Shown one piece after another: positions 1 through 64,000 of a stretch of 64,000 nucleotides of DNA. Each line of letters starts with the position of its first letter. The stretch's first letter is position 1. The DNA lies in assembly GCA_017307375.1 (NCBI GenBank), contig JAFKFH010000007.1:372001-436000 (forward strand), written 5' to 3'. The notes beneath the pieces are model-generated. The model was not told where the DNA came from and made no database searches. It saw only the letters and a program-made list of their open reading frames with translations. Origin of the DNA: Alphaproteobacteria bacterium (lineage in GTDB: Bacteria > Pseudomonadota > Alphaproteobacteria > Ferrovibrionales > Ferrovibrionaceae). Position numbers and translations under genes: made by a program.

Positions 1-402
1 GACGATCCCCAGATAGAGCTCAGATAGCACCGGCGCCTGGACGATGCCCAGAATGGGCTGTCCATCCTCGATCAGCCCGAGATTGACGGTGAACTCCCCG
101 TTGCGCGAGACGAACTCGCGCGTCCCGTCCAGCGGGTCGACCAGCCAGAAGCGGGCACCCAGCGTGCCCGGTGCCTCGCCCCTGGCCATTGATTCCTCCG
201 CGACGACCGGGATGTCTGGTGTCAGTTCCCGCAGTCCGGCCAGGATGATGGCTTCGGCAGCCTCGTCGGCGTCGGTGACGGGTGATGCATCCGCTTTCTC
301 GCGGGCGGTGAATTCGGCCCCGTAGATCCGGAGGATCGCGGCACCGGCCGTTTCGGTCAGAACGCGCAGGCGATCGAGAAGGTCTGTGTCGAAATGTGGC
401 AT
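1..402 (-). CDS. cysQ: 3'(2'),5'-bisphosphate nucleotidase CysQ (C-terminal part outside window)
   Basis: Inositol-monophosphatase-fold enzyme that hydrolyses 3'-phosphoadenosine 5'-phosphate to AMP, recycling the by-product of sulfate assimilation. Translated from the ATG at 402, the 134 visible residues contain the family motifs in order: KADASPVTDAD near residue 37, VVAEES near 66, and the metal-binding WLVDPLDGTREF near 86 followed by EFTVNLGLI. About half of the usual 250-270 residue protein is present; the rest runs off the left edge. SuhB-type inositol monophosphatases share the fold, but the ASPVT and TREFVSRNGEFTVN motifs favour CysQ. Confidence 0.88.
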   Translation of the reverse strand, partial: MPHFDTDLLDRLRVLTETAGAAILRIYGAEFTAREKADASPVTDADEAAEAIILAGLRELTPDIPVVAEESMARGEAPGTLGARFWLVDPLDGTREFVSRNGEFTVNLGLIEDGQPILGIVQAPVLSELYLGIV

Positions 403-469
403 GGCTTCAATCTAGACGGGTTGCCAGTCCGACCGCCACCCCGGCGGATCGCGTGGACAATGCCCGGGA

Positions 470-652
470 TCAGCGTTTCAGCTTGCGAAGGTCGACCGTT
501 TCGAGCGCAATCACGGCGCAATTGATCAATTGCTTGCCTGCATTCTCGAAGTTGACCGTCACCCGGCCGTCCACGGCGGACTGCACCTGTCCCAGGCCCC
601 AGTCGGGCTGGTCGGGATGCCTGACCCAGGTACCCGGGGTTAAATCGATCAT
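470..652 (-). CDS. DUF3553 small protein
   Basis: Small protein of about 60 residues with the DUF3553 pattern PGTWVRHPDQPDWGLGQVQS followed by a VTVNFENAGKQLI strand, a Tudor/SH3-like small barrel related to the C-terminal domain of PcrA/UvrD-type helicases. Function is not established; nucleic-acid or protein binding is only suggested by the fold. I place the start at the ATG at 652, where GAGG lies four bases upstream and the motif falls near the N-terminus as in relatives. An alternative ATG at 676 would add eight residues. It diverges from the glycosyltransferase gene. Confidence 0.75.
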   Translation of the reverse strand: MIDLTPGTWVRHPDQPDWGLGQVQSAVDGRVTVNFENAGKQLINCAVIALETVDLRKLKR

Positions 653-725
653 GGCGCCTCGCAAGCTTTTGGCCATAATCGCGCCCCGCCGCCAGCCTGC
701 CTAGCCCCTAAACGCTCAGCACGAC

Positions 726-2735
726 GTGACCGGACAATCCGCTCTTCACCTTTCCGAAGCCGAGGCTCGCTATCGTGCCTTGCTGGCCCTGGATCCCAGG
801 GCGCCGGTGGCGCTGATCGGGCTTGCCGGCGTGGCGGCGGCGGTCGGGCGGTTCGACGTTGCAGCGACGCTCGTCGTCCAGGCGAGTGAGCGCGGCGGCC
901 CCTTGCCGGCGATCTGGCGTGAGGTGGGCGTCGCTCGTTTCCTTGCCTCCGATCCGGCTGGCGCCTATCGCCTTTTTGCAATTTCGCTGGCGCTCGACCC
1001 GGCGGACCCCGAGACCCTCTATGACATCGGGGTGATCCGGCGCGATGCCGGCGACACCGGGACAGCCCTACGCTGGCTGGGGCGCGCGGCGCAGGTTCAG
1101 CCGGCCCATCGTCACGCCGCGCCCGACATGGCCGATCTGCTGCGCCGACAGGATCGCCGCGCCGAGGCGGAGGCGACCTTGCGCCAGTTCCTGGCGCATG
1201 AGCCGGCCGGCGCCATAGGCTGGTACAATTCAGGTGTCCTGCATGGCGAGGTCGGCCGGCATCCTGCCGCGCGGCAGGCCTATCGGCGCGCGATCGCCGT
1301 TTCGCCCGAGCACGCGGTGTTTCACTTCAATGCCGGGTGCCTTGCGGCCGAAGAACGGCGGCATGGCAGCGCTGCGGATCATTTTCGCCGCGCCCTCGTG
1401 ACGGCTCCCGACCATGCCCAGGCCTGGAACAATCTCGGCGTGGCCCTGCGCGAGCAATCCTGCCACGAGGATGCGCTTCCCGCGTTTCGGCGTGCGCATC
1501 AGTCGTACCCGGCCTATCATCAGGCAACGTCCAATCTGCTCCTGACGCTTGCGACCCTGGATGGCGGCCAGGCCGACGCGGTGGCCAAGGCCTGGGGTGC
1601 GCAATTCGCCGCCGCGCCGCTCGCACGTCCCGCCCTGACTGGAGGACGGCGGCTGCGGATCGGCTATCTTTCCCCCGATCTCCGTCGCCATTCCTGTGCC
1701 TTCTTCCTCGAGCCGCTGTTTGCAGCACATGATCGATCGGCAGTCGAGATATTCGCCTATGCCGATATCGATCATGCGGACGAAACGTCGCTGCGTCTGT
1801 CGGCGTTGGTCGAGCATTGGCGGCAGGTGGGTGGAAGCACCGACGATGTCCTCGCCGCAACGATCGCGAACGACAGTATCGATATCCTGGTCGATCTGGC
1901 AGGCCATACGGCCAGGAACCGGCTGCCGTTGTTTGGGCGCAGGCTGGCGCCGGTGCAAGTGTCGTGGCTCGGCTACAATGCGACGACCGGCCTTTCGCAG
2001 ATCGATTGGCGCCTCGTCGACGACCGCATTCGGCCGCCGCCGGGCCGGGAATGGTTCGCGGAAGGCCTTTGGCCGCTCGGGATGCCCGCCCATTGCTGGC
2101 GGCCGCCGGCGGATGCGCCTGAGCCGGCCGACCGCACGCCCGATCCGCGCGCGATCGTCTTCGGCTCGTTCAATGCGCTGCACAAGCTCGGCGACCGGAC
2201 GCTGCGGGTCTGGTCGCGTATTCTTCGGCAGGTCCCCGGCTCGCGTCTCCTCCTTAAGGGGGGCGGCGGCGACGATCCGGCGACGCGCGCGCGGATTTTC
2301 GGGGAGCTGGTCGCCTTGGGCCTCGATCCGGACCGGGTCTCGATTGCCGGCTGGAGTCCTGATCCGCGATCCCATCTCGCCCTTTACGGCGAGGTCGATC
2401 TGGCGCTCGATCCTTTCCCCTACAACGGGACGACGACGACATGCGAGGCGTTGTGGATGGGCGTGCCGGTCCTGACGCTCAAGGGGGATCGTCTGCTGTC
2501 TCGGATCGGTTATGGGCTGATCGACGCCGTCGGTCTCGGAGAACTGGTAGCGGCCGACGAGGACGATTATGTTAATCGGGCGATTGTGCTATCAGGGCAG
2601 CCGGAAAGGTTGCGGCAGCTCCGTCGCGGACTGCGTGCCCGGATGGCGGCGTCTCCGCTGCGCGACGAAGCGGCGTTCGCCCGTGCCGTCGAGAATGCCT
2701 TCATGGCGATGATTGGGGGACCAGAACGGTCATGA
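726..2735 (+). CDS. TPR-GT41 glycosyltransferase (O-GlcNAc-transferase/SPINDLY type)
   Basis: 669-residue protein from a GTG start. The first ~270 residues are tetratricopeptide repeats (for example the stretch with AWNNLGVALREQ near 236). The C-terminal half is a GT41 catalytic domain, with QVSWLGYNATTG near 412, IVFGSFNALHKL near 477 and a nucleotide-sugar motif DPFPYNGTTTTCEALWMG near 560. The stop overlaps the chpT start by four bases (ATGA), so the two are probably translated together. In Caulobacter the TPR-GT41 protein FlmG glycosylates flagellin; the motility context here makes that role plausible, but the target is inferred. Confidence 0.8.
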   Translation: MTGQSALHLSEAEARYRALLALDPRAPVALIGLAGVAAAVGRFDVAATLVVQASERGGPLPAIWREVGVARFLASDPAGAYRLFAISLALDPADPETLYDIGVIRRDAGDTGTALRWLGRAAQVQPAHRHAAPDMADLLRRQDRRAEAEATLRQFLAHEPAGAIGWYNSGVLHGEVGRHPAARQAYRRAIAVSPEHAVFHFNAGCLAAEERRHGSAADHFRRALVTAPDHAQAWNNLGVALREQSCHEDALPAFRRAHQSYPAYHQATSNLLLTLATLDGGQADAVAKAWGAQFAAAPLARPALTGGRRLRIGYLSPDLRRHSCAFFLEPLFAAHDRSAVEIFAYADIDHADETSLRLSALVEHWRQVGGSTDDVLAATIANDSIDILVDLAGHTARNRLPLFGRRLAPVQVSWLGYNATTGLSQIDWRLVDDRIRPPPGREWFAEGLWPLGMPAHCWRPPADAPEPADRTPDPRAIVFGSFNALHKLGDRTLRVWSRILRQVPGSRLLLKGGGGDDPATRARIFGELVALGLDPDRVSIAGWSPDPRSHLALYGEVDLALDPFPYNGTTTTCEALWMGVPVLTLKGDRLLSRIGYGLIDAVGLGELVAADEDDYVNRAIVLSGQPERLRQLRRGLRARMAASPLRDEAAFARAVENAFMAMIGGPERS

Positions 2736-3361
2736 CGTCCACGCGTATCGCTTCTCTGCTGTGTTCGCGGCTTTGCCACGATCTGGTCGGCCCGATCGGG
2801 GCACTGAACAACGGCGTCGAGCTGCTGGGGGACGACGACGACCCCGAGCTTCGGGCCCAGGCGCTGGACCTGCTCGGTGACAGTGCGGCCGAGGCGCTGC
2901 GCCGCCTGACGTTCTTCCGCCTGGCGTTCGGCATGGCCGGCGGATTCGGCGATGCGATCGCGCTGGCCGAACTGCGCAAGGCGGCAGCCGGGCTGTTCAC
3001 CCAGGGTCGCACCAGGCTGGACTGGCCCGAAGGCTCTTCCGGCACCCCTGCCGGCCTGCCCAAGCTGCAGGCCCGCCTCGTGCTCAATCTCGTGCTGGTT
3101 GCGGCAAGCTGCCTGCCCAAGGGGGGCGTGCTGTCGGTCGCCATTGCCGGCGAGACCGCGGCGACGGTAACGGCGTCGGGCCCGGGGGCGCGGCTCGAGG
3201 CGGAAACGGCGGAGGCGCTGACCGGAAAGCTGGGTGACGAACAACTCGATCCCCGCAGTGTCGTCAGTCATCTGCTTGCAACGCTGGCGGCGGAAGGTGG
3301 GGTGCGCCTGGAGACCAAAACCGGCGAAGGATTGCTTTATTTTACATTACGCTGGCATTGA
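2732..3361 (+). CDS. chpT: Histidine phosphotransferase ChpT
   Basis: 209-residue protein whose start matches ChpT: LCSRLCHDLVGPIGALNNG near residue 10, with the phospho-accepting histidine at residue 16. The degenerate C-terminal half resembles a histidine-kinase ATPase domain without nucleotide-binding motifs. In Caulobacter ChpT relays phosphate from the hybrid kinase CckA to CtrA and CpdR. ctrA itself lies 6 kb downstream. The ATG overlaps the stop of the glycosyltransferase gene. Confidence 0.9.
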   Translation: MTSTRIASLLCSRLCHDLVGPIGALNNGVELLGDDDDPELRAQALDLLGDSAAEALRRLTFFRLAFGMAGGFGDAIALAELRKAAAGLFTQGRTRLDWPEGSSGTPAGLPKLQARLVLNLVLVAASCLPKGGVLSVAIAGETAATVTASGPGARLEAETAEALTGKLGDEQLDPRSVVSHLLATLAAEGGVRLETKTGEGLLYFTLRWH

Positions 3362-3473
3362 GATACTGGCTTTGAGCGGTAATCGCTGCCATTGATATTC
3401 CTGTTCGCCGAAGGGCCGTATAGGACTGCGAGAGGCTGCCGGCAGTAGAAAATTCCGGCGGATTCCTGGGGGT

Positions 3474-6224
3474 ATGAAGATGGACGACCTGCTTAGAGAG
3501 TTTCTGACCGAGACGAACGAGAGTATTGCGACGCTCGACGTCGAACTCGTCAATCTTGAGCAGAACCCGAACAACCCGCCGTTGATCGACAACATTTTCC
3601 GGCTGGTTCATACGATCAAGGGTACCTGCGGTTTCCTTGGCCTGCCACGTCTTGCCGCGGTCGCCCATTCGGGCGAGAACATTCTCGGCAAGTTCCGCGA
3701 GGGCAAGCTGGTCGTCACCCCCGCGGCCGTTACGCTGATCCTTGAATCCATCGATCGCATCAAGGAATTGCTCGCCCAGCTCGAACAGCTCGAGGCCGAG
3801 CCGGCCGGCGACGACAATGACCTGATCGAGCGGTTGGACGCGATGGCCGAGGGCAAGATCCCGGCCGGAGCCGCGCCCCCGCCGCCCCCACCCGTCGAAG
3901 TGGCGCCGGCCAAGCCCGCCGCCGAGGGTGACTTCGACCATGAACTCGGTCGCGCCCTGAAGCCCGGCGAGGTCAGCCTCGAGGAACTCGAGCGCGTCTT
4001 CCAGGAAACCGCCGTGCTGCCGGCGCCGAGCAAGGCCGAACCCGCTCCCGCCCCCGCCCCGGCAGTCGCCGTGCCGGTCCCCGCCGCAGCGCCGCCCGCC
4101 GCCCAGAAGCCGACCGCCTCGGCCGCCGCCCCGAAGGAGGCAGTGGCCACCGCGGTGCCGGCGGAATCGAGCGTCGCCAACCAGTCGATCCGCGTGTCGG
4201 TCGACCTGCTCGAAAACCTGATGACGATGGTTTCCGAGCTGGTGCTGACCCGCAACCAGCTGCTGCAGATGGTGCGCAGCCTGGACAATTCGGAGTTCAC
4301 CGTGCCGCTGCAGCGGCTGAGCCATGTGACGACCGAGCTGCAGGAAGGCGTCATGAAGACGCGCATGCAGCCGATCGGCAATGCCTGGGCCAAGCTGCCG
4401 CGCATCATTCGCGATCTCTCGGTCGAACTCGGCAAGAAGATCGACCTGCAGATGCACGGCGCCGAGACCGAGCTGGATCGCCAGGTCCTCGAGCTGATCA
4501 AGGATCCGCTGACCCACATGGTCCGCAACTCGGCGGACCATGGCATCGAAAATCCGGCCGACCGCCTGCAGGCGGGCAAGCCCGAGGCCGGACGGATCGC
4601 GCTGAACGCCTTCCATGAAGGCGGCCATATCATCATCGAGATCAAGGACGACGGCCGCGGGCTCAATACCCGCCGCATCCGCCAGAAGGCGATCGAGAAC
4701 GGATTGGCCACCGAGGCCGAGCTCGACTCGATGTCGACCCAGCAGATCCACATGTTCATCTTCAAGGCCGGGTTCTCGACCGCGGCCGCGGTGACGTCGG
4801 TGTCCGGCCGCGGCGTCGGCATGGACGTGGTCAAGACGAACATCGAGAAGATCGGCGGCACGGTCGAGCTGAAGTCGGAAGAGGGCAAGGGCTCGACCTT
4901 CACGATCAAGATCCCGCTGACGCTCGCCATCGTCTCGGCGCTGATCGTCGAATGCGCCGCCGAACGCTATGCCATCCCGCAGATCAGCGTCGTCGAACTC
5001 GTCCGCGTCTCGGGCAATTCCGAGATGAAGATCGAGCGCATCAACGACACCCCGGTGCTGCGCCTGCGCAACCGGCTGCTGCCGCTGGTCTTCCTCGACC
5101 AGACGCTGCGGCTGGTCGAGCAGACCGACGAGATCGACACCCAGTCGGAAAAGTTCATCGTCGTCACCCTGGTCGGGTCCTACCAGTTCGGCATCGTCGT
5201 CGATCGCGTGTTCGACACCGAGGAAATCGTCGTCAAGCCGGTGGCGCCGATCCTGCGCGACATCCCGATGTTCTCGGGCAACACGATCCTGGGCGACGGT
5301 TCGGTGATCATGATCCTCGACCCGAACGGCATCGCGACCGCCTCGTCCGAAACCGCGGCGACCGAATCCACCGTGGTGGAGGACGAGATGCGCCATGCCC
5401 GCTCGAGCGAGCTGATGGCCCTGCTGCTGTTCACCGCCGGCGGCAAGGAGCCGAAGGCCGTGCCGCTGTCCCTGGTCGCCCGTCTCGAAGAGATCGACGT
5501 CGGCCAGATCGAGTTCGTCAACGGCCGCCATGTCGTCCAGTACCGCGGCAAGCTGATGCCGCTGGTCACGATGCGCGAAGGCTTCCAGATGCGGACCGAA
5601 GGTCGTCAGCCGATCCTGGTCTTCTCGGATCATGAATCGACGCTGGGCCTGATGGTCGACGAAATCGTCGACATCGTCGAATCGGAGCTGAATATCGAGC
5701 TGAAGTCGTCCGACCAGGGCATCCTGGGGTCGGCTGTCATCGCCGGCCAGGCGACCGAGATCATCGACGTCGGGTATTTCCTGACCCGCGCCTTCGGCGA
5801 CTGGTTCAAGAATCACGACGACAGCCCGTTCGGCCAGGCCAGCGAGAAGCGCAAGGTGCTGCTGGTCGACGACAGCCCGTTCTTCCGCAACATGCTGGTG
5901 CCGCTGCTGTCGGTGGCCGGCTATGCGGTCGAGACCGCCGACAATGCCGAAATCGCGCTGAAGCGCCGCGACGAAGGCGAGCAGTTCTCGGTGATCATCT
6001 CCGATATCGAGATGCCCGGCATGAACGGCTTCGAGTTCGCCGAGGAGGTCAAGCGCGACTATCGCTGGCGCGAGACCCCGATCATCGCCCTGTCGTCGCA
6101 TACGAACAAGAGCGACTTCGACCGCGGCCGCGAGGTGGGCTTTGCCGATTATGTCGCGAAGTTTGACCGCGAGGCCCTGTTGAAGAGCCTGGCCCAGACC
6201 CTGTCCACCGAAGGGAACGCATGA
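3474..6224 (+). CDS. cheA: Chemotaxis histidine kinase CheA with two CheW-like domains and a C-terminal receiver
   Basis: 916-residue hybrid kinase. An HPt domain occupies roughly 1-105, with the phosphorylated His46 in FRLVHTIKGTCG. A Pro/Ala-rich linker follows (about 135-225), then the dimerization helices (~235-300). The ATPase domain includes HMVRNSADHGIE (N box), IKDDGRGLN (G1) and SGRGVGMDVV. A CheW-like domain (~500-640), a second CheW-like domain (~650-770) and a receiver domain (~790-915, with VLLVDDSPFF and SDIEMPGMNG) complete it. Longer than the ~650-700 residues of enteric CheA because of the extra modules. Start at 3474 follows CTGGGGGT; an in-frame ATG lies at 3480. The stop overlaps cheW. 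Confidence 0.95.
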   Translation: MKMDDLLREFLTETNESIATLDVELVNLEQNPNNPPLIDNIFRLVHTIKGTCGFLGLPRLAAVAHSGENILGKFREGKLVVTPAAVTLILESIDRIKELLAQLEQLEAEPAGDDNDLIERLDAMAEGKIPAGAAPPPPPPVEVAPAKPAAEGDFDHELGRALKPGEVSLEELERVFQETAVLPAPSKAEPAPAPAPAVAVPVPAAAPPAAQKPTASAAAPKEAVATAVPAESSVANQSIRVSVDLLENLMTMVSELVLTRNQLLQMVRSLDNSEFTVPLQRLSHVTTELQEGVMKTRMQPIGNAWAKLPRIIRDLSVELGKKIDLQMHGAETELDRQVLELIKDPLTHMVRNSADHGIENPADRLQAGKPEAGRIALNAFHEGGHIIIEIKDDGRGLNTRRIRQKAIENGLATEAELDSMSTQQIHMFIFKAGFSTAAAVTSVSGRGVGMDVVKTNIEKIGGTVELKSEEGKGSTFTIKIPLTLAIVSALIVECAAERYAIPQISVVELVRVSGNSEMKIERINDTPVLRLRNRLLPLVFLDQTLRLVEQTDEIDTQSEKFIVVTLVGSYQFGIVVDRVFDTEEIVVKPVAPILRDIPMFSGNTILGDGSVIMILDPNGIATASSETAATESTVVEDEMRHARSSELMALLLFTAGGKEPKAVPLSLVARLEEIDVGQIEFVNGRHVVQYRGKLMPLVTMREGFQMRTEGRQPILVFSDHESTLGLMVDEIVDIVESELNIELKSSDQGILGSAVIAGQATEIIDVGYFLTRAFGDWFKNHDDSPFGQASEKRKVLLVDDSPFFRNMLVPLLSVAGYAVETADNAEIALKRRDEGEQFSVIISDIEMPGMNGFEFAEEVKRDYRWRETPIIALSSHTNKSDFDRGREVGFADYVAKFDREALLKSLAQTLSTEGNA

Positions 6225-6745
6225 TGGCCTCGACCCCCGCCACCACCACGACCGGCGGCGCGCTGGTCAAGTCGCAGGGCACGGCGGTGGCCAAGGCCGC
6301 CGGCGGATCCAGCGAGTACGTCACCGTGACCATCGGCGGCCAGCTGTTCGGCATCCCGGTGCTGTCGGTCCAGGATGTGCTGGGCCCGCAGAAGATCACC
6401 CGCATCCCGCTGGCCCCGCCCGAGATCGCCGGGGCCTTGAACCTGCGCGGCCGCATCGTCACCGCCGTCGACGTGCGCCGGCGGCTCAACCTGCCGCCGC
6501 GCCCGGCGGGCGAGCAGGGGATGAGCGTGGTGGTCGAGCATCGCGGCGAACCCTACAGCCTGATGATCGATTCCGTCGGCGAAGTCCTCAGCCTGCCCGA
6601 CGAGGCGTTCGAGCGGAACCCCTTGACACTCAATCCGCGGTGGCGTGAGGTGTCTGGTGGCATCTATCGCCTTGATGGCCGCCTATTGGTGGTGCTGGAG
6701 GTCGAGCGTCTGCTGACCTTCCAGGGCACGTCCTCGGCGGCGTGA
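6221..6745 (+). CDS. cheW: Chemotaxis coupling protein CheW
   Basis: 174-residue CheW. It couples chemoreceptors to CheA at the inner membrane. A ~30-residue low-complexity N-terminus precedes the CheW domain, which has YVTVTIGGQLFGIPV near 33, GALNLRGRIVTAVDVR near 73 and a PYSLMIDSVGEVLSLP strand near 107. The start (ATGATG at 6221) overlaps the cheA stop, indicating translational coupling. Followed by a 129-bp gap before cheY. Confidence 0.95.
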   Translation: MMASTPATTTTGGALVKSQGTAVAKAAGGSSEYVTVTIGGQLFGIPVLSVQDVLGPQKITRIPLAPPEIAGALNLRGRIVTAVDVRRRLNLPPRPAGEQGMSVVVEHRGEPYSLMIDSVGEVLSLPDEAFERNPLTLNPRWREVSGGIYRLDGRLLVVLEVERLLTFQGTSSAA

Positions 6746-6838
6746 GGATTCCTTCCGCCTCGCCGGCCTACCCAGAAACGGGGCTTGGTATGGCCCAGCG
6801 GTTCGGGTAAATCCTAGAGGCGGATAGGCGAATCAAAT

Positions 6839-6856
6839 CGGGACCCGCGCGTCCCG
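6839..6856. other. Inverted repeat upstream of cheY
   Basis: CGGGAC-CCGCGC-GTCCCG, a perfect 6-bp dyad just upstream of the cheY ribosome-binding site (GGAGG). It lies in the only sizeable gap of the che run and could be a weak terminator, a 5' structure or chance. No T-run follows. Confidence 0.25.
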
Positions 6857-6874
6857 ACGGCGGAGGCGTGTAGA

Positions 6875-7243
6875 ATGAAGTCCTGTTTGGTGGTCGACGA
6901 TTCGCGCGTCATCAGAATGGTGGCCCGTCGCATTCTTGAGCAGCTCGGCTTCGAAATCCGCGAGGCCGTCGACGGTCAGGAAGCGCTCAACGAGTGCATC
7001 AAGGCGATGCCGGACGCCATTCTCCTCGACTGGAACATGCCGGTCATGAACGGGATCGACTTCCTGCGCGAGCTGCGCAAGCTCGAGGGCGGGCTGGCGC
7101 CGGTCGTGGTGTTCTGTACCACCGAGAACGACATGGCCCATATTCGTGAGGCGATCGAGGCCGGTGCGAACGAGTACATCATGAAGCCGTTCGACAAGGA
7201 AATCATCGAGGCGAAGTTCGCGCAGGTCGGGTTGCTCACTTAG
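6875..7243 (+). CDS. cheY: Single-domain response regulator CheY
   Basis: 122-residue stand-alone receiver. The acidic pocket is Asp8-Asp9, the phosphoacceptor is Asp52 in LLDWNMPVMNG, the conserved Thr is in FCTTEND near 82, and Lys104 is in YIMKPFD. No output domain is present, as expected for a CheY that binds the flagellar switch. A GGAGG ribosome-binding site lies eight bases before the ATG. Its place between cheW and cheB supports the chemotaxis assignment. Confidence 0.93.
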   Translation: MKSCLVVDDSRVIRMVARRILEQLGFEIREAVDGQEALNECIKAMPDAILLDWNMPVMNGIDFLRELRKLEGGLAPVVVFCTTENDMAHIREAIEAGANEYIMKPFDKEIIEAKFAQVGLLT

Positions 7244-7287
7244 CAGTTAGGCGGGCCGGATCAGTACCCGGTCGGAACAGGCAGGAT

Positions 7288-8490
7288 ATGGCGACAGACG
7301 GCCCTTATCGCGTGATGCTGGTCGATGACTCCGCGGTCGTTCGCGGGCTCGTGACCCGCTGGATGCAGGAGGACCCCGAGATCGAGGTGGTCGCCTCGGT
7401 CGGTAACGGGGCCGTCGCCGTGCGCGAGATTGGCCGGACCGACATCGAAGTCATCGTCCTCGATGTCGAGATGCCGGAAATGGACGGCTTGACCGCCCTG
7501 CCGAAGATCCTGGCCGCGCAGCCCGACGTGAAGGTCATCATGGCCTCCACCCTGACGATGCGGAATGCGGACATTTCGCTGAAGGCGCTGCAGGCCGGGG
7601 CCGCCGACTACATCGCCAAGCCGTCGGCCATGCGCGACCAGTCGACGGTTCAGGAATTCCAGCGCGACCTGCTGGCACGGGTGAAGACGCTCGGCGCCGT
7701 CGGGCGCCGTGCCGCGCGCCGCCGCGCCGGCCTGCCCGAAGGCGGCTCGACCGCAAAGGCCCAGCCGGCCCCGAATGCCGTCCCCGCGGCGTCGCGCCCC
7801 GGCACGGCCGGTGCCAGTGCCGGTGTCGCTGCGGGTGCTGCCGCGCCGACGACGTCGAAGTCGCTGTATGCCGGCCCGATCGTGCTGCGCAATGCCGCAA
7901 TTCTGCCGCCGAAAGTCCTGGCGATCGGTTCGTCGACCGGCGGTCCGCAGGCACTGTTCCAGGTCTTCGGGCAGCTGAAGAACAAGATCCGGATCCCGAT
8001 CCTGATCACCCAGCACATGCCCCCGACTTTCACCACCATCCTGGCCGAGCACCTGACCCGGATCGCCGGTGCCAATGCCAGCGAGGCGGTCGACGGCGAA
8101 CCGGTCGAAGGCGGGCGGATCTACATCGCGCCGGGCAACTGGCACATGACGGTGCAGGTCGATGCCGGCAACAAGAAGATCATCAGGCTCAACCAGGATC
8201 CGCCGGAGAACTTCTGCCGGCCCGCGGTCGACCCGATGCTGCGCAGCTTGGCCAAGGCCTATGGCGGCTCGGTGCTGGCCGTCATCCTGACCGGCATGGG
8301 GGCCGACGGCATGAAGGGCGGTCAGGTGCTGACCGAGGCCGGCGGCACCATGATCGCGCAGGACGAAGCGACCAGCGTCGTCTGGGGCATGCCCGGGGCG
8401 GTGGCGTCGCACGGGCTGTGCAGCGCCGTGCTGCCGCTCGATCGTATCGCGTCCCATATCGAGAAACTCACGCAAGGGGCGGTCCCATGA
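7288..8490 (+). CDS. cheB: Chemotaxis protein-glutamate methylesterase CheB
   Basis: 400-residue enzyme that demethylates (and usually deamidates) chemoreceptor glutamates when phosphorylated by CheA. N-terminal receiver (~1-125) with MLVDDSAVVRG and LDVEMPEMDG; an Ala-rich linker (~145-200); C-terminal methylesterase domain with the catalytic triad Ser216 (AIGSSTGG), His243 (TQHMP) and Asp340 (GMGADGM). AGGCAGGAT precedes the ATG. The stop overlaps the cheR start. Confidence 0.96.
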   Translation: MATDGPYRVMLVDDSAVVRGLVTRWMQEDPEIEVVASVGNGAVAVREIGRTDIEVIVLDVEMPEMDGLTALPKILAAQPDVKVIMASTLTMRNADISLKALQAGAADYIAKPSAMRDQSTVQEFQRDLLARVKTLGAVGRRAARRRAGLPEGGSTAKAQPAPNAVPAASRPGTAGASAGVAAGAAAPTTSKSLYAGPIVLRNAAILPPKVLAIGSSTGGPQALFQVFGQLKNKIRIPILITQHMPPTFTTILAEHLTRIAGANASEAVDGEPVEGGRIYIAPGNWHMTVQVDAGNKKIIRLNQDPPENFCRPAVDPMLRSLAKAYGGSVLAVILTGMGADGMKGGQVLTEAGGTMIAQDEATSVVWGMPGAVASHGLCSAVLPLDRIASHIEKLTQGAVP

Positions 8491-9296
8491 CCCCGCTGGA
8501 TTTCGATTTCATGGCGGGGATGCTGAAGCAGCGGTCAGGGCTGATCATCACCCGCGACAAGCAATACCTGCTGGAGAGCCGCCTGATCCCGCTGGCCCGC
8601 AAGCGGGGCCTGGGCGGTCTCGACGATCTGGTCAAGAAGATCAGGACCGGCGGCGACGAGGCGCTGTTGCGCGACGTCACCGAGGCCATGACGACCAACG
8701 AGTCGTTCTTCTTCCGCGACAACAAGCCGTTCGACATCTTCAAGGCCGAGACACTGCCTGCATTCCTCAAGGCGCGGGCCGACCGCCGTCAGATCAAGAT
8801 CTGGTCGGCCGCCTGTTCAACCGGCCAGGAAGCCTATTCGCTGGCGATGATCCTGAAGGAAGAGCAGGCCAAGCTGGCCGGCTGGCGGGTCGAGATCACC
8901 GGTACCGACCTGTCAAGCGAAGTGCTGGAAAAGGCCAAGGTCGGCCTCTATTCGCAGTTCGAGGTCCAGCGCGGCCTGCCGATCCAGATGCTGATCAAGT
9001 ACTTCCAGCAGGTCAACGAGATGTGGCAGATCGATGCCGCGTTGCGCGCGATGGTGAAGTACCGCCAGTTCAATCTGCTCGACGATCTCAACGCGCTCGG
9101 CTCGTTCGACATCATCTTCTGTCGCAACGTGCTGATCTATTTCGACAACGATACCAAGGCCAAGGTGCTCGAGCGGATGGCCAAGATCATGCCCAAGGAT
9201 GGCGTGCTCTTCCTGGGCGGCGCCGAAACGGTGCTGGGGGTTACCGAGCGCTTCAAGCCGGTGCAGGGCCAGCGCGGCGTCTACGCCCTGGCCTGA
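8487..9296 (+). CDS. cheR: Chemotaxis methyltransferase CheR
   Basis: 269-residue S-adenosylmethionine-dependent methyltransferase that methylates receptor glutamates. The N-terminal helical domain starts MTPLDFDFM; the SAM-binding region has IWSAACSTGQEAYSLAM near 110, and the C-terminal catalytic stretch has FDIIFCRNVLIYFDN near 210. I chose the ATG at 8487, which overlaps the cheB stop (ATGA), instead of an upstream in-frame ATG at 8418 lying inside cheB. Last gene of the che run; convergent with ctrA. Confidence 0.95.
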   Translation: MTPLDFDFMAGMLKQRSGLIITRDKQYLLESRLIPLARKRGLGGLDDLVKKIRTGGDEALLRDVTEAMTTNESFFFRDNKPFDIFKAETLPAFLKARADRRQIKIWSAACSTGQEAYSLAMILKEEQAKLAGWRVEITGTDLSSEVLEKAKVGLYSQFEVQRGLPIQMLIKYFQQVNEMWQIDAALRAMVKYRQFNLLDDLNALGSFDIIFCRNVLIYFDNDTKAKVLERMAKIMPKDGVLFLGGAETVLGVTERFKPVQGQRGVYALA

Positions 9297-9392
9297 CAGA
9301 TCTGGCCCGATAAATCCCGGCCTGTTGGGCTCGGTTCCGTTCCCTCGATTGCACGCCGCGGGGGCAACGGCGTCTCGGCCACGCTCAGGACG

Positions 9393-10130
9393 TCAGCGGC
9401 TCGCTGCCATGGCCGCGCGCTTGGCGGCCGGGGCCGGATCCTTGACGGCGCCTTCCTCGGGATCGCGCAGCACGTAGCCGCGACCCCATACCGTTTCGAT
9501 ATAGTTGTCGCCGGAGGTGGCCTGCGCGAGCTTCTTGCGCAGCTTGCAGATGAACACGTCGATGATCTTCAACTCGGGCTCGTCCATCCCGCCGTAGAGG
9601 TGATTCAGGAACATCTCCTTGGTCAGGGTCGTGCCCTTGCGCAGCGACAGCAGTTCCAGCATCGCGTATTCCTTGCCGGTCAGATGCAGGCGCTGGGCGT
9701 CGACCTCGACCGACTTGGTGTCGAGATTGACCACCAGCTTGCCGGTCTTGATCTGCGACTGGGCATGGCCTTTCGAGCGGCGGACGATCGCGTGGATGCG
9801 CGCGACCAGTTCTTCGCGGTCGAAAGGTTTCGTCAGGTAGTCGTCGGCGCCGAAGCCGAAACCCTTCACCTTCTTGTCCGGCTCGTTCATGCCCGACAGG
9901 ATCAGGATCGGCGTGTTGACCTTGGCGTTCCTGAGCTTGCGCAGCACGTCATAGCCGTGCATGTCAGGCAGGTTCAGGTCGAGAATGATGATGTCGTAGT
10001 CGTAGAGCTTGCCGAGGTCCAGACCTTCCTCGCCGAGGTCGGTCGAATAGACGTTGAAACCTTCCGCCCCCAGCATCAGCGTGATGCTCTTGGCCATCTG
10101 GGCGTCGTCTTCGATCAGCAGAACGCGCAT
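9393..10130 (-). CDS. ctrA: Cell-cycle response regulator CtrA
   Basis: OmpR-type response regulator of 245 residues. It starts MRVLLIEDD, has [19 protein letters not shown], the phosphoacceptor in [13 protein letters not shown], and a winged-helix DNA-binding domain ending in [11 protein letters not shown]. These stretches are characteristic of CtrA, which in Caulobacter represses replication initiation and activates flagellar and cell-division genes. The start at 10130 has GGGGAG nine bases upstream; an ATG at 10139 lies almost on top of it. About 20 extra Ala-rich residues follow the DNA-binding domain, ending Ala-Ser-Arg, so the terminal Ala-Ala degron of Caulobacter CtrA is not present. 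Confidence 0.95.
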
Positions 10131-10214
10131 CAGCGTCATCTCCCCTTGGCCGCCCTCGGCCCGCTCCGGAAAGCGGGCGCCCCCATATCCCGACGCATCA
10201 CTTCCATACCATAG

Positions 10215-10236
10215 TTAACGTTAACCAATCTTAACC
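10215..10236. promoter_or_regulatory. TTAA cluster in the ctrA-fliJ divergent region (possible CtrA sites)
   Basis: Three TTAA cores lie at 10215, 10221 and 10231. The first two form the palindrome GTTAACGTTAAC; the second and third read TTAACCAA and TTAACCAC, each 7/8 to the TTAACCAT half-site reported for Caulobacter CtrA. The spacing between the second and third cores is six, not the canonical seven, so this is a candidate. It lies about 85 bp upstream of ctrA and 100 bp upstream of fliJ, so autoregulation and fliJ control are both possible. Confidence 0.5.
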
Positions 10237-10261
10237 ACAATGGCGAGCGAGATTTGCTGCC

Positions 10262-10300
10262 GAGTCGCCGGCTTTACCGCTCCTTAAGTCCGGCTGAGTC
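10262..10300. promoter_or_regulatory. Two GANTC methylation sites between ctrA and fliJ
   Basis: GAGTC occurs at 10262-10266 and 10296-10300, within the 202-bp divergent region. GANTC is the target of the alphaproteobacterial cell-cycle methylase CcrM, and methylation of a GANTC site modulates the ctrA P1 promoter in Caulobacter. A regulatory role here is inference. Confidence 0.35.
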
Positions 10301-10332
10301 AGACTGGCCCGCAGCCAGTTGAGTGGGTGACG

Positions 10333-10764
10333 ATGAAAAGCCTCAAGACCTTGATCCGCCTCCAGCGTTTCGAACTGGATGCCAAACGCCGCAAGCTGGC
10401 CGACCTGGAAGAGTTGCTGGCCGAAATGAAGCAGCGTCTGCGCCGCCTGGAGGAGGACATGGTCGACGAGGGCGCGCGCGCCGCCGATCAGGGCACCGTC
10501 GCGCTGGCCTATGGCCCCTATATCGCCGCGGCGCTGGAGCGCAAGCGCAACCTGCTGGGGTCGCTCGGCGAACTCGAGGACCGCATCGCCGAAGCCCGCG
10601 ACGAGGTGGCCGAGGCCTTCCAGGACGTGAAGAAGTACGAACTGGCCGAGGCCGCCCGCGTGGCGCGCGAACGGGCCGAACTGGCCAAGAAGGAGCGCGA
10701 AATGCTGGACGAGGTCGGGTCGATCGGCTTCAACCGCCGCGCATCCGAGCAGGCGCCGGCCTGA
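10333..10764 (+). CDS. fliJ: Flagellar export chaperone FliJ
   Basis: 143-residue, highly charged, almost entirely coiled-coil protein (MKSLKTLIRLQRFELDAKRR at the start). It matches the length and pattern of alphaproteobacterial FliJ, the central stalk of the flagellar type III export ATPase complex. FliJ sequences diverge widely, so the call also relies on the flagellar context. A GTG at 10327 is an alternative start. fliI is not adjacent in this window. Confidence 0.72.
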   Translation: MKSLKTLIRLQRFELDAKRRKLADLEELLAEMKQRLRRLEEDMVDEGARAADQGTVALAYGPYIAAALERKRNLLGSLGELEDRIAEARDEVAEAFQDVKKYELAEAARVARERAELAKKEREMLDEVGSIGFNRRASEQAPA

Positions 10765-10784
10765 CCGTCGGCCGCCATTCTGCG

Positions 10785-11888
10785 ATGAGCGATTTCGGCC
10801 ATCATTTCCTGATCGGGTTGCAGCGCGCCCCGGTCCTCACCGAACATGACAAGCACCTGCTGAGCCGTCTGCGACCGGCGGGCGTGATTGTTTTCCGCGA
10901 CAATTTCCAGCATGGCGTCCCCTATGCCGAATGGCTGGCGACATTCGGCCGGCTGATCGACGGCGTCCGCGACTGCATCGGCCGCGACCGGATCCTGGTC
11001 TGCATCGATCACGAGGGCGGGGGGGTGCTGCGTCCGCCAGCGCCCATCACCGCCTTCGCGGCCGCCCGCGCCTGGCGCGACCAGGCCGCGGCAGTCGGAC
11101 GCGCGATGGGACGGGAACTCGCCTCGCTCGGGGTCAACGTCAACTTCGCGCCTGTGGTCGACGTCAATTCGAACCCGGACAATCCCGTCATCGGTCAGCG
11201 AGCCTTCGGTGTCACGACGCAGGAGGTGGTCGAGCCGGCTGCCGTATTCCTTGCCGCGCTCCAGGCCGAAGGCGTGCTCGGCTGTCCGAAGCATTTTCCC
11301 GGCTATGGCGCCGTGTCGGTCGATTCCCACTACGACATGCCCGTCCTGAACCTCACGCTCGACGAGTTGCGGGCGCGCGACCTCGTTCCCTTCCGGACCC
11401 TGGCCCGCGATGCCGAGACCCGGATGATCATGACGGCGCATATCGTATTTCCCCGGATCGACCCGGATTGGCCGGCGACCCTGTCGGCGCGCCTGATCGA
11501 CGACGTTCTGCGGCGCGAATACGGCTATGACGGCGTCGTCGTATCGGACGATCTGGGCATGGGTGCCATCTCGCATGCCTTCGACGCGCCCGAGGCGCCG
11601 GTACAGGCCTTGCGCGCGGGGACCGATCTGCTCGAAATCTGTGCCTACTGGACCGATACCGCCCGCGCCGTCGCCTTTGCCGATCATGTCGCGGCCTCCT
11701 GGGCGGATGGCAGCCTGTCGCGGGCAACGCTCGATCGTTCGGCCGAACGCATCGCCGACCTGCTGGCGCGGGCCGACCAGCACCGCACCCACGCCTTGGC
11801 CGCAGTCGATCTGGCTGCCCATGCCGGTGTGGCACCACTGCGCCGACGTGCCGAACAGCAGTCCGGCGGGGGGGCGACCCTTGCCTGA
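10785..11888 (+). CDS. nagZ: Glycoside hydrolase family 3, NagZ-like beta-N-acetylhexosaminidase
   Basis: 367 residues from the ATG at 10785. NagZ removes N-acetylglucosamine from cytoplasmic muropeptides in peptidoglycan recycling. Visible GH3/NagZ motifs: CPKHFPGYGAVSVDSHYDMP near 165 (with the Asp-His pair used as acid/base in NagZ), MTAHIVFPRID near 214 and VVVSDDLGMGAI near 247 containing the nucleophile Asp. The substrate-contact motif usually read as DQEGGRV is DHEGGGV here, so the conserved Arg is lost. No signal peptide. A related GH3 specificity cannot be excluded. Confidence 0.8.
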   Translation: MSDFGHHFLIGLQRAPVLTEHDKHLLSRLRPAGVIVFRDNFQHGVPYAEWLATFGRLIDGVRDCIGRDRILVCIDHEGGGVLRPPAPITAFAAARAWRDQAAAVGRAMGRELASLGVNVNFAPVVDVNSNPDNPVIGQRAFGVTTQEVVEPAAVFLAALQAEGVLGCPKHFPGYGAVSVDSHYDMPVLNLTLDELRARDLVPFRTLARDAETRMIMTAHIVFPRIDPDWPATLSARLIDDVLRREYGYDGVVVSDDLGMGAISHAFDAPEAPVQALRAGTDLLEICAYWTDTARAVAFADHVAASWADGSLSRATLDRSAERIADLLARADQHRTHALAAVDLAAHAGVAPLRRRAEQQSGGGATLA

Positions 11889-11951
11889 AATCGAAGTCGC
11901 GGTCTTGGGATACCGCCGGTTGTACTGACGTCGGGAAGCCGCTAGCATTGT

Positions 11952-11973
11952 CGCGCCGGTCGTTTCCGGCGCG
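11952..11973. other. Strong hairpin between nagZ-like gene and GGDEF gene
   Basis: CGCGCCGG-TCGTTT-CCGGCGCG is a perfect 8-bp stem with a 6-nt loop, 27 bp before the start of the next gene. No T-run follows, so it is not a classical intrinsic terminator; it may be a 5' structure or a Rho-associated terminator. Confidence 0.35.
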
Positions 11974-11999
11974 GGCAGGGGGGCTCGAAGTCGCTGGAA

Positions 12000-13163
12000 A
12001 TGTCGGCGGAACTGCCGGTGATCGCGATCGGCTTCGCGGGGGCGACCGCCGCGCTGGCCGGATCGCTCGCGATTCTCGGCCTGTTGTTCCGCGGTGTGGC
12101 GGGACCGCTCTGGTGGGCGGCGGGCGGCGCTATCCTTGTGCTGGTCGCCTTCTGCTGGCGATGGGGCGAGCCCGGCGGGTGGTTGGCATTCCTGCGCAAT
12201 CCGTTGTTCGTCGCGAGCCTCCTGGTGCAGGGCGTCGGGTTCATGCGCTTTGCGGGTGGGCGCGGGCGCCGGGAAGTCACGACGATCGCGTGCCTGGTCC
12301 TGGTGCTGGTCGGCAACCAGATCCTGCTGCCGCTCGGCGCGGACGTGCGGTCGGTGATCACCAACGCGTCGCTCGGCGGCGCGGCCGGACTGGCTGCCAG
12401 CCTGGCCTGGGGTGTCGGCGTCGAACGCGGACAGCTTGCCGCGCGGCTTGCCGGCGTGCTGGCCGGTGCGGCTGCCTGTGCCTTTGCGATGCGTGTGGTC
12501 GTCGCCCTGGTGGGCGCCCCGTTGGCCCAGGCGATCTACGACAATACCGTCACCTGGATCTTCATCGTCGGCGTCGAGTTCGTCTTCGTGCTGTGGCTGG
12601 TCTGTCTCGTCGCCCTGGCGGCCGGCGCGGCGGCAGAGGCCGCGCGACGCGCTCTGGCACGCGAACGGGCCGAGGGTAGTCACGATCGCCTGACCGGTGC
12701 CCTCAACTGGCGCGGTTTCTACGAGGCCGCCGATTCGGCTTTCGCCGAGGCGGTCGCCCGCGACCAGCCGATGGCGCTGATCATCCTCGACATCGATCAT
12801 TTTCACGCCATCGTCATCGCCGACGGTCGCGACACGGCCGATCGCCTTCTGGTCGCGCTGATGACCCTGATCGGCGCGGAATTGCGGGGTGACGACCTGG
12901 TCGCCCGGCTCGGCGTCGACGAACTGGCGCTGCTGCTGGTCGCGACCAACGATATCGTTGCCGTCGCGATGGCCGAGCGGCTGAGCCAGGGCGTGGCCGA
13001 ACTCGACTGGCCGGCGCTGGGCCTCGCGCATCCGGCCACCGTCTCGATGGGCATCGCCGAGCGGCGGATCGAGGATCCGACATTCCACGCGGTCGAACGA
13101 CGGGCCCGATCCGCGCTGGTGGCGGCCAAGCAGGGCGGCCGCGCCAGGATCGAGACGACCTGA
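12000..13163 (+). CDS. Membrane protein with degenerate GGDEF domain
   Basis: 387 residues. The first ~215 are very hydrophobic, with about six or seven predicted membrane helices of no recognised sensory family. The C-terminal domain (~220-385) is a GGDEF fold: DRLTGALNWRGF and LIILDIDHFHAI are recognisable. However, the signature loop reads GVDEL at 305-309 instead of GGDEF, and the FKxxND substrate motif is replaced (DHFHAIVIADG). These losses predict no diguanylate cyclase activity; a c-di-GMP or GTP sensor or scaffold role is possible. Preceded by a 111-bp gap containing a hairpin. Confidence 0.75.
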   Translation: MSAELPVIAIGFAGATAALAGSLAILGLLFRGVAGPLWWAAGGAILVLVAFCWRWGEPGGWLAFLRNPLFVASLLVQGVGFMRFAGGRGRREVTTIACLVLVLVGNQILLPLGADVRSVITNASLGGAAGLAASLAWGVGVERGQLAARLAGVLAGAAACAFAMRVVVALVGAPLAQAIYDNTVTWIFIVGVEFVFVLWLVCLVALAAGAAAEAARRALARERAEGSHDRLTGALNWRGFYEAADSAFAEAVARDQPMALIILDIDHFHAIVIADGRDTADRLLVALMTLIGAELRGDDLVARLGVDELALLLVATNDIVAVAMAERLSQGVAELDWPALGLAHPATVSMGIAERRIEDPTFHAVERRARSALVAAKQGGRARIETT

Positions 13164-13206
13164 CGCCGTGGCTTGAGTTGTCGAGGTCGCGGCCCATATA
13201 TCGCTG

Positions 13207-13824
13207 GTGGCTCCACCCCTTGACCGCACCGTCCATCCCCGTTCGCTGGCCCTCAGCCTGGCCCGCCTGCGCCGCCGTGCGCCGGGCCACGATCTGACGC
13301 TCGCTGAGATTGCGGCGGCGCTCGGCGACCGCTCGGGGCTGCTGCTCACTCTGTTCCTGTCGGTCATCGCCATGTTGCCGTCGCCGGGCCTGCCGATCGG
13401 GGTCATTTTCGGTTCGGCGGTGATCGTGCTGGCGATCGGCGTGATTCCCGGCCGGAACGCGATGGCGCTGCCGCGGCGTATCGGTGCCTGGAAGCTGCCG
13501 CGTGGCGTGCTGAATGGCGTCTTGCGGCGCGCGGTGCCGACGTTACGCCGCGTCGAACGACGATTGCGGCCGCGGGCGCGCTGGGCCGTATCGGGGGCAG
13601 GTGCCGTCGCCGCCGCCGTGATGATGATGATTCAGGGGCTGCTGCTTGCCCTGCCGATACCGTTCGGCAATGCTGCCCCCGGTCTCGCGATTGCAACCCT
13701 CGCCCTCGGGCTTCTGACCGGCGACGGACTAGGCGTGCTGGCAGGGCATGCGATCGGCCTGATGGCGGCGGGCATGCTGGTCGTGCTCGGCGTCGGCGGC
13801 TATGTGGTAATCAGCGGGGTCTGA
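13207..13824 (+). CDS. ExoD-family inner-membrane protein
   Basis: 205 residues from a GTG start. It shows the ExoD family pattern: LTLAEIAAALGDRSGLLLTL near 30, a hydrophobic AMLPSPGLPIGVIFG stretch, then RAVPTLRRVERRLRPRARW near 100 and three further membrane segments. ExoD was named from Rhizobium mutants altered in exopolysaccharide and alkali tolerance; its biochemical role is unknown. The stop overlaps the start of the lipid kinase gene (TGATG), implying co-translation. Confidence 0.8.
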   Translation: MAPPLDRTVHPRSLALSLARLRRRAPGHDLTLAEIAAALGDRSGLLLTLFLSVIAMLPSPGLPIGVIFGSAVIVLAIGVIPGRNAMALPRRIGAWKLPRGVLNGVLRRAVPTLRRVERRLRPRARWAVSGAGAVAAAVMMMIQGLLLALPIPFGNAAPGLAIATLALGLLTGDGLGVLAGHAIGLMAAGMLVVLGVGGYVVISGV

Positions 13825-14729
13825 TGCACGTCATTGTCGTCAATCCGCGTTCGGGCACGGCCCGGCAATACAGCCGCGACGGCTTGATCCGGCTGATCCA
13901 CGAGCAGTGCCGCGCCGCCGGCATCGTCGACTACGAAATCCTGCTGGCCTCGCCCCGCCGGCTCGACGGTGTCCTGCAGGAAGCCGCACGCCGGGCGGAC
14001 GAACTGTGGGTCGGCGGTGGCGACGGCACGCTGCGGACCGCGGCCCGCCACATTGCGGGTACGGGCAAGATATTCGGCGTCCTGCCCTTCGGCACGATGA
14101 ACCTGCTGGCCCGCGACCTCGGCATTCCGCTGGCACCCGATCAGGCGATCCAGGCGCTGGCGGCGGCGCCGGTCGACCGGATCGATATCGGGCGGATCAA
14201 CGGCATGCCGTTCCTCAACAAGTCGGCGCTGGGCCTCTATCCCGAAATGATCATCGACCGCGAGCGGCGCCGGCGGCTGTTCGGCTACGGCAAGTGGCCG
14301 GCGATGATGCGCGCGGCCTGGCGCGCGCTGCGCCGCCATCGGACGATGCGGGTTACCCTCGATGTCGACGGCGAGCGGCGCGAGATCGAGAGCCCGGCGC
14401 TGGTCGTCGCAACCAACGGCTACGAGTTCCGCGCGGGCCGGTTGTTCCGCCGCCCCGACCTCGCCTCGGGCGAACTGACCCTCTATGTCTCGCATGCCCG
14501 CGACTGGCTGGGTTCGGTCGGGCAGGTGGCCAGGCTGTTTCTCGGGACGCTGCATCGCGATCCCGAACTCGAAATCCTCCGCTCGCGCGCCATCACCATC
14601 GAGTTCGAGCGAACCCGGCCGATCGCCAATGACGGCGAGGTCGACTTCCTCGGCGGGCCGATCCACTATGCGATCGATCCGCGCGCACTGACCGTGCGTT
14701 ATCCGGGCCGCGAGACGCCGCCCCAATGA
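13824..14729 (+). CDS. Diacylglycerol/sphingosine-kinase-like lipid kinase
   Basis: 301 residues with the DAGK catalytic-domain motifs: IVVNPRSGTA at the N-terminus, VGGGDGTLRTAAR near 66 (ATP-binding glycine motif) and VLPFGTMNLLARDLG near 87. The C-terminal half is the YegS/LCB5-type beta-sandwich with NDGEVDF near 271. Likely phosphorylates a lipid alcohol at the inner membrane; the exact substrate cannot be read from sequence. Coupled to the ExoD gene, suggesting an envelope-related pair. Convergent with the flagellar run. Confidence 0.82.
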   Translation: MHVIVVNPRSGTARQYSRDGLIRLIHEQCRAAGIVDYEILLASPRRLDGVLQEAARRADELWVGGGDGTLRTAARHIAGTGKIFGVLPFGTMNLLARDLGIPLAPDQAIQALAAAPVDRIDIGRINGMPFLNKSALGLYPEMIIDRERRRRLFGYGKWPAMMRAAWRALRRHRTMRVTLDVDGERREIESPALVVATNGYEFRAGRLFRRPDLASGELTLYVSHARDWLGSVGQVARLFLGTLHRDPELEILRSRAITIEFERTRPIANDGEVDFLGGPIHYAIDPRALTVRYPGRETPPQ

Positions 14730-16397
14730 CTAGATTACCACCTGGCCATCGTCATGCGCCGTCCGCCGCATGTCGTCCAGCGGGCTGGCGAACTTGACGC
14801 CGGCCTGGAAGAGCAGGCTGCCCTGATAGCCGGTGGCCCCCAGGGCCTCGGCGAAGATCGCCTGGATGTCGCGCCGCCAGTCCGCCGGCAGGGCCTGGCC
14901 GGAGCGCAGGATCAGATCGATCGAATTGCCGCGGATATAGCCGTCGAACTGCAGCAGACCGGTCTTTTCCAGCGGCGCGTCGACGACGAAGCGGGTACCC
15001 GGCGGCATGCCTTCGCTGTCTTCCGCCCCGGGTTTGCGGCCGCGCACGTAGAGGGCGATCTGGCGCAGGTTCGGGCCGTCCAGCAGCGGCAGCAGCAGTG
15101 TCTGCCAGCCATCGGGGCCGGCCGGCGCCTCGGCGAGATCGCTCAGGTCCCGGCTGCCGGACAGGGCCCGCCGTGCGGCCTCCTTGCGACCGCTGCGGTC
15201 CAGCGCGGCGATGCCGTCGCGGCCGAGCAGGCCGCGGGCCTCCCCGCTGGTCAGTGCCGCCGCGGCACCAAGCAGGGCAGCGGCCAGCCCGCTGCCGGGC
15301 TGGGGCAGGCGGGCGGTAATCTGTGCCGCCAATTCGGGGGTGCTTTCGCGCAGCGCCGTCAGGCCCGCCACCTGTGCATTCCAGCCTTCGGCTGCGCGCG
15401 CGGCAGGATCACCCCGGCCAAGCAGGGCCTGCGGCGCCGCGCCGGGCGGGGTCATGCGGAGGAGGTCGAGCGACAGCCGGGCGCCGAGCGGCAAGGGCTC
15501 GCCCAGCGCCAACGCCAGCGTGCCGGCGGCGGTCTGCACCAGCGCGCGGCCCTGCGGGTCGGTCCCTGCGACATAGCCTGACAGGATCGACGGCCCCTGG
15601 GCTGTGCTGCCCGGCGCGAGCAGCCTGAGGGCGAGGGTAGAGCCCGGCGGCAGGCCGACGGCCTGGCCGTTGCCGGGAACGACGCGGCCGGCAACCTCCT
15701 TGCCGGCCAGCCGCACCAGCGCCTCGCTGCCGACCGTTTCGAGGCCCGCGCGCAGCGGCGGATAGATCGCCGTGCCGTCGCGGGCGACGATCTGCGCCTG
15801 GCCACCGTCGGACAGGCGCAGGGTCAGCGTCATGCCCGGCTTCAGTCCGTCCGCCCCGGCCAGCCGGTAGGGCGCTCCATCGATCAGGACGATGCTGCCG
15901 CCCTGGCCGGCACCGAGCACGGTGGCGTTGCGGACGCTGCCCTGGGCCAGTTGGTCGGCCAGTGCCGCCAGGGCCCGCGCCGCCGTGCCGGCGGGCAGGG
16001 CAGGCGGGGCGAGGCGGCCGGCGAGCGGCGGATCGGGTTGATGGCCGTCGACCTGGGTCAGCCGGGCGGAGAGCTGGCCGCCGTCCTGGCTCAACTCGGC
16101 GGTGACGCGCGCCTGCGGCGTCAGTCGCTGGCCATCGTCGAAGAGAAAGGCCTGGCCGGCCAGCCGCAGCAGGGCGCGGCCGTCGCCGGCGCGGCCGGTG
16201 ACCAGGCCCTCCAATGGGCCGCCGGCGGCGAGGCGGGCGAGGCTTGCGGCCAGGGTGACGGCATTGTCAGCGCCGCTGTCGGCGCCGGTAGACGGCGGCG
16301 ATGCCGGTGCGGAGGCGGGCGGCGCGGTGGAGGTTGCGGCGGGCGCGGACGCGGCCGGTGTCGGCGAAGGACGGCCGGCGGCGCCGATATCGGTCAT
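14730..16397 (-). CDS. FliK-like protein downstream of flhG
   Basis: 555-residue Ala/Gly/Pro/Leu-rich protein. The first ~45 residues are low complexity (Ala/Pro/Ser/Thr). The C-terminal ~120 residues (RQIALYVRGRK near 465, then TGLLQFDGYIRGNSIDLILR) resemble the folded C-terminal domain seen in hook-length control proteins, but I see no confident family motif. A true FliK is encoded at 28.3 kb, so this would be a second, divergent copy. The start overlaps the flhG stop (ATGA), so it is part of the flagellar operon. Function unproven. Confidence 0.55.
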   Translation of the reverse strand: MTDIGAAGRPSPTPAASAPAATSTAPPASAPASPPSTGADSGADNAVTLAASLARLAAGGPLEGLVTGRAGDGRALLRLAGQAFLFDDGQRLTPQARVTAELSQDGGQLSARLTQVDGHQPDPPLAGRLAPPALPAGTAARALAALADQLAQGSVRNATVLGAGQGGSIVLIDGAPYRLAGADGLKPGMTLTLRLSDGGQAQIVARDGTAIYPPLRAGLETVGSEALVRLAGKEVAGRVVPGNGQAVGLPPGSTLALRLLAPGSTAQGPSILSGYVAGTDPQGRALVQTAAGTLALALGEPLPLGARLSLDLLRMTPPGAAPQALLGRGDPAARAAEGWNAQVAGLTALRESTPELAAQITARLPQPGSGLAAALLGAAAALTSGEARGLLGRDGIAALDRSGRKEAARRALSGSRDLSDLAEAPAGPDGWQTLLLPLLDGPNLRQIALYVRGRKPGAEDSEGMPPGTRFVVDAPLEKTGLLQFDGYIRGNSIDLILRSGQALPADWRRDIQAIFAEALGATGYQGSLLFQAGVKFASPLDDMRRTAHDDGQVVI

Positions 16398-17206
16398 GTG
16401 ACCTCGGCGCGCCCGTCCTTCATCAGGTGGTCGACCAGGGCTTGCACGTCGGCCGCCGCCGGGGCGCCCGGCGCGCGGATCAGCAACGGCGTCTGGTTGC
16501 GGATCGATTCGCGGACCTTGTCGTCCCGCCGGATGATGCCGGCAAGCGGCGGGCTGAACTTCAGGAAGGTTTCGCAGACCTTGCGCAGCTTGGCATAGGT
16601 CTTTTCGCCTTCCTTGGTCGATCCCGCCATGTTGATGACGATGCGCTGGTCGGCGCCGGTGCCGGTGGCGACGTTCAGCTTGATGAAGGCGTAGGCATCG
16701 GTCATCGAGGTCGGCTCGTCGGTCGCCACGACCAGCACGGCCCCCCCGGTCGCGGCCAGCGTGCGCACCGTCTGGTCGACGCCGGCGCCGAGGTCGATGA
16801 TGACCCGGTCGTACATCCCGGCCAGCATCAGCAGGTCATCGCGCAGATGTCCGAGCCGCGAGTTGTCGAGCGTGCCGAGCGAGCCGGAGCCCGACTTGCC
16901 GGCGATGATGTCGAAGCCGCCGGTTTCATAGCGGGTCACCGCGTCGGCCAGCTTGATGCGGCCGGCGACGACGCTGCCAAGATCCTTCTGCGGCATCAGC
17001 CCGAGCTGAATGTCGATGTTCGCCAGCCCGACGTCGCCGTCGAACAGCAGCACGCGCTGGCCGGCCTGGGCCATCGCGTGGGCCAGGGTGATCGACAGCC
17101 AGGTCTTGCCGACGCCGCCCTTGCCGGAGGCGACCGCGACAATGTTGCGGCCGCGCGGGCTGGCCGCCGGATGCAGAAGTGGTCGCTGGGACGTCACGGG
17201 TTGCAT
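16394..17206 (-). CDS. flhG: Flagellar number regulator FlhG (MinD/ParA-type ATPase)
   Basis: 270-residue MinD-family ATPase with the deviant Walker A motif ASGKGGVGKTWLS near 26, LLFDGDVGLANIDIQLG near 52 and VIIDLGAGVDQTVR near 135. Unlike MinD it starts with a short N-terminal tail and sits directly after flhF. FlhG antagonises FlhF to control flagellar number and placement. The ATP-binding motifs are intact. It lies 5 bp after flhF and its stop overlaps the next gene. Confidence 0.9.
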   Translation of the reverse strand: MQPVTSQRPLLHPAASPRGRNIVAVASGKGGVGKTWLSITLAHAMAQAGQRVLLFDGDVGLANIDIQLGLMPQKDLGSVVAGRIKLADAVTRYETGGFDIIAGKSGSGSLGTLDNSRLGHLRDDLLMLAGMYDRVIIDLGAGVDQTVRTLAATGGAVLVVATDEPTSMTDAYAFIKLNVATGTGADQRIVINMAGSTKEGEKTYAKLRKVCETFLKFSPPLAGIIRRDDKVRESIRNQTPLLIRAPGAPAAADVQALVDHLMKDGRAEVT

Positions 17207-17211
17207 GGCGC

Positions 17212-18249
17212 TTATTCTGAGGCCCTGTGATCGAAGAAGGAAGCGATTTCACCGCTGCCAGGGTCGCGCAGCAGCAGACGGGCGAGGCTCATCGCCTCGA
17301 TCGGTCTGAGGCCGTCGGCCACGGCAGGGGTAATGCCGGCTTGCGTGAATTGCAAGTTTGCCGCGTCGCCGGCGGCCAGCAGGCCGCCCAGGCGCCGGCT
17401 GGAATCGAGGCGGGTGGCGATCAGCCGCCGCAGCCCAAGTCCGGCGAAGGCCAAGGCGATCTCGGCGGCTTCCGCAGCGTCGCCGCCCGCGGGCATGACC
17501 AGGACCGGCTCGACCCCGGCGGCAATGAACTGGGCGAGCCGCGCCAGGTCTTCCCGGTCGAACGGATTCGTCGCCGGGCCGTCGATGAAGACGGCGCGAC
17601 CGAGCGATTCGCGCCGAACGATGTCGGCAAGTCCGTCCGGGTCGCTCGCGGTCTTGACCCGTACCCCCATGGCACGGCCGAGCAGGTCGAGCTGCTCGCC
17701 GGCACCGGCGCGTTGGCGATCGGCCGAAATCAGCAGGGTCGGCAGCTTGGCGATCACCGCCCGGGCCGCCAGCTTGGCAACCGTCGTCGTCTTGCCGGAT
17801 CCGGGCGCCCCGATCAGCATCATCGGCCGCGGCGGCGCGACGCCGAGACCGGCGAAGGCCAGCTGGGCGTCGAGGCCGGCGGCCAGGGCGGCGGTGGGCG
17901 AGGCCGCGGCAAACGGCGCGGCCGAGAGGGCGATGCGTTCGGTCAGCCTGGGGGGCACGCCGTGCCAGGCGAGGGTGGTGGCCAGCCGTTCGGCCAGGGC
18001 TGCGGCCGGCCGCAGCTCGGCTTCCGACAGCGCCGGCGGCGGCGTGGTGGTGGCGGGCTTGACCGGGGCGATGGCGGGTGGCGGGGCGGGTTCGTCGCCT
18101 GCCGGCTGGTCGGTCGCCGCGGTCACCTCGACCGAGCTGCCGTCGTGGCTGCGATAGGTCGCCAGGATGATCGCGTCGTCTCCCAGCGCCGCGCGCACCT
18201 GCGCCATCGCCTCCGGCACGGTCGCGGCCACGAAGGTGGAGAGGCGCAA
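17212..18249 (-). CDS. flhF: Flagellar biosynthesis GTPase FlhF (SRP-type)
   Basis: 345 residues. N-terminal B domain (MRLSTFVAATVPEAMAQVR) followed by a Pro-rich linker, N domain, and a C-terminal SRP-GTPase domain with P-loop LIGAPGSGKTTTVAKLA near 144 and QRAGAGEQLDLLGR near 180. G4 reads TRLDSSRRLGG. The G3 motif, usually DTAG, reads DGPATNPFD, a marked departure. FlhF specifies the site of flagellar assembly, usually at the pole. Located between flhA and flhG, the classic order. Confidence 0.9.
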   Translation of the reverse strand: MRLSTFVAATVPEAMAQVRAALGDDAIILATYRSHDGSSVEVTAATDQPAGDEPAPPPAIAPVKPATTTPPPALSEAELRPAAALAERLATTLAWHGVPPRLTERIALSAAPFAAASPTAALAAGLDAQLAFAGLGVAPPRPMMLIGAPGSGKTTTVAKLAARAVIAKLPTLLISADRQRAGAGEQLDLLGRAMGVRVKTASDPDGLADIVRRESLGRAVFIDGPATNPFDREDLARLAQFIAAGVEPVLVMPAGGDAAEAAEIALAFAGLGLRRLIATRLDSSRRLGGLLAAGDAANLQFTQAGITPAVADGLRPIEAMSLARLLLRDPGSGEIASFFDHRASE

Positions 18250-18287
18250 GGCCGCCGGCTCCTATCTATGCCGTGCCGGGCGCATCG

Positions 18288-20417
18288 TCAGATCTGCGCC
18301 AGGGTGCGCAGCCGCGCCTTCGGATGGATTTCGTTCTGCGACATGACGACGGTGGCCGGCCGGAAACGTTCGATGATCGAGCGCACATAAGGCCGGATCG
18401 CCGGGCTGGTCAACAGCACCGGCATATGGCCTTCCAGTGCAAGGCGTTCGTAGGTCTGGCGCACGCCGGTGATGAATTCCTGCAGCCGCGACGGCGCCAT
18501 GGCCAGCTGGCGCTCCTCGCCCTGGCCGACCAGGCTTTCGGCAAAGGCCTGCTCCCATTGCGGCGACAGGGTGACCAGCGGCACGTAGCCGTCGGGCGTG
18601 GTGTTGCCGTGGCTGATCTGCCGGGCGAGGCGGGCGCGCACATGCTCGGTGATCTGCATCAGGTTGTTGGTGTAGCCGCAGGCTTCCGAGATCGCTTCCA
18701 GGATGGTCGCCAGGTCGCGGATCGAGACGCGCTCGGCCAACAGGTTCTGCAGCACGCGCTGGATGCCGTTCACGGTAATGCGCGCCGGGACGAGATCGGC
18801 GATCAACTTCTGCGTCTCCTTCGGCAGTTCGTCCATCAGCTTCTGCGTCTCGGTGAACGAGAGCAGGTCGGCCATGTTGTCCTTGAGCACTTCGGTCAGA
18901 TGCGTGGTGATGACCGTGCCCGGATCGACGACGGTATAGCCGCGGAACAGCGCCTCCTCGCGCATCGATTCGTCGACCCACATCGCCGGCAGGCCGAAGG
19001 TCGGCTCGACCGTCTCCTCGCCGTCGAGCTGCATCGGCCCGCCGCGGGGATCCATCACCAGGAGCTTGCCGACCCGCAGGTCGCCGCGGCCGGCCTCGAC
19101 CTCCTTGACGCGGATGACATAGGCGTTGGATGCCAGCTGCATGTTGTCGAGGATGCGCACCGGCGGCATGATGAAGCCCATCTCGGTGGCAAGCTGGCGG
19201 CGCAGCGCCTTGATCTGGTCGGTCAGGCGGAAGCCGCGGGTGTCGTTGATCAGCGGCAGAAGGCCGAAGCCGAGTTCCAGCCGCAGTTCGTCGATGCGCA
19301 GCGCGGTGGTGATCGGTTCTTCCTGGGGCGCCGCCGTCTGGGCGGCGACCGCGGCAGCCTTTTCCGCCTCGGCCTCGGCCTTCTGCACCACCTGGCGCTT
19401 GGCAAGGTACCAGGACAGATAACCGGCGACGCCGGCCAGCACGATGAACGGGATCTTGGGCAGGCCGGGGAACAGCGCCATCACCCCCATCACACCGGCC
19501 GTCATCGCCAGGCCGCGGGGATAGTTGGTCAGCTGCTTGAACAGGGCCGAGTCGGGCGAACCCTCGACGCCCGCCTTCGACACCATGATGCCGGCGGCGG
19601 TCGAGATGATCAGCGCCGGGATCTGCGAGACCAGACCGTCGCCGACCGTCAGGATCATGTAGGTCTTTGCCGCTTCGGCGAACGGCAGCCCCTGCTGCAC
19701 GACGCCGATCAGCAGCCCGCCGATCAGGTTGACGGCGGTGATCAGCAGGCCGGCGACCGCGTCGCCGCGCACGAACTTCGCGGCACCGTCCATCGAACCG
19801 AAGAACGAGCTTTCTTCCTCGAGTTCCTTGCGGCGGCGCTTGGCCTCGCCCTCGTCGATCAGGCCGGCGCCGAGATCGGCGTCGATCGCCATCTGCTTGC
19901 CGGGCATCGCGTCGAGGGTGAAACGCGCCGCGACCTCGGCGATGCGCCCCGAACCCTTGGTGATGACGACGAAGTTGATGATGACGAGAATCGAGAAGAC
20001 GATCGCGCCGATGACCAGGTTGCCGGCCATGACGAATTCGCCGAAGGCCTGGATCACCTCGCCGGCGGCGTCCGGCCCCTCGTGGCCGTTGCCGAGGATG
20101 ATGCGCGTGGTGGCGACGTTCAGCGACAGGCGCAGCATCGTGGTGATCAGCAGGATCACCGGGAACGCCGTCAGCTCCAGCGGCCGCTTGATGAACATGA
20201 CCGTCATCAGCACGACGATCGAGATGGTGATCGAGAAGGCCAGCGCCACGTCCAGCAGCCAGACCGGCATCGGCAGGATCAGCACCGACAGGATCGCGAC
20301 GACCCCGCCAGCCAGGAACATGTCGCCGTATTGCGACAGCTTGCCGGCCCGGCCGAACAGGGTTTGGGCCAGGCCGGTCGTGCCGGGGCCGCCTGCGGTC
20401 TGGTCGGTCATCGCCAT
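18288..20417 (-). CDS. flhA: Flagellar export apparatus protein FlhA
   Basis: 709-residue core component of the flagellar type III export gate. The N-terminal half has about eight membrane helices and includes the conserved FHIPEP-type stretch around TTMLRLSLNVATTRIIL near 92 and GSGRIAEVAARFTLDAMPGK near 153. The C-terminal half (~360-709) is the cytoplasmic nonamer domain that docks chaperone-substrate complexes. Length is normal. GAGGG lies seven bases before the ATG at 20417; an ATG two codons later is also possible. Confidence 0.96.
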   Translation of the reverse strand: MAMTDQTAGGPGTTGLAQTLFGRAGKLSQYGDMFLAGGVVAILSVLILPMPVWLLDVALAFSITISIVVLMTVMFIKRPLELTAFPVILLITTMLRLSLNVATTRIILGNGHEGPDAAGEVIQAFGEFVMAGNLVIGAIVFSILVIINFVVITKGSGRIAEVAARFTLDAMPGKQMAIDADLGAGLIDEGEAKRRRKELEEESSFFGSMDGAAKFVRGDAVAGLLITAVNLIGGLLIGVVQQGLPFAEAAKTYMILTVGDGLVSQIPALIISTAAGIMVSKAGVEGSPDSALFKQLTNYPRGLAMTAGVMGVMALFPGLPKIPFIVLAGVAGYLSWYLAKRQVVQKAEAEAEKAAAVAAQTAAPQEEPITTALRIDELRLELGFGLLPLINDTRGFRLTDQIKALRRQLATEMGFIMPPVRILDNMQLASNAYVIRVKEVEAGRGDLRVGKLLVMDPRGGPMQLDGEETVEPTFGLPAMWVDESMREEALFRGYTVVDPGTVITTHLTEVLKDNMADLLSFTETQKLMDELPKETQKLIADLVPARITVNGIQRVLQNLLAERVSIRDLATILEAISEACGYTNNLMQITEHVRARLARQISHGNTTPDGYVPLVTLSPQWEQAFAESLVGQGEERQLAMAPSRLQEFITGVRQTYERLALEGHMPVLLTSPAIRPYVRSIIERFRPATVVMSQNEIHPKARLRTLAQI

Positions 20418-20442
20418 GTCGAGCCCTCAGCCATGCCCGGCG

Positions 20443-21813
20443 TCAGATCGCGGCCCGCTCCGGCTCGCGCGGCGGCGGGATCGCCACGCCCTCGTCCGAA
20501 TACTGCTTCAGCTTGTTGCGCAGCGTGCGGATCGAGATGCCGAGGATCGTCGCCGCATGGGTGCGGTTGCCGAGCGTATGGTTCAGCGTGTCGAGGATCA
20601 GGCTGCGCTCGACGTCGGCGACGGTGCGGCCGACCAGGGCCGGGCCCGCGCCTGCCGCGCCGGACCCGCCGGCCTCGGCATTCGCCGGCGCCTCGTGGCC
20701 TGCATCGATGCGGCTGCCGTCGGGCAGGCGGATGGCGTTGACGTCGATTTCCGGTCCGGTGGCGAGCAGCACGGCGCGATGCATCGTATTCTCCAGTTCG
20801 CGGACATTGCCCCGCCAGCGATGGCGCTTCAGCGCCACCACGGCATCGGCGGCGATCGGGCGTTCGGGGACGCCGTTGGCTTCGGCGAACTTGCGCACGA
20901 AATGCCGGGCCAGCAGCTCGATGTCCTCCGGCCGGTCGCGCAGCGCCGGGATGCGCAGGTTCAGGACGTTCAGGCGGAACAGCAGGTCCTCGCGGAACGC
21001 GCCGCGGGTGACTTCCTGGGCCAGGTCGCGGTTGGTCGTGGCGATCAGCCGGATGTCGACCTTGATCGGCCGGCTGCCGCCGATGCGGTCGATCTCGCGT
21101 TCCTGCAGCACGCGCAGCAGCTTGGCCTGCAGGCGGATGTCCATCTCGCCGATTTCGTCGAGCAGCAGGGTGCCGCCGTTGGCTTCCTCGAACTTGCCGA
21201 TGCGGCGGGCGACCGCGCCGGTGAAGGCACCCTTCTCATGGCCGAACAGTTCGGATTCCAGCAGCGCCTCGGGGATCGCGGCGCAGTTGATCGAGACGAA
21301 GGGCTTGTCGGCCCGCTGCGACTTCAGATGGATGTGGCGGGCCAGCACCTCCTTGCCGGTGCCGGATTCGCCGGTCACCAGGATCGAGGCGTTGGCCGGC
21401 GCGACCTGTTCGGCCAGCCGCACGATCTCGGCCATCCGCGGGTCGCGATGCAGCATCTGGTGGCTGTCGGCCGCGACGGCCTCGAGGACGGCGGCGATCA
21501 ATTCCGGCTCGGGCGGCAGCGGCAGGTATTCCTTGGCGCCGGCCCGGATCGCGGCCACGGCCATCCGCGCATCGGCGCCGACGCCGCAGGCGACCACCGG
21601 CAGGTTGATGCGCTCGGACTTCAGGCTGTCGACCAGCCGCCTGATGTCGAGCCCGACGTCGATCAGGGCGACGTCCGCGCCGCGCCCGCCGCGCAGCGCG
21701 TTGAGGCCGTCGTCGATCGATTCGGCGATCTGGACCTTGGCGCCGCGCGCCATCGCGATCTTCGACGCCGCGCCGATCTGGCCGTTCAGGTTTCCGATGA
21801 TCAGGACCCGCAT
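20443..21813 (-). CDS. flbD: Sigma-54-dependent flagellar regulator FlbD
   Basis: 456-residue NtrC-type activator. The N-terminal ~115 residues form a receiver-like domain that lacks the usual acidic pocket (MRVLIIGNLNGQIG at the start), as in Caulobacter FlbD. The AAA+ domain has Walker A VTGESGTGKE near 146, the sigma-54 contact loop GAFTGA near 194 and Walker B GGTLLLDEIGEMD. A Fis-type HTH near 415 has TLRNKLKQY. It should activate late flagellar operons with RpoN; a sigma-54 promoter lies before fliK in this window. Its place after fliN matches the Caulobacter fliF-fliG-flbE-fliN-flbD order. Confidence 0.92.
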   Translation of the reverse strand: MRVLIIGNLNGQIGAASKIAMARGAKVQIAESIDDGLNALRGGRGADVALIDVGLDIRRLVDSLKSERINLPVVACGVGADARMAVAAIRAGAKEYLPLPPEPELIAAVLEAVAADSHQMLHRDPRMAEIVRLAEQVAPANASILVTGESGTGKEVLARHIHLKSQRADKPFVSINCAAIPEALLESELFGHEKGAFTGAVARRIGKFEEANGGTLLLDEIGEMDIRLQAKLLRVLQEREIDRIGGSRPIKVDIRLIATTNRDLAQEVTRGAFREDLLFRLNVLNLRIPALRDRPEDIELLARHFVRKFAEANGVPERPIAADAVVALKRHRWRGNVRELENTMHRAVLLATGPEIDVNAIRLPDGSRIDAGHEAPANAEAGGSGAAGAGPALVGRTVADVERSLILDTLNHTLGNRTHAATILGISIRTLRNKLKQYSDEGVAIPPPREPERAAI

Positions 21814-21842
21814 GACGCGCCTGCCTCCACTCGATCAGGCCG

Positions 21843-22178
21843 TCACGAACGGCCGCTCTTGATGATTTCCGTCATGGTCACGCCCAGCCGGTCCTCGACC
21901 ACCACCACCTCGCCGCGCGCGACCAGCCGGTTGTTGACGTAGATGTCGATCGCCTCGCCGACCTTGCGGTCCAGTTCGATCACCGTGCCGCGGCCGAGCT
22001 TGAGCAGCTGGCTGACCTGCATCGTCGATTTGCCGAGCACCGCCGAGACGTTGACGGGAATGTCGAACACCGGTTCGAGATCCTGCGCGACACGTGCTGC
22101 ATTGGGATCTTCGTCGAGATCCTCGTCGCCCTGGCTCCGGCCGAGATCCTGCAGATCGAGATCGTCATCATTGGCCAT
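21843..22178 (-). CDS. fliN: Flagellar motor switch protein FliN
   Basis: 111 residues: an acidic N-terminal tail (about 40 residues rich in Asp/Glu) and a SpoA/CheC-like domain with VFDIPVNVSAVLGKSTM and LLKLGRGTVIELDRKVGE, ending in VVVEDRLGVTMTEII. Part of the cytoplasmic C-ring that binds CheY-P and the export machinery. Standard size. It lies 32 bp after fliH and 29 bp before flbD. Confidence 0.95.
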   Translation of the reverse strand: MANDDDLDLQDLGRSQGDEDLDEDPNAARVAQDLEPVFDIPVNVSAVLGKSTMQVSQLLKLGRGTVIELDRKVGEAIDIYVNNRLVARGEVVVVEDRLGVTMTEIIKSGRS

Positions 22179-22210
22179 GAGCAGCCTCCTTCCTGTCGCG
22201 CCCCGGCCGA

Positions 22211-22852
22211 TCAGCCGGGCGCGTTACTCGCAAGATAGCCGGCGACGGCGGCATCGATGCGCTCGGCAATCGTGTCGACCGAGCGTTCGACGCCCCCGGC
22301 GCCCCACTCGAGACGGCAGTCGCCCGGCGCCATGCCCGGGTCGGGGATCAGCTGAACCGTGCCGGCAAAGCCCTCCTGCGCCGCCAGCGCGTCGAGCCGC
22401 GGGGCCAGCGCGCCGGCGACCTGGTCGTTGACGCGCAGGGTGATCCGCGCCTCGTCGCGCAACTCGCCCAGCAGGTCGTGCAGCAGATGCTCGACACTGC
22501 GCTCGGCCGCGTTGCCGATCAGTCCCAGCGCCAGCCGCTTGGCCGCCGCGACCGCGATCTCGACCGCCTCGCGCCGCAGCGCCACGACACTGCGGCGATG
22601 TTCCTGGAAAATCTGGTCGAGATCGCCGCCGACACGATCGAGCAGGTCGGCCACCCGCGCCTCGATTTCGCCCTCGGCCTCGATCCGGCCACGCTGCAGG
22701 CCTTCGGCGAAGGCCATGTCGCGGGCCGCGGCCAGCTCGGCCGGGCCGTATTGCGGCTCGGGCGGCGGCGGCGGCTCGGCCCGCGCCTTCTTGCGGGCCA
22801 GCGTCTTGGCCGAGGCTTCGTCGAAGGGGTTGTCGAACTGGAACTTGGCCAT
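22211..22852 (-). CDS. fliH: Flagellar assembly protein FliH
   Basis: 213 residues from the ATG at 22852, which overlaps the fliG stop (TGATG). Begins [12 protein letters not shown], then has a Pro-rich stretch, a long helical region rich in Glu/Arg/Ala and a C-terminal globular part with SVDTIAERIDAAV. FliH regulates the export ATPase FliI and anchors it to FliN. Sequence conservation of FliH is low, but position between fliG and fliN and the helical architecture support it. Confidence 0.85.
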   Translation of the reverse strand: MAKFQFDNPFDEASAKTLARKKARAEPPPPPEPQYGPAELAAARDMAFAEGLQRGRIEAEGEIEARVADLLDRVGGDLDQIFQEHRRSVVALRREAVEIAVAAAKRLALGLIGNAAERSVEHLLHDLLGELRDEARITLRVNDQVAGALAPRLDALAAQEGFAGTVQLIPDPGMAPGDCRLEWGAGGVERSVDTIAERIDAAVAGYLASNAPG

Positions 22853-23874
22853 CAGTAGATCAGCTCGTCCTCGTCGTTGCCTTCGGACAGCACGATCTCG
22901 CCCTTGGCGGCGAGGTCCTTGGCGATGTTGACGATCTGGGCCTGCGATTCGTCGACTTCGCGCAGGCGCACCGGACCCATCGCCTCCATGTCCTCGCGCA
23001 TGATCTTGGCCGCGCGTTCCGACATGTTGGAGAAGAAGAGATCCTTGAGCTGGTCGGATGCGCCCTTCAGCGCCATGCCGAGCTTCGACTTCTCGACGAC
23101 GCGCAGCAGGACCTGCACGCCGGCCGGGTCGAGCTTGGACAGGTCGTCGAAGGTGAACATCAGCGCCTTGATGCGCTCGGCGGCGTCGCGGTTGCGCTCT
23201 TCCAGCGCGGCCATGAACCGGCTCTCGGTCGACCGGTCGAGGCTGTTGAAGATTTCGGCCATCAACTCGTGGCTGTCGCGGCGGTTGGTGCGCGCCAGGT
23301 TCGACATGAATTCGACGCGCAGGGTCTGCTCGACCTTGTCGAGCACTTCCTTCTGCACCGATTCCATGCGCAGCATGCGGGTGACGACTTCCATCGCGAA
23401 TTCTTCGGGCAGCGCCGCCAGCACGCGCGCCGCGTGGTCGGGCTTGATCTTCGACATCACGACCGCGACGGTCTGCGGGTATTCGTTCTTCAGAAAGGCC
23501 GCCAGGACCTGTTCGTTGACGTTGCCGAGCTTGTCCCACATCGTCCGGCCGGCGGGACCACGGATTTCCTCCATGATCATGTCGACGCGGTGCTGGGGCA
23601 GGGCCTTGGACAGCAGGCGCTCGGTGCTCTCGAAGGTGCCGACCAGGCCGCCGGTCGCCGAGAACATGTTGGCGAACTCGACGAACAGCCGCTCGACCAT
23701 GTCCGACGAGACCGAGCCCAGCGTCGACATGGTCTGCGAGATCTCCTTGATCTCGTCGTCGTTGAGCTTTTCCCAGATCTTGGCCGAATGCTCCTCGCCC
23801 AGCGCCAGCATCAGCATCGAGGCCTTTTCAGGCCCGCGCAGGGCGCGGAATTCGTCCTTGCCTTTTGCCGCCAT
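22852..23874 (-). CDS. fliG: Flagellar motor switch protein FliG
   Basis: 340-residue C-ring protein. N-terminal domain (binds FliF) has [18 protein letters not shown] near 17; middle domain has [18 protein letters not shown] near 131; the C-terminal torque helix region ([19 protein letters not shown] near 277) carries the charged residues that interact with the stator. Length and domain order are typical. Overlaps fliH by the TGATG junction and lies 12 bp after fliF. Confidence 0.96.
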
Positions 23875-23886
23875 CGGAAGCCCCGC

Positions 23887-25572
23887 TTACTCCGCGTAGA
23901 GCCAGTTGCGCACGATCGCCACCGCTTCGTCCGGGTGTTTCTCGACGATCTCGCCGATCTTTTTCAGCGACGATGCCTTGACCTGCCCGTCGATGCGGGC
24001 GATGTCGATCATCTGTTCCAGGTTCGATTGCGCCTGGCCGATCAGGGCCGCGGCGTCGCCGCCCGGCGGCAGCTCGAACTCGCCGCCGGGACCGGTCAGC
24101 TGGGCCAGCCCGCCGGTGATGCCGCCCGGCACCGCCATGCCCGGCCCGAGATTGGCCGCCTGCGGCCCGGCCTCCTCCTCTTCCTTGGAGAAGCCGAGCA
24201 GGCGCATCAGGATCGGGCGCACGACCAGCAGCAGGACCAGGACGAACAGCAGGCCCAGCATCAGGTTGGTGCCCAGCCGGAACAGGTCGTCCTTGGTCAG
24301 CCCCATGAACAGCGCCTGTTCGGTCGGGGCGCCCATGTCCTCCATTTCGGTGAACGGCATCGAGACCACCTCGACCACGTCGCCGCGACGCTCGTCGAAG
24401 CCGACGGCCGAGCGGACCAGCTGGGTGAAGCGGCGCAGTTCTTCCTCCGAGCGCGGCCGGAAGGTGCGGGTGCCGTTCTCGCCCGGGGCCGAGGTGCCGT
24501 TGACCAGCACGGCGACCGACAGACGCCGGATCTGGCCGCCTTCGCGGACCTGGTTGCGGGTGGTCTTGGAGATCTCGTAGTTGATCGTCTCTTCGGTGCG
24601 GTTGCCCGACTGCTCGGACTGGGTGCCGCCGTTGCCCTGGTTTTCCGGCAGGTTCGACGAGACCGAGACGTTCTGCTGGCCTTCGGTGGTCTTGTTCTGC
24701 TCGTTGACGTTCTGGGTCGAGCGGACGACCTGGCCGTCGGGGTTGAATTCCTCGGAATTCGTGGTGACGCGGTCGTAGTCGATGTCGGCGGTGACCTCGG
24801 CCCGGACGTTGCCGATGCCGACCGAGCGTTCCAGCAGGCTCTCGATCGACTCGCGCAGCCGCTTTTCCTGCTGGCGGCGCAATTCGGTCATCCGCGCGAA
24901 TTCGGCAGTCTGGCCCTCGTCGGCCTCGCCCTGGCCGCCGGCGAGCAGGTTGCCGCGCTCGTCGACCACCGAGATGCGCGACGGCTTCAGGTCGGGGACG
25001 GCGGCGGCGACCAGGTTCTGGATCGCGCGCACCTGCGGGGTGTCGAGCCGGCCGCGCACCTTCAGAATGATCGAGGCCGAGGGGGGGCGCAGGTCGCGGG
25101 TGAAGACTTCGCGCCGCGGCAGCACGAGATGGACGCGGGCGGCCTGGACATTGTCGATCGAGCGGATCGAGCGGGCGAGTTCGCCTTCCAGTGCGCGGAC
25201 CTGGTTGATCTGCTGGACGAACGAGGTAGCGCCGAGCTGGTCGGACTTGTCGAACAGTTCGTAGCCGACCGAGCCGCCGGAGGGCAGGCCGGCCTGGGCC
25301 ATCGTCATCCGCAGCCGCTGTACCTGGGTTTCGGGAACGTAGATCTCGGTGCCGTTGTTGCCGATGCGATAGGGGACCTTGGCGGCATCGAGCCGCGTCG
25401 TGATCTGGCCGGCCTCGGTCAATTCGAGATTGCCGTAGAGCAGCGCCATCTGCGGCGCGGTGACCCGCACGCCGATGAACACGAAGAACCCGATCATCGC
25501 CGCGGCGACGAGGCCGATGATCCCGAGCCGGATGGGGCCGAGGCCCCGCAGCATTTCGATGAAACCGCCCAA
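23887..25572 (-). CDS. fliF: Flagellar MS-ring protein FliF
   Basis: 561 residues. Membrane helix near 15-40, periplasmic YscJ-like domain with LYGNLELTEAGQI and SVGYELFDKSDQLG, and a long Asn/Gln/Glu-rich loop (~270-330). A second membrane segment lies near 425-445 (LMLGLLFVLVLLLVVRP), followed by a cytoplasmic tail that binds FliG. The upstream end is a TTG codon preceded by AAGGGAG six bases away; an ATG six codons downstream is the alternative. First gene of a continuous nine-gene flagellar run down to 14730. Confidence 0.95.
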   Translation of the reverse strand: MGGFIEMLRGLGPIRLGIIGLVAAAMIGFFVFIGVRVTAPQMALLYGNLELTEAGQITTRLDAAKVPYRIGNNGTEIYVPETQVQRLRMTMAQAGLPSGGSVGYELFDKSDQLGATSFVQQINQVRALEGELARSIRSIDNVQAARVHLVLPRREVFTRDLRPPSASIILKVRGRLDTPQVRAIQNLVAAAVPDLKPSRISVVDERGNLLAGGQGEADEGQTAEFARMTELRRQQEKRLRESIESLLERSVGIGNVRAEVTADIDYDRVTTNSEEFNPDGQVVRSTQNVNEQNKTTEGQQNVSVSSNLPENQGNGGTQSEQSGNRTEETINYEISKTTRNQVREGGQIRRLSVAVLVNGTSAPGENGTRTFRPRSEEELRRFTQLVRSAVGFDERRGDVVEVVSMPFTEMEDMGAPTEQALFMGLTKDDLFRLGTNLMLGLLFVLVLLLVVRPILMRLLGFSKEEEEAGPQAANLGPGMAVPGGITGGLAQLTGPGGEFELPPGGDAAALIGQAQSNLEQMIDIARIDGQVKASSLKKIGEIVEKHPDEAVAIVRNWLYAE

Positions 25573-25692
25573 GGACCGCTCCCTTCAGCGAAACCTGGCC
25601 TCGAGCGCGAGAGATGCCGCGACATGCCTGTGGCATGGCCGGTCGGCTCTCCCCCACCCTTGAGGGCACCCTAGAGGGGGCGCGATGAACAG

Positions 25693-25719
25693 TTGGTTAA
25701 CGATACGGCAAAAATTGCC
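25693..25719 (-). promoter_or_regulatory. Candidate fliF control elements: CtrA half-site and a GGCAA-N3-TTGCC palindrome
   Basis: About 125 bp upstream of fliF, the minus strand reads TTAACCAA (25700-25693), 7/8 to the CtrA half-site TTAACCAT, inside GTTAAC. Eight bases away is the palindrome GGCAAAAATTGCC (25707-25719). In Caulobacter the fliF promoter is activated by CtrA and repressed by FlbD, so two elements side by side fit that scheme; this is inference. It is not a sigma-54 promoter: the GG and GC dinucleotides are too close. Confidence 0.45.
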
Positions 25720-25765
25720 TAGTGGCGAGGGCCGAACGCGGCGGAGGGCACCGCGCTTGCCGGAT

Positions 25766-25783
25766 CCGGGGCGTCAGCCCCGG
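25766..25783 (-). terminator. Hairpin overlapping the sciP stop codon
   Basis: CCGGGGC-GTCA-GCCCCGG is a perfect 7-bp stem with a 4-nt loop, and the sciP stop codon lies in the loop. No T-run follows on the minus strand, so an intrinsic terminator is doubtful; it may protect the 3' end or attenuate readthrough into fliF. Confidence 0.3.
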
Positions 25784-26076
25784 CCGATGGCTGCCGTCGT
25801 TGGACGATAGTGCTGAACGCGGGTGACGCGCAGGCCGGGCAGGCCGTGGCTGTCGATGGCGCGCTGCCAGGAAAGGAATTCCTCGATCGAGAGGGTGTAG
25901 CGCTTGCAGGCCTCGTCCAGGCTGATCAGCCCGCCGCGCACCGCCATCACCACCTCGGCCTTGCGCCGGATCACCCAGCGCTTGGTGTTCGGCGGCGGCA
26001 GATCCGCCTTGGTCATCGGCCGGCCTTCTGGCCCGATCACGCTCAATGGCGCCGCCTCATGTCCGCTACTCTGCAT
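25774..26076 (-). CDS. sciP: CtrA inhibitory protein SciP (DUF1153)
   Basis: 100-residue helix-turn-helix protein matching SciP/DUF1153: VIGPEGRPMTKADLPPP then TKRWVIRRKAEVVMAVRGG, LDEACKRYTLSIEEFLSWQ and a C-terminal RVTRVQHYRP. In Caulobacter SciP binds CtrA and blocks transcription from CtrA-activated promoters in swarmer cells. I use the ATG at 26076; a GTG lies one codon upstream. A GANTC site lies at 26082-26086 just before the start. Its position between the hook operon and fliF fits a feedback role on flagellar genes. Confidence 0.93.
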   Translation of the reverse strand: MQSSGHEAAPLSVIGPEGRPMTKADLPPPNTKRWVIRRKAEVVMAVRGGLISLDEACKRYTLSIEEFLSWQRAIDSHGLPGLRVTRVQHYRPTTAAIGRG

Positions 26077-26147
26077 CACGCGAGTCGTCCCCGGTCCCCG
26101 TCAGTCCCAACCTCAACTTTCGCGGGAAGGAAGGTAGCCCGATCGCT

Positions 26148-26162
26148 TTAAGAAAGGGCTAA
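26148..26162 (-). promoter_or_regulatory. Near-consensus CtrA box upstream of sciP
   Basis: The plus strand reads TTAA-GAAAGGG-CTAA; on the minus strand it is TTAG-N7-TTAA, one mismatch from the canonical CtrA box TTAA-N7-TTAA with correct seven-base spacing. It lies about 75-85 bp upstream of the sciP start. sciP is CtrA-activated in Caulobacter. The box abuts and partly overlaps the terminator hairpin of flgE. Confidence 0.5.
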
Positions 26163-26196
26163 GCCGGATGGTAAAGCGGTGGTTACCATCCGGCTT
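26161..26196 (-). terminator. Terminator hairpin after flgE
   Basis: A perfect 14-bp stem (AAGCCGGATGGTAA / TTACCATCCGGCTT) with an 8-nt loop, 13 bp after the flgE stop. On the minus strand it is followed by a T-rich tail (AGCCCTTTCTT). It should end the fliK-flgD-flgE transcript and insulate sciP. Confidence 0.75.
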
Positions 26197-26209
26197 CCGG
26201 CATCAGTTC

Positions 26210-27592
26210 TTACCGCTTCAGATTGATGATCTCGGTCAGCATCTCGTCGGCGGTCTGGATCGTCTTGCCGTTGGCCGAATAGGCGCGCTGGGTGACGATC
26301 ATGTTGGTGAATTCGGTGGCGAGATCGACGTTCGACTGTTCGAGCTGGTTGGCCTTGGTGAAGCCCGCCCCGCCGGTGCCGGCGACGTTGATGTTGCCGG
26401 TGCCCGAGGCCTGGGTTTCCAGGTACAGATTGCCCTGGCCTGATTGCAGCCCATCCGGGTTGATGAAGGTCACCACCGGGATCTGATAGATGTTGCGGCG
26501 GGTGCCGTTGTCGAACAGCGCCTGCACCACGCCCTGGTCATTGATCGAGACGCCGGTGAAGGTGCCGGACACCGAGCCGTCGACCGTCGAATTGATCAGC
26601 GCCGAGGCCGAGTCGAACTGCGTAAACCCATCGGCGAGACCATTGGTGCCGAAATTCAGCGCTATGTTCTGCGGCGTGGTAATGCCCAACGCCGCCGCCC
26701 AGTTGACCACCATCGGGGAATTGTTGGTCAGGAACGTCGACGTCGTTCTGTTGAGGGTGCCGTCGGTATTGAAGTTGATCGTCTGCGGCGGCGTATTGAT
26801 CAGGTCCTGGGTTCCGTTGCCGTCCAGGTCGGCCATCGCCTCGACGCTCCAGGTATTGGCGGCGGTCTTCAGGAAGGCGAAGGTGACGCCGCGCGCCGTG
26901 CCCTGGCTGTCATAGACCTGGAAGGTGCGCTGGAAGTTCGGGGCAATGCCGGTGGCGCCGCCCGAATTGATGTATTGCAGCATGCCGGTCGCGCCGGCGC
27001 CGGTATAGGTCGCGTTGATGGCGGTCGAGGCCTGCAGGTTGACGCGGGCGGTGATGTTCGCGGTCGGAACCGCGTTGCCCGACAGGCCGGCGACGTTGAC
27101 GGTGCGTAACTGCTGGATCGTCTGGGAATTGGCGAAGGCGGTGTTGTTCGGCGGAATCGCCGGCCAGCCCTGCAGGTAATAGCCCGAGGCGTTGCGCAGG
27201 TTGCCGTTGGCGTCGACGGTGAAGTTGCCGGCGCGGGTATAACCGATCGTCGCACCTGAAGTCGGCGTGGCGGGGCCGCCATTGGCGGGGCCGGTCACCG
27301 GCAGCGTCGAGACGACGAAGAAGCCGTTGCCCTGGATGCCCATGTCGGTCGTGTTGGACGAGGTCGCCAGCACACCCTGGTTGGAGACGAACTGGCGGGG
27401 CCGCGCCTGGACGCCGCCCGGGGTGTAGCTGGTCGCCGTCGGTGCATCGGTGATCAGCGTCGAGAACTGCGCCGCGCTACGCTTGTAGCCGACGGTGTTC
27501 ACGTTCGAGATGTTGTCCGAGATCATGCCCATCTGCTGGGTCTGGGCCTGCAGGCCGAGAATGCCCGAAACCATCGCGCCATAGAGGCTCAT
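26210..27592 (-). CDS. flgE: Flagellar hook protein FlgE
   Basis: 460 residues. The rod/hook N-terminal signature is intact (LYGAMVSGILGLQAQTQQMG then ISDNISNVNTVGYKR), as is the C-terminal helix with DLATEFTNMIVTQRAYSANG and ADEMLTEIINL. The centre is Thr/Asn/Gly-rich and variable. Exported through the flagellar secretion system and assembled into the hook. Ribosome-binding site GAAGGAGAA precedes the ATG. Followed by a strong terminator hairpin. Confidence 0.96.
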   Translation of the reverse strand: MSLYGAMVSGILGLQAQTQQMGMISDNISNVNTVGYKRSAAQFSTLITDAPTATSYTPGGVQARPRQFVSNQGVLATSSNTTDMGIQGNGFFVVSTLPVTGPANGGPATPTSGATIGYTRAGNFTVDANGNLRNASGYYLQGWPAIPPNNTAFANSQTIQQLRTVNVAGLSGNAVPTANITARVNLQASTAINATYTGAGATGMLQYINSGGATGIAPNFQRTFQVYDSQGTARGVTFAFLKTAANTWSVEAMADLDGNGTQDLINTPPQTINFNTDGTLNRTTSTFLTNNSPMVVNWAAALGITTPQNIALNFGTNGLADGFTQFDSASALINSTVDGSVSGTFTGVSINDQGVVQALFDNGTRRNIYQIPVVTFINPDGLQSGQGNLYLETQASGTGNINVAGTGGAGFTKANQLEQSNVDLATEFTNMIVTQRAYSANGKTIQTADEMLTEIINLKR

Positions 27593-27642
27593 CGTGGTTC
27601 TCCTTCAAATCCGCTTTGACTGTTGCATGATGGCCGGCATGG

Positions 27643-28317
27643 TCATGCCGCAGCCGGTATGTGGACGCCGGTGATGTCCGACAGCTTGATCCGCGTATTG
27701 CCGACGACGAGCATCGTTTCGCCGCTGTCGATCTCGATCGAATCGACCTTGCCGCGCATCGTGATGTCGGCGGTGATGGCCGCGTTCTTCGAATCCTTGG
27801 CCTCGACCTTCAGCGTGTAGTCGCCGGCCGGCGCGGCTTCGCCGGTACCGGAATTCTTTCCGTCCCAGGTGAAATCGTGCAGGCCGGTGGTGGCGTCGCC
27901 CGAGCCGCTCCAGATCACGTTGCCGGCCTTGTCGACCACCTTCAGCGTGACCGACGCGGCATCCTTGGGCAGGTCGTAGGTCCATTTCGCGCCCTTGCCC
28001 GCCTGGCTGTAGGTCGTGTCGCCCGGCGCATCGACATCCTTGCCGATATAGTCGAGGGCCTGGGTCTGCTGGTTCAGGTTGGTCGCCGAGATCAGCTTGG
28101 TCAGCGACGAGTTCATGTTGATCTGCTGCTCGACCTGGCTGAACTGCACCAGCTGGTTGGTGAAGTCCTTGGTGTCGAGCGGTGCCATCGGATCCTGATT
28201 CTTCAACTGCGCGGTCAGCAGTGTCAGGAAGGTGTCGAAATTCTTGACGAGTTGGACCTGCGACGAGTTCGTCGTGGTGGTGTTCGTCGAGTTGCTGTTG
28301 CTTACGCCGTCGACCAT
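27643..28317 (-). CDS. flgD: Hook-capping scaffold protein FlgD
   Basis: 224 residues. The N-terminal export/cap region has FLTLLTAQLKNQDPMAPLD near 31 and FTNQLVQFSQVEQQINMN, diagnostic of FlgD. The C-terminal part holds a beta-sandwich with VIWSGSGDATTGLHDFTWDG near 129 and ends near IKLSDITGVH. FlgD caps the growing hook while FlgE polymerises. GGAGGGCGAC precedes the ATG. Lies between fliK and flgE on one transcript. Confidence 0.95.
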   Translation of the reverse strand: MVDGVSNSNSTNTTTTNSSQVQLVKNFDTFLTLLTAQLKNQDPMAPLDTKDFTNQLVQFSQVEQQINMNSSLTKLISATNLNQQTQALDYIGKDVDAPGDTTYSQAGKGAKWTYDLPKDAASVTLKVVDKAGNVIWSGSGDATTGLHDFTWDGKNSGTGEAAPAGDYTLKVEAKDSKNAAITADITMRGKVDSIEIDSGETMLVVGNTRIKLSDITGVHIPAAA

Positions 28318-28326
28318 GTCGCCCTC

Positions 28327-29943
28327 CTAGACCTTGATATCCAGCGCGCCGTCGGCGGCGATGGTGCGGGGCCGCGCCGTCGCCGGGCCGGCATCGATGC
28401 CGCCGACATCGGCCACTGCATTGCCGCGGCCGCCGCGTTGCTGGCCCTGGCCGCCCTGGTTGCCGCCCTGGTTCTGGGCGAAGCGGTTGAAGCCGTCATT
28501 GCCCGCGCCGTCGCCGCGCAGCGAGAAGCTGAGCGACGAATTGTCGGTCTTCAGCCCGGCATCGGTCAGCGAGCGTTCCAGCGCCCGCTGGTCGCGCTGC
28601 AACAGGTCCAGGGCCTGCGGGTTGTCGGCGGTGACATGGGCGGAGACCTTGCCGTCGGCACCGAATTCCAGGCGGATGTCGACGCGGCCGAGTTCTTCCG
28701 GATTGAGCTGGACGTTGATCGCCTTGACCTCGTCCTTGATCGCCTTGCCGAGATGGGCGGCGACCTGGTCGGCCACCGGCAGCGGCAAGGCGGGCCGTCC
28801 GGCCTGGGCCTGGGCGGCGGCGTGCGGCATGTCCGGCCCGTCGACCCCCGGCATGATGCCCGCCGCCAGCGGCAGCGCGCCGGTCGTGGCCGTCGTCGCC
28901 TCGACGCCGGAAGCGGCGGCCGGCATCGCGGCCGCATCGTCGAGGCCGCCTTGCTCCGCCTTCGCCGACAGGCCGGCCTGCAACAGGCCGGCAAAGGACA
29001 TCGCCTGGGTCGTCCCGGCCGTCGATACGCCGGGGGCCTGCTGCATCAGCGACCAGGCCGCGCCGTCGAGCAGTCCGCCGCCCGCCTGGCCACCGTTCCC
29101 GGCGCCGCTGCCGGTGCCGCTGCCGGCCGGTGCCGATACGATCGAGCCGCCCCCGATATCGGCCAGCAGGTCGGCCAGGGCCGCCTCGGCCTGCGAGAAG
29201 GCGCTGCGCGGTCCTTCCGTCGCAACCTTTGCCGACTTTGCCGCCGGGGCGGCGAGGTTCGCGACCTCGCTGACCTGCTGCGGGGGCATCGCCTGCAGTG
29301 TCGCGGCCATCGCGTCGGCCGGCTTGTCCTGCGGCGTGGCCGGAGTGGTGGCGGCGGAGGCCGCCTGCGCCGTCCTGGCGACCAGCGCCGCCGCGGCATC
29401 GGCGGCGCCATCGTCTTGTTCGGCCTTGGGCTCGATCTTGGGCTGGCTCGCGACCGGCGCCGCCATGGCCGTTGCCGCCTGGACGGCTGCGGCCTGGTCG
29501 GGCTGGTCCTGGCGTGGCTTGGCATCCTGTCCGGCCGACTGGTCGTCCGCCTTGGCGGCGACCTCCTTGTCGCCGTCGACCGGCTTGTCGTCATCCTCCG
29601 CCGGCCTGGCCTTGGCATCGACGGTGGTGTCGTCGTCCGTATCGTCGCGCGTCTTCGGCGTCGCCGGCCGTTCCTTGGCCACCGGCCGCGCCGCCGCCGG
29701 TCGGGCCGCGGGCTCTTCCGGCCTTGCCGCCGGCACCGGCCGGTCGTCGCGCACCGGGGCCGGGGCCGGGGCCTGGGCGCGCAGGTTGGCCTGCTGGCGC
29801 GCGGCGTCGCGTGCCGAGAACGATTGTTCCAGCATCTGCGAGAACATCTTGCCCGCGTCGAATGTCGGGATCGGCGGCGCCGCGCGCGCATTCGCGGCGT
29901 CGGCGGCTTTTGCGCGGGTTGCGGACAGGATGTCGATGGCCAT
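28327..29943 (-). CDS. fliK: Flagellar hook-length control protein FliK
   Basis: 538 residues from the ATG at 29943 (MAIDILSATRAK). The long N-terminal ruler region is rich in Ala, Pro, Asp and Lys. The C-terminal ~100 residues hold the hook-length domain, with INVQLNPEELGRVDIRLEF near 417 and AHVTADNPQALDLLQRD. FliK measures hook length and switches export specificity. An upstream in-frame ATG at 30033 would extend it by 30 residues, but it lies upstream of the predicted transcription start. Confidence 0.9.
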   Translation of the reverse strand: MAIDILSATRAKAADAANARAAPPIPTFDAGKMFSQMLEQSFSARDAARQQANLRAQAPAPAPVRDDRPVPAARPEEPAARPAAARPVAKERPATPKTRDDTDDDTTVDAKARPAEDDDKPVDGDKEVAAKADDQSAGQDAKPRQDQPDQAAAVQAATAMAAPVASQPKIEPKAEQDDGAADAAAALVARTAQAASAATTPATPQDKPADAMAATLQAMPPQQVSEVANLAAPAAKSAKVATEGPRSAFSQAEAALADLLADIGGGSIVSAPAGSGTGSGAGNGGQAGGGLLDGAAWSLMQQAPGVSTAGTTQAMSFAGLLQAGLSAKAEQGGLDDAAAMPAAASGVEATTATTGALPLAAGIMPGVDGPDMPHAAAQAQAGRPALPLPVADQVAAHLGKAIKDEVKAINVQLNPEELGRVDIRLEFGADGKVSAHVTADNPQALDLLQRDQRALERSLTDAGLKTDNSSLSFSLRGDGAGNDGFNRFAQNQGGNQGGQGQQRGGRGNAVADVGGIDAGPATARPRTIAADGALDIKV

Positions 29944-29982
29944 GGCCTTTTGCCCTTGTTCGGGTTCGCTGGCCCGTCTTCT

Positions 29983-29998
29983 GGCAAGCGCCGTGCCA
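29983..29998 (-). promoter_or_regulatory. Sigma-54 (-24/-12) promoter of fliK-flgD-flgE
   Basis: On the minus strand the sequence reads TGGCAC-GGCGC-TTGCC, an essentially perfect match to the RpoN consensus TGGCAC-N5-TTGCW. It lies 40 bp upstream of the fliK ATG at 29943, giving a short leader of roughly 29 bases. The sigma-54 activator FlbD is encoded in this window. Confidence 0.85.
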
Positions 29999-30163
29999 GA
30001 TGTCCGGTCATGCCCGATTCTCATGTGAATCAATTACTTGTCCGACGCAGCCTGCCCCCGCGGATCGAGGCCGCGCGGGGCGGGCGGCAGGAATTGCCGA
30101 GCCAGCCCTTGCCGGCTGCCGGTTTCGCCCTATTATCCGGACCCTGGATCAATCCCTTGGGAA

Positions 30164-31321
30164 ATGCCGACCGTGAAGCGCATGCGCGTCGTCGTCGCCA
30201 TGTCGGGCGGCGTCGATTCCTCCGTTACCGCCGCCCTGATGAAGCAGGCCGGTCACGACGTGATCGGCGTGACGCTGCAGCTCTACGACCATGGCGTCGC
30301 CGTGGCCAAGGCCGGGGCGTGCTGCGCCGGCCGCGACATCCACGATGCCCGCCGGGTCGCCGAGGCGCTCGACATTCCCCACTACGTCCTCGATTACGAA
30401 AGCCGCTTCCGCGAGGCGGTGATGGAGGAGTTCGCCGACAGCTATCTGGCCGGCGCGACGCCGATTCCCTGCGTGCGCTGCAACCAGACGGTCAAGTTCC
30501 GCGATCTGCTCGCGACCGCCCGCGACCTGGGGGCCGAGGTGATGGCGACCGGCCACTACGTGCGCCGTGTCGAGGGGCCGGCCGGCCCGGAACTGCATCG
30601 CGGCGCCGATCCGGCGCGCGACCAGAGCTATTTCCTGTTCGCCACCACCCGCGAGCAGCTCGATTTCCTGCGGTTTCCGCTGGGCGACATGCCCAAGGAC
30701 CGGGTGCGCGCGCTGGCGGCCGAACTCGGCCTCGCCGTGGCGGCCAAGCCGGACAGCCAGGACATCTGCTTCGTGCCGCAGGGCCGCTATACCCAGGTCA
30801 TCGAGCGGCTGCGGCCGGGCGCCGCCGAGCCGGGCGAGATCGTCGACCTGCAGGGCCGGGCGATCGGCCGCCATGACGGCATCATCCATTTCACCATCGG
30901 CCAGCGGCGCGGCCTGGGCGGCGGCGGGGCGGAGCCGCTCTATGTCCTCAAGCTCGATGCGCTGCGGCGGCGCGTGATCGTCGGGCCGCGCGGCGCGCTG
31001 CAATGCGCCGGTTTCGAGATGGACGAGGTCAACTGGCTCGGCCCCGACCTCGCGCCGGGCGAGGAGATCACGGCGGCGATCAAGGTGCGCTCGAGCCGGA
31101 TGCCGTCGCCGGTGCGCGTCCGCCTCGACTCGGGCGGCCGCGCCCATGTCACCTTCGTGACCCCGGAGGAAGGCGTGGCGCCCGGCCAGGCCGGCGTCGT
31201 CTATGACGGCGACCGGGTCCTGGGCGGGGGATTCATCCGCCGCACGCTCTCCGCGTTCGACGGGCTTGACAAGCATGAGGGCCAGCCTCTATCAGTGGCC
31301 CCGCTTCCGGCGGCGGAGTAG
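30164..31321 (+). CDS. mnmA: tRNA-specific 2-thiouridylase MnmA
   Basis: 385 residues. It thiolates U34 of tRNA-Lys, -Glu and -Gln, using sulfur relayed from a cysteine desulfurase. PP-loop [16 protein letters not shown] near 9, the first catalytic Cys in [11 protein letters not shown] near 106 and the second in [11 protein letters not shown] near 204. C-terminal beta-barrel with [18 protein letters not shown] at 30164 follows TTGGGA; ATG at 30182 is an alternative. The stop codon (31319-31321) lies inside the tRNA gene that follows. Confidence 0.95.
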
Positions 31322-31387
31322 CTCAGTCGGTAGAGCAGCGGACTCATAAGCCGTTGGTCGCCGGTTCAAGTCCGGCCTCCGCCACCA
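31312..31387 (+). tRNA. tRNA with CAU anticodon (elongator Met or tRNA-Ile2)
   Basis: 76 nt with encoded CCA. Acceptor GGCGGAG pairs with CTCCGCC; D arm GCTC/GAGC; anticodon loop CTCATAA; T arm GCCGG-TTCAAGT-CCGGC. Closing pair 31-39 of the anticodon stem is A-G, a mismatch; the other four pairs form. The CAU anticodon serves initiator Met, elongator Met or lysidine-modified Ile2. The 5' end is fully paired (G1-C72), which argues against initiator tRNA. I cannot separate Met from Ile2 here. The first 10 bases overlap the end of mnmA. Confidence 0.93.
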
Positions 31388-31460
31388 CTTTCCTCCCTAA
31401 GACGACACCCCGACCTCGCCGGGCCGCATGGCCCGCGGGGCCAGATGTCGTCGTGGTGAG

Positions 31461-31477
31461 GCTACCTCCGAGGTAGC
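31461..31477. other. Palindrome in the gap after the tRNA
   Basis: GCTACCTCCGAGGTAGC, a 7-8 bp dyad, in the 161-bp gap between the tRNA and the thioesterase gene. A CGGGCC-GCAT-GGCCCG hairpin also lies in this gap (about 31419-31434). Neither has a T-run. They might be processing or termination structures for the tRNA transcript, or an operator. Confidence 0.25.
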
Positions 31478-31548
31478 AGCGCCAGCGGGCGGTTGACGCT
31501 AGCCTTCGTCTCTGCACCCTGTCGGGACCGAGAGATGGAGACCCGCCG

Positions 31549-32367
31549 ATGACGACGATTCACCCCTTCGACGAGGCGACGGCCCTGACGGTCGTGGGCG
31601 ACGGCCGCTTCACCGGCCGGACCAGCCCGGCCTATGCCAACATGGCGGGCCCGTTCGGCGGCATTACCGCCGCCACCCTGCTGCGCGCCGCGATCGGGCA
31701 TCCGGAGCGCCGCGGCGACCCCGTCGCCCTGACCGTCAATTTCTGCGCGGCGATCGCCACCGGGGAATTCGAGGTGGAGGCCCGCCTGTTGCGTGGCGGC
31801 AAGTCGACCCAGCATTGGCAGGTCGAGCTGCGCCAGGAGGGGATCGGCGTGGCCGCCAGCGCGCTGGTGGTGTTCGGCGAACCCCGCCGGACCTGGTCGC
31901 ATCGCCCGGTCAGCGCGCCGGCGGTGCCGCCCGCCGAGGCGGTCGAGCGCTGGACGATGCCGGGCCTGCCGGCCTGGATCGACGCCTACGACTTCCGCTT
32001 CGTCACCGGGGCCCCGAACTGGCGGGGCAGGGCCGGCGGCGAGCCGCAAAGCGCGCAATCGCGACTTTGGCTGCGCGACGCGCCGGACCGGCCGCTCGAC
32101 CATCTGTCGCTCGCGGCGCTGTCCGACGCGTTTTTCATCCGCATCTTCCAGGTGCGCGGCGGCCTGGCGCCTGTGGGCACCGTGACGCTGTCGACCTATT
32201 TCTTCGCCGACCAGGCCGCGCTCGACCGGCAGGCTAGCCGCCCGCTGCTCGGCACGGCGGATGCCAAGATCTTCTCGGGCGGCTTCTTCGACCAGACCGC
32301 CGAATTGTGGGCCGACGACGGCAACCTGCTCGCCACCTCGACGCAGGTGGTCTGGTACAAGGAATAA
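31549..32367 (+). CDS. Double-hotdog acyl-CoA thioesterase family protein (TesB-like)
   Basis: 272 residues with two hotdog repeats. The N-terminal one has YANMAGPFGGITAATLLRA near 27; the C-terminal one has LDHLSLAALSDAFFIRIF near 183, with the Asp expected for catalysis, and TVTLSTYFFADQA. Likely hydrolyses an acyl-CoA thioester; chain length is not predictable. GGAG precedes the ATG. It is convergent with the tetR gene, 18 bp apart, and next to a cassette for acyl-CoA metabolism. Confidence 0.75.
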   Translation: MTTIHPFDEATALTVVGDGRFTGRTSPAYANMAGPFGGITAATLLRAAIGHPERRGDPVALTVNFCAAIATGEFEVEARLLRGGKSTQHWQVELRQEGIGVAASALVVFGEPRRTWSHRPVSAPAVPPAEAVERWTMPGLPAWIDAYDFRFVTGAPNWRGRAGGEPQSAQSRLWLRDAPDRPLDHLSLAALSDAFFIRIFQVRGGLAPVGTVTLSTYFFADQAALDRQASRPLLGTADAKIFSGGFFDQTAELWADDGNLLATSTQVVWYKE

Positions 32368-32385
32368 GGGCCTTCCATCGATGAA

Positions 32386-33066
32386 TCAGGCATATAGCGC
32401 CCGGTACCAGAGATCGCTGACGACGGTGATCAGAGTCTCCTGGTCGGGTGCGAGCCTGGTGATATTGTCGTTGCCCAGCACATAGACTTGGCGCAGCAGG
32501 TCGTCGACCATCGACTGCAGCGCATAGACTTCCAGGAGCAGCGCGGGCGTAACCTTGACTTGCTTTGCCCGCGCGGCCGAATTGGCGATCCGCCGGGCCC
32601 AGACTTCGTTGACCGCATCCTTCTCCGCATAGAGTGCCGGCATCGCCCCGTGCAGTTGGCGGATGGCTTCGATCAGCGCAGCGTTGACGGCGTAGTAGGG
32701 TACGTACATGCGATGGGTGGCGAGGATGCTGCCATAGGCATCGGGCCCGCGTTCGACCGCATCCATGCGTGAGATCAGGCTACGCTGGAATTCCAGCAGC
32801 ACATCGCCAACCACGGCCAGGCTGGATTCGAAATACTGGTAGAACGCCGCGCGCGAGACGCCGGCCCGTTCGGCGATCAGCTCGATCGGGATGTCGGCGC
32901 TGCTCCGTTCCTCGATCACGACCGACGTCGCCCAGCGCAGCAGTGCCTGGGTCCGTTCGCCTTTGCGCATTGGGCGCACGGCGGCGCGCTGGGCCAGTTC
33001 ATCGGCGAATTTCAGCGGGCGGTGAACGGACACGGTTTCGATCAATGGTCGGGTACGGGTCGGCAT
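32386..33066 (-). CDS. TetR-family transcriptional regulator
   Basis: 226 residues. A ~35-residue basic N-terminal extension precedes the HTH domain, which has ADIPIELIAERAGVSRAAFY near 57 and the YQYFES helix. The C-terminal ligand-binding half is unique. Transcribed divergently from the transporter-CoA-ligase cassette across 124 bp that contain a perfect dyad, the likely operator. Probably a repressor relieved by the cassette's substrate or its CoA ester (inference). Confidence 0.88.
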   Translation of the reverse strand: MPTRTRPLIETVSVHRPLKFADELAQRAAVRPMRKGERTQALLRWATSVVIEERSSADIPIELIAERAGVSRAAFYQYFESSLAVVGDVLLEFQRSLISRMDAVERGPDAYGSILATHRMYVPYYAVNAALIEAIRQLHGAMPALYAEKDAVNEVWARRIANSAARAKQVKVTPALLLEVYALQSMVDDLLRQVYVLGNDNITRLAPDQETLITVVSDLWYRALYA

Positions 33067-33143
33067 GCGGTCTGATACCGGCGGAAAATTTCAGTCGGCG
33101 GCCATCTTGCGCAAATCTGGCGCTTGTGTCACTTTTTTATGGA

Positions 33144-33161
33144 TCTGACGGTAGCGTCAGA
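33144..33161. promoter_or_regulatory. Candidate TetR operator
   Basis: TCTGACG-GTAG-CGTCAGA, a perfect 7-bp dyad with a 4-bp spacer, in the divergent promoter region between the tetR gene (start 33066) and the solute-binding-protein gene (start 33191). Size and symmetry suit a TetR dimer site and it is the only strong dyad I see there. Confidence 0.6.
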
Positions 33162-33190
33162 AAAATACGAACCGAAAAAGGGGATGCATC

Positions 33191-34249
33191 ATGGCCGGAA
33201 CCTTCACACTTTCGCGCCGCCGCCTGATCCAGGCCGGCACAGCGCTGATCTCCGCACCAGCCTTGATCGGCCGGGCGCGGGCGCAGACGAAGCGGATCAT
33301 CGTCCGCGATCTCGGAATCGGTTCGTCGTTCTCTGACGCCTACGCCAAACCCTTCCAGGCGGCGACCGGGATCGAAGTGGTGCCGGTCACCGCCCAGCAT
33401 GAACCGACCGGGCTGATCAAGCAGATGGTCGATACCAGGACCTACAGTTGGGATATGGCGATCGTCAGCCGCCAGGCGGCCGACCAGCTGGCGATCGACG
33501 GCGGTGGTTATGTCGAGCCCATCGGCCTCGATGCCTCGGCCGGCTACAAGGCGCTGCCCGAAGGGTTCAAGGCGCCTTACTACGCCGGCAACGATGTCGT
33601 CGCGACCGCTTTGGCCTATCGTACCGACAAGGTGAAGAAGGCGCCGGACTCCTGGGCCGATCTCTGGAACGTCAAGGACTTTCCCGGTGCCCGCGCACTG
33701 CGTCGCTTCCCCTTCGATACCATCGAGCAGGCATTGCTGGCTGATGGCGTCGATCCGAAGAAGCTCTACCCCCTCGATTTCGACCGGGCTTTCAAGAGCC
33801 TCGATCGGATCCGCAAGGATGTTCAGGTCTGGTGGACTTCGGGGGCTCAGTCGTCCCAGCTGATCAAGTCGGGCGAGGTCGACTTCTGCCCGACCTGGAA
33901 TGGCCGCGCCCAGGTGGCGATCAACGACGGCGCGCCGGCAAGGATCATGTGGAACCAGGCGCTGTGGCAGACTGAAGGCTGGGTGATCCTGAAGGGAGGC
34001 CCGAATCTCGAGGCCTGCCGCCGCTTCATCGATTTCGCGCTTCAGCCGGAACGGCAGGCGGTGTTTGCCGCGGCCACGGGTTACGGCCCAACCCTTGCCG
34101 CGGCAATCGGCAGCATCAAGCCCGAGATCGCCCGCACCCTGCCGACCTACCCGGAGAACACCAGGGATGCGATCCTGGTCGACGTCGACTTCTGGGCTCG
34201 CAACAAGGACCGCGCCGCCGATCTCTTCAACAAGTGGGTCGTAGGCTGA
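33191..34249 (+). CDS. ABC transporter solute-binding protein, spermidine/putrescine (PotD) type
   Basis: 352 residues with a twin-arginine-like signal (LSRRRLIQAGTALISAPALI, cleavage near AQT at 31). The mature part follows the PotD/iron-type family 1 pattern, with SYSWDMAIVSRQ-like and NVKDFPGARALRRFPFDT stretches and SGEVDFCPTWNGRAQVA near 229. It should capture a small cationic or carboxylated substrate in the periplasm and deliver it to the two following proteins. The stop overlaps the ATPase start (TGATG). Confidence 0.85.
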   Translation: MAGTFTLSRRRLIQAGTALISAPALIGRARAQTKRIIVRDLGIGSSFSDAYAKPFQAATGIEVVPVTAQHEPTGLIKQMVDTRTYSWDMAIVSRQAADQLAIDGGGYVEPIGLDASAGYKALPEGFKAPYYAGNDVVATALAYRTDKVKKAPDSWADLWNVKDFPGARALRRFPFDTIEQALLADGVDPKKLYPLDFDRAFKSLDRIRKDVQVWWTSGAQSSQLIKSGEVDFCPTWNGRAQVAINDGAPARIMWNQALWQTEGWVILKGGPNLEACRRFIDFALQPERQAVFAAATGYGPTLAAAIGSIKPEIARTLPTYPENTRDAILVDVDFWARNKDRAADLFNKWVVG

Positions 34250-35343
34250 TGTCGCTGGCCCTCGCGATGGGCGAGGTCGCGCCCCGGACGGTGCCCGATA
34301 TCCGGCTGGACGTACAGGGGCTGGCCAAGAGCTATGGCGGCGTCGCGGCACTGGAGCCGGTGTCGCTCGCCGTCCGGCGGGGCGAGTTTCTCACCCTGCT
34401 GGGTCCCTCCGGTTCGGGCAAGACGACATTGTTGATGATGATCGCGGGCCTCGTCGATCCCAGCGATGGCCGCATCCTGATCGACGGGGCCGACGTCACC
34501 GCGCAACCCGCCTATCGGCGGGATATCGGCGTAGTGTTTCAGAGCTACGCGCTGTTCCCGCATCTCTCGGTGTTCGACAATGTCGCCTTTCCGCTGGAAA
34601 TGCGGCGGTTGCCGAAGGCCGAGATCCGACGAGCGGTGACGTCGGCGCTGGATCTCGTCCGCCTTGGGCCCTACGCGGATCGCCGGCCGCGCGAATTGTC
34701 GGGCGGCCAGCAGCAGCGTGTCGCTTTCGCCCGGGCCATCGTCTTCCAGCCGTCGATCGTCCTGATGGACGAACCGCTGGGCGCACTCGACAAGCGCCTG
34801 CGCGACGAGCTCAAGCTCGAGATCCGCCGCCTGCATCGCGAGCTTGGCGCCACCATCGTCTACGTTACCCACGATCAGGACGAAGCGATGCTGCTGTCCG
34901 ATCGCATTTGCCTGATGAATCGGGCGCGTATTGCCCAGCTTGGTACGCCGGGCACGCTCTACACGCGGCCAGTGTCACGCTTCGCCGCCGAATTCCTCGG
35001 CGAATCGAACATTCTGTCGGCGACCGCAGAGGGTGGCCTTCTGCGGCTGGCCGACGGCCAGACAGTCGTCACCCGCGATGCCGCCGCGGGGGCCGTCGAG
35101 GTGCTGATCCGGCCGGAGCGGCTGATACTGGCCCGATCCGGCCAGCCCGGCCTCGCCGCCGTCGTCGAGACCGTCATCGATCTCGGTGGCGTGCGCCAAA
35201 TCTTCCTGCGCACGGCGGGCGGCCTGGTCCTGCGCGCCACCACGCTCGGCGGCGGCGGACCCGGCCCCCGGCCAGGCGAGCAAGTGACAGCCACGGCCGA
35301 TCCCGCCGACGTTGTCGTGCTTCCCGGCGGGGCAGCACGATGA
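34249..35343 (+). CDS. ABC transporter ATPase, PotA type
   Basis: 364 residues from the ATG overlapping the previous stop. Walker A LGPSGSGKTTLL near 47, Q-loop VVFQSYALFPHL near 92, signature LSGGQQQRVAFARAI near 146, Walker B VLMDEPLGALD and H-loop VTHDQDEA. The C-terminal ~100 residues form a TOBE regulatory domain. Energises uptake through the fused permease encoded next, with which it overlaps by four bases (ATGA). Confidence 0.93.
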   Translation: MSLALAMGEVAPRTVPDIRLDVQGLAKSYGGVAALEPVSLAVRRGEFLTLLGPSGSGKTTLLMMIAGLVDPSDGRILIDGADVTAQPAYRRDIGVVFQSYALFPHLSVFDNVAFPLEMRRLPKAEIRRAVTSALDLVRLGPYADRRPRELSGGQQQRVAFARAIVFQPSIVLMDEPLGALDKRLRDELKLEIRRLHRELGATIVYVTHDQDEAMLLSDRICLMNRARIAQLGTPGTLYTRPVSRFAAEFLGESNILSATAEGGLLRLADGQTVVTRDAAAGAVEVLIRPERLILARSGQPGLAAVVETVIDLGGVRQIFLRTAGGLVLRATTLGGGGPGPRPGEQVTATADPADVVVLPGGAAR

Positions 35344-37034
35344 CCCGCACACGGCTGAAGCTGATCCTGCTGGGTCCGGCGCTGCTGTTCCTCGGCGCCT
35401 TCTTCGTTGCGCCCGTGGCCGGTTTCGTCGCGCAGGGCGCGACGCCCGATCAGCTGAACCGGCTGGCTATGGCCGGCGCCTATCTCCGCGTACTCGGCAA
35501 TTCTTTCGTCATTGCGGGATGGGTGACGCTCGCCACGCTGGCGGTCGGCTATCCCGTCGCCTATGTCCTTGCCACGATGGACAGGCGCCGGCGCGGCTAT
35601 TGGTCCCTTTTCGTGCTGCTGCCGTTCTGGTCGTCATTCCTGGTACGCAGCTTTGCCTGGATCGTGCTGCTTGGCCGCAACGGGCCGCTGAACGACCTGC
35701 TTGTATCCACCGGTTTGGCTGATCGGCCGCAGGAACTGCTATACGGTCCGGCAGCCGTCGTCATTGGCATGACCAATGTGCTGACGCCGTTCGCGATCCT
35801 GACCATGCTTGGGGTCCTCGAAGGCATCGCGCCGGAACTGTCGCGTGCGGCCGGCACTCTGGGCGCCCGGCCGGTACAGGCATTCTTCCGCATCTACCTG
35901 CCGCTGTCGTTTCCCGGCATCGCCGCCGCGGGTCTTCTGGTCTTCGTCACCGCGTTCGGATTCTTCATCGCGCCCGCGCTGCTCGGCTCGGTGCGCGAGA
36001 CGATGATCGCCCAACTCGTCATCCAGCAGGTGCTGGAGCTGACCAACTGGCCGTTCGCCGCGATGCTGTGCCTCGCGTTGCTTGTCGCAGCCCTGGCAGT
36101 CTTTCTGCTCTACGACCGTATCGTGGGACTGTCGAGCCTGGCAGGCGGCACTGGTGCGCGGCGCGACGGCGGGCGGATCGGCCGCGCCGGCTCGCGGATA
36201 CTGGCCATGGTCGGCGATGGCCTGGCACGGGTCGCGCCTAGCCGGCCGCGACCGCCTGGCCGCGCGCCGGCCACGCGCGCCGCCGCGTTGCTGGTCATCT
36301 TCTTCCTGCTGGCACCGCTGATCCTGCTGGTGCCGGTCTCCTTCAGCGGGCAGAGTTTCGTGTCCTGGCCGCCGACCGACCCGACCCTGCGCTGGTACGG
36401 CGAGGTCGTCGCGTCTCCGATCTGGCTGGCCGCGGCTGGGCGATCGTTCTTTGTTGCATTTCTGACCGCCCTCGGCTGCTTTGCCGTGGCGATGCCGGCC
36501 GGCGTCGCCTTCATGATGATGTCGGGGCGCAGCGCTGCGGCATTGTTCGCGCTGATCGTCTCGCCTCTGATCGTGCCGCGTCTCGTCATCGCCGTCTCGC
36601 TGTTCTACGTCTATGCCCGGCTGGGTTGGGTCGGCACCACTCTCGGCCTGGTCATCGGCCATATCGTCATCGCCCTGCCATTCTTCTTCATCGCCGTGCT
36701 TGCTGTGCTGAAGACCTACGACACCAGGCTCGACCAGGCGGCAGCTTCGCTAGGTGCCCCGCCGTGGACGGCGGCGCGCCGCGTCACTCTGCCGCTGATC
36801 GGTACGGGCCTGGTCTCGGCCTCGCTGTTCGCCTTCGTCACGTCGCTCGACGAACTCAATGTTGCCTTGTTCGCCTCCGGCGGCCTGGTCTCGACGCTGC
36901 CCAAGATGATGTGGGACGAGGCCACTTTGCGCTTCTCGCCGGTGTTGGCGGCGGTATCGACACTGGTGCTGCTGGTCATGAGTGCCGTGGTCCTCTTGGC
37001 CCTGCGGCTTGGTTCATCGGTAAAGGAGTCCTGA
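35340..37034 (+). CDS. Fused PotB-PotC-type ABC permease
   Basis: 564 residues, about twice the size of one PotB or PotC. The N-terminal half (~1-270) and C-terminal half (~310-564) are each a six-helix inner-membrane permease, joined by an Arg/Pro/Gly-rich linker (~268-315). Each half has its own EAA-type coupling loop: SRAAGTLGARPVQAFFRIYL in the first and DQAAASLGAPPWTAARRVTL in the second. One polypeptide therefore probably forms the whole channel with one solute-binding protein and an ATPase dimer. Confidence 0.88.
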   Translation: MTRTRLKLILLGPALLFLGAFFVAPVAGFVAQGATPDQLNRLAMAGAYLRVLGNSFVIAGWVTLATLAVGYPVAYVLATMDRRRRGYWSLFVLLPFWSSFLVRSFAWIVLLGRNGPLNDLLVSTGLADRPQELLYGPAAVVIGMTNVLTPFAILTMLGVLEGIAPELSRAAGTLGARPVQAFFRIYLPLSFPGIAAAGLLVFVTAFGFFIAPALLGSVRETMIAQLVIQQVLELTNWPFAAMLCLALLVAALAVFLLYDRIVGLSSLAGGTGARRDGGRIGRAGSRILAMVGDGLARVAPSRPRPPGRAPATRAAALLVIFFLLAPLILLVPVSFSGQSFVSWPPTDPTLRWYGEVVASPIWLAAAGRSFFVAFLTALGCFAVAMPAGVAFMMMSGRSAAALFALIVSPLIVPRLVIAVSLFYVYARLGWVGTTLGLVIGHIVIALPFFFIAVLAVLKTYDTRLDQAAASLGAPPWTAARRVTLPLIGTGLVSASLFAFVTSLDELNVALFASGGLVSTLPKMMWDEATLRFSPVLAAVSTLVLLVMSAVVLLALRLGSSVKES

Positions 37035-37039
37035 TCGCG

Positions 37040-37837
37040 ATGCCTATCCACTACGTCAAGCAGGGCGCGGTCGCGACCTTCGTGATCGACAACGGCCGCG
37101 TCAACGTGTTTACGCCGGACATGCATCGCAGGCTGTTCGAGGCGCTGACCGATTTCGTTGCCGATCCCGAGATCCGCGTCGGCATCATGCAAGGCCGTGA
37201 CGGCGCCTCATTTTCGGCGGGCGACGACATCAAGGTCGAGCTGCCGCCGCTGACACCCCATCAGGCGCTGGAGGCCCATCTGTTCCCCCATGTCCACGAG
37301 GAAGCGCTCGGTCTCACCCGGCCGGGCTGGGAACAGGACGTGATGCGACTGAAGCGCTACAAGCCGATCGTCGGGGCAGTCGACGGCTATTGCCTGGGCC
37401 AGGGCCTGATCTACCTGCTGCTGCTGACCGACCTGCGCATCAGTACGCCGCGGGCAGAATTCGGCTTTCCGGAAATCGCCTACGGCATGGGCGGGGCGGG
37501 CGGAATCGTCCGGCTGGGCCAGCACGTGCCGCATGCGATCGCGATGGAATTGCTGCTGCTGGGCGAGCGCATCGGGGCCGACCGGGCCCTGGCCGCCAAC
37601 CTGATCAACCGCATCGTGCCGGAAGCCGAACTGATGGCCGAGGCCCATGCGATGGCGGCGCGTATTGCCCAACATCCGCCGATCGGCGTGCGCATCGAGA
37701 TGGAATCCTATCTTCGCGCCCAGGATATGCCGCGCGAGCAGGCAATAGATTATGTCGGCACCTTGTTCCGGCTGCAGCGCATCGCCTATGACGGCCCCGG
37801 CGCCGGCACCGGGTTCTTTCGCAAGACTGAGGGATGA
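37040..37837 (+). CDS. Enoyl-CoA hydratase/isomerase-family protein
   Basis: 265-residue crotonase-fold protein. CoA/oxyanion region GASFSAGDDIKVE near 54; second oxyanion stretch VDGYCLGQGLIYLL near 113; FGFPEIAYGMGGAGGIVRL near 140. Of the two catalytic glutamates of enoyl-CoA hydratase, the second (in FPEI) is present, but the first, normally in GGGxEL, is replaced by Ile (GQGLIY). It may be an isomerase, lyase or dehydratase of unusual specificity. Start chosen at ATG 37040 after AAAGGAG. Its stop overlaps the ligase gene. Confidence 0.8.
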   Translation: MPIHYVKQGAVATFVIDNGRVNVFTPDMHRRLFEALTDFVADPEIRVGIMQGRDGASFSAGDDIKVELPPLTPHQALEAHLFPHVHEEALGLTRPGWEQDVMRLKRYKPIVGAVDGYCLGQGLIYLLLLTDLRISTPRAEFGFPEIAYGMGGAGGIVRLGQHVPHAIAMELLLLGERIGADRALAANLINRIVPEAELMAEAHAMAARIAQHPPIGVRIEMESYLRAQDMPREQAIDYVGTLFRLQRIAYDGPGAGTGFFRKTEG

Positions 37838-39429
37838 TCGTGGTGGATTTTAACCAAGTCGCCACCCGCCGTGCCGAGATCGAGGCAGGGTTCCGGCCGA
37901 CCTCGATCGGGCGCTTTGTCACCGAACGCTGTGCGGCGCTGGGCGAGGCAGTCGCGCTCGACGTGTTCGACCGCGGCGAGCGCGCGACCTATGCCCAGGT
38001 CGAGCAGATGACCAACCGCATCGGCAACGCGCTGAAGGGCTTGGGGATCCGCCGCGGCGACCGTGTCGCGGTCATGCTGTCCAATCGCCTGGTCTATCCA
38101 TTGACCTGGCTGGCGCTGGCCAAGATCGGCGCAGTACACGTGCCCGTGAACACGCGCTATACGCCGCGCGAGATCGCCTACGTCACCGGCGATTCCGGCG
38201 CGACCGCGCTGATCATCGAGCAGGCGTTCATCCAGACGTTCCGGGCGATCGAAACCCGGCCCGCGGGACTATCGGACGAGCGCGTGCTGGTAGTCGACGG
38301 CGCCTTCGACGAACTTGTCGCCGCGGCGTCGGACGAGACCTGTCTCGACCCGGCGATCGGCTCCGACGACCTGATGAACATCCAGTACACTTCGGGCACG
38401 ACCGGTTTCCCCAAGGGCTGCATGCTGACCCATGAATACTGGCTGATCCTGGGTTACGCGGCCCAGGCCTGGGACGTCAGGCCGGTCGGGCGCCTGCTGA
38501 CGGCACAGCCGTTCTTCTACATGGATCCGCAATGGCACGTGATCAAGGCAATGGGGCTGGGTGCCACGCTCTACATGGCGCCGCAGCTCAGCGCCACGCG
38601 GTTCATCAGCTGGATCAAGCGCTACCGGCTGGAATGGTGCCAGTTCCCCGAATTGATGACGCGCCAGCCGCCCGAGCCTGACGATGGCGACACCGCGCTG
38701 GTCCAGGTCGCTACGTTCGGCTGGTCGCCAGAAACGGCCCGCGCGTTCAAGGCGCGTTTTCGCGTAAGGGCCCGCGAAGGGTTTGGCATGACGGAGATTG
38801 GCATGGGCGCCTGGATGCCGCCCGAGGCCGACGAACTCTATGATTCCGCAAGCGTCGGTTTAGCCGCGCCGTTCCGCGAGGTCACGATCCGCGACCCCGA
38901 GGGGCAAGAGGTGCCGACCGGACAGGAGGGTGAACTGTGGGTACGCGGCCGCGGCATCTTCAAGGGATACTGGAACAAGCCCGAGGCAAATGCCGACGCC
39001 TTCCGGGGCGACTGGTTTCGTACCGGCGACATCTTCCGTGCGGATGATCGGGGCCTTCTGTGGCTGACCGGTCGGATCAAGGACATGATCCGCCGCTCGT
39101 CCGAGAATATCGCGGCACGCGAGGTCGAGGCCGTGATTCGCGAACTCGACGTTGTCGAGGATTGTGCCGCGGTCGCGGTGCCCGACACCCGTCGTGGAGA
39201 AGAAGTGAAGATCTATATCCAGCTCAAGCCCGGCGCCACGCTGTCGGTAGGCGAGATCCTCGATCACGCTCGCGCCAGACTCGCCGCCTTCAAGGTGCCG
39301 CGCTACATCGCCTTCGTCGATGGATTCCCGCGCACCGTTTCCAACAAGATCGAGAAGCGCAACCTTATCGCAGGCATTGCCGACCTGCGATCAGGGGCTT
39401 ACGACGCCGAGGCGGGCAGTTGGGAATAA
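37834..39429 (+). CDS. CaiC-like acyl-CoA ligase (AMP-forming)
   Basis: 531-residue member of the adenylate-forming superfamily. P-loop-like motif YTSGTTGFPKG near 185, core GFGMTEIG near 313, hinge/C-terminal motif RTGDIFRADDRGLLWLTGR near 390 and the catalytic Lys in SNKIEKRN near 505. The overall pattern is nearest to crotonobetaine/carnitine-CoA ligase (CaiC). It activates a carboxylic acid to its CoA ester, presumably the substrate imported by the upstream transporter. The ATG overlaps the hydratase stop. Confidence 0.82.
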   Translation: MIVVDFNQVATRRAEIEAGFRPTSIGRFVTERCAALGEAVALDVFDRGERATYAQVEQMTNRIGNALKGLGIRRGDRVAVMLSNRLVYPLTWLALAKIGAVHVPVNTRYTPREIAYVTGDSGATALIIEQAFIQTFRAIETRPAGLSDERVLVVDGAFDELVAAASDETCLDPAIGSDDLMNIQYTSGTTGFPKGCMLTHEYWLILGYAAQAWDVRPVGRLLTAQPFFYMDPQWHVIKAMGLGATLYMAPQLSATRFISWIKRYRLEWCQFPELMTRQPPEPDDGDTALVQVATFGWSPETARAFKARFRVRAREGFGMTEIGMGAWMPPEADELYDSASVGLAAPFREVTIRDPEGQEVPTGQEGELWVRGRGIFKGYWNKPEANADAFRGDWFRTGDIFRADDRGLLWLTGRIKDMIRRSSENIAAREVEAVIRELDVVEDCAAVAVPDTRRGEEVKIYIQLKPGATLSVGEILDHARARLAAFKVPRYIAFVDGFPRTVSNKIEKRNLIAGIADLRSGAYDAEAGSWE

Positions 39430-39432
39430 CGG

Positions 39433-40314
39433 TCACGAACTCCGCATCTGCGCCTGGGTGACGTTCGATCCGGGGGGCACGCTCTGCGTCAGCCACACAT
39501 TGCCGCCGATCACCGATCCCTTGCCGATGGTGATCCGGCCGAGGATGGTGGCGCCGGCGTAGATGACGACGTCGTCCTCGACGATCGGATGCCGCGGCCG
39601 CCCCTTGACCAGCGCCCCGGTCTCGTCCTTGGGAAAGGATTTCGCGCCGAGGGTGACGGCCTGGTAGAGGCGGACGTTGCGGCCGATGATCGTCGTCTCG
39701 CCGATCACCACGCCGCTGGCATGGTCGATGAAGAAGCTGCCACCGATATCGGCCGCCGGGTGGATGTCCACGCCGGTCGCCGCCTGGGCGATGCTGGTGA
39801 TCAGGCGGGGCAGCATCGGCACCCCGGCGCGGTACAGCGCATGGGCCAGCCGATAGTGGACGATCGCGCTGAACCCGGGATAGCAGAGCAGCACTTCCGA
39901 CACGTTCGACGCTGCCGGGTCGCCGTTGACAGCGGCATGCAGGTCCGAGACCAGCAGCGCGCGGATCTCCGCCAGCCGCGCCGCGAAGGCGCGGGTGATG
40001 GCGACCGCCTGGGGCATCGGGTCGTCGTCGGAGGCTTCGTCGGCGAAGCGCAGCGCGCGCCGCACCTGCTCGACCAGCAATTGCAGCGTGCCGTGCAAGG
40101 TGTCACCGACGAAGAAGTCGATGCTTTCCCCGGACAGGTCGGGGCGGCCGTAATGGGTCGGGAACATCGCCGCCTGCAGCCCCGCGATCACCTGCATCAG
40201 CACGTCGCGCGAAGGCAGTTCGCGCAAGCGGCCGCGATGCCTGATCTTGTGCATCGCTTCGCGCGACTGGTGCAGCGCGGCGACGACGTCGCCGAGATTC
40301 CAGGGATCGGTCAT
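39433..40314 (-). CDS. cysE: Serine O-acetyltransferase CysE
   Basis: 293 residues from the ATG at 40314. Makes O-acetylserine for cysteine synthesis. The N-terminal helical domain contains EVLLCYPGFSAIVHYRLAH near 147. The C-terminal left-handed beta-helix has IHPAADIGGSFFIDHASGVV near 188, GETTIIGRNVRLYQAVTLGA and DDVVIYAGATILGRITIG. The long N-terminal domain resembles EpsC/SrpH-type enzymes. Head-to-tail with the oxygenase gene, 1 bp apart. An upstream ATG at 40338 is an alternative. Confidence 0.92.
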   Translation of the reverse strand: MTDPWNLGDVVAALHQSREAMHKIRHRGRLRELPSRDVLMQVIAGLQAAMFPTHYGRPDLSGESIDFFVGDTLHGTLQLLVEQVRRALRFADEASDDDPMPQAVAITRAFAARLAEIRALLVSDLHAAVNGDPAASNVSEVLLCYPGFSAIVHYRLAHALYRAGVPMLPRLITSIAQAATGVDIHPAADIGGSFFIDHASGVVIGETTIIGRNVRLYQAVTLGAKSFPKDETGALVKGRPRHPIVEDDVVIYAGATILGRITIGKGSVIGGNVWLTQSVPPGSNVTQAQMRSS

Positions 40315-40315
40315 T

Positions 40316-41311
40316 TCAGGCCCCGATGAGATCGGCATGATGGCGGCGGGCGACGTCGGGGTGCGAACGCAGGCGGCCCTTCAGATAGTTGCGGCCGACG
40401 TCGTTGAACAGCGGGTTGCCGGGGTCGCGTTCCGGCCCGCGCGCCTCGGCGGCGAGGTCCGCCGGCAATCGCAGCAACGGCACGGTCGCATCGAGCCGCG
40501 CCCCCATGAAGAAGGCGACCGAAATACGATCGGTGCCGGCCGGCGGCGTCACCACGCGATGCAGGGTGGCGCGCAAGTAGCCGTCGGAGGCCATTTCCAG
40601 CAGTTCGCCGATATTGACGACGAAGCTGCCGGCCAGCGGCTCGGCATCGATCCAGCCATCCGGCGTCTCGACCTGCAGGCCGCGCTGGCGGTCCTGCAGC
40701 AGCAGGGTCAGCAGGCCCGAATCCTTGTGGGCACCGACGCCCTGGTCGCTTGCCGTGGCGTCGCGGCCGGGATAGCGCACCACCTTCATGATGTGATGCG
40801 GCGCACCGTCGTAGAGCGTGGCCAGCGCATGCTCGTCCTGTCCCAGGGCCAGCGCGAAGGCGCGCAGCAGGCGGATGGTCAGTGCGGTCAGATCCTGCTG
40901 CCAGCGCAGGATGACCGGCTTCATGCCGGGCAGGGCCGAGGGCCACTGGTTGGGCCCCTGCAGCCGCGTCCAGTCCGGACCGCCCGGCACGGCTTCGCGC
41001 TCGGCGCCGAAATCGATCTGCTCGCGCCAGTCGGGCTGGCCGCGCGTCAATTCCCAGGCCGCGCGGTTGTAGCCGCGGAAATGGGCTGAGTTGACCATCT
41101 CGATCTCGAGCTTGGCGGCCTCGGGCAGGGCGAAGAACGCGCGGGCCTGGGCCTGCACGGCCTCGACCAGCGCGGGGTCGATGCCATGGCCGGTCAGATA
41201 GAAGAAGCCGACATGGCGCGCGGCATGGCGCAGATCGGCGAGGAAGGCGGTGCGGGTGACGTCGTCGCCGTCGAAACGGGCAAGATCGAGGATCGGCAGG
41301 GTCGAGGTCAT
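40316..41311 (-). CDS. Isopenicillin-N-synthase-like 2-oxoglutarate/Fe(II) dioxygenase
   Basis: 331 residues from the ATG at 41311. The N-terminal DIOX_N region has ARHVGFFYLTGHGI near 31. The jelly-roll core has the facial triad His195-x-Asp197 (GAHKDSGLLTLLLQ) and His251 (TLHRVV), and the 2-oxoglutarate-binding RxS at 262-264 (DRISVAFF). It probably hydroxylates or desaturates a small molecule. The start overlaps the end of the CmcJ/NvfI-like gene (TGATG). Confidence 0.88.
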   Translation of the reverse strand: MTSTLPILDLARFDGDDVTRTAFLADLRHAARHVGFFYLTGHGIDPALVEAVQAQARAFFALPEAAKLEIEMVNSAHFRGYNRAAWELTRGQPDWREQIDFGAEREAVPGGPDWTRLQGPNQWPSALPGMKPVILRWQQDLTALTIRLLRAFALALGQDEHALATLYDGAPHHIMKVVRYPGRDATASDQGVGAHKDSGLLTLLLQDRQRGLQVETPDGWIDAEPLAGSFVVNIGELLEMASDGYLRATLHRVVTPPAGTDRISVAFFMGARLDATVPLLRLPADLAAEARGPERDPGNPLFNDVGRNYLKGRLRSHPDVARRHHADLIGA

Positions 41312-42150
41312 CAGTAGAATACCAGGGTGCGCAGTTCGATGCTTTCGCGGGGGCGCCGGTCGGCCGGCGCGGTCGGGTCGTCGAAGGCGGTATGGGGCGC
41401 GAAGCGGGCAGGATTCGCCCGCTCGGAATCGAAACACTTGAACATCCACGCCTCCCCCGCCGTCATCTCGGGTGCATAATACCAGCGATGGCCGGGGTTA
41501 TGGTGCACCGCATAGGTTTCGCCGGTGCGGTCGGGATAGACCAGCGCGGCGGCGGCGAGGTCGCCGGGCACGACGCTGCGCGCGTCGCACAGCGCCAGCG
41601 GCATGTCCTGCAGCGGTCCCTGAATCGGCCGCCAGACATTGACGATCAGATAGCGCCCGCGCGACAGCACCGCCGCCTCGTCGCCCATCACCTGGGCCAG
41701 GCGCTGCGGGGCGGAGGCTTCGGTATAGTCGTTGTGGATGCGCGGCACCGGCTGTCGCGGCGTGCCCGCGCTGCGGTCGCGGGCACCGGGAATGCGGCGG
41801 CGGATCGTATGGTCGAAAACGACGACGCGACCGGCACCGGTCGTTGCCTACACCAGCTCGATCGTTTCCGGGTAATAGATGCGACGCAGCAGCGCCTCGT
41901 CGCCGAAGTCGGTCACTGCGCTCGGCCGGTCGATCAGGGCAATGCCCTGGTCGTCGAGCGACAGGCGGCGGGCCAACGGCCGCACGTCACGGATCGTGGC
42001 CTGGTGGGCGACATAGACCGGCTCGTTGCGCGGCGCATCCGCCGGCGCGTCATAGGCATAGCTGCGAAACGGGCGGTCGCTGGGCGCCGCATAATGCAGG
42101 CTCGCCACGACATGGGGCAGGCCCGCGATCTCGGCCGGGTCGAGCGGCAC
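41311..42150 (-). pseudogene. CmcJ/NvfI-family gene interrupted by one in-frame amber codon
   Basis: Reading from GTG 42150 on the minus strand gives a 280-codon frame matching the CmcJ/NvfI family from end to end, but codon 101 (41848-41850) is TAG. Before it: SLHYAAPSDRPFRSYAYD and RRIYYPETIELV. After it, in the same frame: TTGAGRVVVFDHTIRRR, PVPRIHNDYTEAS, NVWRPIQGPLQDMPLALCD and HTAFDDPTAP. No frameshift is needed. The family's enzymes act in cephamycin and fungal meroterpenoid pathways. Either a recent nonsense mutation, a sequencing error, or suppressed translation; a GTG at 41748 could start the C-terminal half. Confidence 0.85.
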
Positions 42151-42152
42151 GG

Positions 42153-42893
42153 TCAGAAGCTTTCCTTGAAGGGGCGCAGGTCGATCTCGTGCGCCCAGGC
42201 CGAGCGGTGCTGGCGATGGATCTGCCAGTAGGTTTCGGCGATCGCGTCGATATCGAGCAGGCCGTCGGCGCCGCGCTGTTCGACGGCTTGCGGAAAGCGG
42301 CTGAGCAGGCGGTCGCCGCTGATGCCGCCATCGATGATCACATGGGCGACGTGAACGCCCAGCGGGCCGTACTCGCGCGCCATGCTCTGCGCCACCATGC
42401 GCAGCCCCGCCTTGGCCGCGGCGAACTGGGCAAAGCCCGGCCGTCCGCGCAGCGAGGCCGAGGCCCCGGTGAAGATCACCGTGCCGCGGCCCAGCGGTAC
42501 CAGCCGCCTTGCTGCCTCGCGCCCGACCAGGAAGCCGGCGAAGCAGCCGACCCGCCACAGCGCCTCGAAATCTGCGGCGCTGACCTCGCGGAAGTCGATG
42601 CGCTGGTTGTTGCCGGCATTGAAGACGACGAGTTCGGCCGGCCCGCTGCCGGCCTCGTCGGCCATCGCCAGGTCGAACAGCCTGACGACATCGGCCTCGC
42701 TGGTCGCGTCGGTGAGCACCGCGGTCGCCCGGCCGCCGGCCGCGACGATCGCATCGGCCACGGCCCGGATCTTCTCCTCGGTGCGGCCGGCGACCAGGAC
42801 GTGATGCCCGGCAGCGGCAAAGCGCCGGCACAGCGCCGCGCCGAGGCCGCGTTCGGCCCCGACGCCCACGACCACAGCCTTGGGCGCGGCCAT
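42153..42893 (-). CDS. Short-chain dehydrogenase/reductase (atypical, Tyr replaced by Phe)
   Basis: 246 residues. The cofactor-binding glycine motif is VVVGVGAERGLGAALC rather than TGxxxGIG. The active-site stretch reads FTGASASLRGRPGFAQFAAAKAG, with Phe where the SDR catalytic Tyr of YxxxK normally sits; the Lys is kept. VAHVIIDGGISGD follows. The Tyr-to-Phe change occurs in a known SDR subgroup, so activity may differ from classical SDRs. Start at ATG 42893 with GAGG upstream; a GTG at 42899 overlaps the previous stop. Confidence 0.82.
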   Translation of the reverse strand: MAAPKAVVVGVGAERGLGAALCRRFAAAGHHVLVAGRTEEKIRAVADAIVAAGGRATAVLTDATSEADVVRLFDLAMADEAGSGPAELVVFNAGNNQRIDFREVSAADFEALWRVGCFAGFLVGREAARRLVPLGRGTVIFTGASASLRGRPGFAQFAAAKAGLRMVAQSMAREYGPLGVHVAHVIIDGGISGDRLLSRFPQAVEQRGADGLLDIDAIAETYWQIHRQHRSAWAHEIDLRPFKESF

Positions 42894-42895
42894 GG

Positions 42896-44014
42896 TCACG
42901 CCGCCTCGGTTTCGAGCGCGGGATAGTCGGTGTAGCCCTTCTCGCTGCCGCCATAGAAGGTCGGCCGATCGTAAGGGTTGAGCGGCGCGCCGCGTTCCAG
43001 CCGCAGCGGCAGGTCGGGATTGGCGATGAAGGCGCGGCCGAAGGCGACCGCATCGGCCGTGCCGCGCTCGACCGCCTCGATCGCGCCGTCGCGGTCGTAG
43101 CCGCCGGCGCCGATCAGCACGCCGGGCCAGCGCGACCGGAAGGTCGCGGTGGCCGAGGGCTGCTCGGGGCGATGCAGGTCGGCCTTGCCGGTGCCCGAGG
43201 CGCGCGGCTCGATCAGATGCAGATAGCCGAGGCGGCGGGCGGCGAGCGCCTCGATCGCATGGGTGTAGAGCGGGATAGGATCGTCCTCGCCGCTGCCGTT
43301 GGCGATGCCCCAGGGCGACAGCCGCACCCCGACGCGGTCGGCACCCCAGACGCCGACCACCGCGTCGGTGATTTCGCGCAACAGGCGGGTCCGGTTCTCG
43401 ATCGGGCCGCCATAGCCGTCGGTCCGCTGGTTGGACCGCGACTGCAGGAACTGTTCGATCAGGTAACCATTCGCGGCGTGGATCTCGACGCCGTCGAACC
43501 CGGCTTCCTGCGCCAGCCCGGCGGCGCGCGCATAATCCTCGACCACGCCGGCGATTTCGCCGGCGGTCAGTGCCCGCGGCGTCTCGAAGGGCGCCAGTTG
43601 CCAGTCGCGGGTGAAGGTCTTGCCCTCCAGCGCGATCGCCGACGGTGCCACCGGCAGGCCGCCATCCGGCTGCAGGCTCGAATGCGAGATGCGCCCGACA
43701 TGCCAGAGCTGGAGATAGACGATGCCACCCCGGGCATGGACCGCGTCGGTGACCAGACGCCAGCCCGCGACCTGCTCGGCCGAATGGATGCCCGGCGTCT
43801 GGGGAAAGCCTTGCCCGTCCGCACGCACCTGCGACGCCTCGGCGATGATCAGGCCGCCCTTGCCTGCACGCTGGGCATAGTATTCGGCATTCAGCGGTCC
43901 CGGCACGTTTCCCGGCTGGACGGCGCGGGCGCGCGTCAGCGGTGCCATCACCACGCGGTGGGCCAGCCTATGGGGACCGAGACGCAACGGCGAAAACAGG
44001 CGCAGAGCCGACAT
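42896..44014 (-). CDS. Old yellow enzyme family NADH:flavin oxidoreductase (NemA-like)
   Basis: 372-residue FMN-binding TIM barrel. Motifs: VVMAPLTRARAVQPGNVP near 21, VYLQLWHVGRISH near 98, FDGVEIHAANGYLIEQFL near 171, SRSNQRTDGYGG near 190 and GRAFIANPDLPLRLERG near 332. The catalytic loop reads HAANGYL, as in N-ethylmaleimide/xenobiotic reductases. It should reduce activated C=C bonds using NAD(P)H. Start at 44014 with AGGAG six to seven bases upstream. First gene of a tightly overlapped minus-strand operon. Confidence 0.93.
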   Translation of the reverse strand: MSALRLFSPLRLGPHRLAHRVVMAPLTRARAVQPGNVPGPLNAEYYAQRAGKGGLIIAEASQVRADGQGFPQTPGIHSAEQVAGWRLVTDAVHARGGIVYLQLWHVGRISHSSLQPDGGLPVAPSAIALEGKTFTRDWQLAPFETPRALTAGEIAGVVEDYARAAGLAQEAGFDGVEIHAANGYLIEQFLQSRSNQRTDGYGGPIENRTRLLREITDAVVGVWGADRVGVRLSPWGIANGSGEDDPIPLYTHAIEALAARRLGYLHLIEPRASGTGKADLHRPEQPSATATFRSRWPGVLIGAGGYDRDGAIEAVERGTADAVAFGRAFIANPDLPLRLERGAPLNPYDRPTFYGGSEKGYTDYPALETEAA

Positions 44015-44189
44015 CGAAATCTCCTGGCTGTCGCTGTACATTAGCGGGTCGCTACTTTCTGGGCTCAAAGGTTGTGGAAGACGTGGCCGATGTCCAGTGG
44101 CTCCGTGTTGTTCCATAAATCATACTAAATCTATAGACAAAATTTTTTCTGCTGTCGATGATCGCCCCCGGCAATCGACGGAGGATGAG

Positions 44190-44315
44190 ATGAATGTCGT
44201 GGAATTGACCCGGGTGGTCGGGCGGCGGAACGGCCGTTATGCCCTGGCGGCGGTGCGGCGGGCCCAGGCCCAGCGGGTGGTGGTACGCATGTGGTCCTGG
44301 CGGGTGCAGCCGTGA
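44190..44315 (+). CDS. 41-codon Arg/Val-rich ORF coupled to a solute-binding-protein gene
   Basis: MNVVELTRVVGRRN starts after a good GGAGG at five bases spacing, and the 41-residue peptide (9 Arg, 9 Val) ends at a TGA that overlaps the GTG start of the next gene (GTGA). It resembles a leader peptide or translational coupler rather than an enzyme. No known family recognised. The preceding gap (44015-44189) holds an AT-rich stretch near 44110-44155 that is probably the divergent promoter for this gene and the old yellow enzyme gene. Confidence 0.45.
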   Translation: MNVVELTRVVGRRNGRYALAAVRRAQAQRVVVRMWSWRVQP

Positions 44316-45889
44316 GGCATTGGCTGCGTGCCGCGGTTGCGGCGCTGTCGCTTCTTGCCGCGCCCCTGGCGGCGCAGGAAGCTCCGCGCAACGGCGGCAC
44401 GCTCAATCTGATCGTGCAGCCGGAGCCGCCGACCCTGATGCTCGGGCTGAACAAGCTCGGCCCGGTCTCGTTCGTCGGCGCCAAAATCTACGAGGGGCTG
44501 ATCACCCTCGGCCCCAAGCTCGAGCCGTTGCCGGCCCTGGCCAAATCCTGGGAAATATCTCCGGACGGCCTGACCTATACCTTCCGCCTGCAGCAGGGCG
44601 TGACCTGGCATGACGGCCGGCCGTTCTCGTCGGCCGATGTCGTGTTCAGCTTCAAGGACTATCTGCCGGCGGCGTTCCCGCGCACCAAGATGGTGATCGA
44701 CCGGACCGAATCGATCACGGCCCCCGACGCGGACACGGTCGTCTTCAAGTTCCGCGAGCCTTTCCCGGCGGCGATCTTCATCTTCGAGGTGACCGGCGGC
44801 ACGATCGTGCCGCGCCATCTCTACGAAGGCACCGATTTCCGCACCAATCCGGCGAACCAGACGCCGGTCGGCACCGGCCCGTTCAAGTTCAAGGAGTGGC
44901 GCAAGGGTGCCTTCATCCATCTGGTGAAGAACGAGGCTTACTGGCAGAAGGGCAAGCCGCATCTCGACGCGCTCTATTTCCACGTCGTTCCCGATGCCAA
45001 CGGCCGGTCGATCGCCTTCGAACAGGGCAAGGTCGACGTGCTGCGCGGCGGCGACGTCGAGAATTTCGAGGTCCGCCGGCTGGCCGGCCTCCCGGGGGTC
45101 GAGCTCAGCGACAAGGGCTGGGAATTCTACGACCCGATCGCCTGGATCAACCTGAACCTGCGCAACAAGCCACTCGACGACATCCGCTTTCGCCAGGCGC
45201 TGTCGCATCTGATCGACCGCAAGTTCATCGTCGACACGATCTTTGCCGGCTTCGGCAAGCCGCTCGAATCACCGTTCAGCCATCTCAGTCCCTTCGTCGA
45301 TCCGAAAGCCTGGGTGGCGCATCCGCACGACGTGGCCAAGGCCCGGGCGCTGCTCGACGAGATGGGCCTCAAGCCGGGGCCGGACGGCACCCGGGTCGAA
45401 CTGCGGCTGCTGCCGCTGCCCTATGGCGAGACCTGGGCGCGCTTTGCCGAGTACCTGCGCGAACGGCTGGCCGAAGCCGGCATCCGGACCAGGATCGAGA
45501 GCACCGACGTCGCCGGCTGGTTCCAGCGGATCTCGGCCGGGAATTTCGATCTCGCCTTCAACTTCGTCTACCAGCTGGGCGACCCGGCGATGGGCGTCAA
45601 CCAGACCTATCTGTCGACGAACCAGTTGAACCGGGGCTCGGCGGCGAATGTCGGCGGCTACGTCAATCCGGAAGTGGACGCGCTGCTCGAGCGGGCGGCC
45701 GTGACCAACGACCGGGCGGCCCGCCAGCAGCTCTACAGCGATGTGCAGCACATCCTGACTCGCGACGTCGCCATCCTCTGGACCCACCAGATGGGCTTCC
45801 CGAGCCTCTATCGCACCAAGGTGCGCAACCTGATCACCACCGGCCTCGGCCTGAACGAGAGCTTCGCCGACGTCTGGCTGGCGCGTTGA
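44312..45889 (+). CDS. ABC transporter solute-binding protein family 5 (peptide/nickel type)
   Basis: 525 residues from a GTG start. Signal peptide RHWLRAAVAALSLLAAPLAA with cleavage near AQE. Family 5 pattern: NLIVQPEPPTLMLG near 31, LAKSWEISPDGLTYTFRL near 77 and GVTWHDGRPFSSADVVFSFK. It binds peptides or other mid-sized solutes in the periplasm. No permease or ATPase of the Dpp/Opp type is near, so partners are elsewhere. Confidence 0.85.
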   Translation: MRHWLRAAVAALSLLAAPLAAQEAPRNGGTLNLIVQPEPPTLMLGLNKLGPVSFVGAKIYEGLITLGPKLEPLPALAKSWEISPDGLTYTFRLQQGVTWHDGRPFSSADVVFSFKDYLPAAFPRTKMVIDRTESITAPDADTVVFKFREPFPAAIFIFEVTGGTIVPRHLYEGTDFRTNPANQTPVGTGPFKFKEWRKGAFIHLVKNEAYWQKGKPHLDALYFHVVPDANGRSIAFEQGKVDVLRGGDVENFEVRRLAGLPGVELSDKGWEFYDPIAWINLNLRNKPLDDIRFRQALSHLIDRKFIVDTIFAGFGKPLESPFSHLSPFVDPKAWVAHPHDVAKARALLDEMGLKPGPDGTRVELRLLPLPYGETWARFAEYLRERLAEAGIRTRIESTDVAGWFQRISAGNFDLAFNFVYQLGDPAMGVNQTYLSTNQLNRGSAANVGGYVNPEVDALLERAAVTNDRAARQQLYSDVQHILTRDVAILWTHQMGFPSLYRTKVRNLITTGLGLNESFADVWLAR

Positions 45890-45914
45890 TTTCCGTCACA
45901 CTGGAGTAGACCCG

Positions 45915-46703
45915 ATGTTCAAGCTTACCCGCCGCCTCGCCCTGATCGCCGCCGTGGCGCTGGCGACCCTGCCTGCCATGGCGCAGGACAAGCCGCTCAA
46001 GATCGGCGTGTCGTCCGGCCCCTATGGCGACATCCTGCGCGAGACCGCGAAGCTCGCCGCCAAGGAAGGGCTGCAGGCCGAGATCGTCGAATTCACCGAA
46101 TGGACCCAGATCAACGAGGCGCTGCAACTCGGCGATATCGACGCCAACAATTTCCAGCACGTCCCCTATCTCGACAACCAGAAGAAGCAGCGCGGCTACA
46201 AGATCGTCCCGCTGGTGCCGTCCATCGTCGTGCCGACCGGGCTCTATTCGGCCAAGGCGGCCACGGTCGACGCGATCCCGGCCGGGGCCAAGATCGGCAT
46301 TCCCAACGATCCGTCGAACTCGGCCCGCGCCTTGTTCCTGTTGCAGCAGGCGGGGCTGATCAAGCTGAAGCCGGGCGTCGACGTCGGCGCGACCGCCGCC
46401 GACATCGTCGAGAACCCGAAGAAGATCAGCCTGATCGAACTCGACGCCGCGCAGCTGCCGCGGTCGCTCAACGATCTCGGCGCGGCGGTCATCACGCTGA
46501 ACTATGCGGTGCTGGCCAAGCTCGATCCGAAGAAGGCGCTGGTCCTTGAGGGGCCGGAATCGCGCTGGACCCTGGTCTGGGCGGTGCGCGAGGACCGCAA
46601 GGACGATCCCCGCATCCGCCGTTTCGTCGAGCTCTATCGCTCGCCCGAAATCAAGTCGTTCATCCTGACGAAGTTCGACGGGACCATCCTGCCGACGTGG
46701 TAA
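45915..46703 (+). CDS. MetQ/NlpA-family substrate-binding protein
   Basis: 262 residues. A Sec signal peptide (LALIAAVALATLPAMAQ) lacks the lipobox Cys of canonical MetQ, so it should be soluble in the periplasm. Mature family motifs: KIGVSSGPYGDILRETAKLA near 30, FTEWTQINEALQLGDIDANN near 56, then FQHVPYLD and GIPNDPSNSARALFLLQQAG near 129. D-methionine binding is known for the family, but no metN or metI is present here. It follows the family 5 binding protein by 25 bp. Confidence 0.82.
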   Translation: MFKLTRRLALIAAVALATLPAMAQDKPLKIGVSSGPYGDILRETAKLAAKEGLQAEIVEFTEWTQINEALQLGDIDANNFQHVPYLDNQKKQRGYKIVPLVPSIVVPTGLYSAKAATVDAIPAGAKIGIPNDPSNSARALFLLQQAGLIKLKPGVDVGATAADIVENPKKISLIELDAAQLPRSLNDLGAAVITLNYAVLAKLDPKKALVLEGPESRWTLVWAVREDRKDDPRIRRFVELYRSPEIKSFILTKFDGTILPTW

Positions 46704-46709
46704 GGCGCC

Positions 46710-47333
46710 TCAGGCCCGGGGCGCGGGCGAGCAGATGACCGAGGCATCGTGGCCGATGCAGCAGTCATAGGCGAAACCCGCCCCGAGGCCGAGGCTGAGT
46801 GCCAGCAGCGCTGTGGTGGCACCCTTCGAGAACAGGCCCTTGTACCAGCTCTTCTTTTCCTCCGGCGTCGGGGCCTCGGTGCCTTCCGCGGCCGGCGGCG
46901 ACAGGGCGGCGGCGAAATTGTCGAAGAATTCGCCGGCCAGCTTGGTCGCGGTCGAATCGATCAGCCGGGCGCCGAGCTGGGCCAGCTTGCCGCCGATCTG
47001 GGCGTCGACCTCGTAGGTCAGGCGGGTGCCTTCCGCCTCGTCGGTCAGCTTGACGCTGGCGCCCCCCTTGGCGAAACCGGCCACGCCGCCCGACCCTTCG
47101 CCGGAAATGCGATAGCCGTTCGGCGGGTCGAGGTCCGACAGCGTCACCTTGCCGGAGAACGTGGCCTTGATCGGGCCGATCTTCAGCTTGATCGTCGCCG
47201 TCATCTCGGTCGGCGACGCCATCTCGAGCGATTCGCAACCGGGAATCGCCCGCTTGAGGATTTCCGGATCGTTCAGCGCCGCCCAGACCACGTCGCGGGG
47301 GGCGGGGATCAGGCGGCTGTCCGACATCTGCAT
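46710..47333 (-). CDS. coxG: Carbon monoxide dehydrogenase accessory protein CoxG
   Basis: 207 residues. An SRPBCC (START-like) fold of ~150 residues (IPAPRDVVWAALNDPEILKR near 8, then IPGCESLE and GKLAQLGARLIDSTATKLAG) is followed by a hydrophilic linker and a hydrophobic C-terminal stretch (ATTALLALSLGLGAGFAY near 170). CoxG proteins are linked to membrane docking of CO dehydrogenase and electron transfer to quinone. It is the last gene of the cox run and convergent with metQ, 6 bp apart. Confidence 0.88.
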   Translation of the reverse strand: MQMSDSRLIPAPRDVVWAALNDPEILKRAIPGCESLEMASPTEMTATIKLKIGPIKATFSGKVTLSDLDPPNGYRISGEGSGGVAGFAKGGASVKLTDEAEGTRLTYEVDAQIGGKLAQLGARLIDSTATKLAGEFFDNFAAALSPPAAEGTEAPTPEEKKSWYKGLFSKGATTALLALSLGLGAGFAYDCCIGHDASVICSPAPRA

Positions 47334-47355
47334 GGCTGGCTGTCCTTACGATACT

Positions 47356-48183
47356 TCAGGCGTTGGCGGGCTGGCGTTGATCCCGGCGGCGGATCTGCAG
47401 GATCTCGGCCAGGATGGAAAGGGCAATCTCGTCGGGCGTGATCGCGCCGAGGTCGAGGCCGGCCGGCCCCTTGACACGATCGAGACGCTCCGGCCCGATC
47501 CCATCCTCGATCAGACCGTCGCGCAGGGCCGACATCTTGCGCCGGCTGCCGACGAAAGCAATATGTTCGGCGTCGACCGAAAGCGCGGCCTTCAACGCCG
47601 CCTCGTCGCCGCGACCCTGGGTCGCCACCACCAGATAGCGCCGCCCGTCGGCCGCGACCGGCAGGGCATAGCCCTCGATGCGCTGGTCAGGCTCGGCGAA
47701 GCGGGCCTGTTCCTCGGCCGGCGCGCAGACGGTCAGGTGGTAGCCGAAGCGGGGGGCTAGCTCGGCCAGCGCCATGGCGACCGGGCTGGCGCCGAGCACG
47801 ACCAGGCGCGGCTTGGGCAGCATCGGCTCGACGAAGACATCCATGCTGCCCTGGCTCGGGCACATGTTGCGGGCAAACCGGATCCCTTCGCGCTCGTCGC
47901 CGGGCTTGACGCCTTTTTCGGCCAGCAGATCCTGCGGCTGGATCGAGACCAGCCGGGGCTGGCCGTCGGCCAGCGCGTCGCGCGCGGCGCGCAGCACGGC
48001 CGTGCGGGCGCAGCCGCCGCCGATCCAGCCCTCGGTGATCGTGCCGTCGGGGCGGATCACCGCCTTGGCCCCGGCCTTGGCGGCGGTGACCGAGACAGTG
48101 CGGACGACAGTCGCCAGCGCGAAGGCTTCGCCGCCGGCCTTCAGCCGGGCGACGAGGTCGAGCATGTCGGGCTGCGGCTGCAT
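47356..48183 (-). CDS. coxF: XdhC/CoxI-family CO dehydrogenase maturation protein (CoxF)
   Basis: 275 residues. N-terminal XdhC domain with TVVRTVSVTAAKAGAKAVIR near 25 and EGWIGGGCARTAVLRAAR near 51; C-terminal Rossmann domain with PRLVVLGASPVAMALAELA near 125. XdhC-type proteins bind or insert the molybdenum cofactor, including sulfuration, into xanthine-dehydrogenase-family enzymes. Location between coxE and coxG matches coxF of Oligotropha. AGGAGG precedes the ATG. CoxI is a paralogue that cannot be fully excluded. Confidence 0.85.
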   Translation of the reverse strand: MQPQPDMLDLVARLKAGGEAFALATVVRTVSVTAAKAGAKAVIRPDGTITEGWIGGGCARTAVLRAARDALADGQPRLVSIQPQDLLAEKGVKPGDEREGIRFARNMCPSQGSMDVFVEPMLPKPRLVVLGASPVAMALAELAPRFGYHLTVCAPAEEQARFAEPDQRIEGYALPVAADGRRYLVVATQGRGDEAALKAALSVDAEHIAFVGSRRKMSALRDGLIEDGIGPERLDRVKGPAGLDLGAITPDEIALSILAEILQIRRRDQRQPANA

Positions 48184-48192
48184 GACATCCTC

Positions 48193-49341
48193 CTACAGAC
48201 GGGCGAGATAGGGTTCGAGGGCGCCGAGGCTGGCAAGGTCGTGAGCCGCGGCGAACAGGTCGACATGGGGCAGGGCGGCCGCCATCCCGCGGGCCACCGG
48301 CTGATAGTCTTTCCAGCCCAGCAGCGGATTGAGCCAGACGATGCGGCGGCAGCGGCGGCGCAGGGCCGCCATCTCGGCGCCCAGCCGTTCCGGTGCGCCG
48401 GTGTCGTAGCCGTCGGACAGGATCATCACGCAGGTGCGCGAATTGATGACGCGCGCGGCGTGGTGGCGGTTGAAATCGGCCAGTGCGTCGCCGATCCGGG
48501 TGCCGCCGCCGACCCCCTCGACCATCAGCCCCAGCCGGTCGAGCGCGCGGGCGGCGTCCTTCTCGCGCAGCGCGGCCGAGACATGGACGAGCCGGGTATG
48601 GAACAGGAAGGCCTCGGCCTCGCGGAAATGCTCGAGGATGCCGTGGACGAAGCGGAGGAAGACCGAGGTATAGAGGCTCATCGAGCCGGAGGCGTCCACC
48701 AGCACGACCAGGCGCAGCGGCGGACGGCGCCGGCGGCGCTGGACCAGGTCGAGCGGCAGGCCGCCGGTCGCCAGGCTGGCGCGGATCGTCGCCCTGAGGT
48801 CGGGCCGGCGGCCGCGCCGGTGCCGCTGCCAGCGCCGCGACAGCCTGGTGCGCATCGTCCGGGCCAGCCGCTCGGCCAGGTCATGGGCGCGCGCCATCGC
48901 CGCCGGGTCGGCCAGGTGGCGGAAATCGGTATGGGCCAGGTTCTCATGCCGGCTGGCGCCTTCGCGACGGCCGTGCGGCGCCGCGTCCGCCATGCCGTCG
49001 GCGGCATCGGCGAGGCCGCCCGCCTGGCCGGCTTCGGCCAGGCTGCGCATGGTCCGCTGGCTGGTCTGGGCGCCGGCCCGGGTGACTGCGACCCGGGTCC
49101 TGACGCCGCGGCCGGTCCAGAAGGTATCGAACAGGTCGTCGAAGGCGCGCCAGTCGACCCGGCTGCCGCAGCAGAGCGCGCGCAGCGCGGGCTTTACCGT
49201 CGTGGCCCGCCGGTAGGGGGGCGCCGCCAGGATCCGCAGGGCATCGCGGCTCTCGGCCAGGCCGATCCGAAAGCCGTTGTCGCGCAGGGTGCGCAGGAAA
49301 CCGGCCAGCCGCCGGCGGATCGCGAGCGTCTCGCCGTCCAT
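48193..49341 (-). CDS. coxE: CO dehydrogenase maturation VWA protein CoxE
   Basis: 382 residues. The C-terminal von Willebrand A domain has a MIDAS motif VDASGSMS near 219, with GGTRIGDAL and VMILSDGYDTGAP later. The Arg-rich N-terminal half is typical of CoxE. Together with the MoxR ATPase CoxD it builds the [CuSMoO2] active site in Oligotropha. Its start at 49341 overlaps the coxD stop (TGATG). Confidence 0.9.
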   Translation of the reverse strand: MDGETLAIRRRLAGFLRTLRDNGFRIGLAESRDALRILAAPPYRRATTVKPALRALCCGSRVDWRAFDDLFDTFWTGRGVRTRVAVTRAGAQTSQRTMRSLAEAGQAGGLADAADGMADAAPHGRREGASRHENLAHTDFRHLADPAAMARAHDLAERLARTMRTRLSRRWQRHRRGRRPDLRATIRASLATGGLPLDLVQRRRRRPPLRLVVLVDASGSMSLYTSVFLRFVHGILEHFREAEAFLFHTRLVHVSAALREKDAARALDRLGLMVEGVGGGTRIGDALADFNRHHAARVINSRTCVMILSDGYDTGAPERLGAEMAALRRRCRRIVWLNPLLGWKDYQPVARGMAAALPHVDLFAAAHDLASLGALEPYLARL

Positions 49342-50219
49342 CAGGCGACCCGGCCGATCAGCCGCTCGATCACCGCGCGCGGCAGCCGGCCGCGATCCTC
49401 CCGGGTCTTGACGATGCAGGCCAGCGTGTCGAACACCGCCTCGCGGTCGGCATCGAGCCGGCCGACACCCAGCCCCATCAGCGCCGCCGCCCAGTCGAGC
49501 GTCTCGGCGACCCCCGGGCGTTTCACGAGGTCCTCGCGCCGGATCGCCGCGATCATCTCGGCGATCTGCTGGGCCAGCGCGATGTCGATGCCGGGAAGCC
49601 GGGCGCGCAGGATCGCCGCCTCGCGCTCGACGTCGGGAAAGTCGAGGGCATGATAGAGGCAGCGCCGGCGCAGCGCGTCGGACAGTTCGCGGGTGCCGTT
49701 CGAGGTCAGGATGACCCGCGGGATCGAGCGGGCAGCGATCGTGCCGAGTTCGGGAACCGAAACCTGGAAATCCGACAGCACTTCCAGCAGGAAGGCCTCG
49801 AATTCGGCGTCCGCCCGGTCGATCTCGTCGATCAGCAATACCGGACTGGCTTCCCGCCGGATCGCGGCGAGCAACGGGCGTTCGAGCAGGTAGCGCTCGG
49901 AGAAGACGTGGGCCTCGACCGCATCGGCATCGGCGCCTTCGCGCGCCTTGATGGCCATGAGCTGGCGCTGGTAGTTCCATTCGTACAGCGCGTCGGCCCG
50001 GTCGAGGCCCTCGTGGCATTGCAGCCGGATCAGTTCGGCCCCGTGCACCGCCGCCAGGGCCTTGGCGACCTCGGTCTTGCCGACCCCGGCCTCGCCCTCC
50101 AGCAGCAGCGGCCGGCGCAGCATGTCCATCAGGGCCAGCGCGGTCGCAAGCCCGCCGTCGGCGACATAGCCGACGGCGGCCAGGCAAGAGGCGAGCCCGG
50201 TGCGATCCGGGCTGGACAT
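49341..50219 (-). CDS. coxD: CO dehydrogenase maturation MoxR-type AAA+ ATPase CoxD
   Basis: 292 residues. Walker A LLEGEAGVGKTEVAKAL near 38, LYEWNYQRQLMAIK near 77, Walker B VLLIDEIDRADAEFEAFLLE near 126 and sensor 1 ILTSNGTRELSDALRRRC. A MoxR ATPase next to a VWA protein is the standard pairing for metal-centre assembly. In Oligotropha CoxD is needed to sulfurate and copper-load CoxL. Start at 50219 overlaps the coxL stop. Confidence 0.92.
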   Translation of the reverse strand: MSSPDRTGLASCLAAVGYVADGGLATALALMDMLRRPLLLEGEAGVGKTEVAKALAAVHGAELIRLQCHEGLDRADALYEWNYQRQLMAIKAREGADADAVEAHVFSERYLLERPLLAAIRREASPVLLIDEIDRADAEFEAFLLEVLSDFQVSVPELGTIAARSIPRVILTSNGTRELSDALRRRCLYHALDFPDVEREAAILRARLPGIDIALAQQIAEMIAAIRREDLVKRPGVAETLDWAAALMGLGVGRLDADREAVFDTLACIVKTREDRGRLPRAVIERLIGRVA

Positions 50220-52633
50220 CACGCCCCCAGGTCTTGCGCCGCCTGCCACAGGCGCCAGGCGTCATGCGGCATCTGGATGTGGGTCGCGCCCAGGAACGAG
50301 AAGGCGTCGTTGACGGCGTTGGAGAAGCAGGGCACGCCGCCGACATTCGGGCTTTCGCCCACCCCCTTGGCCCCGATCGGGTGGTGGGGCGAAGGCGTCA
50401 CGGTGAAGTCGGTTTCCCAGACCGGGGTCTCGACCGCCGTGGGCAGGAAGAAATCCATGAACGACGCGCCGATGACGTTGCCGAGCTCGTCGTAGCGGAT
50501 TTCCTGGCCCATCGCGATCGCGAAGGCCTCGGTCAGGCCGCCATGCACCTGGCCTTCGATGATCATCGGGTTGATGCGGGTGCCGCAATCGTCCAGCGCA
50601 TAGAACCGCCTGGTCGTGGCGACACCGGTATCGACGTCGATGTCCATCACGCAGATATAGGCGCCGAACGGATAGGTCATGTTCGGCGGGTCGTAGTAGT
50701 TGACCGCCTCGAGCCCCGGTTCGAGACCCGGGGGCGGGCTGTTATAGGCGGCCCAGGCGATCTCCTTCATCGTCTTGGCACGTTCGGGGTTGCCCTTGAC
50801 GCGGAAGCCGTCGATGTCCCATTCCAGGTCGTATTCGGAAACCTCCAGCAGATGGGCGGCGATCATCTGCGCCTTGGCCTTGATCTTGCGCGCGGCCATG
50901 GCGATGGCCGCGCCGGTCACCGGCGTCGAACGCGAGCCGTAGGTGCCGAGGCCATAGGGCGCGGTATCGGTGTTGCCTTCCTCGATCATGATGTCGTCGG
51001 CGGGAATGCCGAGCTCGGTGGCGATGATCTGCGCCCAGGTGGTCTCGTGGCCCTGGCCCTGGCTCTTCGATCCCATGCGGGCGATGATCGAGCCGGTCGG
51101 GTGGATGCGGATCTCGGCCGAGTCGAACATGGCGACGCCGAGGATGTCGCAGTTCTTCGACGGCCCGGCCCCGACGATCTCGGTGAAGAACGAGACGCCG
51201 ATGCCCATGATCTCGCGGGTTTCGCCGCGGCGGAACGCTTCGCGCCTGCGTGCCTGCTCGGCCCGCAGCTCGGCATAGCCGACCGCATCCATCGCCTTGC
51301 GCATCGCCGTGTCGTAGTCGCCGGAATCGTATTCCCAGCCCAGCGCCGACTGGTAGGGAAACTGGTCGCGCCGCACGAAGTTGCGCAGGCGCAATTCGGC
51401 GGGATCGAGACCCAGCTTGTGGGCCAGGATGTCCATCGCCCGTTCGATGCAGTAGGCGGCCTCGGTGACGCGGAACGAGCAGCGATAGGCGACGCCGCCC
51501 GGCGCCTTGTTGGTATAGACGCCGTCGACCGCGAGGTGGGCGACGGGGAAGTCATAGGACCCGGTGACGATGTTGAAGAACCCGGCCGGCCATTTCGACG
51601 GGTCGGCACAGGCGTCGAACGCGCCGTGATCGGCCAGCACATGGACCCGGAGGCCGGTGACCTTGCCATCCTTGGTCGCCGCGATCTCGGTGGTCATGTG
51701 GTAGTCGCGGGCGAAGGACGTGGTCGACAGGTTCTCGATCCGGTCCTCGACCCACTTCACCGGCTGCCCGGTGACGATGGTGGCGACGATCGCGCAGATG
51801 TAACCCGAATAGGCGCCGACCTTGTTGCCGAAGCCGCCGCCGATATCGGGGGCGACGACGTGGATCTTGTGTTCCGGAATCTTCGACAGCAGCGAGGCGA
51901 CGGTGCGGATGACGTGCGGCGCCTGGAAGGTGCCGTGCACGGTCAGCTCACCCTTGATCTTGTCGAAACTGGCGACGCACTGGCAGGTCTCGAGCGGCGA
52001 GGGATGGACGCGCTGATAGGAGATCATCTCCTTGATGGTGACGTCGGCGCGGTTGAACGCCTCGTCGGTGGCGGCGCGGTCGCCGACCGTCCATTCGAAG
52101 ATGTGGTTGTGGTGCTTGCGCGGGCCGTGCGCCCCGACCGTCTTGCCGGCGAGATCCGGGCGCAGTTCCGGTGCATCCGGGTCCAGCGCCTTGAACGGGT
52201 CGACCAGGACCGGCAGTTCCTCGTACTCGACCTCGACCAGCTGGATCGCATCGTCGGCGACATAGCGGTTCTCGGCGACGACGAAGGCGATTTCCTGGTT
52301 CTGGAAATGCACCTTGCCGTCGGCCAGCACCGCCTGGACGTCGCCGGCCAGCGTCGGCATCCAGTGCAGGCCCAGCGGCTTCAGGTCGTCGGCGGTCAGC
52401 ACCGCGATCACGCCCGGCAGGGCACGGGCCTTGGCGGCATCGATACGCTTGATCCGGGCATGGCCGTATTGCGAGCGCACGAAATCGCCGTGCAGCATGC
52501 CCGGCAGTTTCAGGTCGTCGACGTAGTTGCCCTTGCCCTGGGTGAACCGGATGTCTTCGACCCGCTTGCGCTTGCAGCCCATGCCCTCCAGGCGGGCTTC
52601 GCGCTGTTCGCGCGTGATCACCATCTCGTTCAT
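50219..52633 (-). CDS. coxL: Aerobic CO dehydrogenase large subunit CoxL, form I
   Basis: 804 residues, close to the 809 of Oligotropha CoxL. Catalytic subunit holding molybdopterin cytosine dinucleotide and the Mo-Cu site that oxidises CO to CO2. The active-site loop reads VAYRCSFR, the form I signature AYxCSFR, with the copper-ligand Cys at 385. Other cofactor motifs: [10 protein letters not shown] near 234, IGGGFGNK near 264 and the catalytic Glu in [13 protein letters not shown] near 746. These separate it from the many putative form II enzymes with AYRGAGR. ATG overlaps the coxS stop (ATGA). Confidence 0.96.
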
Positions 52634-53133
52634 TCCGCAGCCTCCTGGCTGGGCCGGCCGTTGATCACGGCGGCGGCATGGCGCACGGCCTTGACGATGT
52701 TCTGGTAGCCGGTACAGCGACAGAGATTGCCGGCGATGCCCTGGCGCACCTCGTCGTCGGTCGGATCGGGGTTCTCGCGCAGCAGCACGCTCGCCCGCAT
52801 GATCATGCCGGGCGTACAGTAGCCGCATTGCAGGCCGTGCATCTGCCGGAAGCTCTCCTGCAGCACCGACAGCGTGCCGTCCGGATTGGCCATGCCTTCG
52901 ATCGTGGTGATCGTGGCGCCATCGGCCTGGGCGGCGAACATCGTGCAGGATTTGACCGACATGCCGTCGAGATCGACGGTGCAGGCGCCGCAGTGGCTGG
53001 TCTCGCAGCCGATATGGGCACCGGTCAGGCCGAGGTCCTCGCGCAGGAAATGGATCAGCAGCAGCCGCGGATCGACGAAGCGCCGCACGCTGCGGCCGTT
53101 CACGGTGATCGAGATCGGGATCTGATCGGTCAT
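52630..53133 (-). CDS. coxS: CO dehydrogenase iron-sulfur subunit CoxS
   Basis: 167 residues with two [2Fe-2S] clusters. The plant-type N-terminal cluster uses Cys in [16 protein letters not shown] (~43-58) plus KSCTMFA near 62. The C-terminal cluster uses [14 protein letters not shown] (~99-112) and [13 protein letters not shown] (~134-146). It passes electrons from the molybdenum site in CoxL to FAD in CoxM. Size is normal. Located 4 bp after coxM. Confidence 0.97.
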
Positions 53134-53137
53134 CGGG

Positions 53138-54010
53138 TCAGGCTCCGTTTGCGGCGCGCTGGGCGGCGCGGGTCAGGGCGCGGGCGACCATCACCCCGGC
53201 CATTTCCCGGCGATAGGCGGGCGGGCCGCGGCCATCGCCGGCCGGATCGGTGATCGCCTTGGCGGCGTCCGCGGCGGCCTTGACGTCGGCGGGGGCGAGG
53301 TTCGAGCCGACAAGCCCGGCGGCGGCGGCGTTCGCCAGCAGCGGGGTCGGGCCGAGATTGGTCAGCGCGATGGCGCAGGTCGCGACCTTGCCGGCCGCCA
53401 GGGTCAGGACGACGGCGGCCGCCGCGGTCGCGTAGTCGCCGACCTTGCGCTTCAGCTTCTCATAGGCCCAGCCATGGCCAGCCGGTGGCGCGGGTACGCG
53501 GATCGCGGTGAGGATCTCGGCCGGGGCCAGCGCCGTCGCGTAAGGCCCGAGGTAGAATTCGGCGGCCGGTATCTCGCGCACGCCATCGGGTCCCTCGGCG
53601 ACGTAGCGCGCCCCCAGGCACTGCATCACGGCCGGCATGTCGTTCCCCGGGTCGCCATTGGCGACATTGCCGCCGAGCGTGCCGAGATAGCGGATCTGCG
53701 GGTCGGCAATCTGCAGCGCCGTGCCGCGGATGATCGGCAGGCGGGCCGCCAACAGGTCGGAGGCGATGGCCTGGGCCTGGGTCACGGCCGCGCCGATCAC
53801 GATGTCGCCGCCGTCTTCGGCGATCGTCTTCAACGCGCCGATGCCGCGCAGGTCGACCAGATGTTCCGGTGCCGCCATGCGCAGCTTCATCATCGGAATC
53901 AGGCTGTGGCCGCCGGCCAGCGGCCGTGCCTCCTCGCCATGGTCCGCCAGCAGCGCGACCGCTTCCTGTACCGTGCCGGGCCGGTGATAGACGAATGTGC
54001 CGGGTATCAA
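53138..54010 (-). CDS. coxM: CO dehydrogenase flavoprotein subunit CoxM
   Basis: 290 residues from a TTG start at 54010, preceded by GAGGAGG six bases away; this gives [18 protein letters not shown] at the N-terminus, as in other CoxM. FAD motifs [17 protein letters not shown] near 30 and [18 protein letters not shown] near 103. Passes electrons from CoxS to the respiratory chain. The order M-S-L-D-E-F-G matches the Oligotropha cox cluster core. Upstream 231 bp carry direct repeats that may bind a regulator. Confidence 0.94.
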
Positions 54011-54103
54011 GCGCGCCTCCTCCTCAGGTCTCGCCGCCGCTTCTGGGGGCGGCCGTCTCGGGAGACCGAGCTTGGAAATGCGTGCGGTGCACAATCAACG
54101 CGA

Positions 54104-54155
54104 CCTGCACCGGACGGCCAAAAACCGCACGGAACAGCGAATTTCCGCACGAACT
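54104..54155. promoter_or_regulatory. Three direct repeats upstream of coxM (candidate LytTR operator)
   Basis: In the 231-bp gap between coxM and the iclR gene, similar blocks occur in tandem: CCTGCACCGGAC (54104), CCGCACGGAAC (54126) and CCGCACGAAC (54146). The shared GCAC cores start at 54107, 54128 and 54148, so the spacing is 21 and 20 bp, two helical turns. A fourth GCAC is at 54089. LytTR regulators bind direct repeats about 21 bp apart, and a CoxC-like LytTR protein is encoded nearby. The rest of the gap shows nothing I recognise. Confidence 0.4.
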
Positions 54156-54241
54156 GCGACAGTTATGCTGACGCAATCGGCGCGAGATGCAGGCCTCTAG
54201 ATCGCGAGTGCTAAGTCATCCATCGGTTTGCTGCGATGCAC

Positions 54242-55033
54242 CTAACCGCCCCAGCGGGCATCGCCGATCTTGGCGCCGATCCGGCTCGCCGTGACCAGCA
54301 GGGTATCGACGATCGCCTGGTCGCCACCGTCCTGTACCGAGAACAGCGGGTAGGAGACCGACAGGGCGACGGCCTTTTCCTTGTCGGTATCCTGGAACGC
54401 GACCGAGATGGCCTTGACCCCGTCGAACAGTTCCTGGTTCGACACGGCGTAGCGGCGCAACCGCGTCAGGGCGAGTTCGGCGATCAGATCGTCGACCGCG
54501 CCGAGGGTGGCGCCGGTGGTCGGCGGCAGGCCGCCGGGGAACAGCGCGCGCACCTCGCCGTCGGCCTTCAGGGCCAGCAGGGCCTTGCCCATCGCCGCGG
54601 CATGCGCGGGCAGTCGGCGGCCCGGTTCGACGGAGAACTGGATCGGGTGGGTGCCGCGCACGGTCTTCAGCACCACGACCTCGGTGCCCGAGAGGATGCC
54701 GGCCCAGGCGGTGTGGCCGGTCTGGGCCGACAGGTCGGCCATTTCCTGGCCGACCTGATCGACCAGGTCGAAATGCCGGTGGAAGCCGGAGGCGAGCTGC
54801 ACGGCGAGAATGCCCGGCCGATAGCGCTGGGTCGCCGGGTTCTGCTCGACCAGTCCGCCGCGGCTCATGCTGGCGAGCAGCCGCGAGGCGGTGGAGCGGG
54901 TGACGTTGAGGTGCCGGCCGGTTTCGGCGACGCTGATCTCGCGCCCCGCGCTTGCCATCAGCCTCAACGCCTCGACGGCCTTTTCGATCGACTTCATTGG
55001 AATCCCAACAGACGGCTTGACCGGCGCTGACAC
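54242..55033 (-). CDS. IclR-family transcriptional regulator
   Basis: 263 residues. Winged HTH with ISVAETGRHLNVTRSTASRL near 34, and a C-terminal effector domain with HTAWAGILSGTEVVVLKTV near 106 and AAAMGKALLALKADG. Start taken at the GTG at 55033; ATG 54997 is an alternative that would shorten it by 12 residues. Divergent from the ThDP-enzyme gene, with repeat elements in the 83-bp gap, so that operon is its likely target. It lies upstream of, and on the same strand as, coxM. Confidence 0.88.
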   Translation of the reverse strand: MSAPVKPSVGIPMKSIEKAVEALRLMASAGREISVAETGRHLNVTRSTASRLLASMSRGGLVEQNPATQRYRPGILAVQLASGFHRHFDLVDQVGQEMADLSAQTGHTAWAGILSGTEVVVLKTVRGTHPIQFSVEPGRRLPAHAAAMGKALLALKADGEVRALFPGGLPPTTGATLGAVDDLIAELALTRLRRYAVSNQELFDGVKAISVAFQDTDKEKAVALSVSYPLFSVQDGGDQAIVDTLLVTASRIGAKIGDARWGG

Positions 55034-55045
55034 GCCTGTGTAACC

Positions 55046-55080
55046 TATTATGCATCATGTTGCGTATTATGCAACATGCA
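55046..55080. promoter_or_regulatory. Overlapping direct and inverted repeats, candidate IclR operator
   Basis: TATTATGCATCAT (55046-55058) and TATTATGCAACAT (55065-55077) are direct repeats with 12/13 identity, 19 bp apart. Overlapping them is the perfect dyad ATGTTGC-N7-GCAACAT (55057-55077). The segment is AT-rich against a GC-rich background and fills the divergent region between the IclR gene and the ThDP-enzyme gene. Confidence 0.6.
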
Positions 55081-55116
55081 AAATCGAGTTGATCGCGGAA
55101 AGAGGCGGGGAACCCC

Positions 55117-56805
55117 ATGCGCGGCACGGCCGGCAAGATCGTCTACGAAACCCTGAAGTCCTACGGCGTCACCTGCCTGTTCGGCATGGAAGACCCGATC
55201 CACATCTTCCACGCCGTCGACCGCGCCTTCACCCGCATCGTCACCGTCCGCGACGAGAAGCACGCCGCCATCATGGCCCATGGCTATGCCCAGGCGACCG
55301 GGCGCCCCGGCGTCTGCACCTCGACCTTCGGCCCGGGCGCCACCAACCTGATCACCGGTCTCCTCGAGGCCCAGCGGTCGTCCGTGCCGGTCATCGCGCT
55401 GGTGCAGGACCATGCGTTGAAGATGAAGGACAGGCATGCGTCTTCGGCGCTGGACCATGTCGCGGCGATGGCGCCCTACGTCAAACAGGCTATTCGCATC
55501 GACCTGCCCGAACAGGCCGGCGACATCATCCGCAAGGCTTTCCGCCTGGCCACCACCGGCCGTCCCGGCCCGGTCGCCGTGATCTGCCCGAGCGACGTGC
55601 TGGCAACCGAGACCGAGGCAGCCACCCATGCCGAGGCGGCCTATCTCGGCTTTCCCGCCAATCGCGTGCGGGCGGCCGCCGACGCCACCGCCGCGGCCGT
55701 GGCACTGCTGGTCCAGGCCGAGCGCCCGGTGCTCGTGGCCGGCGGTGGGTCGATCATCTCCGGGGCGACGGCCGAGATCGTGGCGCTGGCCGAACGGCTG
55801 GGCGCGCCGGTCGTCACCACGATGACCGGCCGTGGCGCGATCCCCGACAGTCACCCGTTGGCGGCCGGCCCGCTCGGCTCGACCACCGGCGGGCGGCTGG
55901 GGCGCGGCCGCGTCGCCAACACGGTGCTGGCCGAGGCCGACGTGGTGCTGATGATGGGCACGCGCACCGGCCAGATCTGCTACAGCGACTGGACGCTGCC
56001 CGGCCCGAACACCCGGGTGATCCACCTCGATATCGACCCGGCCGAGATCGGCCGCAATTTTTCGACCGACGTGGCCCTGGTCGGCGATGTCCGCGAGACG
56101 CTGAAGGACATCCTGGCGCTGGCCCGGGTCGAGGCACCGCGGCGGCCCGAAGGCCGCGTCGCCACGCTGCGCCAGCAATGGCAGGACGACTTCTCGCCGT
56201 TCGGCAGCTCCGACCAGCAGCCGATCCGTCCCGAACGGCTGCTGCGCGAGATTTCGGCCACCGTCGATTCCGCGACCCTCGTGGTGACCGACGCCAGCTA
56301 CATCACCGGCTGGGCGATGAGCCATATCGATGTCGTCGCGCCCGGGCGCTTCATCCTGTCGCCGCGCGGCACCGGCGGCATCGGCTGGAGCCTGCCGGCA
56401 GCCATCGGCGCCAAGCTGGGCGACCCGTCGCGCAAGGTGGTCTGCGTCACCGGCGATGGCGCCTTCGGCTATGTCATGAACGAGCTGGAGACCGCGGCGC
56501 GCTACGGCGTCGAAGTCCTGGTCGTCGTCTTCAACAACGGCACGCTGGGTTTCCAGCGCCATTGGGAGGAGAAGGCGATGGGCCGCTATCTCGAATGCGA
56601 TTTCCTCGACGTCGACTACGCCGAGGTCGGGCGCGCGCTGAAATGCGGCGGCGAGCGGGTGCGCGACCCGGCGGCCGTCGCGGCGGCGCTGGCCCGCGGC
56701 ATGGCGACGAAGGGGCCCTACGTCGTCGACGTCGTGATCGATCCGAACGCGACGGCACCGATCGTGGGCATGGAACGGGGCATTGCCGCCGGCGACGCCC
56801 ATTGA
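55117..56805 (+). CDS. Thiamine-diphosphate-dependent enzyme (acetolactate-synthase-like)
   Basis: 562 residues with the three domains of the AHAS/pyruvate-oxidase superfamily. N-terminal PYR domain: DEKHAAIMAHGYAQATG near 47 with the catalytic Glu, and GPGATNLITGLLEAQ. Central domain: VLVAGGGSIISGA near 206. C-terminal PP domain: TGDGAFGYVMNELETA near 447 with the Mg/ThDP motif ending in VFNNGTLG. The exact substrate is unknown; a 2-keto acid is likely. It heads a plus-strand operon with an amino-acid-type ABC transporter under probable IclR control. Confidence 0.85.
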   Translation: MRGTAGKIVYETLKSYGVTCLFGMEDPIHIFHAVDRAFTRIVTVRDEKHAAIMAHGYAQATGRPGVCTSTFGPGATNLITGLLEAQRSSVPVIALVQDHALKMKDRHASSALDHVAAMAPYVKQAIRIDLPEQAGDIIRKAFRLATTGRPGPVAVICPSDVLATETEAATHAEAAYLGFPANRVRAAADATAAAVALLVQAERPVLVAGGGSIISGATAEIVALAERLGAPVVTTMTGRGAIPDSHPLAAGPLGSTTGGRLGRGRVANTVLAEADVVLMMGTRTGQICYSDWTLPGPNTRVIHLDIDPAEIGRNFSTDVALVGDVRETLKDILALARVEAPRRPEGRVATLRQQWQDDFSPFGSSDQQPIRPERLLREISATVDSATLVVTDASYITGWAMSHIDVVAPGRFILSPRGTGGIGWSLPAAIGAKLGDPSRKVVCVTGDGAFGYVMNELETAARYGVEVLVVVFNNGTLGFQRHWEEKAMGRYLECDFLDVDYAEVGRALKCGGERVRDPAAVAAALARGMATKGPYVVDVVIDPNATAPIVGMERGIAAGDAH

Positions 56806-56854
56806 GGGCATGGCCGGTGGCCCGGGGGCACGAATTCCAAGAAGAAGGGAGAGC

Positions 56855-57661
56855 ATGATGTTGAAGAAGTTGATTGCGCCGCTGATGGTGGCGGCGTCCG
56901 TGGTGCTGGCGGCCGGCTCGGCGCTGGCCGGGGCGACGCTCGACCGCGTCATTGCCGAGAAGAAGCTGGTCGTCGGCGTGGCGCCGTGGAATAAGTTCGT
57001 CGCGCAGAATCCGAAGACCCAGCAGTTCGAGGGACTGATCGTCGACGACATCAGGAACTTCGAAGCGCTGACCGGCATCAAGGTCGAGCTGGTGAATACT
57101 ACGTGGTCGGGTCTGATCGCCGGCCTGCAGGCCGGCAAGTGGGACGTGATCATGTCCGGCATGGGGGCGACGCCCGAGCGCGCCACCGCCGTCGCCTTCG
57201 GCGAGCCGTTCGGCTACCTGTCGTCGACCGCGATGCTGAAGGCCGACAACAAGGCCCAGAGCCGTGACGATCTCGACAAGCCCGGCAACATCATCACCGC
57301 GGTGGCCGGGACCTCGGCGTTCCAGTTCGCCCAGCGCTCGTTCAAGCAGGCCAAGGTCAACGGCCTGACCGATACCGGCGCCGCCGTGCTGGAGGTCATG
57401 CAGGGCCGTGCCGTCGCCTATATCGGCGATTCCGTCTCGAATGCGGGGCGCGCCCAGGAACGGCCGACCGAACTGCGCAACCTCGTCTTCGCGCCCGACC
57501 AGACCGAGTGGACGACGATGAACCACGCGGTGCGCTATGCCGATCTCGACCTGATGGTCTTCCTCGACACCTATATCCGGGCGATGAAGCTGCGCGGCTG
57601 GTATCGCGGCCTGGCCGAGAAGTGGAACCTGCCGCCGGAACTGGCGACCGGCCCGAAGTAA
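56855..57661 (+). CDS. Amino-acid-type ABC solute-binding protein (family 3)
   Basis: 268 residues. Signal peptide KKLIAPLMVAASVVLAAGSA with cleavage near ALAG. Family 3 pattern: VIAEKKLVVGVAPWN near 33, FEGLIVDDIRNFEALTG near 58, WSGLIAGLQAGKWDVIMSGM near 85 and ITAVAGTSAFQFAQ. Binds an amino acid or related carboxylate. Two adjacent ATGs (56855, 56858) follow AAGGGAGAG. Followed by its permease after 74 bp. Confidence 0.9.
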   Translation: MMLKKLIAPLMVAASVVLAAGSALAGATLDRVIAEKKLVVGVAPWNKFVAQNPKTQQFEGLIVDDIRNFEALTGIKVELVNTTWSGLIAGLQAGKWDVIMSGMGATPERATAVAFGEPFGYLSSTAMLKADNKAQSRDDLDKPGNIITAVAGTSAFQFAQRSFKQAKVNGLTDTGAAVLEVMQGRAVAYIGDSVSNAGRAQERPTELRNLVFAPDQTEWTTMNHAVRYADLDLMVFLDTYIRAMKLRGWYRGLAEKWNLPPELATGPK

Positions 57662-57735
57662 GTCTCGAGCGCCGATCGTCGCGCCGGGCGCGACCCGGGG
57701 CGACGGTCGGCGCCTCATCTTCGAGGACTCCCACG

Positions 57736-58404
57736 ATGAACTATACCTTCCAGTTCGGCGTGCTGGCCGAATACGGGCCCTATCTGGCGGGCGGCCTGTG
57801 GCATGCCTGGTGGACCAGCTTTCCCTCGATCATCCTGACCACAGTGCTCGGCGTCGTACTGGCGGCGATGCACCTGACGCGCTCGATCCTGCTGCGCGGC
57901 GCCGCAGTGGTCTTCGTCGACCTGTTCCGCACCTTGCCCGTCGTCGTGCTGCTGATCTGGATCCACTACGTGATGCCGATCCTGACCGGCATCTCGTCGT
58001 CGCCGACGACGTCGTCGATCATCGCCCTGTCGCTGAACGGCGCGGCGCTGGCCTGCGAAGCCTTCCGCGGTGGCCTCGCCGCCATTCCCCCGACCCAGAC
58101 CCAGGCGGCACAGTCGCTGGGTTTCTCGCGCTGGCAGGTCTTCCGCTACGTCACCCTGCCGCAGGCCTTCTTCGCGACGCTGCCCTCGCTGACCAACGTC
58201 CATATCACCGTGATCAAGAACGTCACGGTCACCGTGCTCATCGCGGTGCCGGAGGTGATGTTCCGCGCCCAGGAACTGACCATCCAGTTCTTCCGGCCGC
58301 TCGAATTCTATACCGGCGCGGCCATCCTCTATGTCGCCCTGATCTGGGGCTACGCCGTGTTCATGCGCTCGCTCGAGAAACTCCAGAAGTGGCAGCCGAT
58401 CTGA
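57736..58404 (+). CDS. Amino-acid-type ABC permease (HisM/GlnP family)
   Basis: 222 residues with about five membrane helices. The EAA coupling loop reads QTQAAQSLGFSRWQVFRYVT near 118. AHLAGLYHAWWTSF-type N-terminus and VFVDLFRTLPVVVLLIWI near 60 are typical of HisMQ/GltK permeases. Only one permease is encoded, so it probably forms a homodimer. The stop overlaps the ATPase start (TGATG). Confidence 0.92.
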   Translation: MNYTFQFGVLAEYGPYLAGGLWHAWWTSFPSIILTTVLGVVLAAMHLTRSILLRGAAVVFVDLFRTLPVVVLLIWIHYVMPILTGISSSPTTSSIIALSLNGAALACEAFRGGLAAIPPTQTQAAQSLGFSRWQVFRYVTLPQAFFATLPSLTNVHITVIKNVTVTVLIAVPEVMFRAQELTIQFFRPLEFYTGAAILYVALIWGYAVFMRSLEKLQKWQPI

Positions 58405-59156
58405 TGTCCGCCCCCGATCCCTTCGTTCGCGTCCACGGTGTCACCAAGACCTACGGTGCCGGCCCCGTGCTGAACGGCCTGTCGCTCGACCTCGCCCACG
58501 GCGAGGTGCTGGTGCTGTGCGGTCCCTCGGGCTGCGGCAAGTCCACCCTGCTGCGCTGCATCAACGGCCTGGAGACGATCGAAGGCGGCTCGATCACCGT
58601 CGGTGGTGTACGCGTCGATGGCGCCGATGCCGCGACGCTGCAGCAGATCCGCCTGGCCACCGGATTCGTCTTCCAGAACTTCAACCTGTTCCCGCATATG
58701 ACGGCGCTCGAGAACATCACCATCGCGCCGATGAAGATCCGCAACGTGTCGAAGCGCCAGGCGGAAGAGCAGGGTCGGGCGCTGCTGGCCCAGGTCGGCA
58801 TGCCCGACAAGGCGGCGAGCTTCCCCTTCCAGCTCTCCGGCGGCCAGCGCCAGCGGGTTGCGATCGCCCGGGCGCTGGCGATGCAGCCGTCGCTGATGCT
58901 GTTCGACGAGCCGACCTCGGCGCTGGATCCGGAAATGCGCGAGGAAGTGCTGCAGGTCATCCAGCGCGTGCATCACGAGCACGGCATGACGATGATCGTG
59001 GTGACCCATGAGATCGGCTTCGCCAAGAGCGTGGCGAGCCGCGCCATGCTGCTCGACGCCGGGCGCATCGTCGAGGAGGCGCCGGCACGCCAGTTCTTCA
59101 CCGAGCCGCGCGAGGAACGCACCCGCAAGTTCCTGCGGGCGATCGTCAACGAATAG
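58404..59156 (+). CDS. Amino-acid-type ABC ATPase (GlnQ/HisP family)
   Basis: 250 residues. Walker [20 protein letters not shown] near 37, Q-loop [18 protein letters not shown], signature [18 protein letters not shown] near 145, Walker [16 protein letters not shown] near 166 and H-loop [10 protein letters not shown]. Standard size without an extra regulatory domain. Last gene of the ThDP-enzyme/ABC operon; ends 3 bp from the end of the convergent coxC-like gene. Confidence 0.95.
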
Positions 59157-59159
59157 TCG

Positions 59160-60314
59160 TCAGCCCGCCCGCGGCAGCCGCCCGGCGCCGCGTTCCTCCA
59201 GTCGCTGTTTCAGCCATTGCCGCCGGGCGCGGGCCACCGGCGCCTGGTAGGCGACCGCCGTCGCCATCGTCACCAGGCCGGCGTCGCCCTGCCGGCGCAC
59301 GGTGGCGACGTGGTCGAGATTGACGATATGGCTGCGATGGATCCGGGCGAAGATCGCCGGATCGAGCAGTCCTTCCACTTCCGAGATCGACAGCGGGCAG
59401 AACCAGTTGTCCCGTCCGTCGAACAATTGCGTGTAGTGCGACTGGGCCTGCACCGCGATCAGCTCGGCCGCCGCCAGCGTGCCGCGGGTGCCGTGGCGCT
59501 CGATCGGCAGGGTCGGCGGGTCCGCCGTCTTCGCCGATGGGTCGAGCGTCACGACCGCTGCCGGCCCGCGAGCCGGCTCGTCCCTGGATTCAGTCTCGAT
59601 GGCCGCGGGCTCGGGCTCCGGCACCAGGGTGAGGAGGAACAGGCCGCACACCACGAAAGCCACGACCGAGACGACGATGGCGAGCAGGCCGGGTGTCAAT
59701 GCCGGCACGCCCTGCGCCATCGGCATGTCGTGGCCGGCCAGCGTCATCCCGGCCATCGCCGTGTAGTGCATGGCCGAGATGCCGATGGCGAGCAACGCGG
59801 CCGAGCCGACCATCGAGCGATGGACGCCGTTGCCAAATCCGAGCCACAAGGCGAGGCCGGAGGCGGCGACGCCGATCGCGACGGCCGCGATGACGAAGAC
59901 CGGGTCATGCGCCATGCCGGCGCTGGCATGCAGCGCCTGCATGCCGAGATAGTGCATCGTGACGATGCCCCCGCCCATGAACAGCGCCGCCAGTGTCAGC
60001 CGCCGTGCGGTCGCCGGCCCGGCGCCGACGGCAAAAACCGCGCAGCCGACGACCAGGACGCAGACGAGGAACGAGGCCAGGGTCGGCAGGACCAGGAAAT
60101 CGATCGCCACGGTCAGCCGCACCGCCAGCATGCCGACGAAATGCATGGTCCAGATGCCCAGCGCCAGCGATACCGCCGACATCGCGATCGCGGCGCGCCG
60201 CCGCATGCCCTGCATCGCATCGATGCCGCGGGCCATATGCAGTCCGACATAAGAGCCCAGAAAGGCCACGGCCAACGACAGCGCCACGAGCCACGGCTCG
60301 TAGGAAAATCCCAT
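59160..60314 (-). CDS. coxC: CoxC-like MHYT-LytTR membrane-bound regulator
   Basis: 384 residues from ATG 60314 (GGAGG eight bases upstream). Seven membrane helices (~10-245) contain three MHYT-type repeats, MHFVGM, MHYLGM and MHYTAM; the family is proposed to bind a metal and sense CO, O2 or NO. A soluble LytTR DNA-binding domain follows (~275-384) with FARIHRSHIVNLDHVATV. CoxC and CoxH of Oligotropha have an N-terminal MHYT domain, and CoxC also has LytTR. Given the form I cox genes 5 kb away, it is likely the CO-responsive regulator of coxM. Confidence 0.82.
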   Translation of the reverse strand: MGFSYEPWLVALSLAVAFLGSYVGLHMARGIDAMQGMRRRAAIAMSAVSLALGIWTMHFVGMLAVRLTVAIDFLVLPTLASFLVCVLVVGCAVFAVGAGPATARRLTLAALFMGGGIVTMHYLGMQALHASAGMAHDPVFVIAAVAIGVAASGLALWLGFGNGVHRSMVGSAALLAIGISAMHYTAMAGMTLAGHDMPMAQGVPALTPGLLAIVVSVVAFVVCGLFLLTLVPEPEPAAIETESRDEPARGPAAVVTLDPSAKTADPPTLPIERHGTRGTLAAAELIAVQAQSHYTQLFDGRDNWFCPLSISEVEGLLDPAIFARIHRSHIVNLDHVATVRRQGDAGLVTMATAVAYQAPVARARRQWLKQRLEERGAGRLPRAG

Positions 60315-60495
60315 GGTCGAATCCTCCGCCGACGGCCGGATCGCGCCTTCTTCGCGGGGCGCGCGCGGCCAGGGTCGGACCAAAGCTTAGACCGCGCTCG
60401 CGCCTTTGGCCATGCGCTCGGACGGATGGTCTGGCGGTGCCTGGCGGCGCTTCCTATACTCTTGGCGACAAGAAACTCCAGGGATGGAAAAGGCG

Positions 60496-61479
60496 ATGCA
60501 TATCCTGATCATCGGTGCGGCCGGCATGATCGGCGCCAAGCTTACCCAACGGCTGGTGGCCGACGGCCGGCTGGGCGAGGCGACTGTCGACCGGCTGTCG
60601 CTGGTCGACGTGGTCGAGCCACGCGTCCCGGCGACGCCGATCGCCGTGACCGTCGAAGGCGCCGACTTGTCCGCGCCCGGCGTACCCGCCAGACTCGTCG
60701 CCAGCCGGCCCGATGTCATCTTTCATCTCGCCGCCATCGTCTCCGGCGAGGCGGAGGCCGATTTCGACAAGGGATACCGCATCAACCTCGACGGTACCCG
60801 CGGCCTGTTCGAGGCGATCCGGCAGGAGGGGCTGAAGGCGCCTTACAGGCCGCGCGTCGTCTTCACCTCGTCGATCGCGGTATTCGGTGCTCCGTTCCCG
60901 GAAGCCATCGACGACGACTTCCTGTCCACGCCGCTGACCAGCTATGGCACCCAGAAGGCGATCGGCGAACTGCTGCTGTCGGACTATTCCCGCCGCGGCT
61001 TCTTGGATGGGATCGGCATCCGCCTGCCGACGATCTGCATCCGGCCGGGGGCGCCCAACAAGGCCGCATCCGGTTTCTTCTCCAACATCCTGCGCGAGCC
61101 GCTGGCCGGCAAGGAAGCGGTGCTGCCGGTGGCCGAGGATGTCCAGCACTGGCATGCCTCGCCACGGGCGGCGATCGGCTTTCTTGTGCATGCCGCGACG
61201 ATGGACCTGGCACCGCTCGGCGGACGCCGCATCCTGTCGATGCCCGGCCTGACCGCGACGGTCGGCGAGCAGATCGCGGCATTGCGCCGCGTCGCCGGCG
61301 ATAAGGCGGTCGCCCTGATCCGGCGTGAGCCGGACCCGGTGATCGAACGCATCGTCGCCGGCTGGCCGCGCAATTTTGCGCCGACCCGGGCGCCCGCCCT
61401 CGGCTTCCGCGCGGAAACCTCGTTCGACGAGATCATCCGCATCCATATCGAGGACGAACTGGGCGGCCGGATCGGCTGA
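60496..61479 (+). CDS. NAD-dependent epimerase/dehydratase, D-erythronate dehydrogenase (DenD)-like
   Basis: 327 residues. Rossmann motif ILIIGAAGMIGAKLTQRL near 3, FHLAAIVSGEAEADFDKGYR near 77, and the active-site Ser (VVFTSSIAVFGAP) and Tyr-x3-Lys in SYGTQKAIGELLL near 153. IRLPTICIRPGAPNKAASGF is typical of the DenD subgroup, which oxidises D-erythronate to 2-oxo-tetronate. Start at ATG 60496 with AAAAGG upstream; ATG 60484 is an alternative. The 181-bp gap before it holds no feature I recognise. Substrate assignment is by resemblance only. Confidence 0.75.
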   Translation: MHILIIGAAGMIGAKLTQRLVADGRLGEATVDRLSLVDVVEPRVPATPIAVTVEGADLSAPGVPARLVASRPDVIFHLAAIVSGEAEADFDKGYRINLDGTRGLFEAIRQEGLKAPYRPRVVFTSSIAVFGAPFPEAIDDDFLSTPLTSYGTQKAIGELLLSDYSRRGFLDGIGIRLPTICIRPGAPNKAASGFFSNILREPLAGKEAVLPVAEDVQHWHASPRAAIGFLVHAATMDLAPLGGRRILSMPGLTATVGEQIAALRRVAGDKAVALIRREPDPVIERIVAGWPRNFAPTRAPALGFRAETSFDEIIRIHIEDELGGRIG

Positions 61480-61485
61480 CCCGGC

Positions 61486-61953
61486 TTAGCCCGGCTGGGG
61501 GCCGCGCGGCGGCATCGGCGGCGGCATCAGCCCGCCGCGCAGGTCGACTTCCTGCAGCCGGGCGAGCTGGGCCGGGGTCAGCTTGGCGCGCAGCGCCTCG
61601 ACCGCCTTCAGCAGCGCGCCGGACTTGGTGCCTCTCTCGCCGAGGTCGCGGGCCATGCCCTCGATGCCGGCAAGCGGATCGGAAAGCCCGGCTGCGGCCG
61701 GCGGGGCCGGCGGCCTGGGCGCCACCGCGATCAGCGCGTCGGTAAAGTCGCGCCAGACGTCGAGCTGATCGGCACGGATGCCGATCAGGGTTTCCAGCCC
61801 GGCCAGGCGCTGAGCCAGCGCCAGTTCCGGCGGCGGCATCATGCGCTGCATCATCGGATGCGGACCTGGGGGCGGGGCCGGCATGTCGGCGGCAAGTGCC
61901 GCGGTCGTGGCAAGCGCGGCGGCGAGTCCCAGTCCGGCAATCAATTTCGTCAT
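61486..61953 (-). CDS. Spy/CpxP-like periplasmic protein with LTxxQ-type motif
   Basis: 155 residues. Signal peptide [20 protein letters not shown], then Met/Pro-rich [13 protein letters not shown] helical region includes [17 protein letters not shown] and a second repeat [14 protein letters not shown] near 130, the LTPAQ motif of the Spy/CpxP family. Such proteins buffer envelope stress or metal exposure. ATG at 61953 has GAGG seven bases upstream; a longer frame starts at 61983. Convergent with the DenD-like gene. The 179-bp gap upstream shows only a GC-repeat stretch. Confidence 0.7.
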
Positions 61954-62132
61954 TTGAAACCTCATCAAACAGGTAACCCCCACTGCAGATATAACGCGCG
62001 CGCGCTCGAAATCCTGCGGCAGCGCGCGATGGCGCTTGGCAGGTCCGCCACACTCATGTTATCGCTATCATCACCTTTGAATCAGGCGACGTCAGATCGC
62101 TGTTAGATGGGCGTAGCCTGTCGGGGGGAGGA

Positions 62133-62873
62133 ATGACGGACGGGCTTGCAGCCAAGCGTGTGGTCGTCACGGCAGCGGCACAGGGAATCGGCCGGGCCAC
62201 GGCCGAATTGTTCGCGCGGCGCGGCGCGCTGGTTGCGGCCGCAGATTTCAACGGCGCGAAACTGGCCGAACTGAACGGCACCCCTGGCATCGACCTTCAT
62301 GTGCTGGACGTGCGCGATGGCGCCGCCATTGCCGATTTCGCCGCCGCGGTCGGTCCGGTCGACGTGCTGTTCAACTGTGTCGGCTTCGTCCACGGCGGCA
62401 CCGTGCTCGAGGCGCCGGAAGACGACCTCGACCAGGCCTTCGACCTTAACGTGAAGTCGATGTTCCGGATGATCCGCGCGTTTCTGCCCGGCATGATCGG
62501 GCGGGGCGGGGGCTCGATCATCAATATGTCGTCGGTCGCCTCGAGCATCAAGGGCGTGGCCAATCGCTGCGTCTACGGCACCACCAAGGCCGCGGTGATC
62601 GGCCTGACCAAGTCGGTCGCCGCCGACTACGTGACCCGGGGGATACGCTGCAACGCGATCTGCCCCGGTACCGTCCAGTCGCCGTCGCTGGACGAACGGT
62701 TGGCGGCGACGGGCGACTATGCCGCCGCGCGCCAGGCCTTCATCGCGCGCCAGCCGATGGGGCGCCTGGGCACGGCCGAGGAAATCGCCGAGCTCGCCTG
62801 CTATCTGGCCAGCCCCGCCGCCGCCTATGTGACCGGGCAGGCCTACGTCATCGATGGCGGCTGGACCATCTGA
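62133..62873 (+). CDS. Short-chain dehydrogenase/reductase (DHRS6/KDF-dehydrogenase type)
   Basis: 246 residues, classical SDR. Cofactor motif VVVTAAAQGIGRATAELFA near 10, NNAG-equivalent LFNCVGFVHGGTV near 79, catalytic Ser in INMSSVASSIKG near 129 and Tyr-Lys in CVYGTTKAAVIGL near 146. C-terminal CPGTVQSPSLDERLAATG is typical of the DHRS6/2-keto-3-deoxy-L-fuconate dehydrogenase subgroup. Acts on a hydroxy acid or sugar-acid substrate. 32 bp before the ABC ATPase gene, likely co-transcribed. Confidence 0.82.
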   Translation: MTDGLAAKRVVVTAAAQGIGRATAELFARRGALVAAADFNGAKLAELNGTPGIDLHVLDVRDGAAIADFAAAVGPVDVLFNCVGFVHGGTVLEAPEDDLDQAFDLNVKSMFRMIRAFLPGMIGRGGGSIINMSSVASSIKGVANRCVYGTTKAAVIGLTKSVAADYVTRGIRCNAICPGTVQSPSLDERLAATGDYAAARQAFIARQPMGRLGTAEEIAELACYLASPAAAYVTGQAYVIDGGWTI

Positions 62874-62905
62874 AGCGACAGGAATTCTTGTAGCCGGGAG
62901 GAAGA

Positions 62906-63976
62906 ATGGCATCGGTCGAAATCAGCCGCGTCACCAAGGCCTTCGGGGCGACGCAGGTGATCCACGGCGTCGACGTCGCGATCGAGGATGGCGAGTTCGT
63001 CGTGCTGGTGGGGCCCTCGGGCTGCGGCAAGTCGACGTTGCTGCGCATGGTCGCGGGGCTGGAGCAGATCACCGGCGGCGAGATCTCGATCGGCGGCCGG
63101 GTGGTCAACGACCTGCCGCCGAAGGAGCGCGACATCGCCATGGTGTTCCAGAACTACGCGCTCTATCCGCATATGACGGTGCGCGACAACATGGCCTTCT
63201 CGATGAAGCTGCGCGGTGCCTCGTCGGCCGAGATCGACAAGCGGGTCGGCGACGCCGCCGACATCCTGGGCCTCAAGCCCTATCTCGATCGTTTCCCGCG
63301 TCAGCTTTCCGGCGGCCAGCGTCAGCGCGTGGCGATGGGGCGGGCGATCGTGCGCGATCCGCAGGTCTTCCTGTTCGACGAGCCCCTGTCCAACCTCGAT
63401 GCCAAGCTGCGCGTGCAGATGCGCACCGAGATCAAGGCCCTGCATCAGCGTCTGAAGACCACGTCGATCTATGTCACCCACGACCAGGTCGAGGCGATGA
63501 CGATGGCCGATCGCATCGTCGTCATGCATGACGGCATCGTCGAGCAGGCCGGCGCGCCGCTCGATCTCTACGACCGCCCGGCCAATCAGTTCGTGGCGGG
63601 CTTCATCGGTTCCCCGGCGATGAACTTCATTCCCGGCCGTATCGATCGCGGCGGGGCCGTGGCGGTCGTCGCCGATGGCGGCCTGCGCCTGCCGCTCGCC
63701 GCGGATGCCGGGGGCGAACATGGCCAGAAGGTGATCTACGGCGTGCGGCCCGAGCATCTCGGTCTCGGCCCGGGCTTCGAGGCGGTGGTACAGGTGGTCG
63801 AGCCGACCGGTGCCGACACCTTCGTCTTCTGCGATGCGGCCGGCGTACGCATCTGCGCCAATGTCGAGGAGCGGCAGGGCTTTGCCCCGGGCGGGCGCAT
63901 CGCGCTCGCCCCCCGCCTCGACATGGTCCATCTGTTCGACGCCGAAAGCGGCAGGGCCTTGCCTCGCCGCAACTGA
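62906..63976 (+). CDS. Sugar-type ABC transporter ATPase (UgpC/MsmK family)
   Basis: 356 residues. Walker [20 protein letters not shown] near 32, Q-loop [18 protein letters not shown] near 80, signature [18 protein letters not shown] near 134, Walker [17 protein letters not shown] and H-loop [15 protein letters not shown]-terminal TOBE/OB region from ~235 with [11 protein letters not shown]. This is the carbohydrate-uptake class I type; its substrate-binding protein and permeases are presumably past the right edge. GGGAGG precedes the ATG. Confidence 0.93.
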
Positions 63977-64000
63977 CTTCGACGACAAGGCCGGTCGGCA

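Follow-up and report, generated by a model that had tools for sequence, protein, structure and literature searches.

The 64-kb window considered here, that is, the whole stretch of DNA that we analysed, carries a complete gene cluster, in all probability a working one, for a form I Mo-Cu CO dehydrogenase. Its control most likely falls to an MHYT-LytTR protein whose gene has been displaced from the coxM promoter. While the enzyme itself is ordinary, the regulatory wiring is mildly novel. Taken as a whole, with the enzyme, carboxydovore use of CO, a displaced regulator and an inserted metabolic block as its parts, this reading is in our judgement very likely the best explanation of the locus. 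The initial annotation had the enzyme set right; its picture of the locus was incomplete, and both the regulator gene and the predicted coxM operator were missed.

Gene content of the cox cluster and class of its CO dehydrogenase

The coxM-S-L-D-E-F-G set is present in full, as annotated, and runs uninterrupted from 54010 to 46710 with all frames open; all seven genes lie on the minus strand (a point on which the initial annotation was silent), and adjoining genes either overlap by 1–4 bases or are separated by gaps of 4–22 bases. The gene order had been equated with the Oligotropha core, and it is indeed shared with the coxBCMSLDEFGHIK cluster on plasmid pHCG3 of Afipia (Oligotropha) carboxidovorans OM5, to the products of which the window proteins are 55–81% identical. 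As a form I cluster requires, the three subunits follow one another in the order M-S-L: the FAD-binding medium subunit CoxM (53138..54010; 290 aa, TTG start; PF00941 and PF03450; 64% identity to OM5 CoxM), the [2Fe-2S] small subunit CoxS (52630..53133; 167 aa; PF01799 and PF00111; 76%) and the Mo-Cu large subunit CoxL (50219..52633; 804 aa). The maturation genes come next: coxD (49341..50219) for a 292-aa MoxR-type AAA+ ATPase (PF07728; 69% to OM5 CoxD, with the Walker A motif GEAGVGKT retained), coxE (48193..49341) for a 382-aa VWA-domain protein (PF05762 VWA_CoxE; 57%) and coxF (47356..48183) for a 275-aa XdhC-family protein (PF13478 and PF02625; 60%). The last gene, coxG (46710..47333), encodes a probable membrane-recruitment protein of 207 aa (PF06240 COXG; 55%). 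By motif counts, CoxF of the window has MCPSQGSM and lacks RHGxR; an MCP-type motif is missing from CoxF in 10 of 70 sequences (window included), perhaps partly via truncation.

Searches of the window with OM5 CoxB and with the ORF that follows OM5 coxI gave no match, and the OM5 CoxI query matched the coxF gene only; compared with OM5, the window is therefore without a coxB match and without a separate coxI match. The earlier remark that coxB and coxH are not visible thus holds for coxB and fails for coxH: a CoxC/CoxH-type MHYT-LytTR gene is located at 59160–60314, outside the annotated interval 46710–54010. Among 82 cox loci compared (80 named loci plus the OM5 and Shinella plasmids), the seven-gene order is fully collinear in 51. 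The remaining 31 either failed the order test or had one or more genes without a match covering half of the gene, and several of the contigs are short.

We are nearly certain that the cluster encodes a form I enzyme. The active-site loop of form I CoxL is AYXCSFR, with a copper-ligand cysteine. The VAYRCSFR loop of the window CoxL occupies residues 381–388 with the cysteine at 385, exactly as annotated, and aligns with the OM5 loop, with which it has AYRCSFR in common. The form I assignment is further borne out by the curated TIGR02416 model, which scored 1491 bits with its cut-off at 991, and by 81% identity to OM5 CoxL over 797 of 804 aa. This is well within the published limits for form I, which ask for >55% identity to CoxL references, OM5 among them, at a coverage of 90% (PMC6794299). 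The CoxL of PDB 1n5w scored 1547 bits on a longer, 869-aa reading of the window frame, and matches of this strength are far outside what chance would give. The phylogeny that the initial annotation had proposed as a check groups the window CoxL with form I: 49 rows with a CSFR loop, including the window, are separated from five AYRGAGR rows with an SH-aLRT support of 100 in a quick tree, the careful tree having been made with 24 rows.

A molybdenum hydroxylase of form II (CO dehydrogenase-like) that acts on a different substrate would have a plausible background, since the same genome encodes four form II-like CoxL paralogues. These carry the loop AYRGAGR, are 34–38% identical to the window CoxL in one set of alignments and 36–41% in another, and stand apart from it in the tree, whereas the window CoxL has AYRCSFR, exceeds the cut-off of TIGR02416 by 500 bits and matches the crystallised OM5 enzyme at 81% identity. 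We thus regard form II as extremely improbable, the assignment being ruled out by sequence (TIGR02416, OM5 identity, loop) and by the tree.

Predicted CO oxidation and origin of the cluster

Judging from homology, we expect with high confidence that the form I cluster supports functional CO oxidation. CoxMSL would convert CO to CO2, CoxD would sulfurate the Mo site and CoxE and CoxF would add copper, as extrapolated from OM5 mutants, in which coxD is needed for Mo sulfuration and coxE and coxF for copper, with coxG being non-essential (PMC4240915). CoxG would probably bring the enzyme to the membrane, from where electrons would enter the quinone pool. That accessory genes are missing does not speak against this, because OM5 coxMSLDEFG alone gave some CO oxidation in Ralstonia eutropha: cell pellets oxidised CO at 0.7 and 0.9 nmol/min/mg pellet, clearly lower than the 4.8 nmol/min/mg pellet of OM5, and growth was still H2-dependent (PMC6011924). 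These lower rates and the H2 requirement are points against our reading of the locus, as is the molybdopterin cytidylyltransferase model TIGR03310, which reached only 158.7 bits, under its cut-off of 186.45.

No match to the RuBisCO large chain was found in the whole genome, while the same search was positive in 5 of 14 genomes that served as control; OM5, in contrast, has Calvin-cycle genes beside cox. Judged on the RuBisCO large chain, the organism therefore combines a form I CO dehydrogenase with the lack of a complete Calvin cycle that characterises carboxydovores, and is likelier a carboxydovore than a CO autotroph. From its gene content, CO would most likely provide extra respiratory energy and not carbon, and the lack of any RuBisCO match agrees with the earlier proposal that CO supplements the energy supply.

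None of the 17 other sampled genomes of the order yielded a form I match (E 1e-200), and the window would add a likely CO oxidiser to this order. The cluster was probably acquired laterally. Grouping of the window CoxL with rhodospirillalean rows, a group picked after the first tree, was disfavoured with a p-AU of 0.046; vertical inheritance is disfavoured by the CoxL tree at this value only. For these reasons, and because locus L014, identified as a Dongia MAG from a fragment of rpoB, falls within the same CoxL group as the window, the evidence for lateral transfer is moderate. The marker used was rpoB, as 16S gave matches in only 2 of 19 genomes, the organism's own not among them. It is also possible that the contig was mis-binned. 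The closest named CoxL (90% identity) is that of Chthonobacter albigriseus (L013), which has the same seven genes in order.

An MHYT-LytTR regulator and its predicted operator

The regulator gene (59160..60314, minus strand) lies 5.2 kb upstream of coxM and encodes a 384-aa protein of the coxC/coxH type, defined as a class by an N-terminal MHYT membrane domain (PF03707, 117 bits) and a C-terminal LytTR DNA-binding domain (PF04397, 47.7 bits). It has three MHYT-type motifs, at 57, 120 and 182. An MHYT search of the genome together with Pfam thus rules out that the regulator is absent. Elsewhere in the genome there are two more LytTR genes and one more MHYT gene; both of these LytTR genes are without another Pfam domain, and RcoM was rejected as the regulator on this ground.

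MHYT-LytTR regulation genes are common to OM5 and the window, although the window has one such gene and not two, and has it separated from coxM by the block described below. The window protein resembles OM5 CoxC in its domain order, its three MHYT-type motifs and its three-repeat operator type; it differs in being only 46% identical to it (as compared with 60% to the Chthonobacter regulator) and in lying nearer to OM5 CoxH. In the regulator tree, it groups with the regulators of L013–L015 and with OM5 CoxH (100/99), the latter represented by its C-terminal CDS only, away from OM5 CoxC, and strict orthology to CoxC as opposed to CoxH was therefore rejected. The nearest loci, L013–L015, are the same for CoxL and for the regulator. 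CoxC-type genes occur at 72 of the 82 cox loci, a count based on matches that cover half or more of OM5 CoxC and not on domain scans of each.

A matrix scan predicted a CoxC-type (LytTR) site in the coxM promoter region (54105..54154, minus strand), consisting of three direct repeats, GTTCGTGCGG, TTCCGTGCGG and TCCGGTGCAG, spaced by 20 and 20 bp; OM5 likewise has a repeat triplet before its coxM. The published CoxC operator consists of three TTNNNGCN repeats (PMC11347149). The cox promoter of the window has a single triplet of direct repeats, in which repeat 1 alone is an exact match to TTNNNGC; the other two agree just with the broader GTGC-centred matrix. When the window and OM5 were left out of the training set, the matrix gave this triplet 29.5 bits, and no other site of at least 17 bits appeared on either strand of the 64 kb. 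PcoxB of OM5, the sole proven CoxC operator, reached only 17.6 bits with the matrix. The matrix also yielded a site at 7401 of L112. This site falls within the 282-bp PcoxB probe of PMC11347149, provided that the in-frame ATG 7669 is the coxB start, a choice that gives the 626-bp intergenic length of the same report.

The same element is widespread. We compared 80 upstream regions: 80 of the 82 loci had a coxM match, 79 of these had at least 150 bp upstream, and the window was added. Scores exceeded the 99% shuffle level in 77 of the 80 regions, window included, and the window ranked 48th; it should be kept in mind that these loci are related and that they also served to train the matrix with which they were scored (the window and OM5 being excepted in the 29.5-bit scan). 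Repeats were above threshold in 71 of the 72 loci with coxC, and in L091 coxC is present with repeats just under threshold. Of the three loci in which 7.6 kb or more of upstream sequence showed no coxC, two were without repeats, and L086 has strong repeats with no coxC within 8.6 kb.

We consider it likely from these sequence comparisons that the MHYT-LytTR protein acts at the coxM repeats. OM5 CoxC is a CO-responsive MHYT-LytTR repressor, the DNA binding of which is relieved by CO and is copper-dependent (PMC11347149). If the mechanism at PcoxB carries over, the window regulator would occupy the direct-repeat triplet ahead of coxM and repress in the absence of CO, and would be released once CO acts on the copper-loaded membrane domain. 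The published tests of CoxC concerned the OM5 promoter PcoxB, and the available main text of that report makes no mention of 'PcoxM' (PMC11347149); the operator proven for OM5 is thus at PcoxB, whereas the one predicted in the window is at coxM. We somewhat favour the broader proposal that CoxC/CoxH proteins act at form I cox loci of alphaproteobacteria, OM5 included, mainly through the conserved three-repeat element immediately before coxM, the published PcoxB site not being their only operator, and that in the window a mobile block unlinked the regulator and left a repressor acting purely in trans. The regulatory side is more useful than the enzyme side in this respect: the published CoxC work concerns PcoxB of OM5, and the conserved triplet, located just before coxM in most of the alphaproteobacterial loci compared, would allow a general and inexpensive test of CO switching.

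A metabolic block between the regulator gene and coxM

Five genes, forming an IclR/TPP-enzyme/amino-acid-ABC block, stand between the regulator gene and coxM. An IclR-family regulator gene (54242..55033, minus strand; PF01614 and PF09339) points towards coxM, and four genes occupy the plus strand: a thiamine-diphosphate enzyme of the acetolactate-synthase-like type (55117..56805; PF00205, PF02775 and PF02776), a family 3 solute-binding protein (56855..57661; PF00497), an ABC permease (57736..58404; PF00528, detected in the longer ORF 57508–58404) and an ABC ATPase (58404..59156; PF00005, in the longer ORF 57798–59156), the last ending 3 bp from the coxC stop in convergent orientation. The same five genes, in the same order and directions, are found with other neighbours on three Bosea/Microvirga plasmids, at identities of 62–65%, 72–73%, 78–81%, 88–89% and 77–78%, respectively; the plasmid search returned three records at 60–80% identity among 1617 with a match. 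The CoxC, CoxM, epimerase, SDR and NlpA proteins of the window had no match in the 19.7-kb plasmid stretches bearing the block. No cox genes accompany the block on these stretches, whereas in the window it splits the cox locus.

Because coxC adjoins coxM in nearly all loci that have it (in 70 of 72 its end is no more than 600 bp from coxM, and in Chthonobacter, unlike the window, the regulator directly precedes coxM), and because the block has other neighbours on three plasmids, we conclude with good confidence that the block is a later insertion. No scar, direct repeats or target duplication were found at the block ends in the two flanks, where the one 10-bp inverted match was taken as chance. 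At E 1e-150, no source of the block emerged from a class-wide search of 288 other genomes; for the 21 genomes listed, scoring was limited to four candidates or fewer per genome.

As the nearest regulator gene, oriented towards coxM, iclR could be the one that controls cox, with the MHYT-LytTR protein, closer to OM5 CoxH than to OM5 CoxC, controlling something else. The iclR gene, however, likewise precedes the thiamine-diphosphate enzyme on the three plasmid stretches without cox genes, coxC-type genes accompany most cox loci and the coxM repeats are of the published CoxC type, and we therefore consider control by IclR quite unlikely.

With the metabolic block most likely inserted between the MHYT-LytTR gene and the promoter of coxM, the regulator would act in trans from its own promoter and coxM would depend on the repeat-bearing promoter or on read-through from iclR. 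A terminator pattern between iclR and coxM has a single match (54152–54125), which overlaps the repeats; with 3 found against 2.6 expected, such matches are meaningless.

It is also conceivable, though unlikely, that an intact cluster is left silent or misregulated, the block having cut coxC off and left coxM on iclR read-through or with no active promoter. The distance between coxC and coxM and the opposite-direction genes between them would fit this, as would the lack of a sigma-70-like match in 53800–60600 and the apparently recent arrival of the cluster in a lineage otherwise without form I matches. On the other hand, the cox genes and the regulator gene are all open and near full length, the coxM repeats are preserved, a trans-acting repressor does not require linkage, and the sigma-70 scan used a crude consensus with 0.6 matches expected by chance. 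With the regulator displaced by the block, the split locus offers a natural experiment to see if it matters that sensor and enzyme genes are linked.

A complete form I cluster

The cox cluster is genuine and complete, and as a form I cluster it is ordinary. Seven open frames, coxM-S-L-D-E-F-G, follow one another along the minus strand from 54010 to 46710, each encoding the expected Pfam domains, and CoxL matches TIGR02416 at 1491 bits (cut-off 991), which bears out the initial annotation of a complete form I set. Against the crystallised enzyme of Afipia (Oligotropha) carboxidovorans OM5 (1n5w), CoxL scores 1547 bits; beginning at residue 7 and continuing almost to the C-terminal end, it aligns with OM5 CoxL free of gaps, and the active-site loop and the GTFQAPH and GAKGVGESP segments are identical in the two proteins. 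These two segments contain the active-site Gln and Glu, and Cys385 is the equivalent of OM5 Cys388.

The genome encodes a single form I CoxL, along with several paralogues that are only distantly related. In a quick tree, the window CoxL groups with 48 other rows, including OM5, Paraburkholderia, Thermomicrobium, Deinococcus and Natronorubrum; the loop is AYRCSFR in 47 of these 49 sequences and SYRCSFR in the other two (L093 and L143). AYRGAGR is the loop of the four nearest paralogues, which cluster with an Azospirillum row that has it too. The form I assignment, for which the initial annotation itself named grouping with form II as the refutation, survives this comparison: CoxL sits with the CSFR-loop rows, apart from AYRGAGR. 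It also falls within the form I identity criterion in the accessible text of PMC6794299.

As described in the accessible part of PMC6011924, Ralstonia eutropha equipped with OM5 coxMSLDEFG oxidises CO measurably in cell pellets, at rates clearly below those of OM5 and with growth still H2-dependent. Since these seven genes sufficed for CO oxidation in Ralstonia, the absence of coxB, coxI and coxK is not damaging. According to the accessible part of PMC4240915, the Mo-Cu site of OM5 requires coxD, coxE and coxF, while coxG is non-essential, its mutant phenotype suggesting recruitment of the enzyme to the membrane. A search for a RuBisCO large chain gave no match anywhere in the genome (7.54 Mb, 100% complete), and this gene content favours a predicted respiratory use of CO without Calvin-cycle CO2 fixation; the earlier proposal that CO probably serves as an energy supplement is consistent with it and stands as an interpretation.

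Of 70 CoxF sequences, just 2 contain the histidine-acid-phytase motif RHGxRx proposed for OM5 CoxF, and the window coxF (47356-48183) lacks it; RGD is found in 36/70 and MCPSxG[T/S/A]M, the copper motif that has been proposed, in 60/70. Judged by conservation, a general phytase role is disfavoured and the copper motif favoured.

The CoxC/CoxH-type regulator and cluster origin

New elements of the locus are a regulator displaced from cox, which the initial annotation did not contain, a gene block that appears to be an insertion, and a conserved set of repeats before coxM. Domain matches identify an MHYT-LytTR regulator gene at 59160-60314 on the minus strand; a genome-wide MHYT search found this match and one further gene, on contig C23. 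The MHYT-type motifs of the window regulator lie at 57, 120 and 182, and those of OM5 CoxC at 57-60, 118-121 and 180-183 (PMC11347149, accessible text). The protein is 60% identical to a Chthonobacter protein and 46% to OM5 CoxC. We call it CoxC/CoxH-type because in a 30-row tree it groups (100/99) with the regulators of L013 (Chthonobacter albigriseus), L014 (a Dongia MAG by its rpoB fragment) and L015 and with the C-terminal CDS of OM5 CoxH. The nearest CoxL rows are also L013-L015, which suggests a common history for regulator and enzyme. OM5 coxH itself (L112, 18434-19634) appears as two overlapping CDS in the PLSDB table, which may reflect a frameshift or an annotation effect.

Among the 18 genomes of the host order, which form one family (completeness of the others 72-100%), the host genome alone gave a form I match at E 1e-200. 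By rpoB it falls with G003, G004 and G018, in a group that includes Dongia, Magnetospirillum-like, Rhodospirillales and Acetobacteraceae rows, with Hyphomicrobiales separate. The window CoxL belongs to a set of 11 rows (100/99); of the other 10, 8 carry Hyphomicrobiales-type labels. Forcing CoxL together with rhodospirillalean rows was narrowly rejected (p-AU 0.046). On these trees lateral acquisition of the cluster is likely.

The split locus

Of 82 cox loci, OM5 among them, 72 have a CoxC-type gene, and in 70 of the 72 the coxC stop codon lies less than 600 bp from coxM (median 214 bp), the exceptions being L087 (1338 bp) and L034 (2562 bp). The corresponding distance in the window is 5.15 kb, occupied by a five-gene block (54242-59156): an IclR gene on the minus strand and genes for a TPP enzyme, a solute-binding protein, a permease and an ATPase on the plus strand. 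The same order and directions recur, at 62-89% identity and among unrelated neighbours, on plasmids of Bosea vaviloviae, Microvirga sp. VF16 and Bosea sp. NBC_00550; the 19.7-kb plasmid stretches gave no match to any of five proteins compared from the flanks of the block in the window. Because coxC usually lies near coxM and the block occurs on plasmids with other neighbours, insertion between coxC and coxM is the simplest reading. No insertion scar was found at the block ends.

In the Hyphomonadaceae MAG L034 (6037-8599), other ORFs fill the 2.6 kb between coxC and coxM. At the opposite end of the window cluster, plus-strand solute-binding genes (SBP_bac_5 and NlpA families, 44291-46703) end against the coxG 3' end; NlpA/MetQ genes also lie near cox in Shinella pShin-03, perhaps by chance.

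A predicted operator upstream of coxM

OM5 CoxC is described, in the accessible text of PMC11347149, as a repressor acting on three TTNNNGCN repeats at PcoxB, dependent on copper and relieved by CO. The term 'PcoxM' was not found in the main text of that paper, and no other paper on CoxC operators was among the literature matches listed. Three direct repeats (54105-54154), 20 and 20 bp apart, precede the window coxM, the third beginning 104 bp upstream of the start codon. With a triplet matrix fitted to 80 coxM upstream regions, 77 of them score above the 99% level of dinucleotide shuffles, our threshold; a refit on one shuffled set yielded a weaker, GC-rich motif (median 13.5 vs 31.1 bits). 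When the window and OM5 were withheld from training, the only site of at least 17 bits on both strands of the 64 kb was that at coxM (29.5 bits). At a 21-bit cut, 66 sites lie upstream of coxM and 3 elsewhere (3.26 Mb, both strands; 80 loci with a coxM match, nearly all in the training set). This cut is not free of false positives, since the minus strand of the OM5 stretch holds a 21.7-bit match outside cox. Exact TTNNNGC is present in the first window repeat and not in the other two; among the 77 sites, three repeats are exact in 9, two in 35, one in 29 and none in 4.

OM5 triplets (L112, plasmid pHCG3) score 28.4 bits before coxM (10441) and 21.0 between coxH and coxI (19653), both outscoring the one before coxB (17.6). 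If the in-frame ATG 7669 is the coxB start, this last triplet falls within the 282-bp PcoxB probe that was published. A conserved coxM element would extend the published CoxC mechanism and is easily testable.

The triplet exceeds its threshold in 71 of the 72 loci with coxC, the exception being L091 (11.9 bits against a threshold of 12.9). Three loci show no coxC over at least 7.6 kb upstream; L028 and L083 lack the triplet and L086 has it. This co-occurrence across loci supports a putative coxC-triplet link. L028 and L083, form I loci with neither a coxC match within ~7.6 kb upstream nor a coxM triplet, may use other control.
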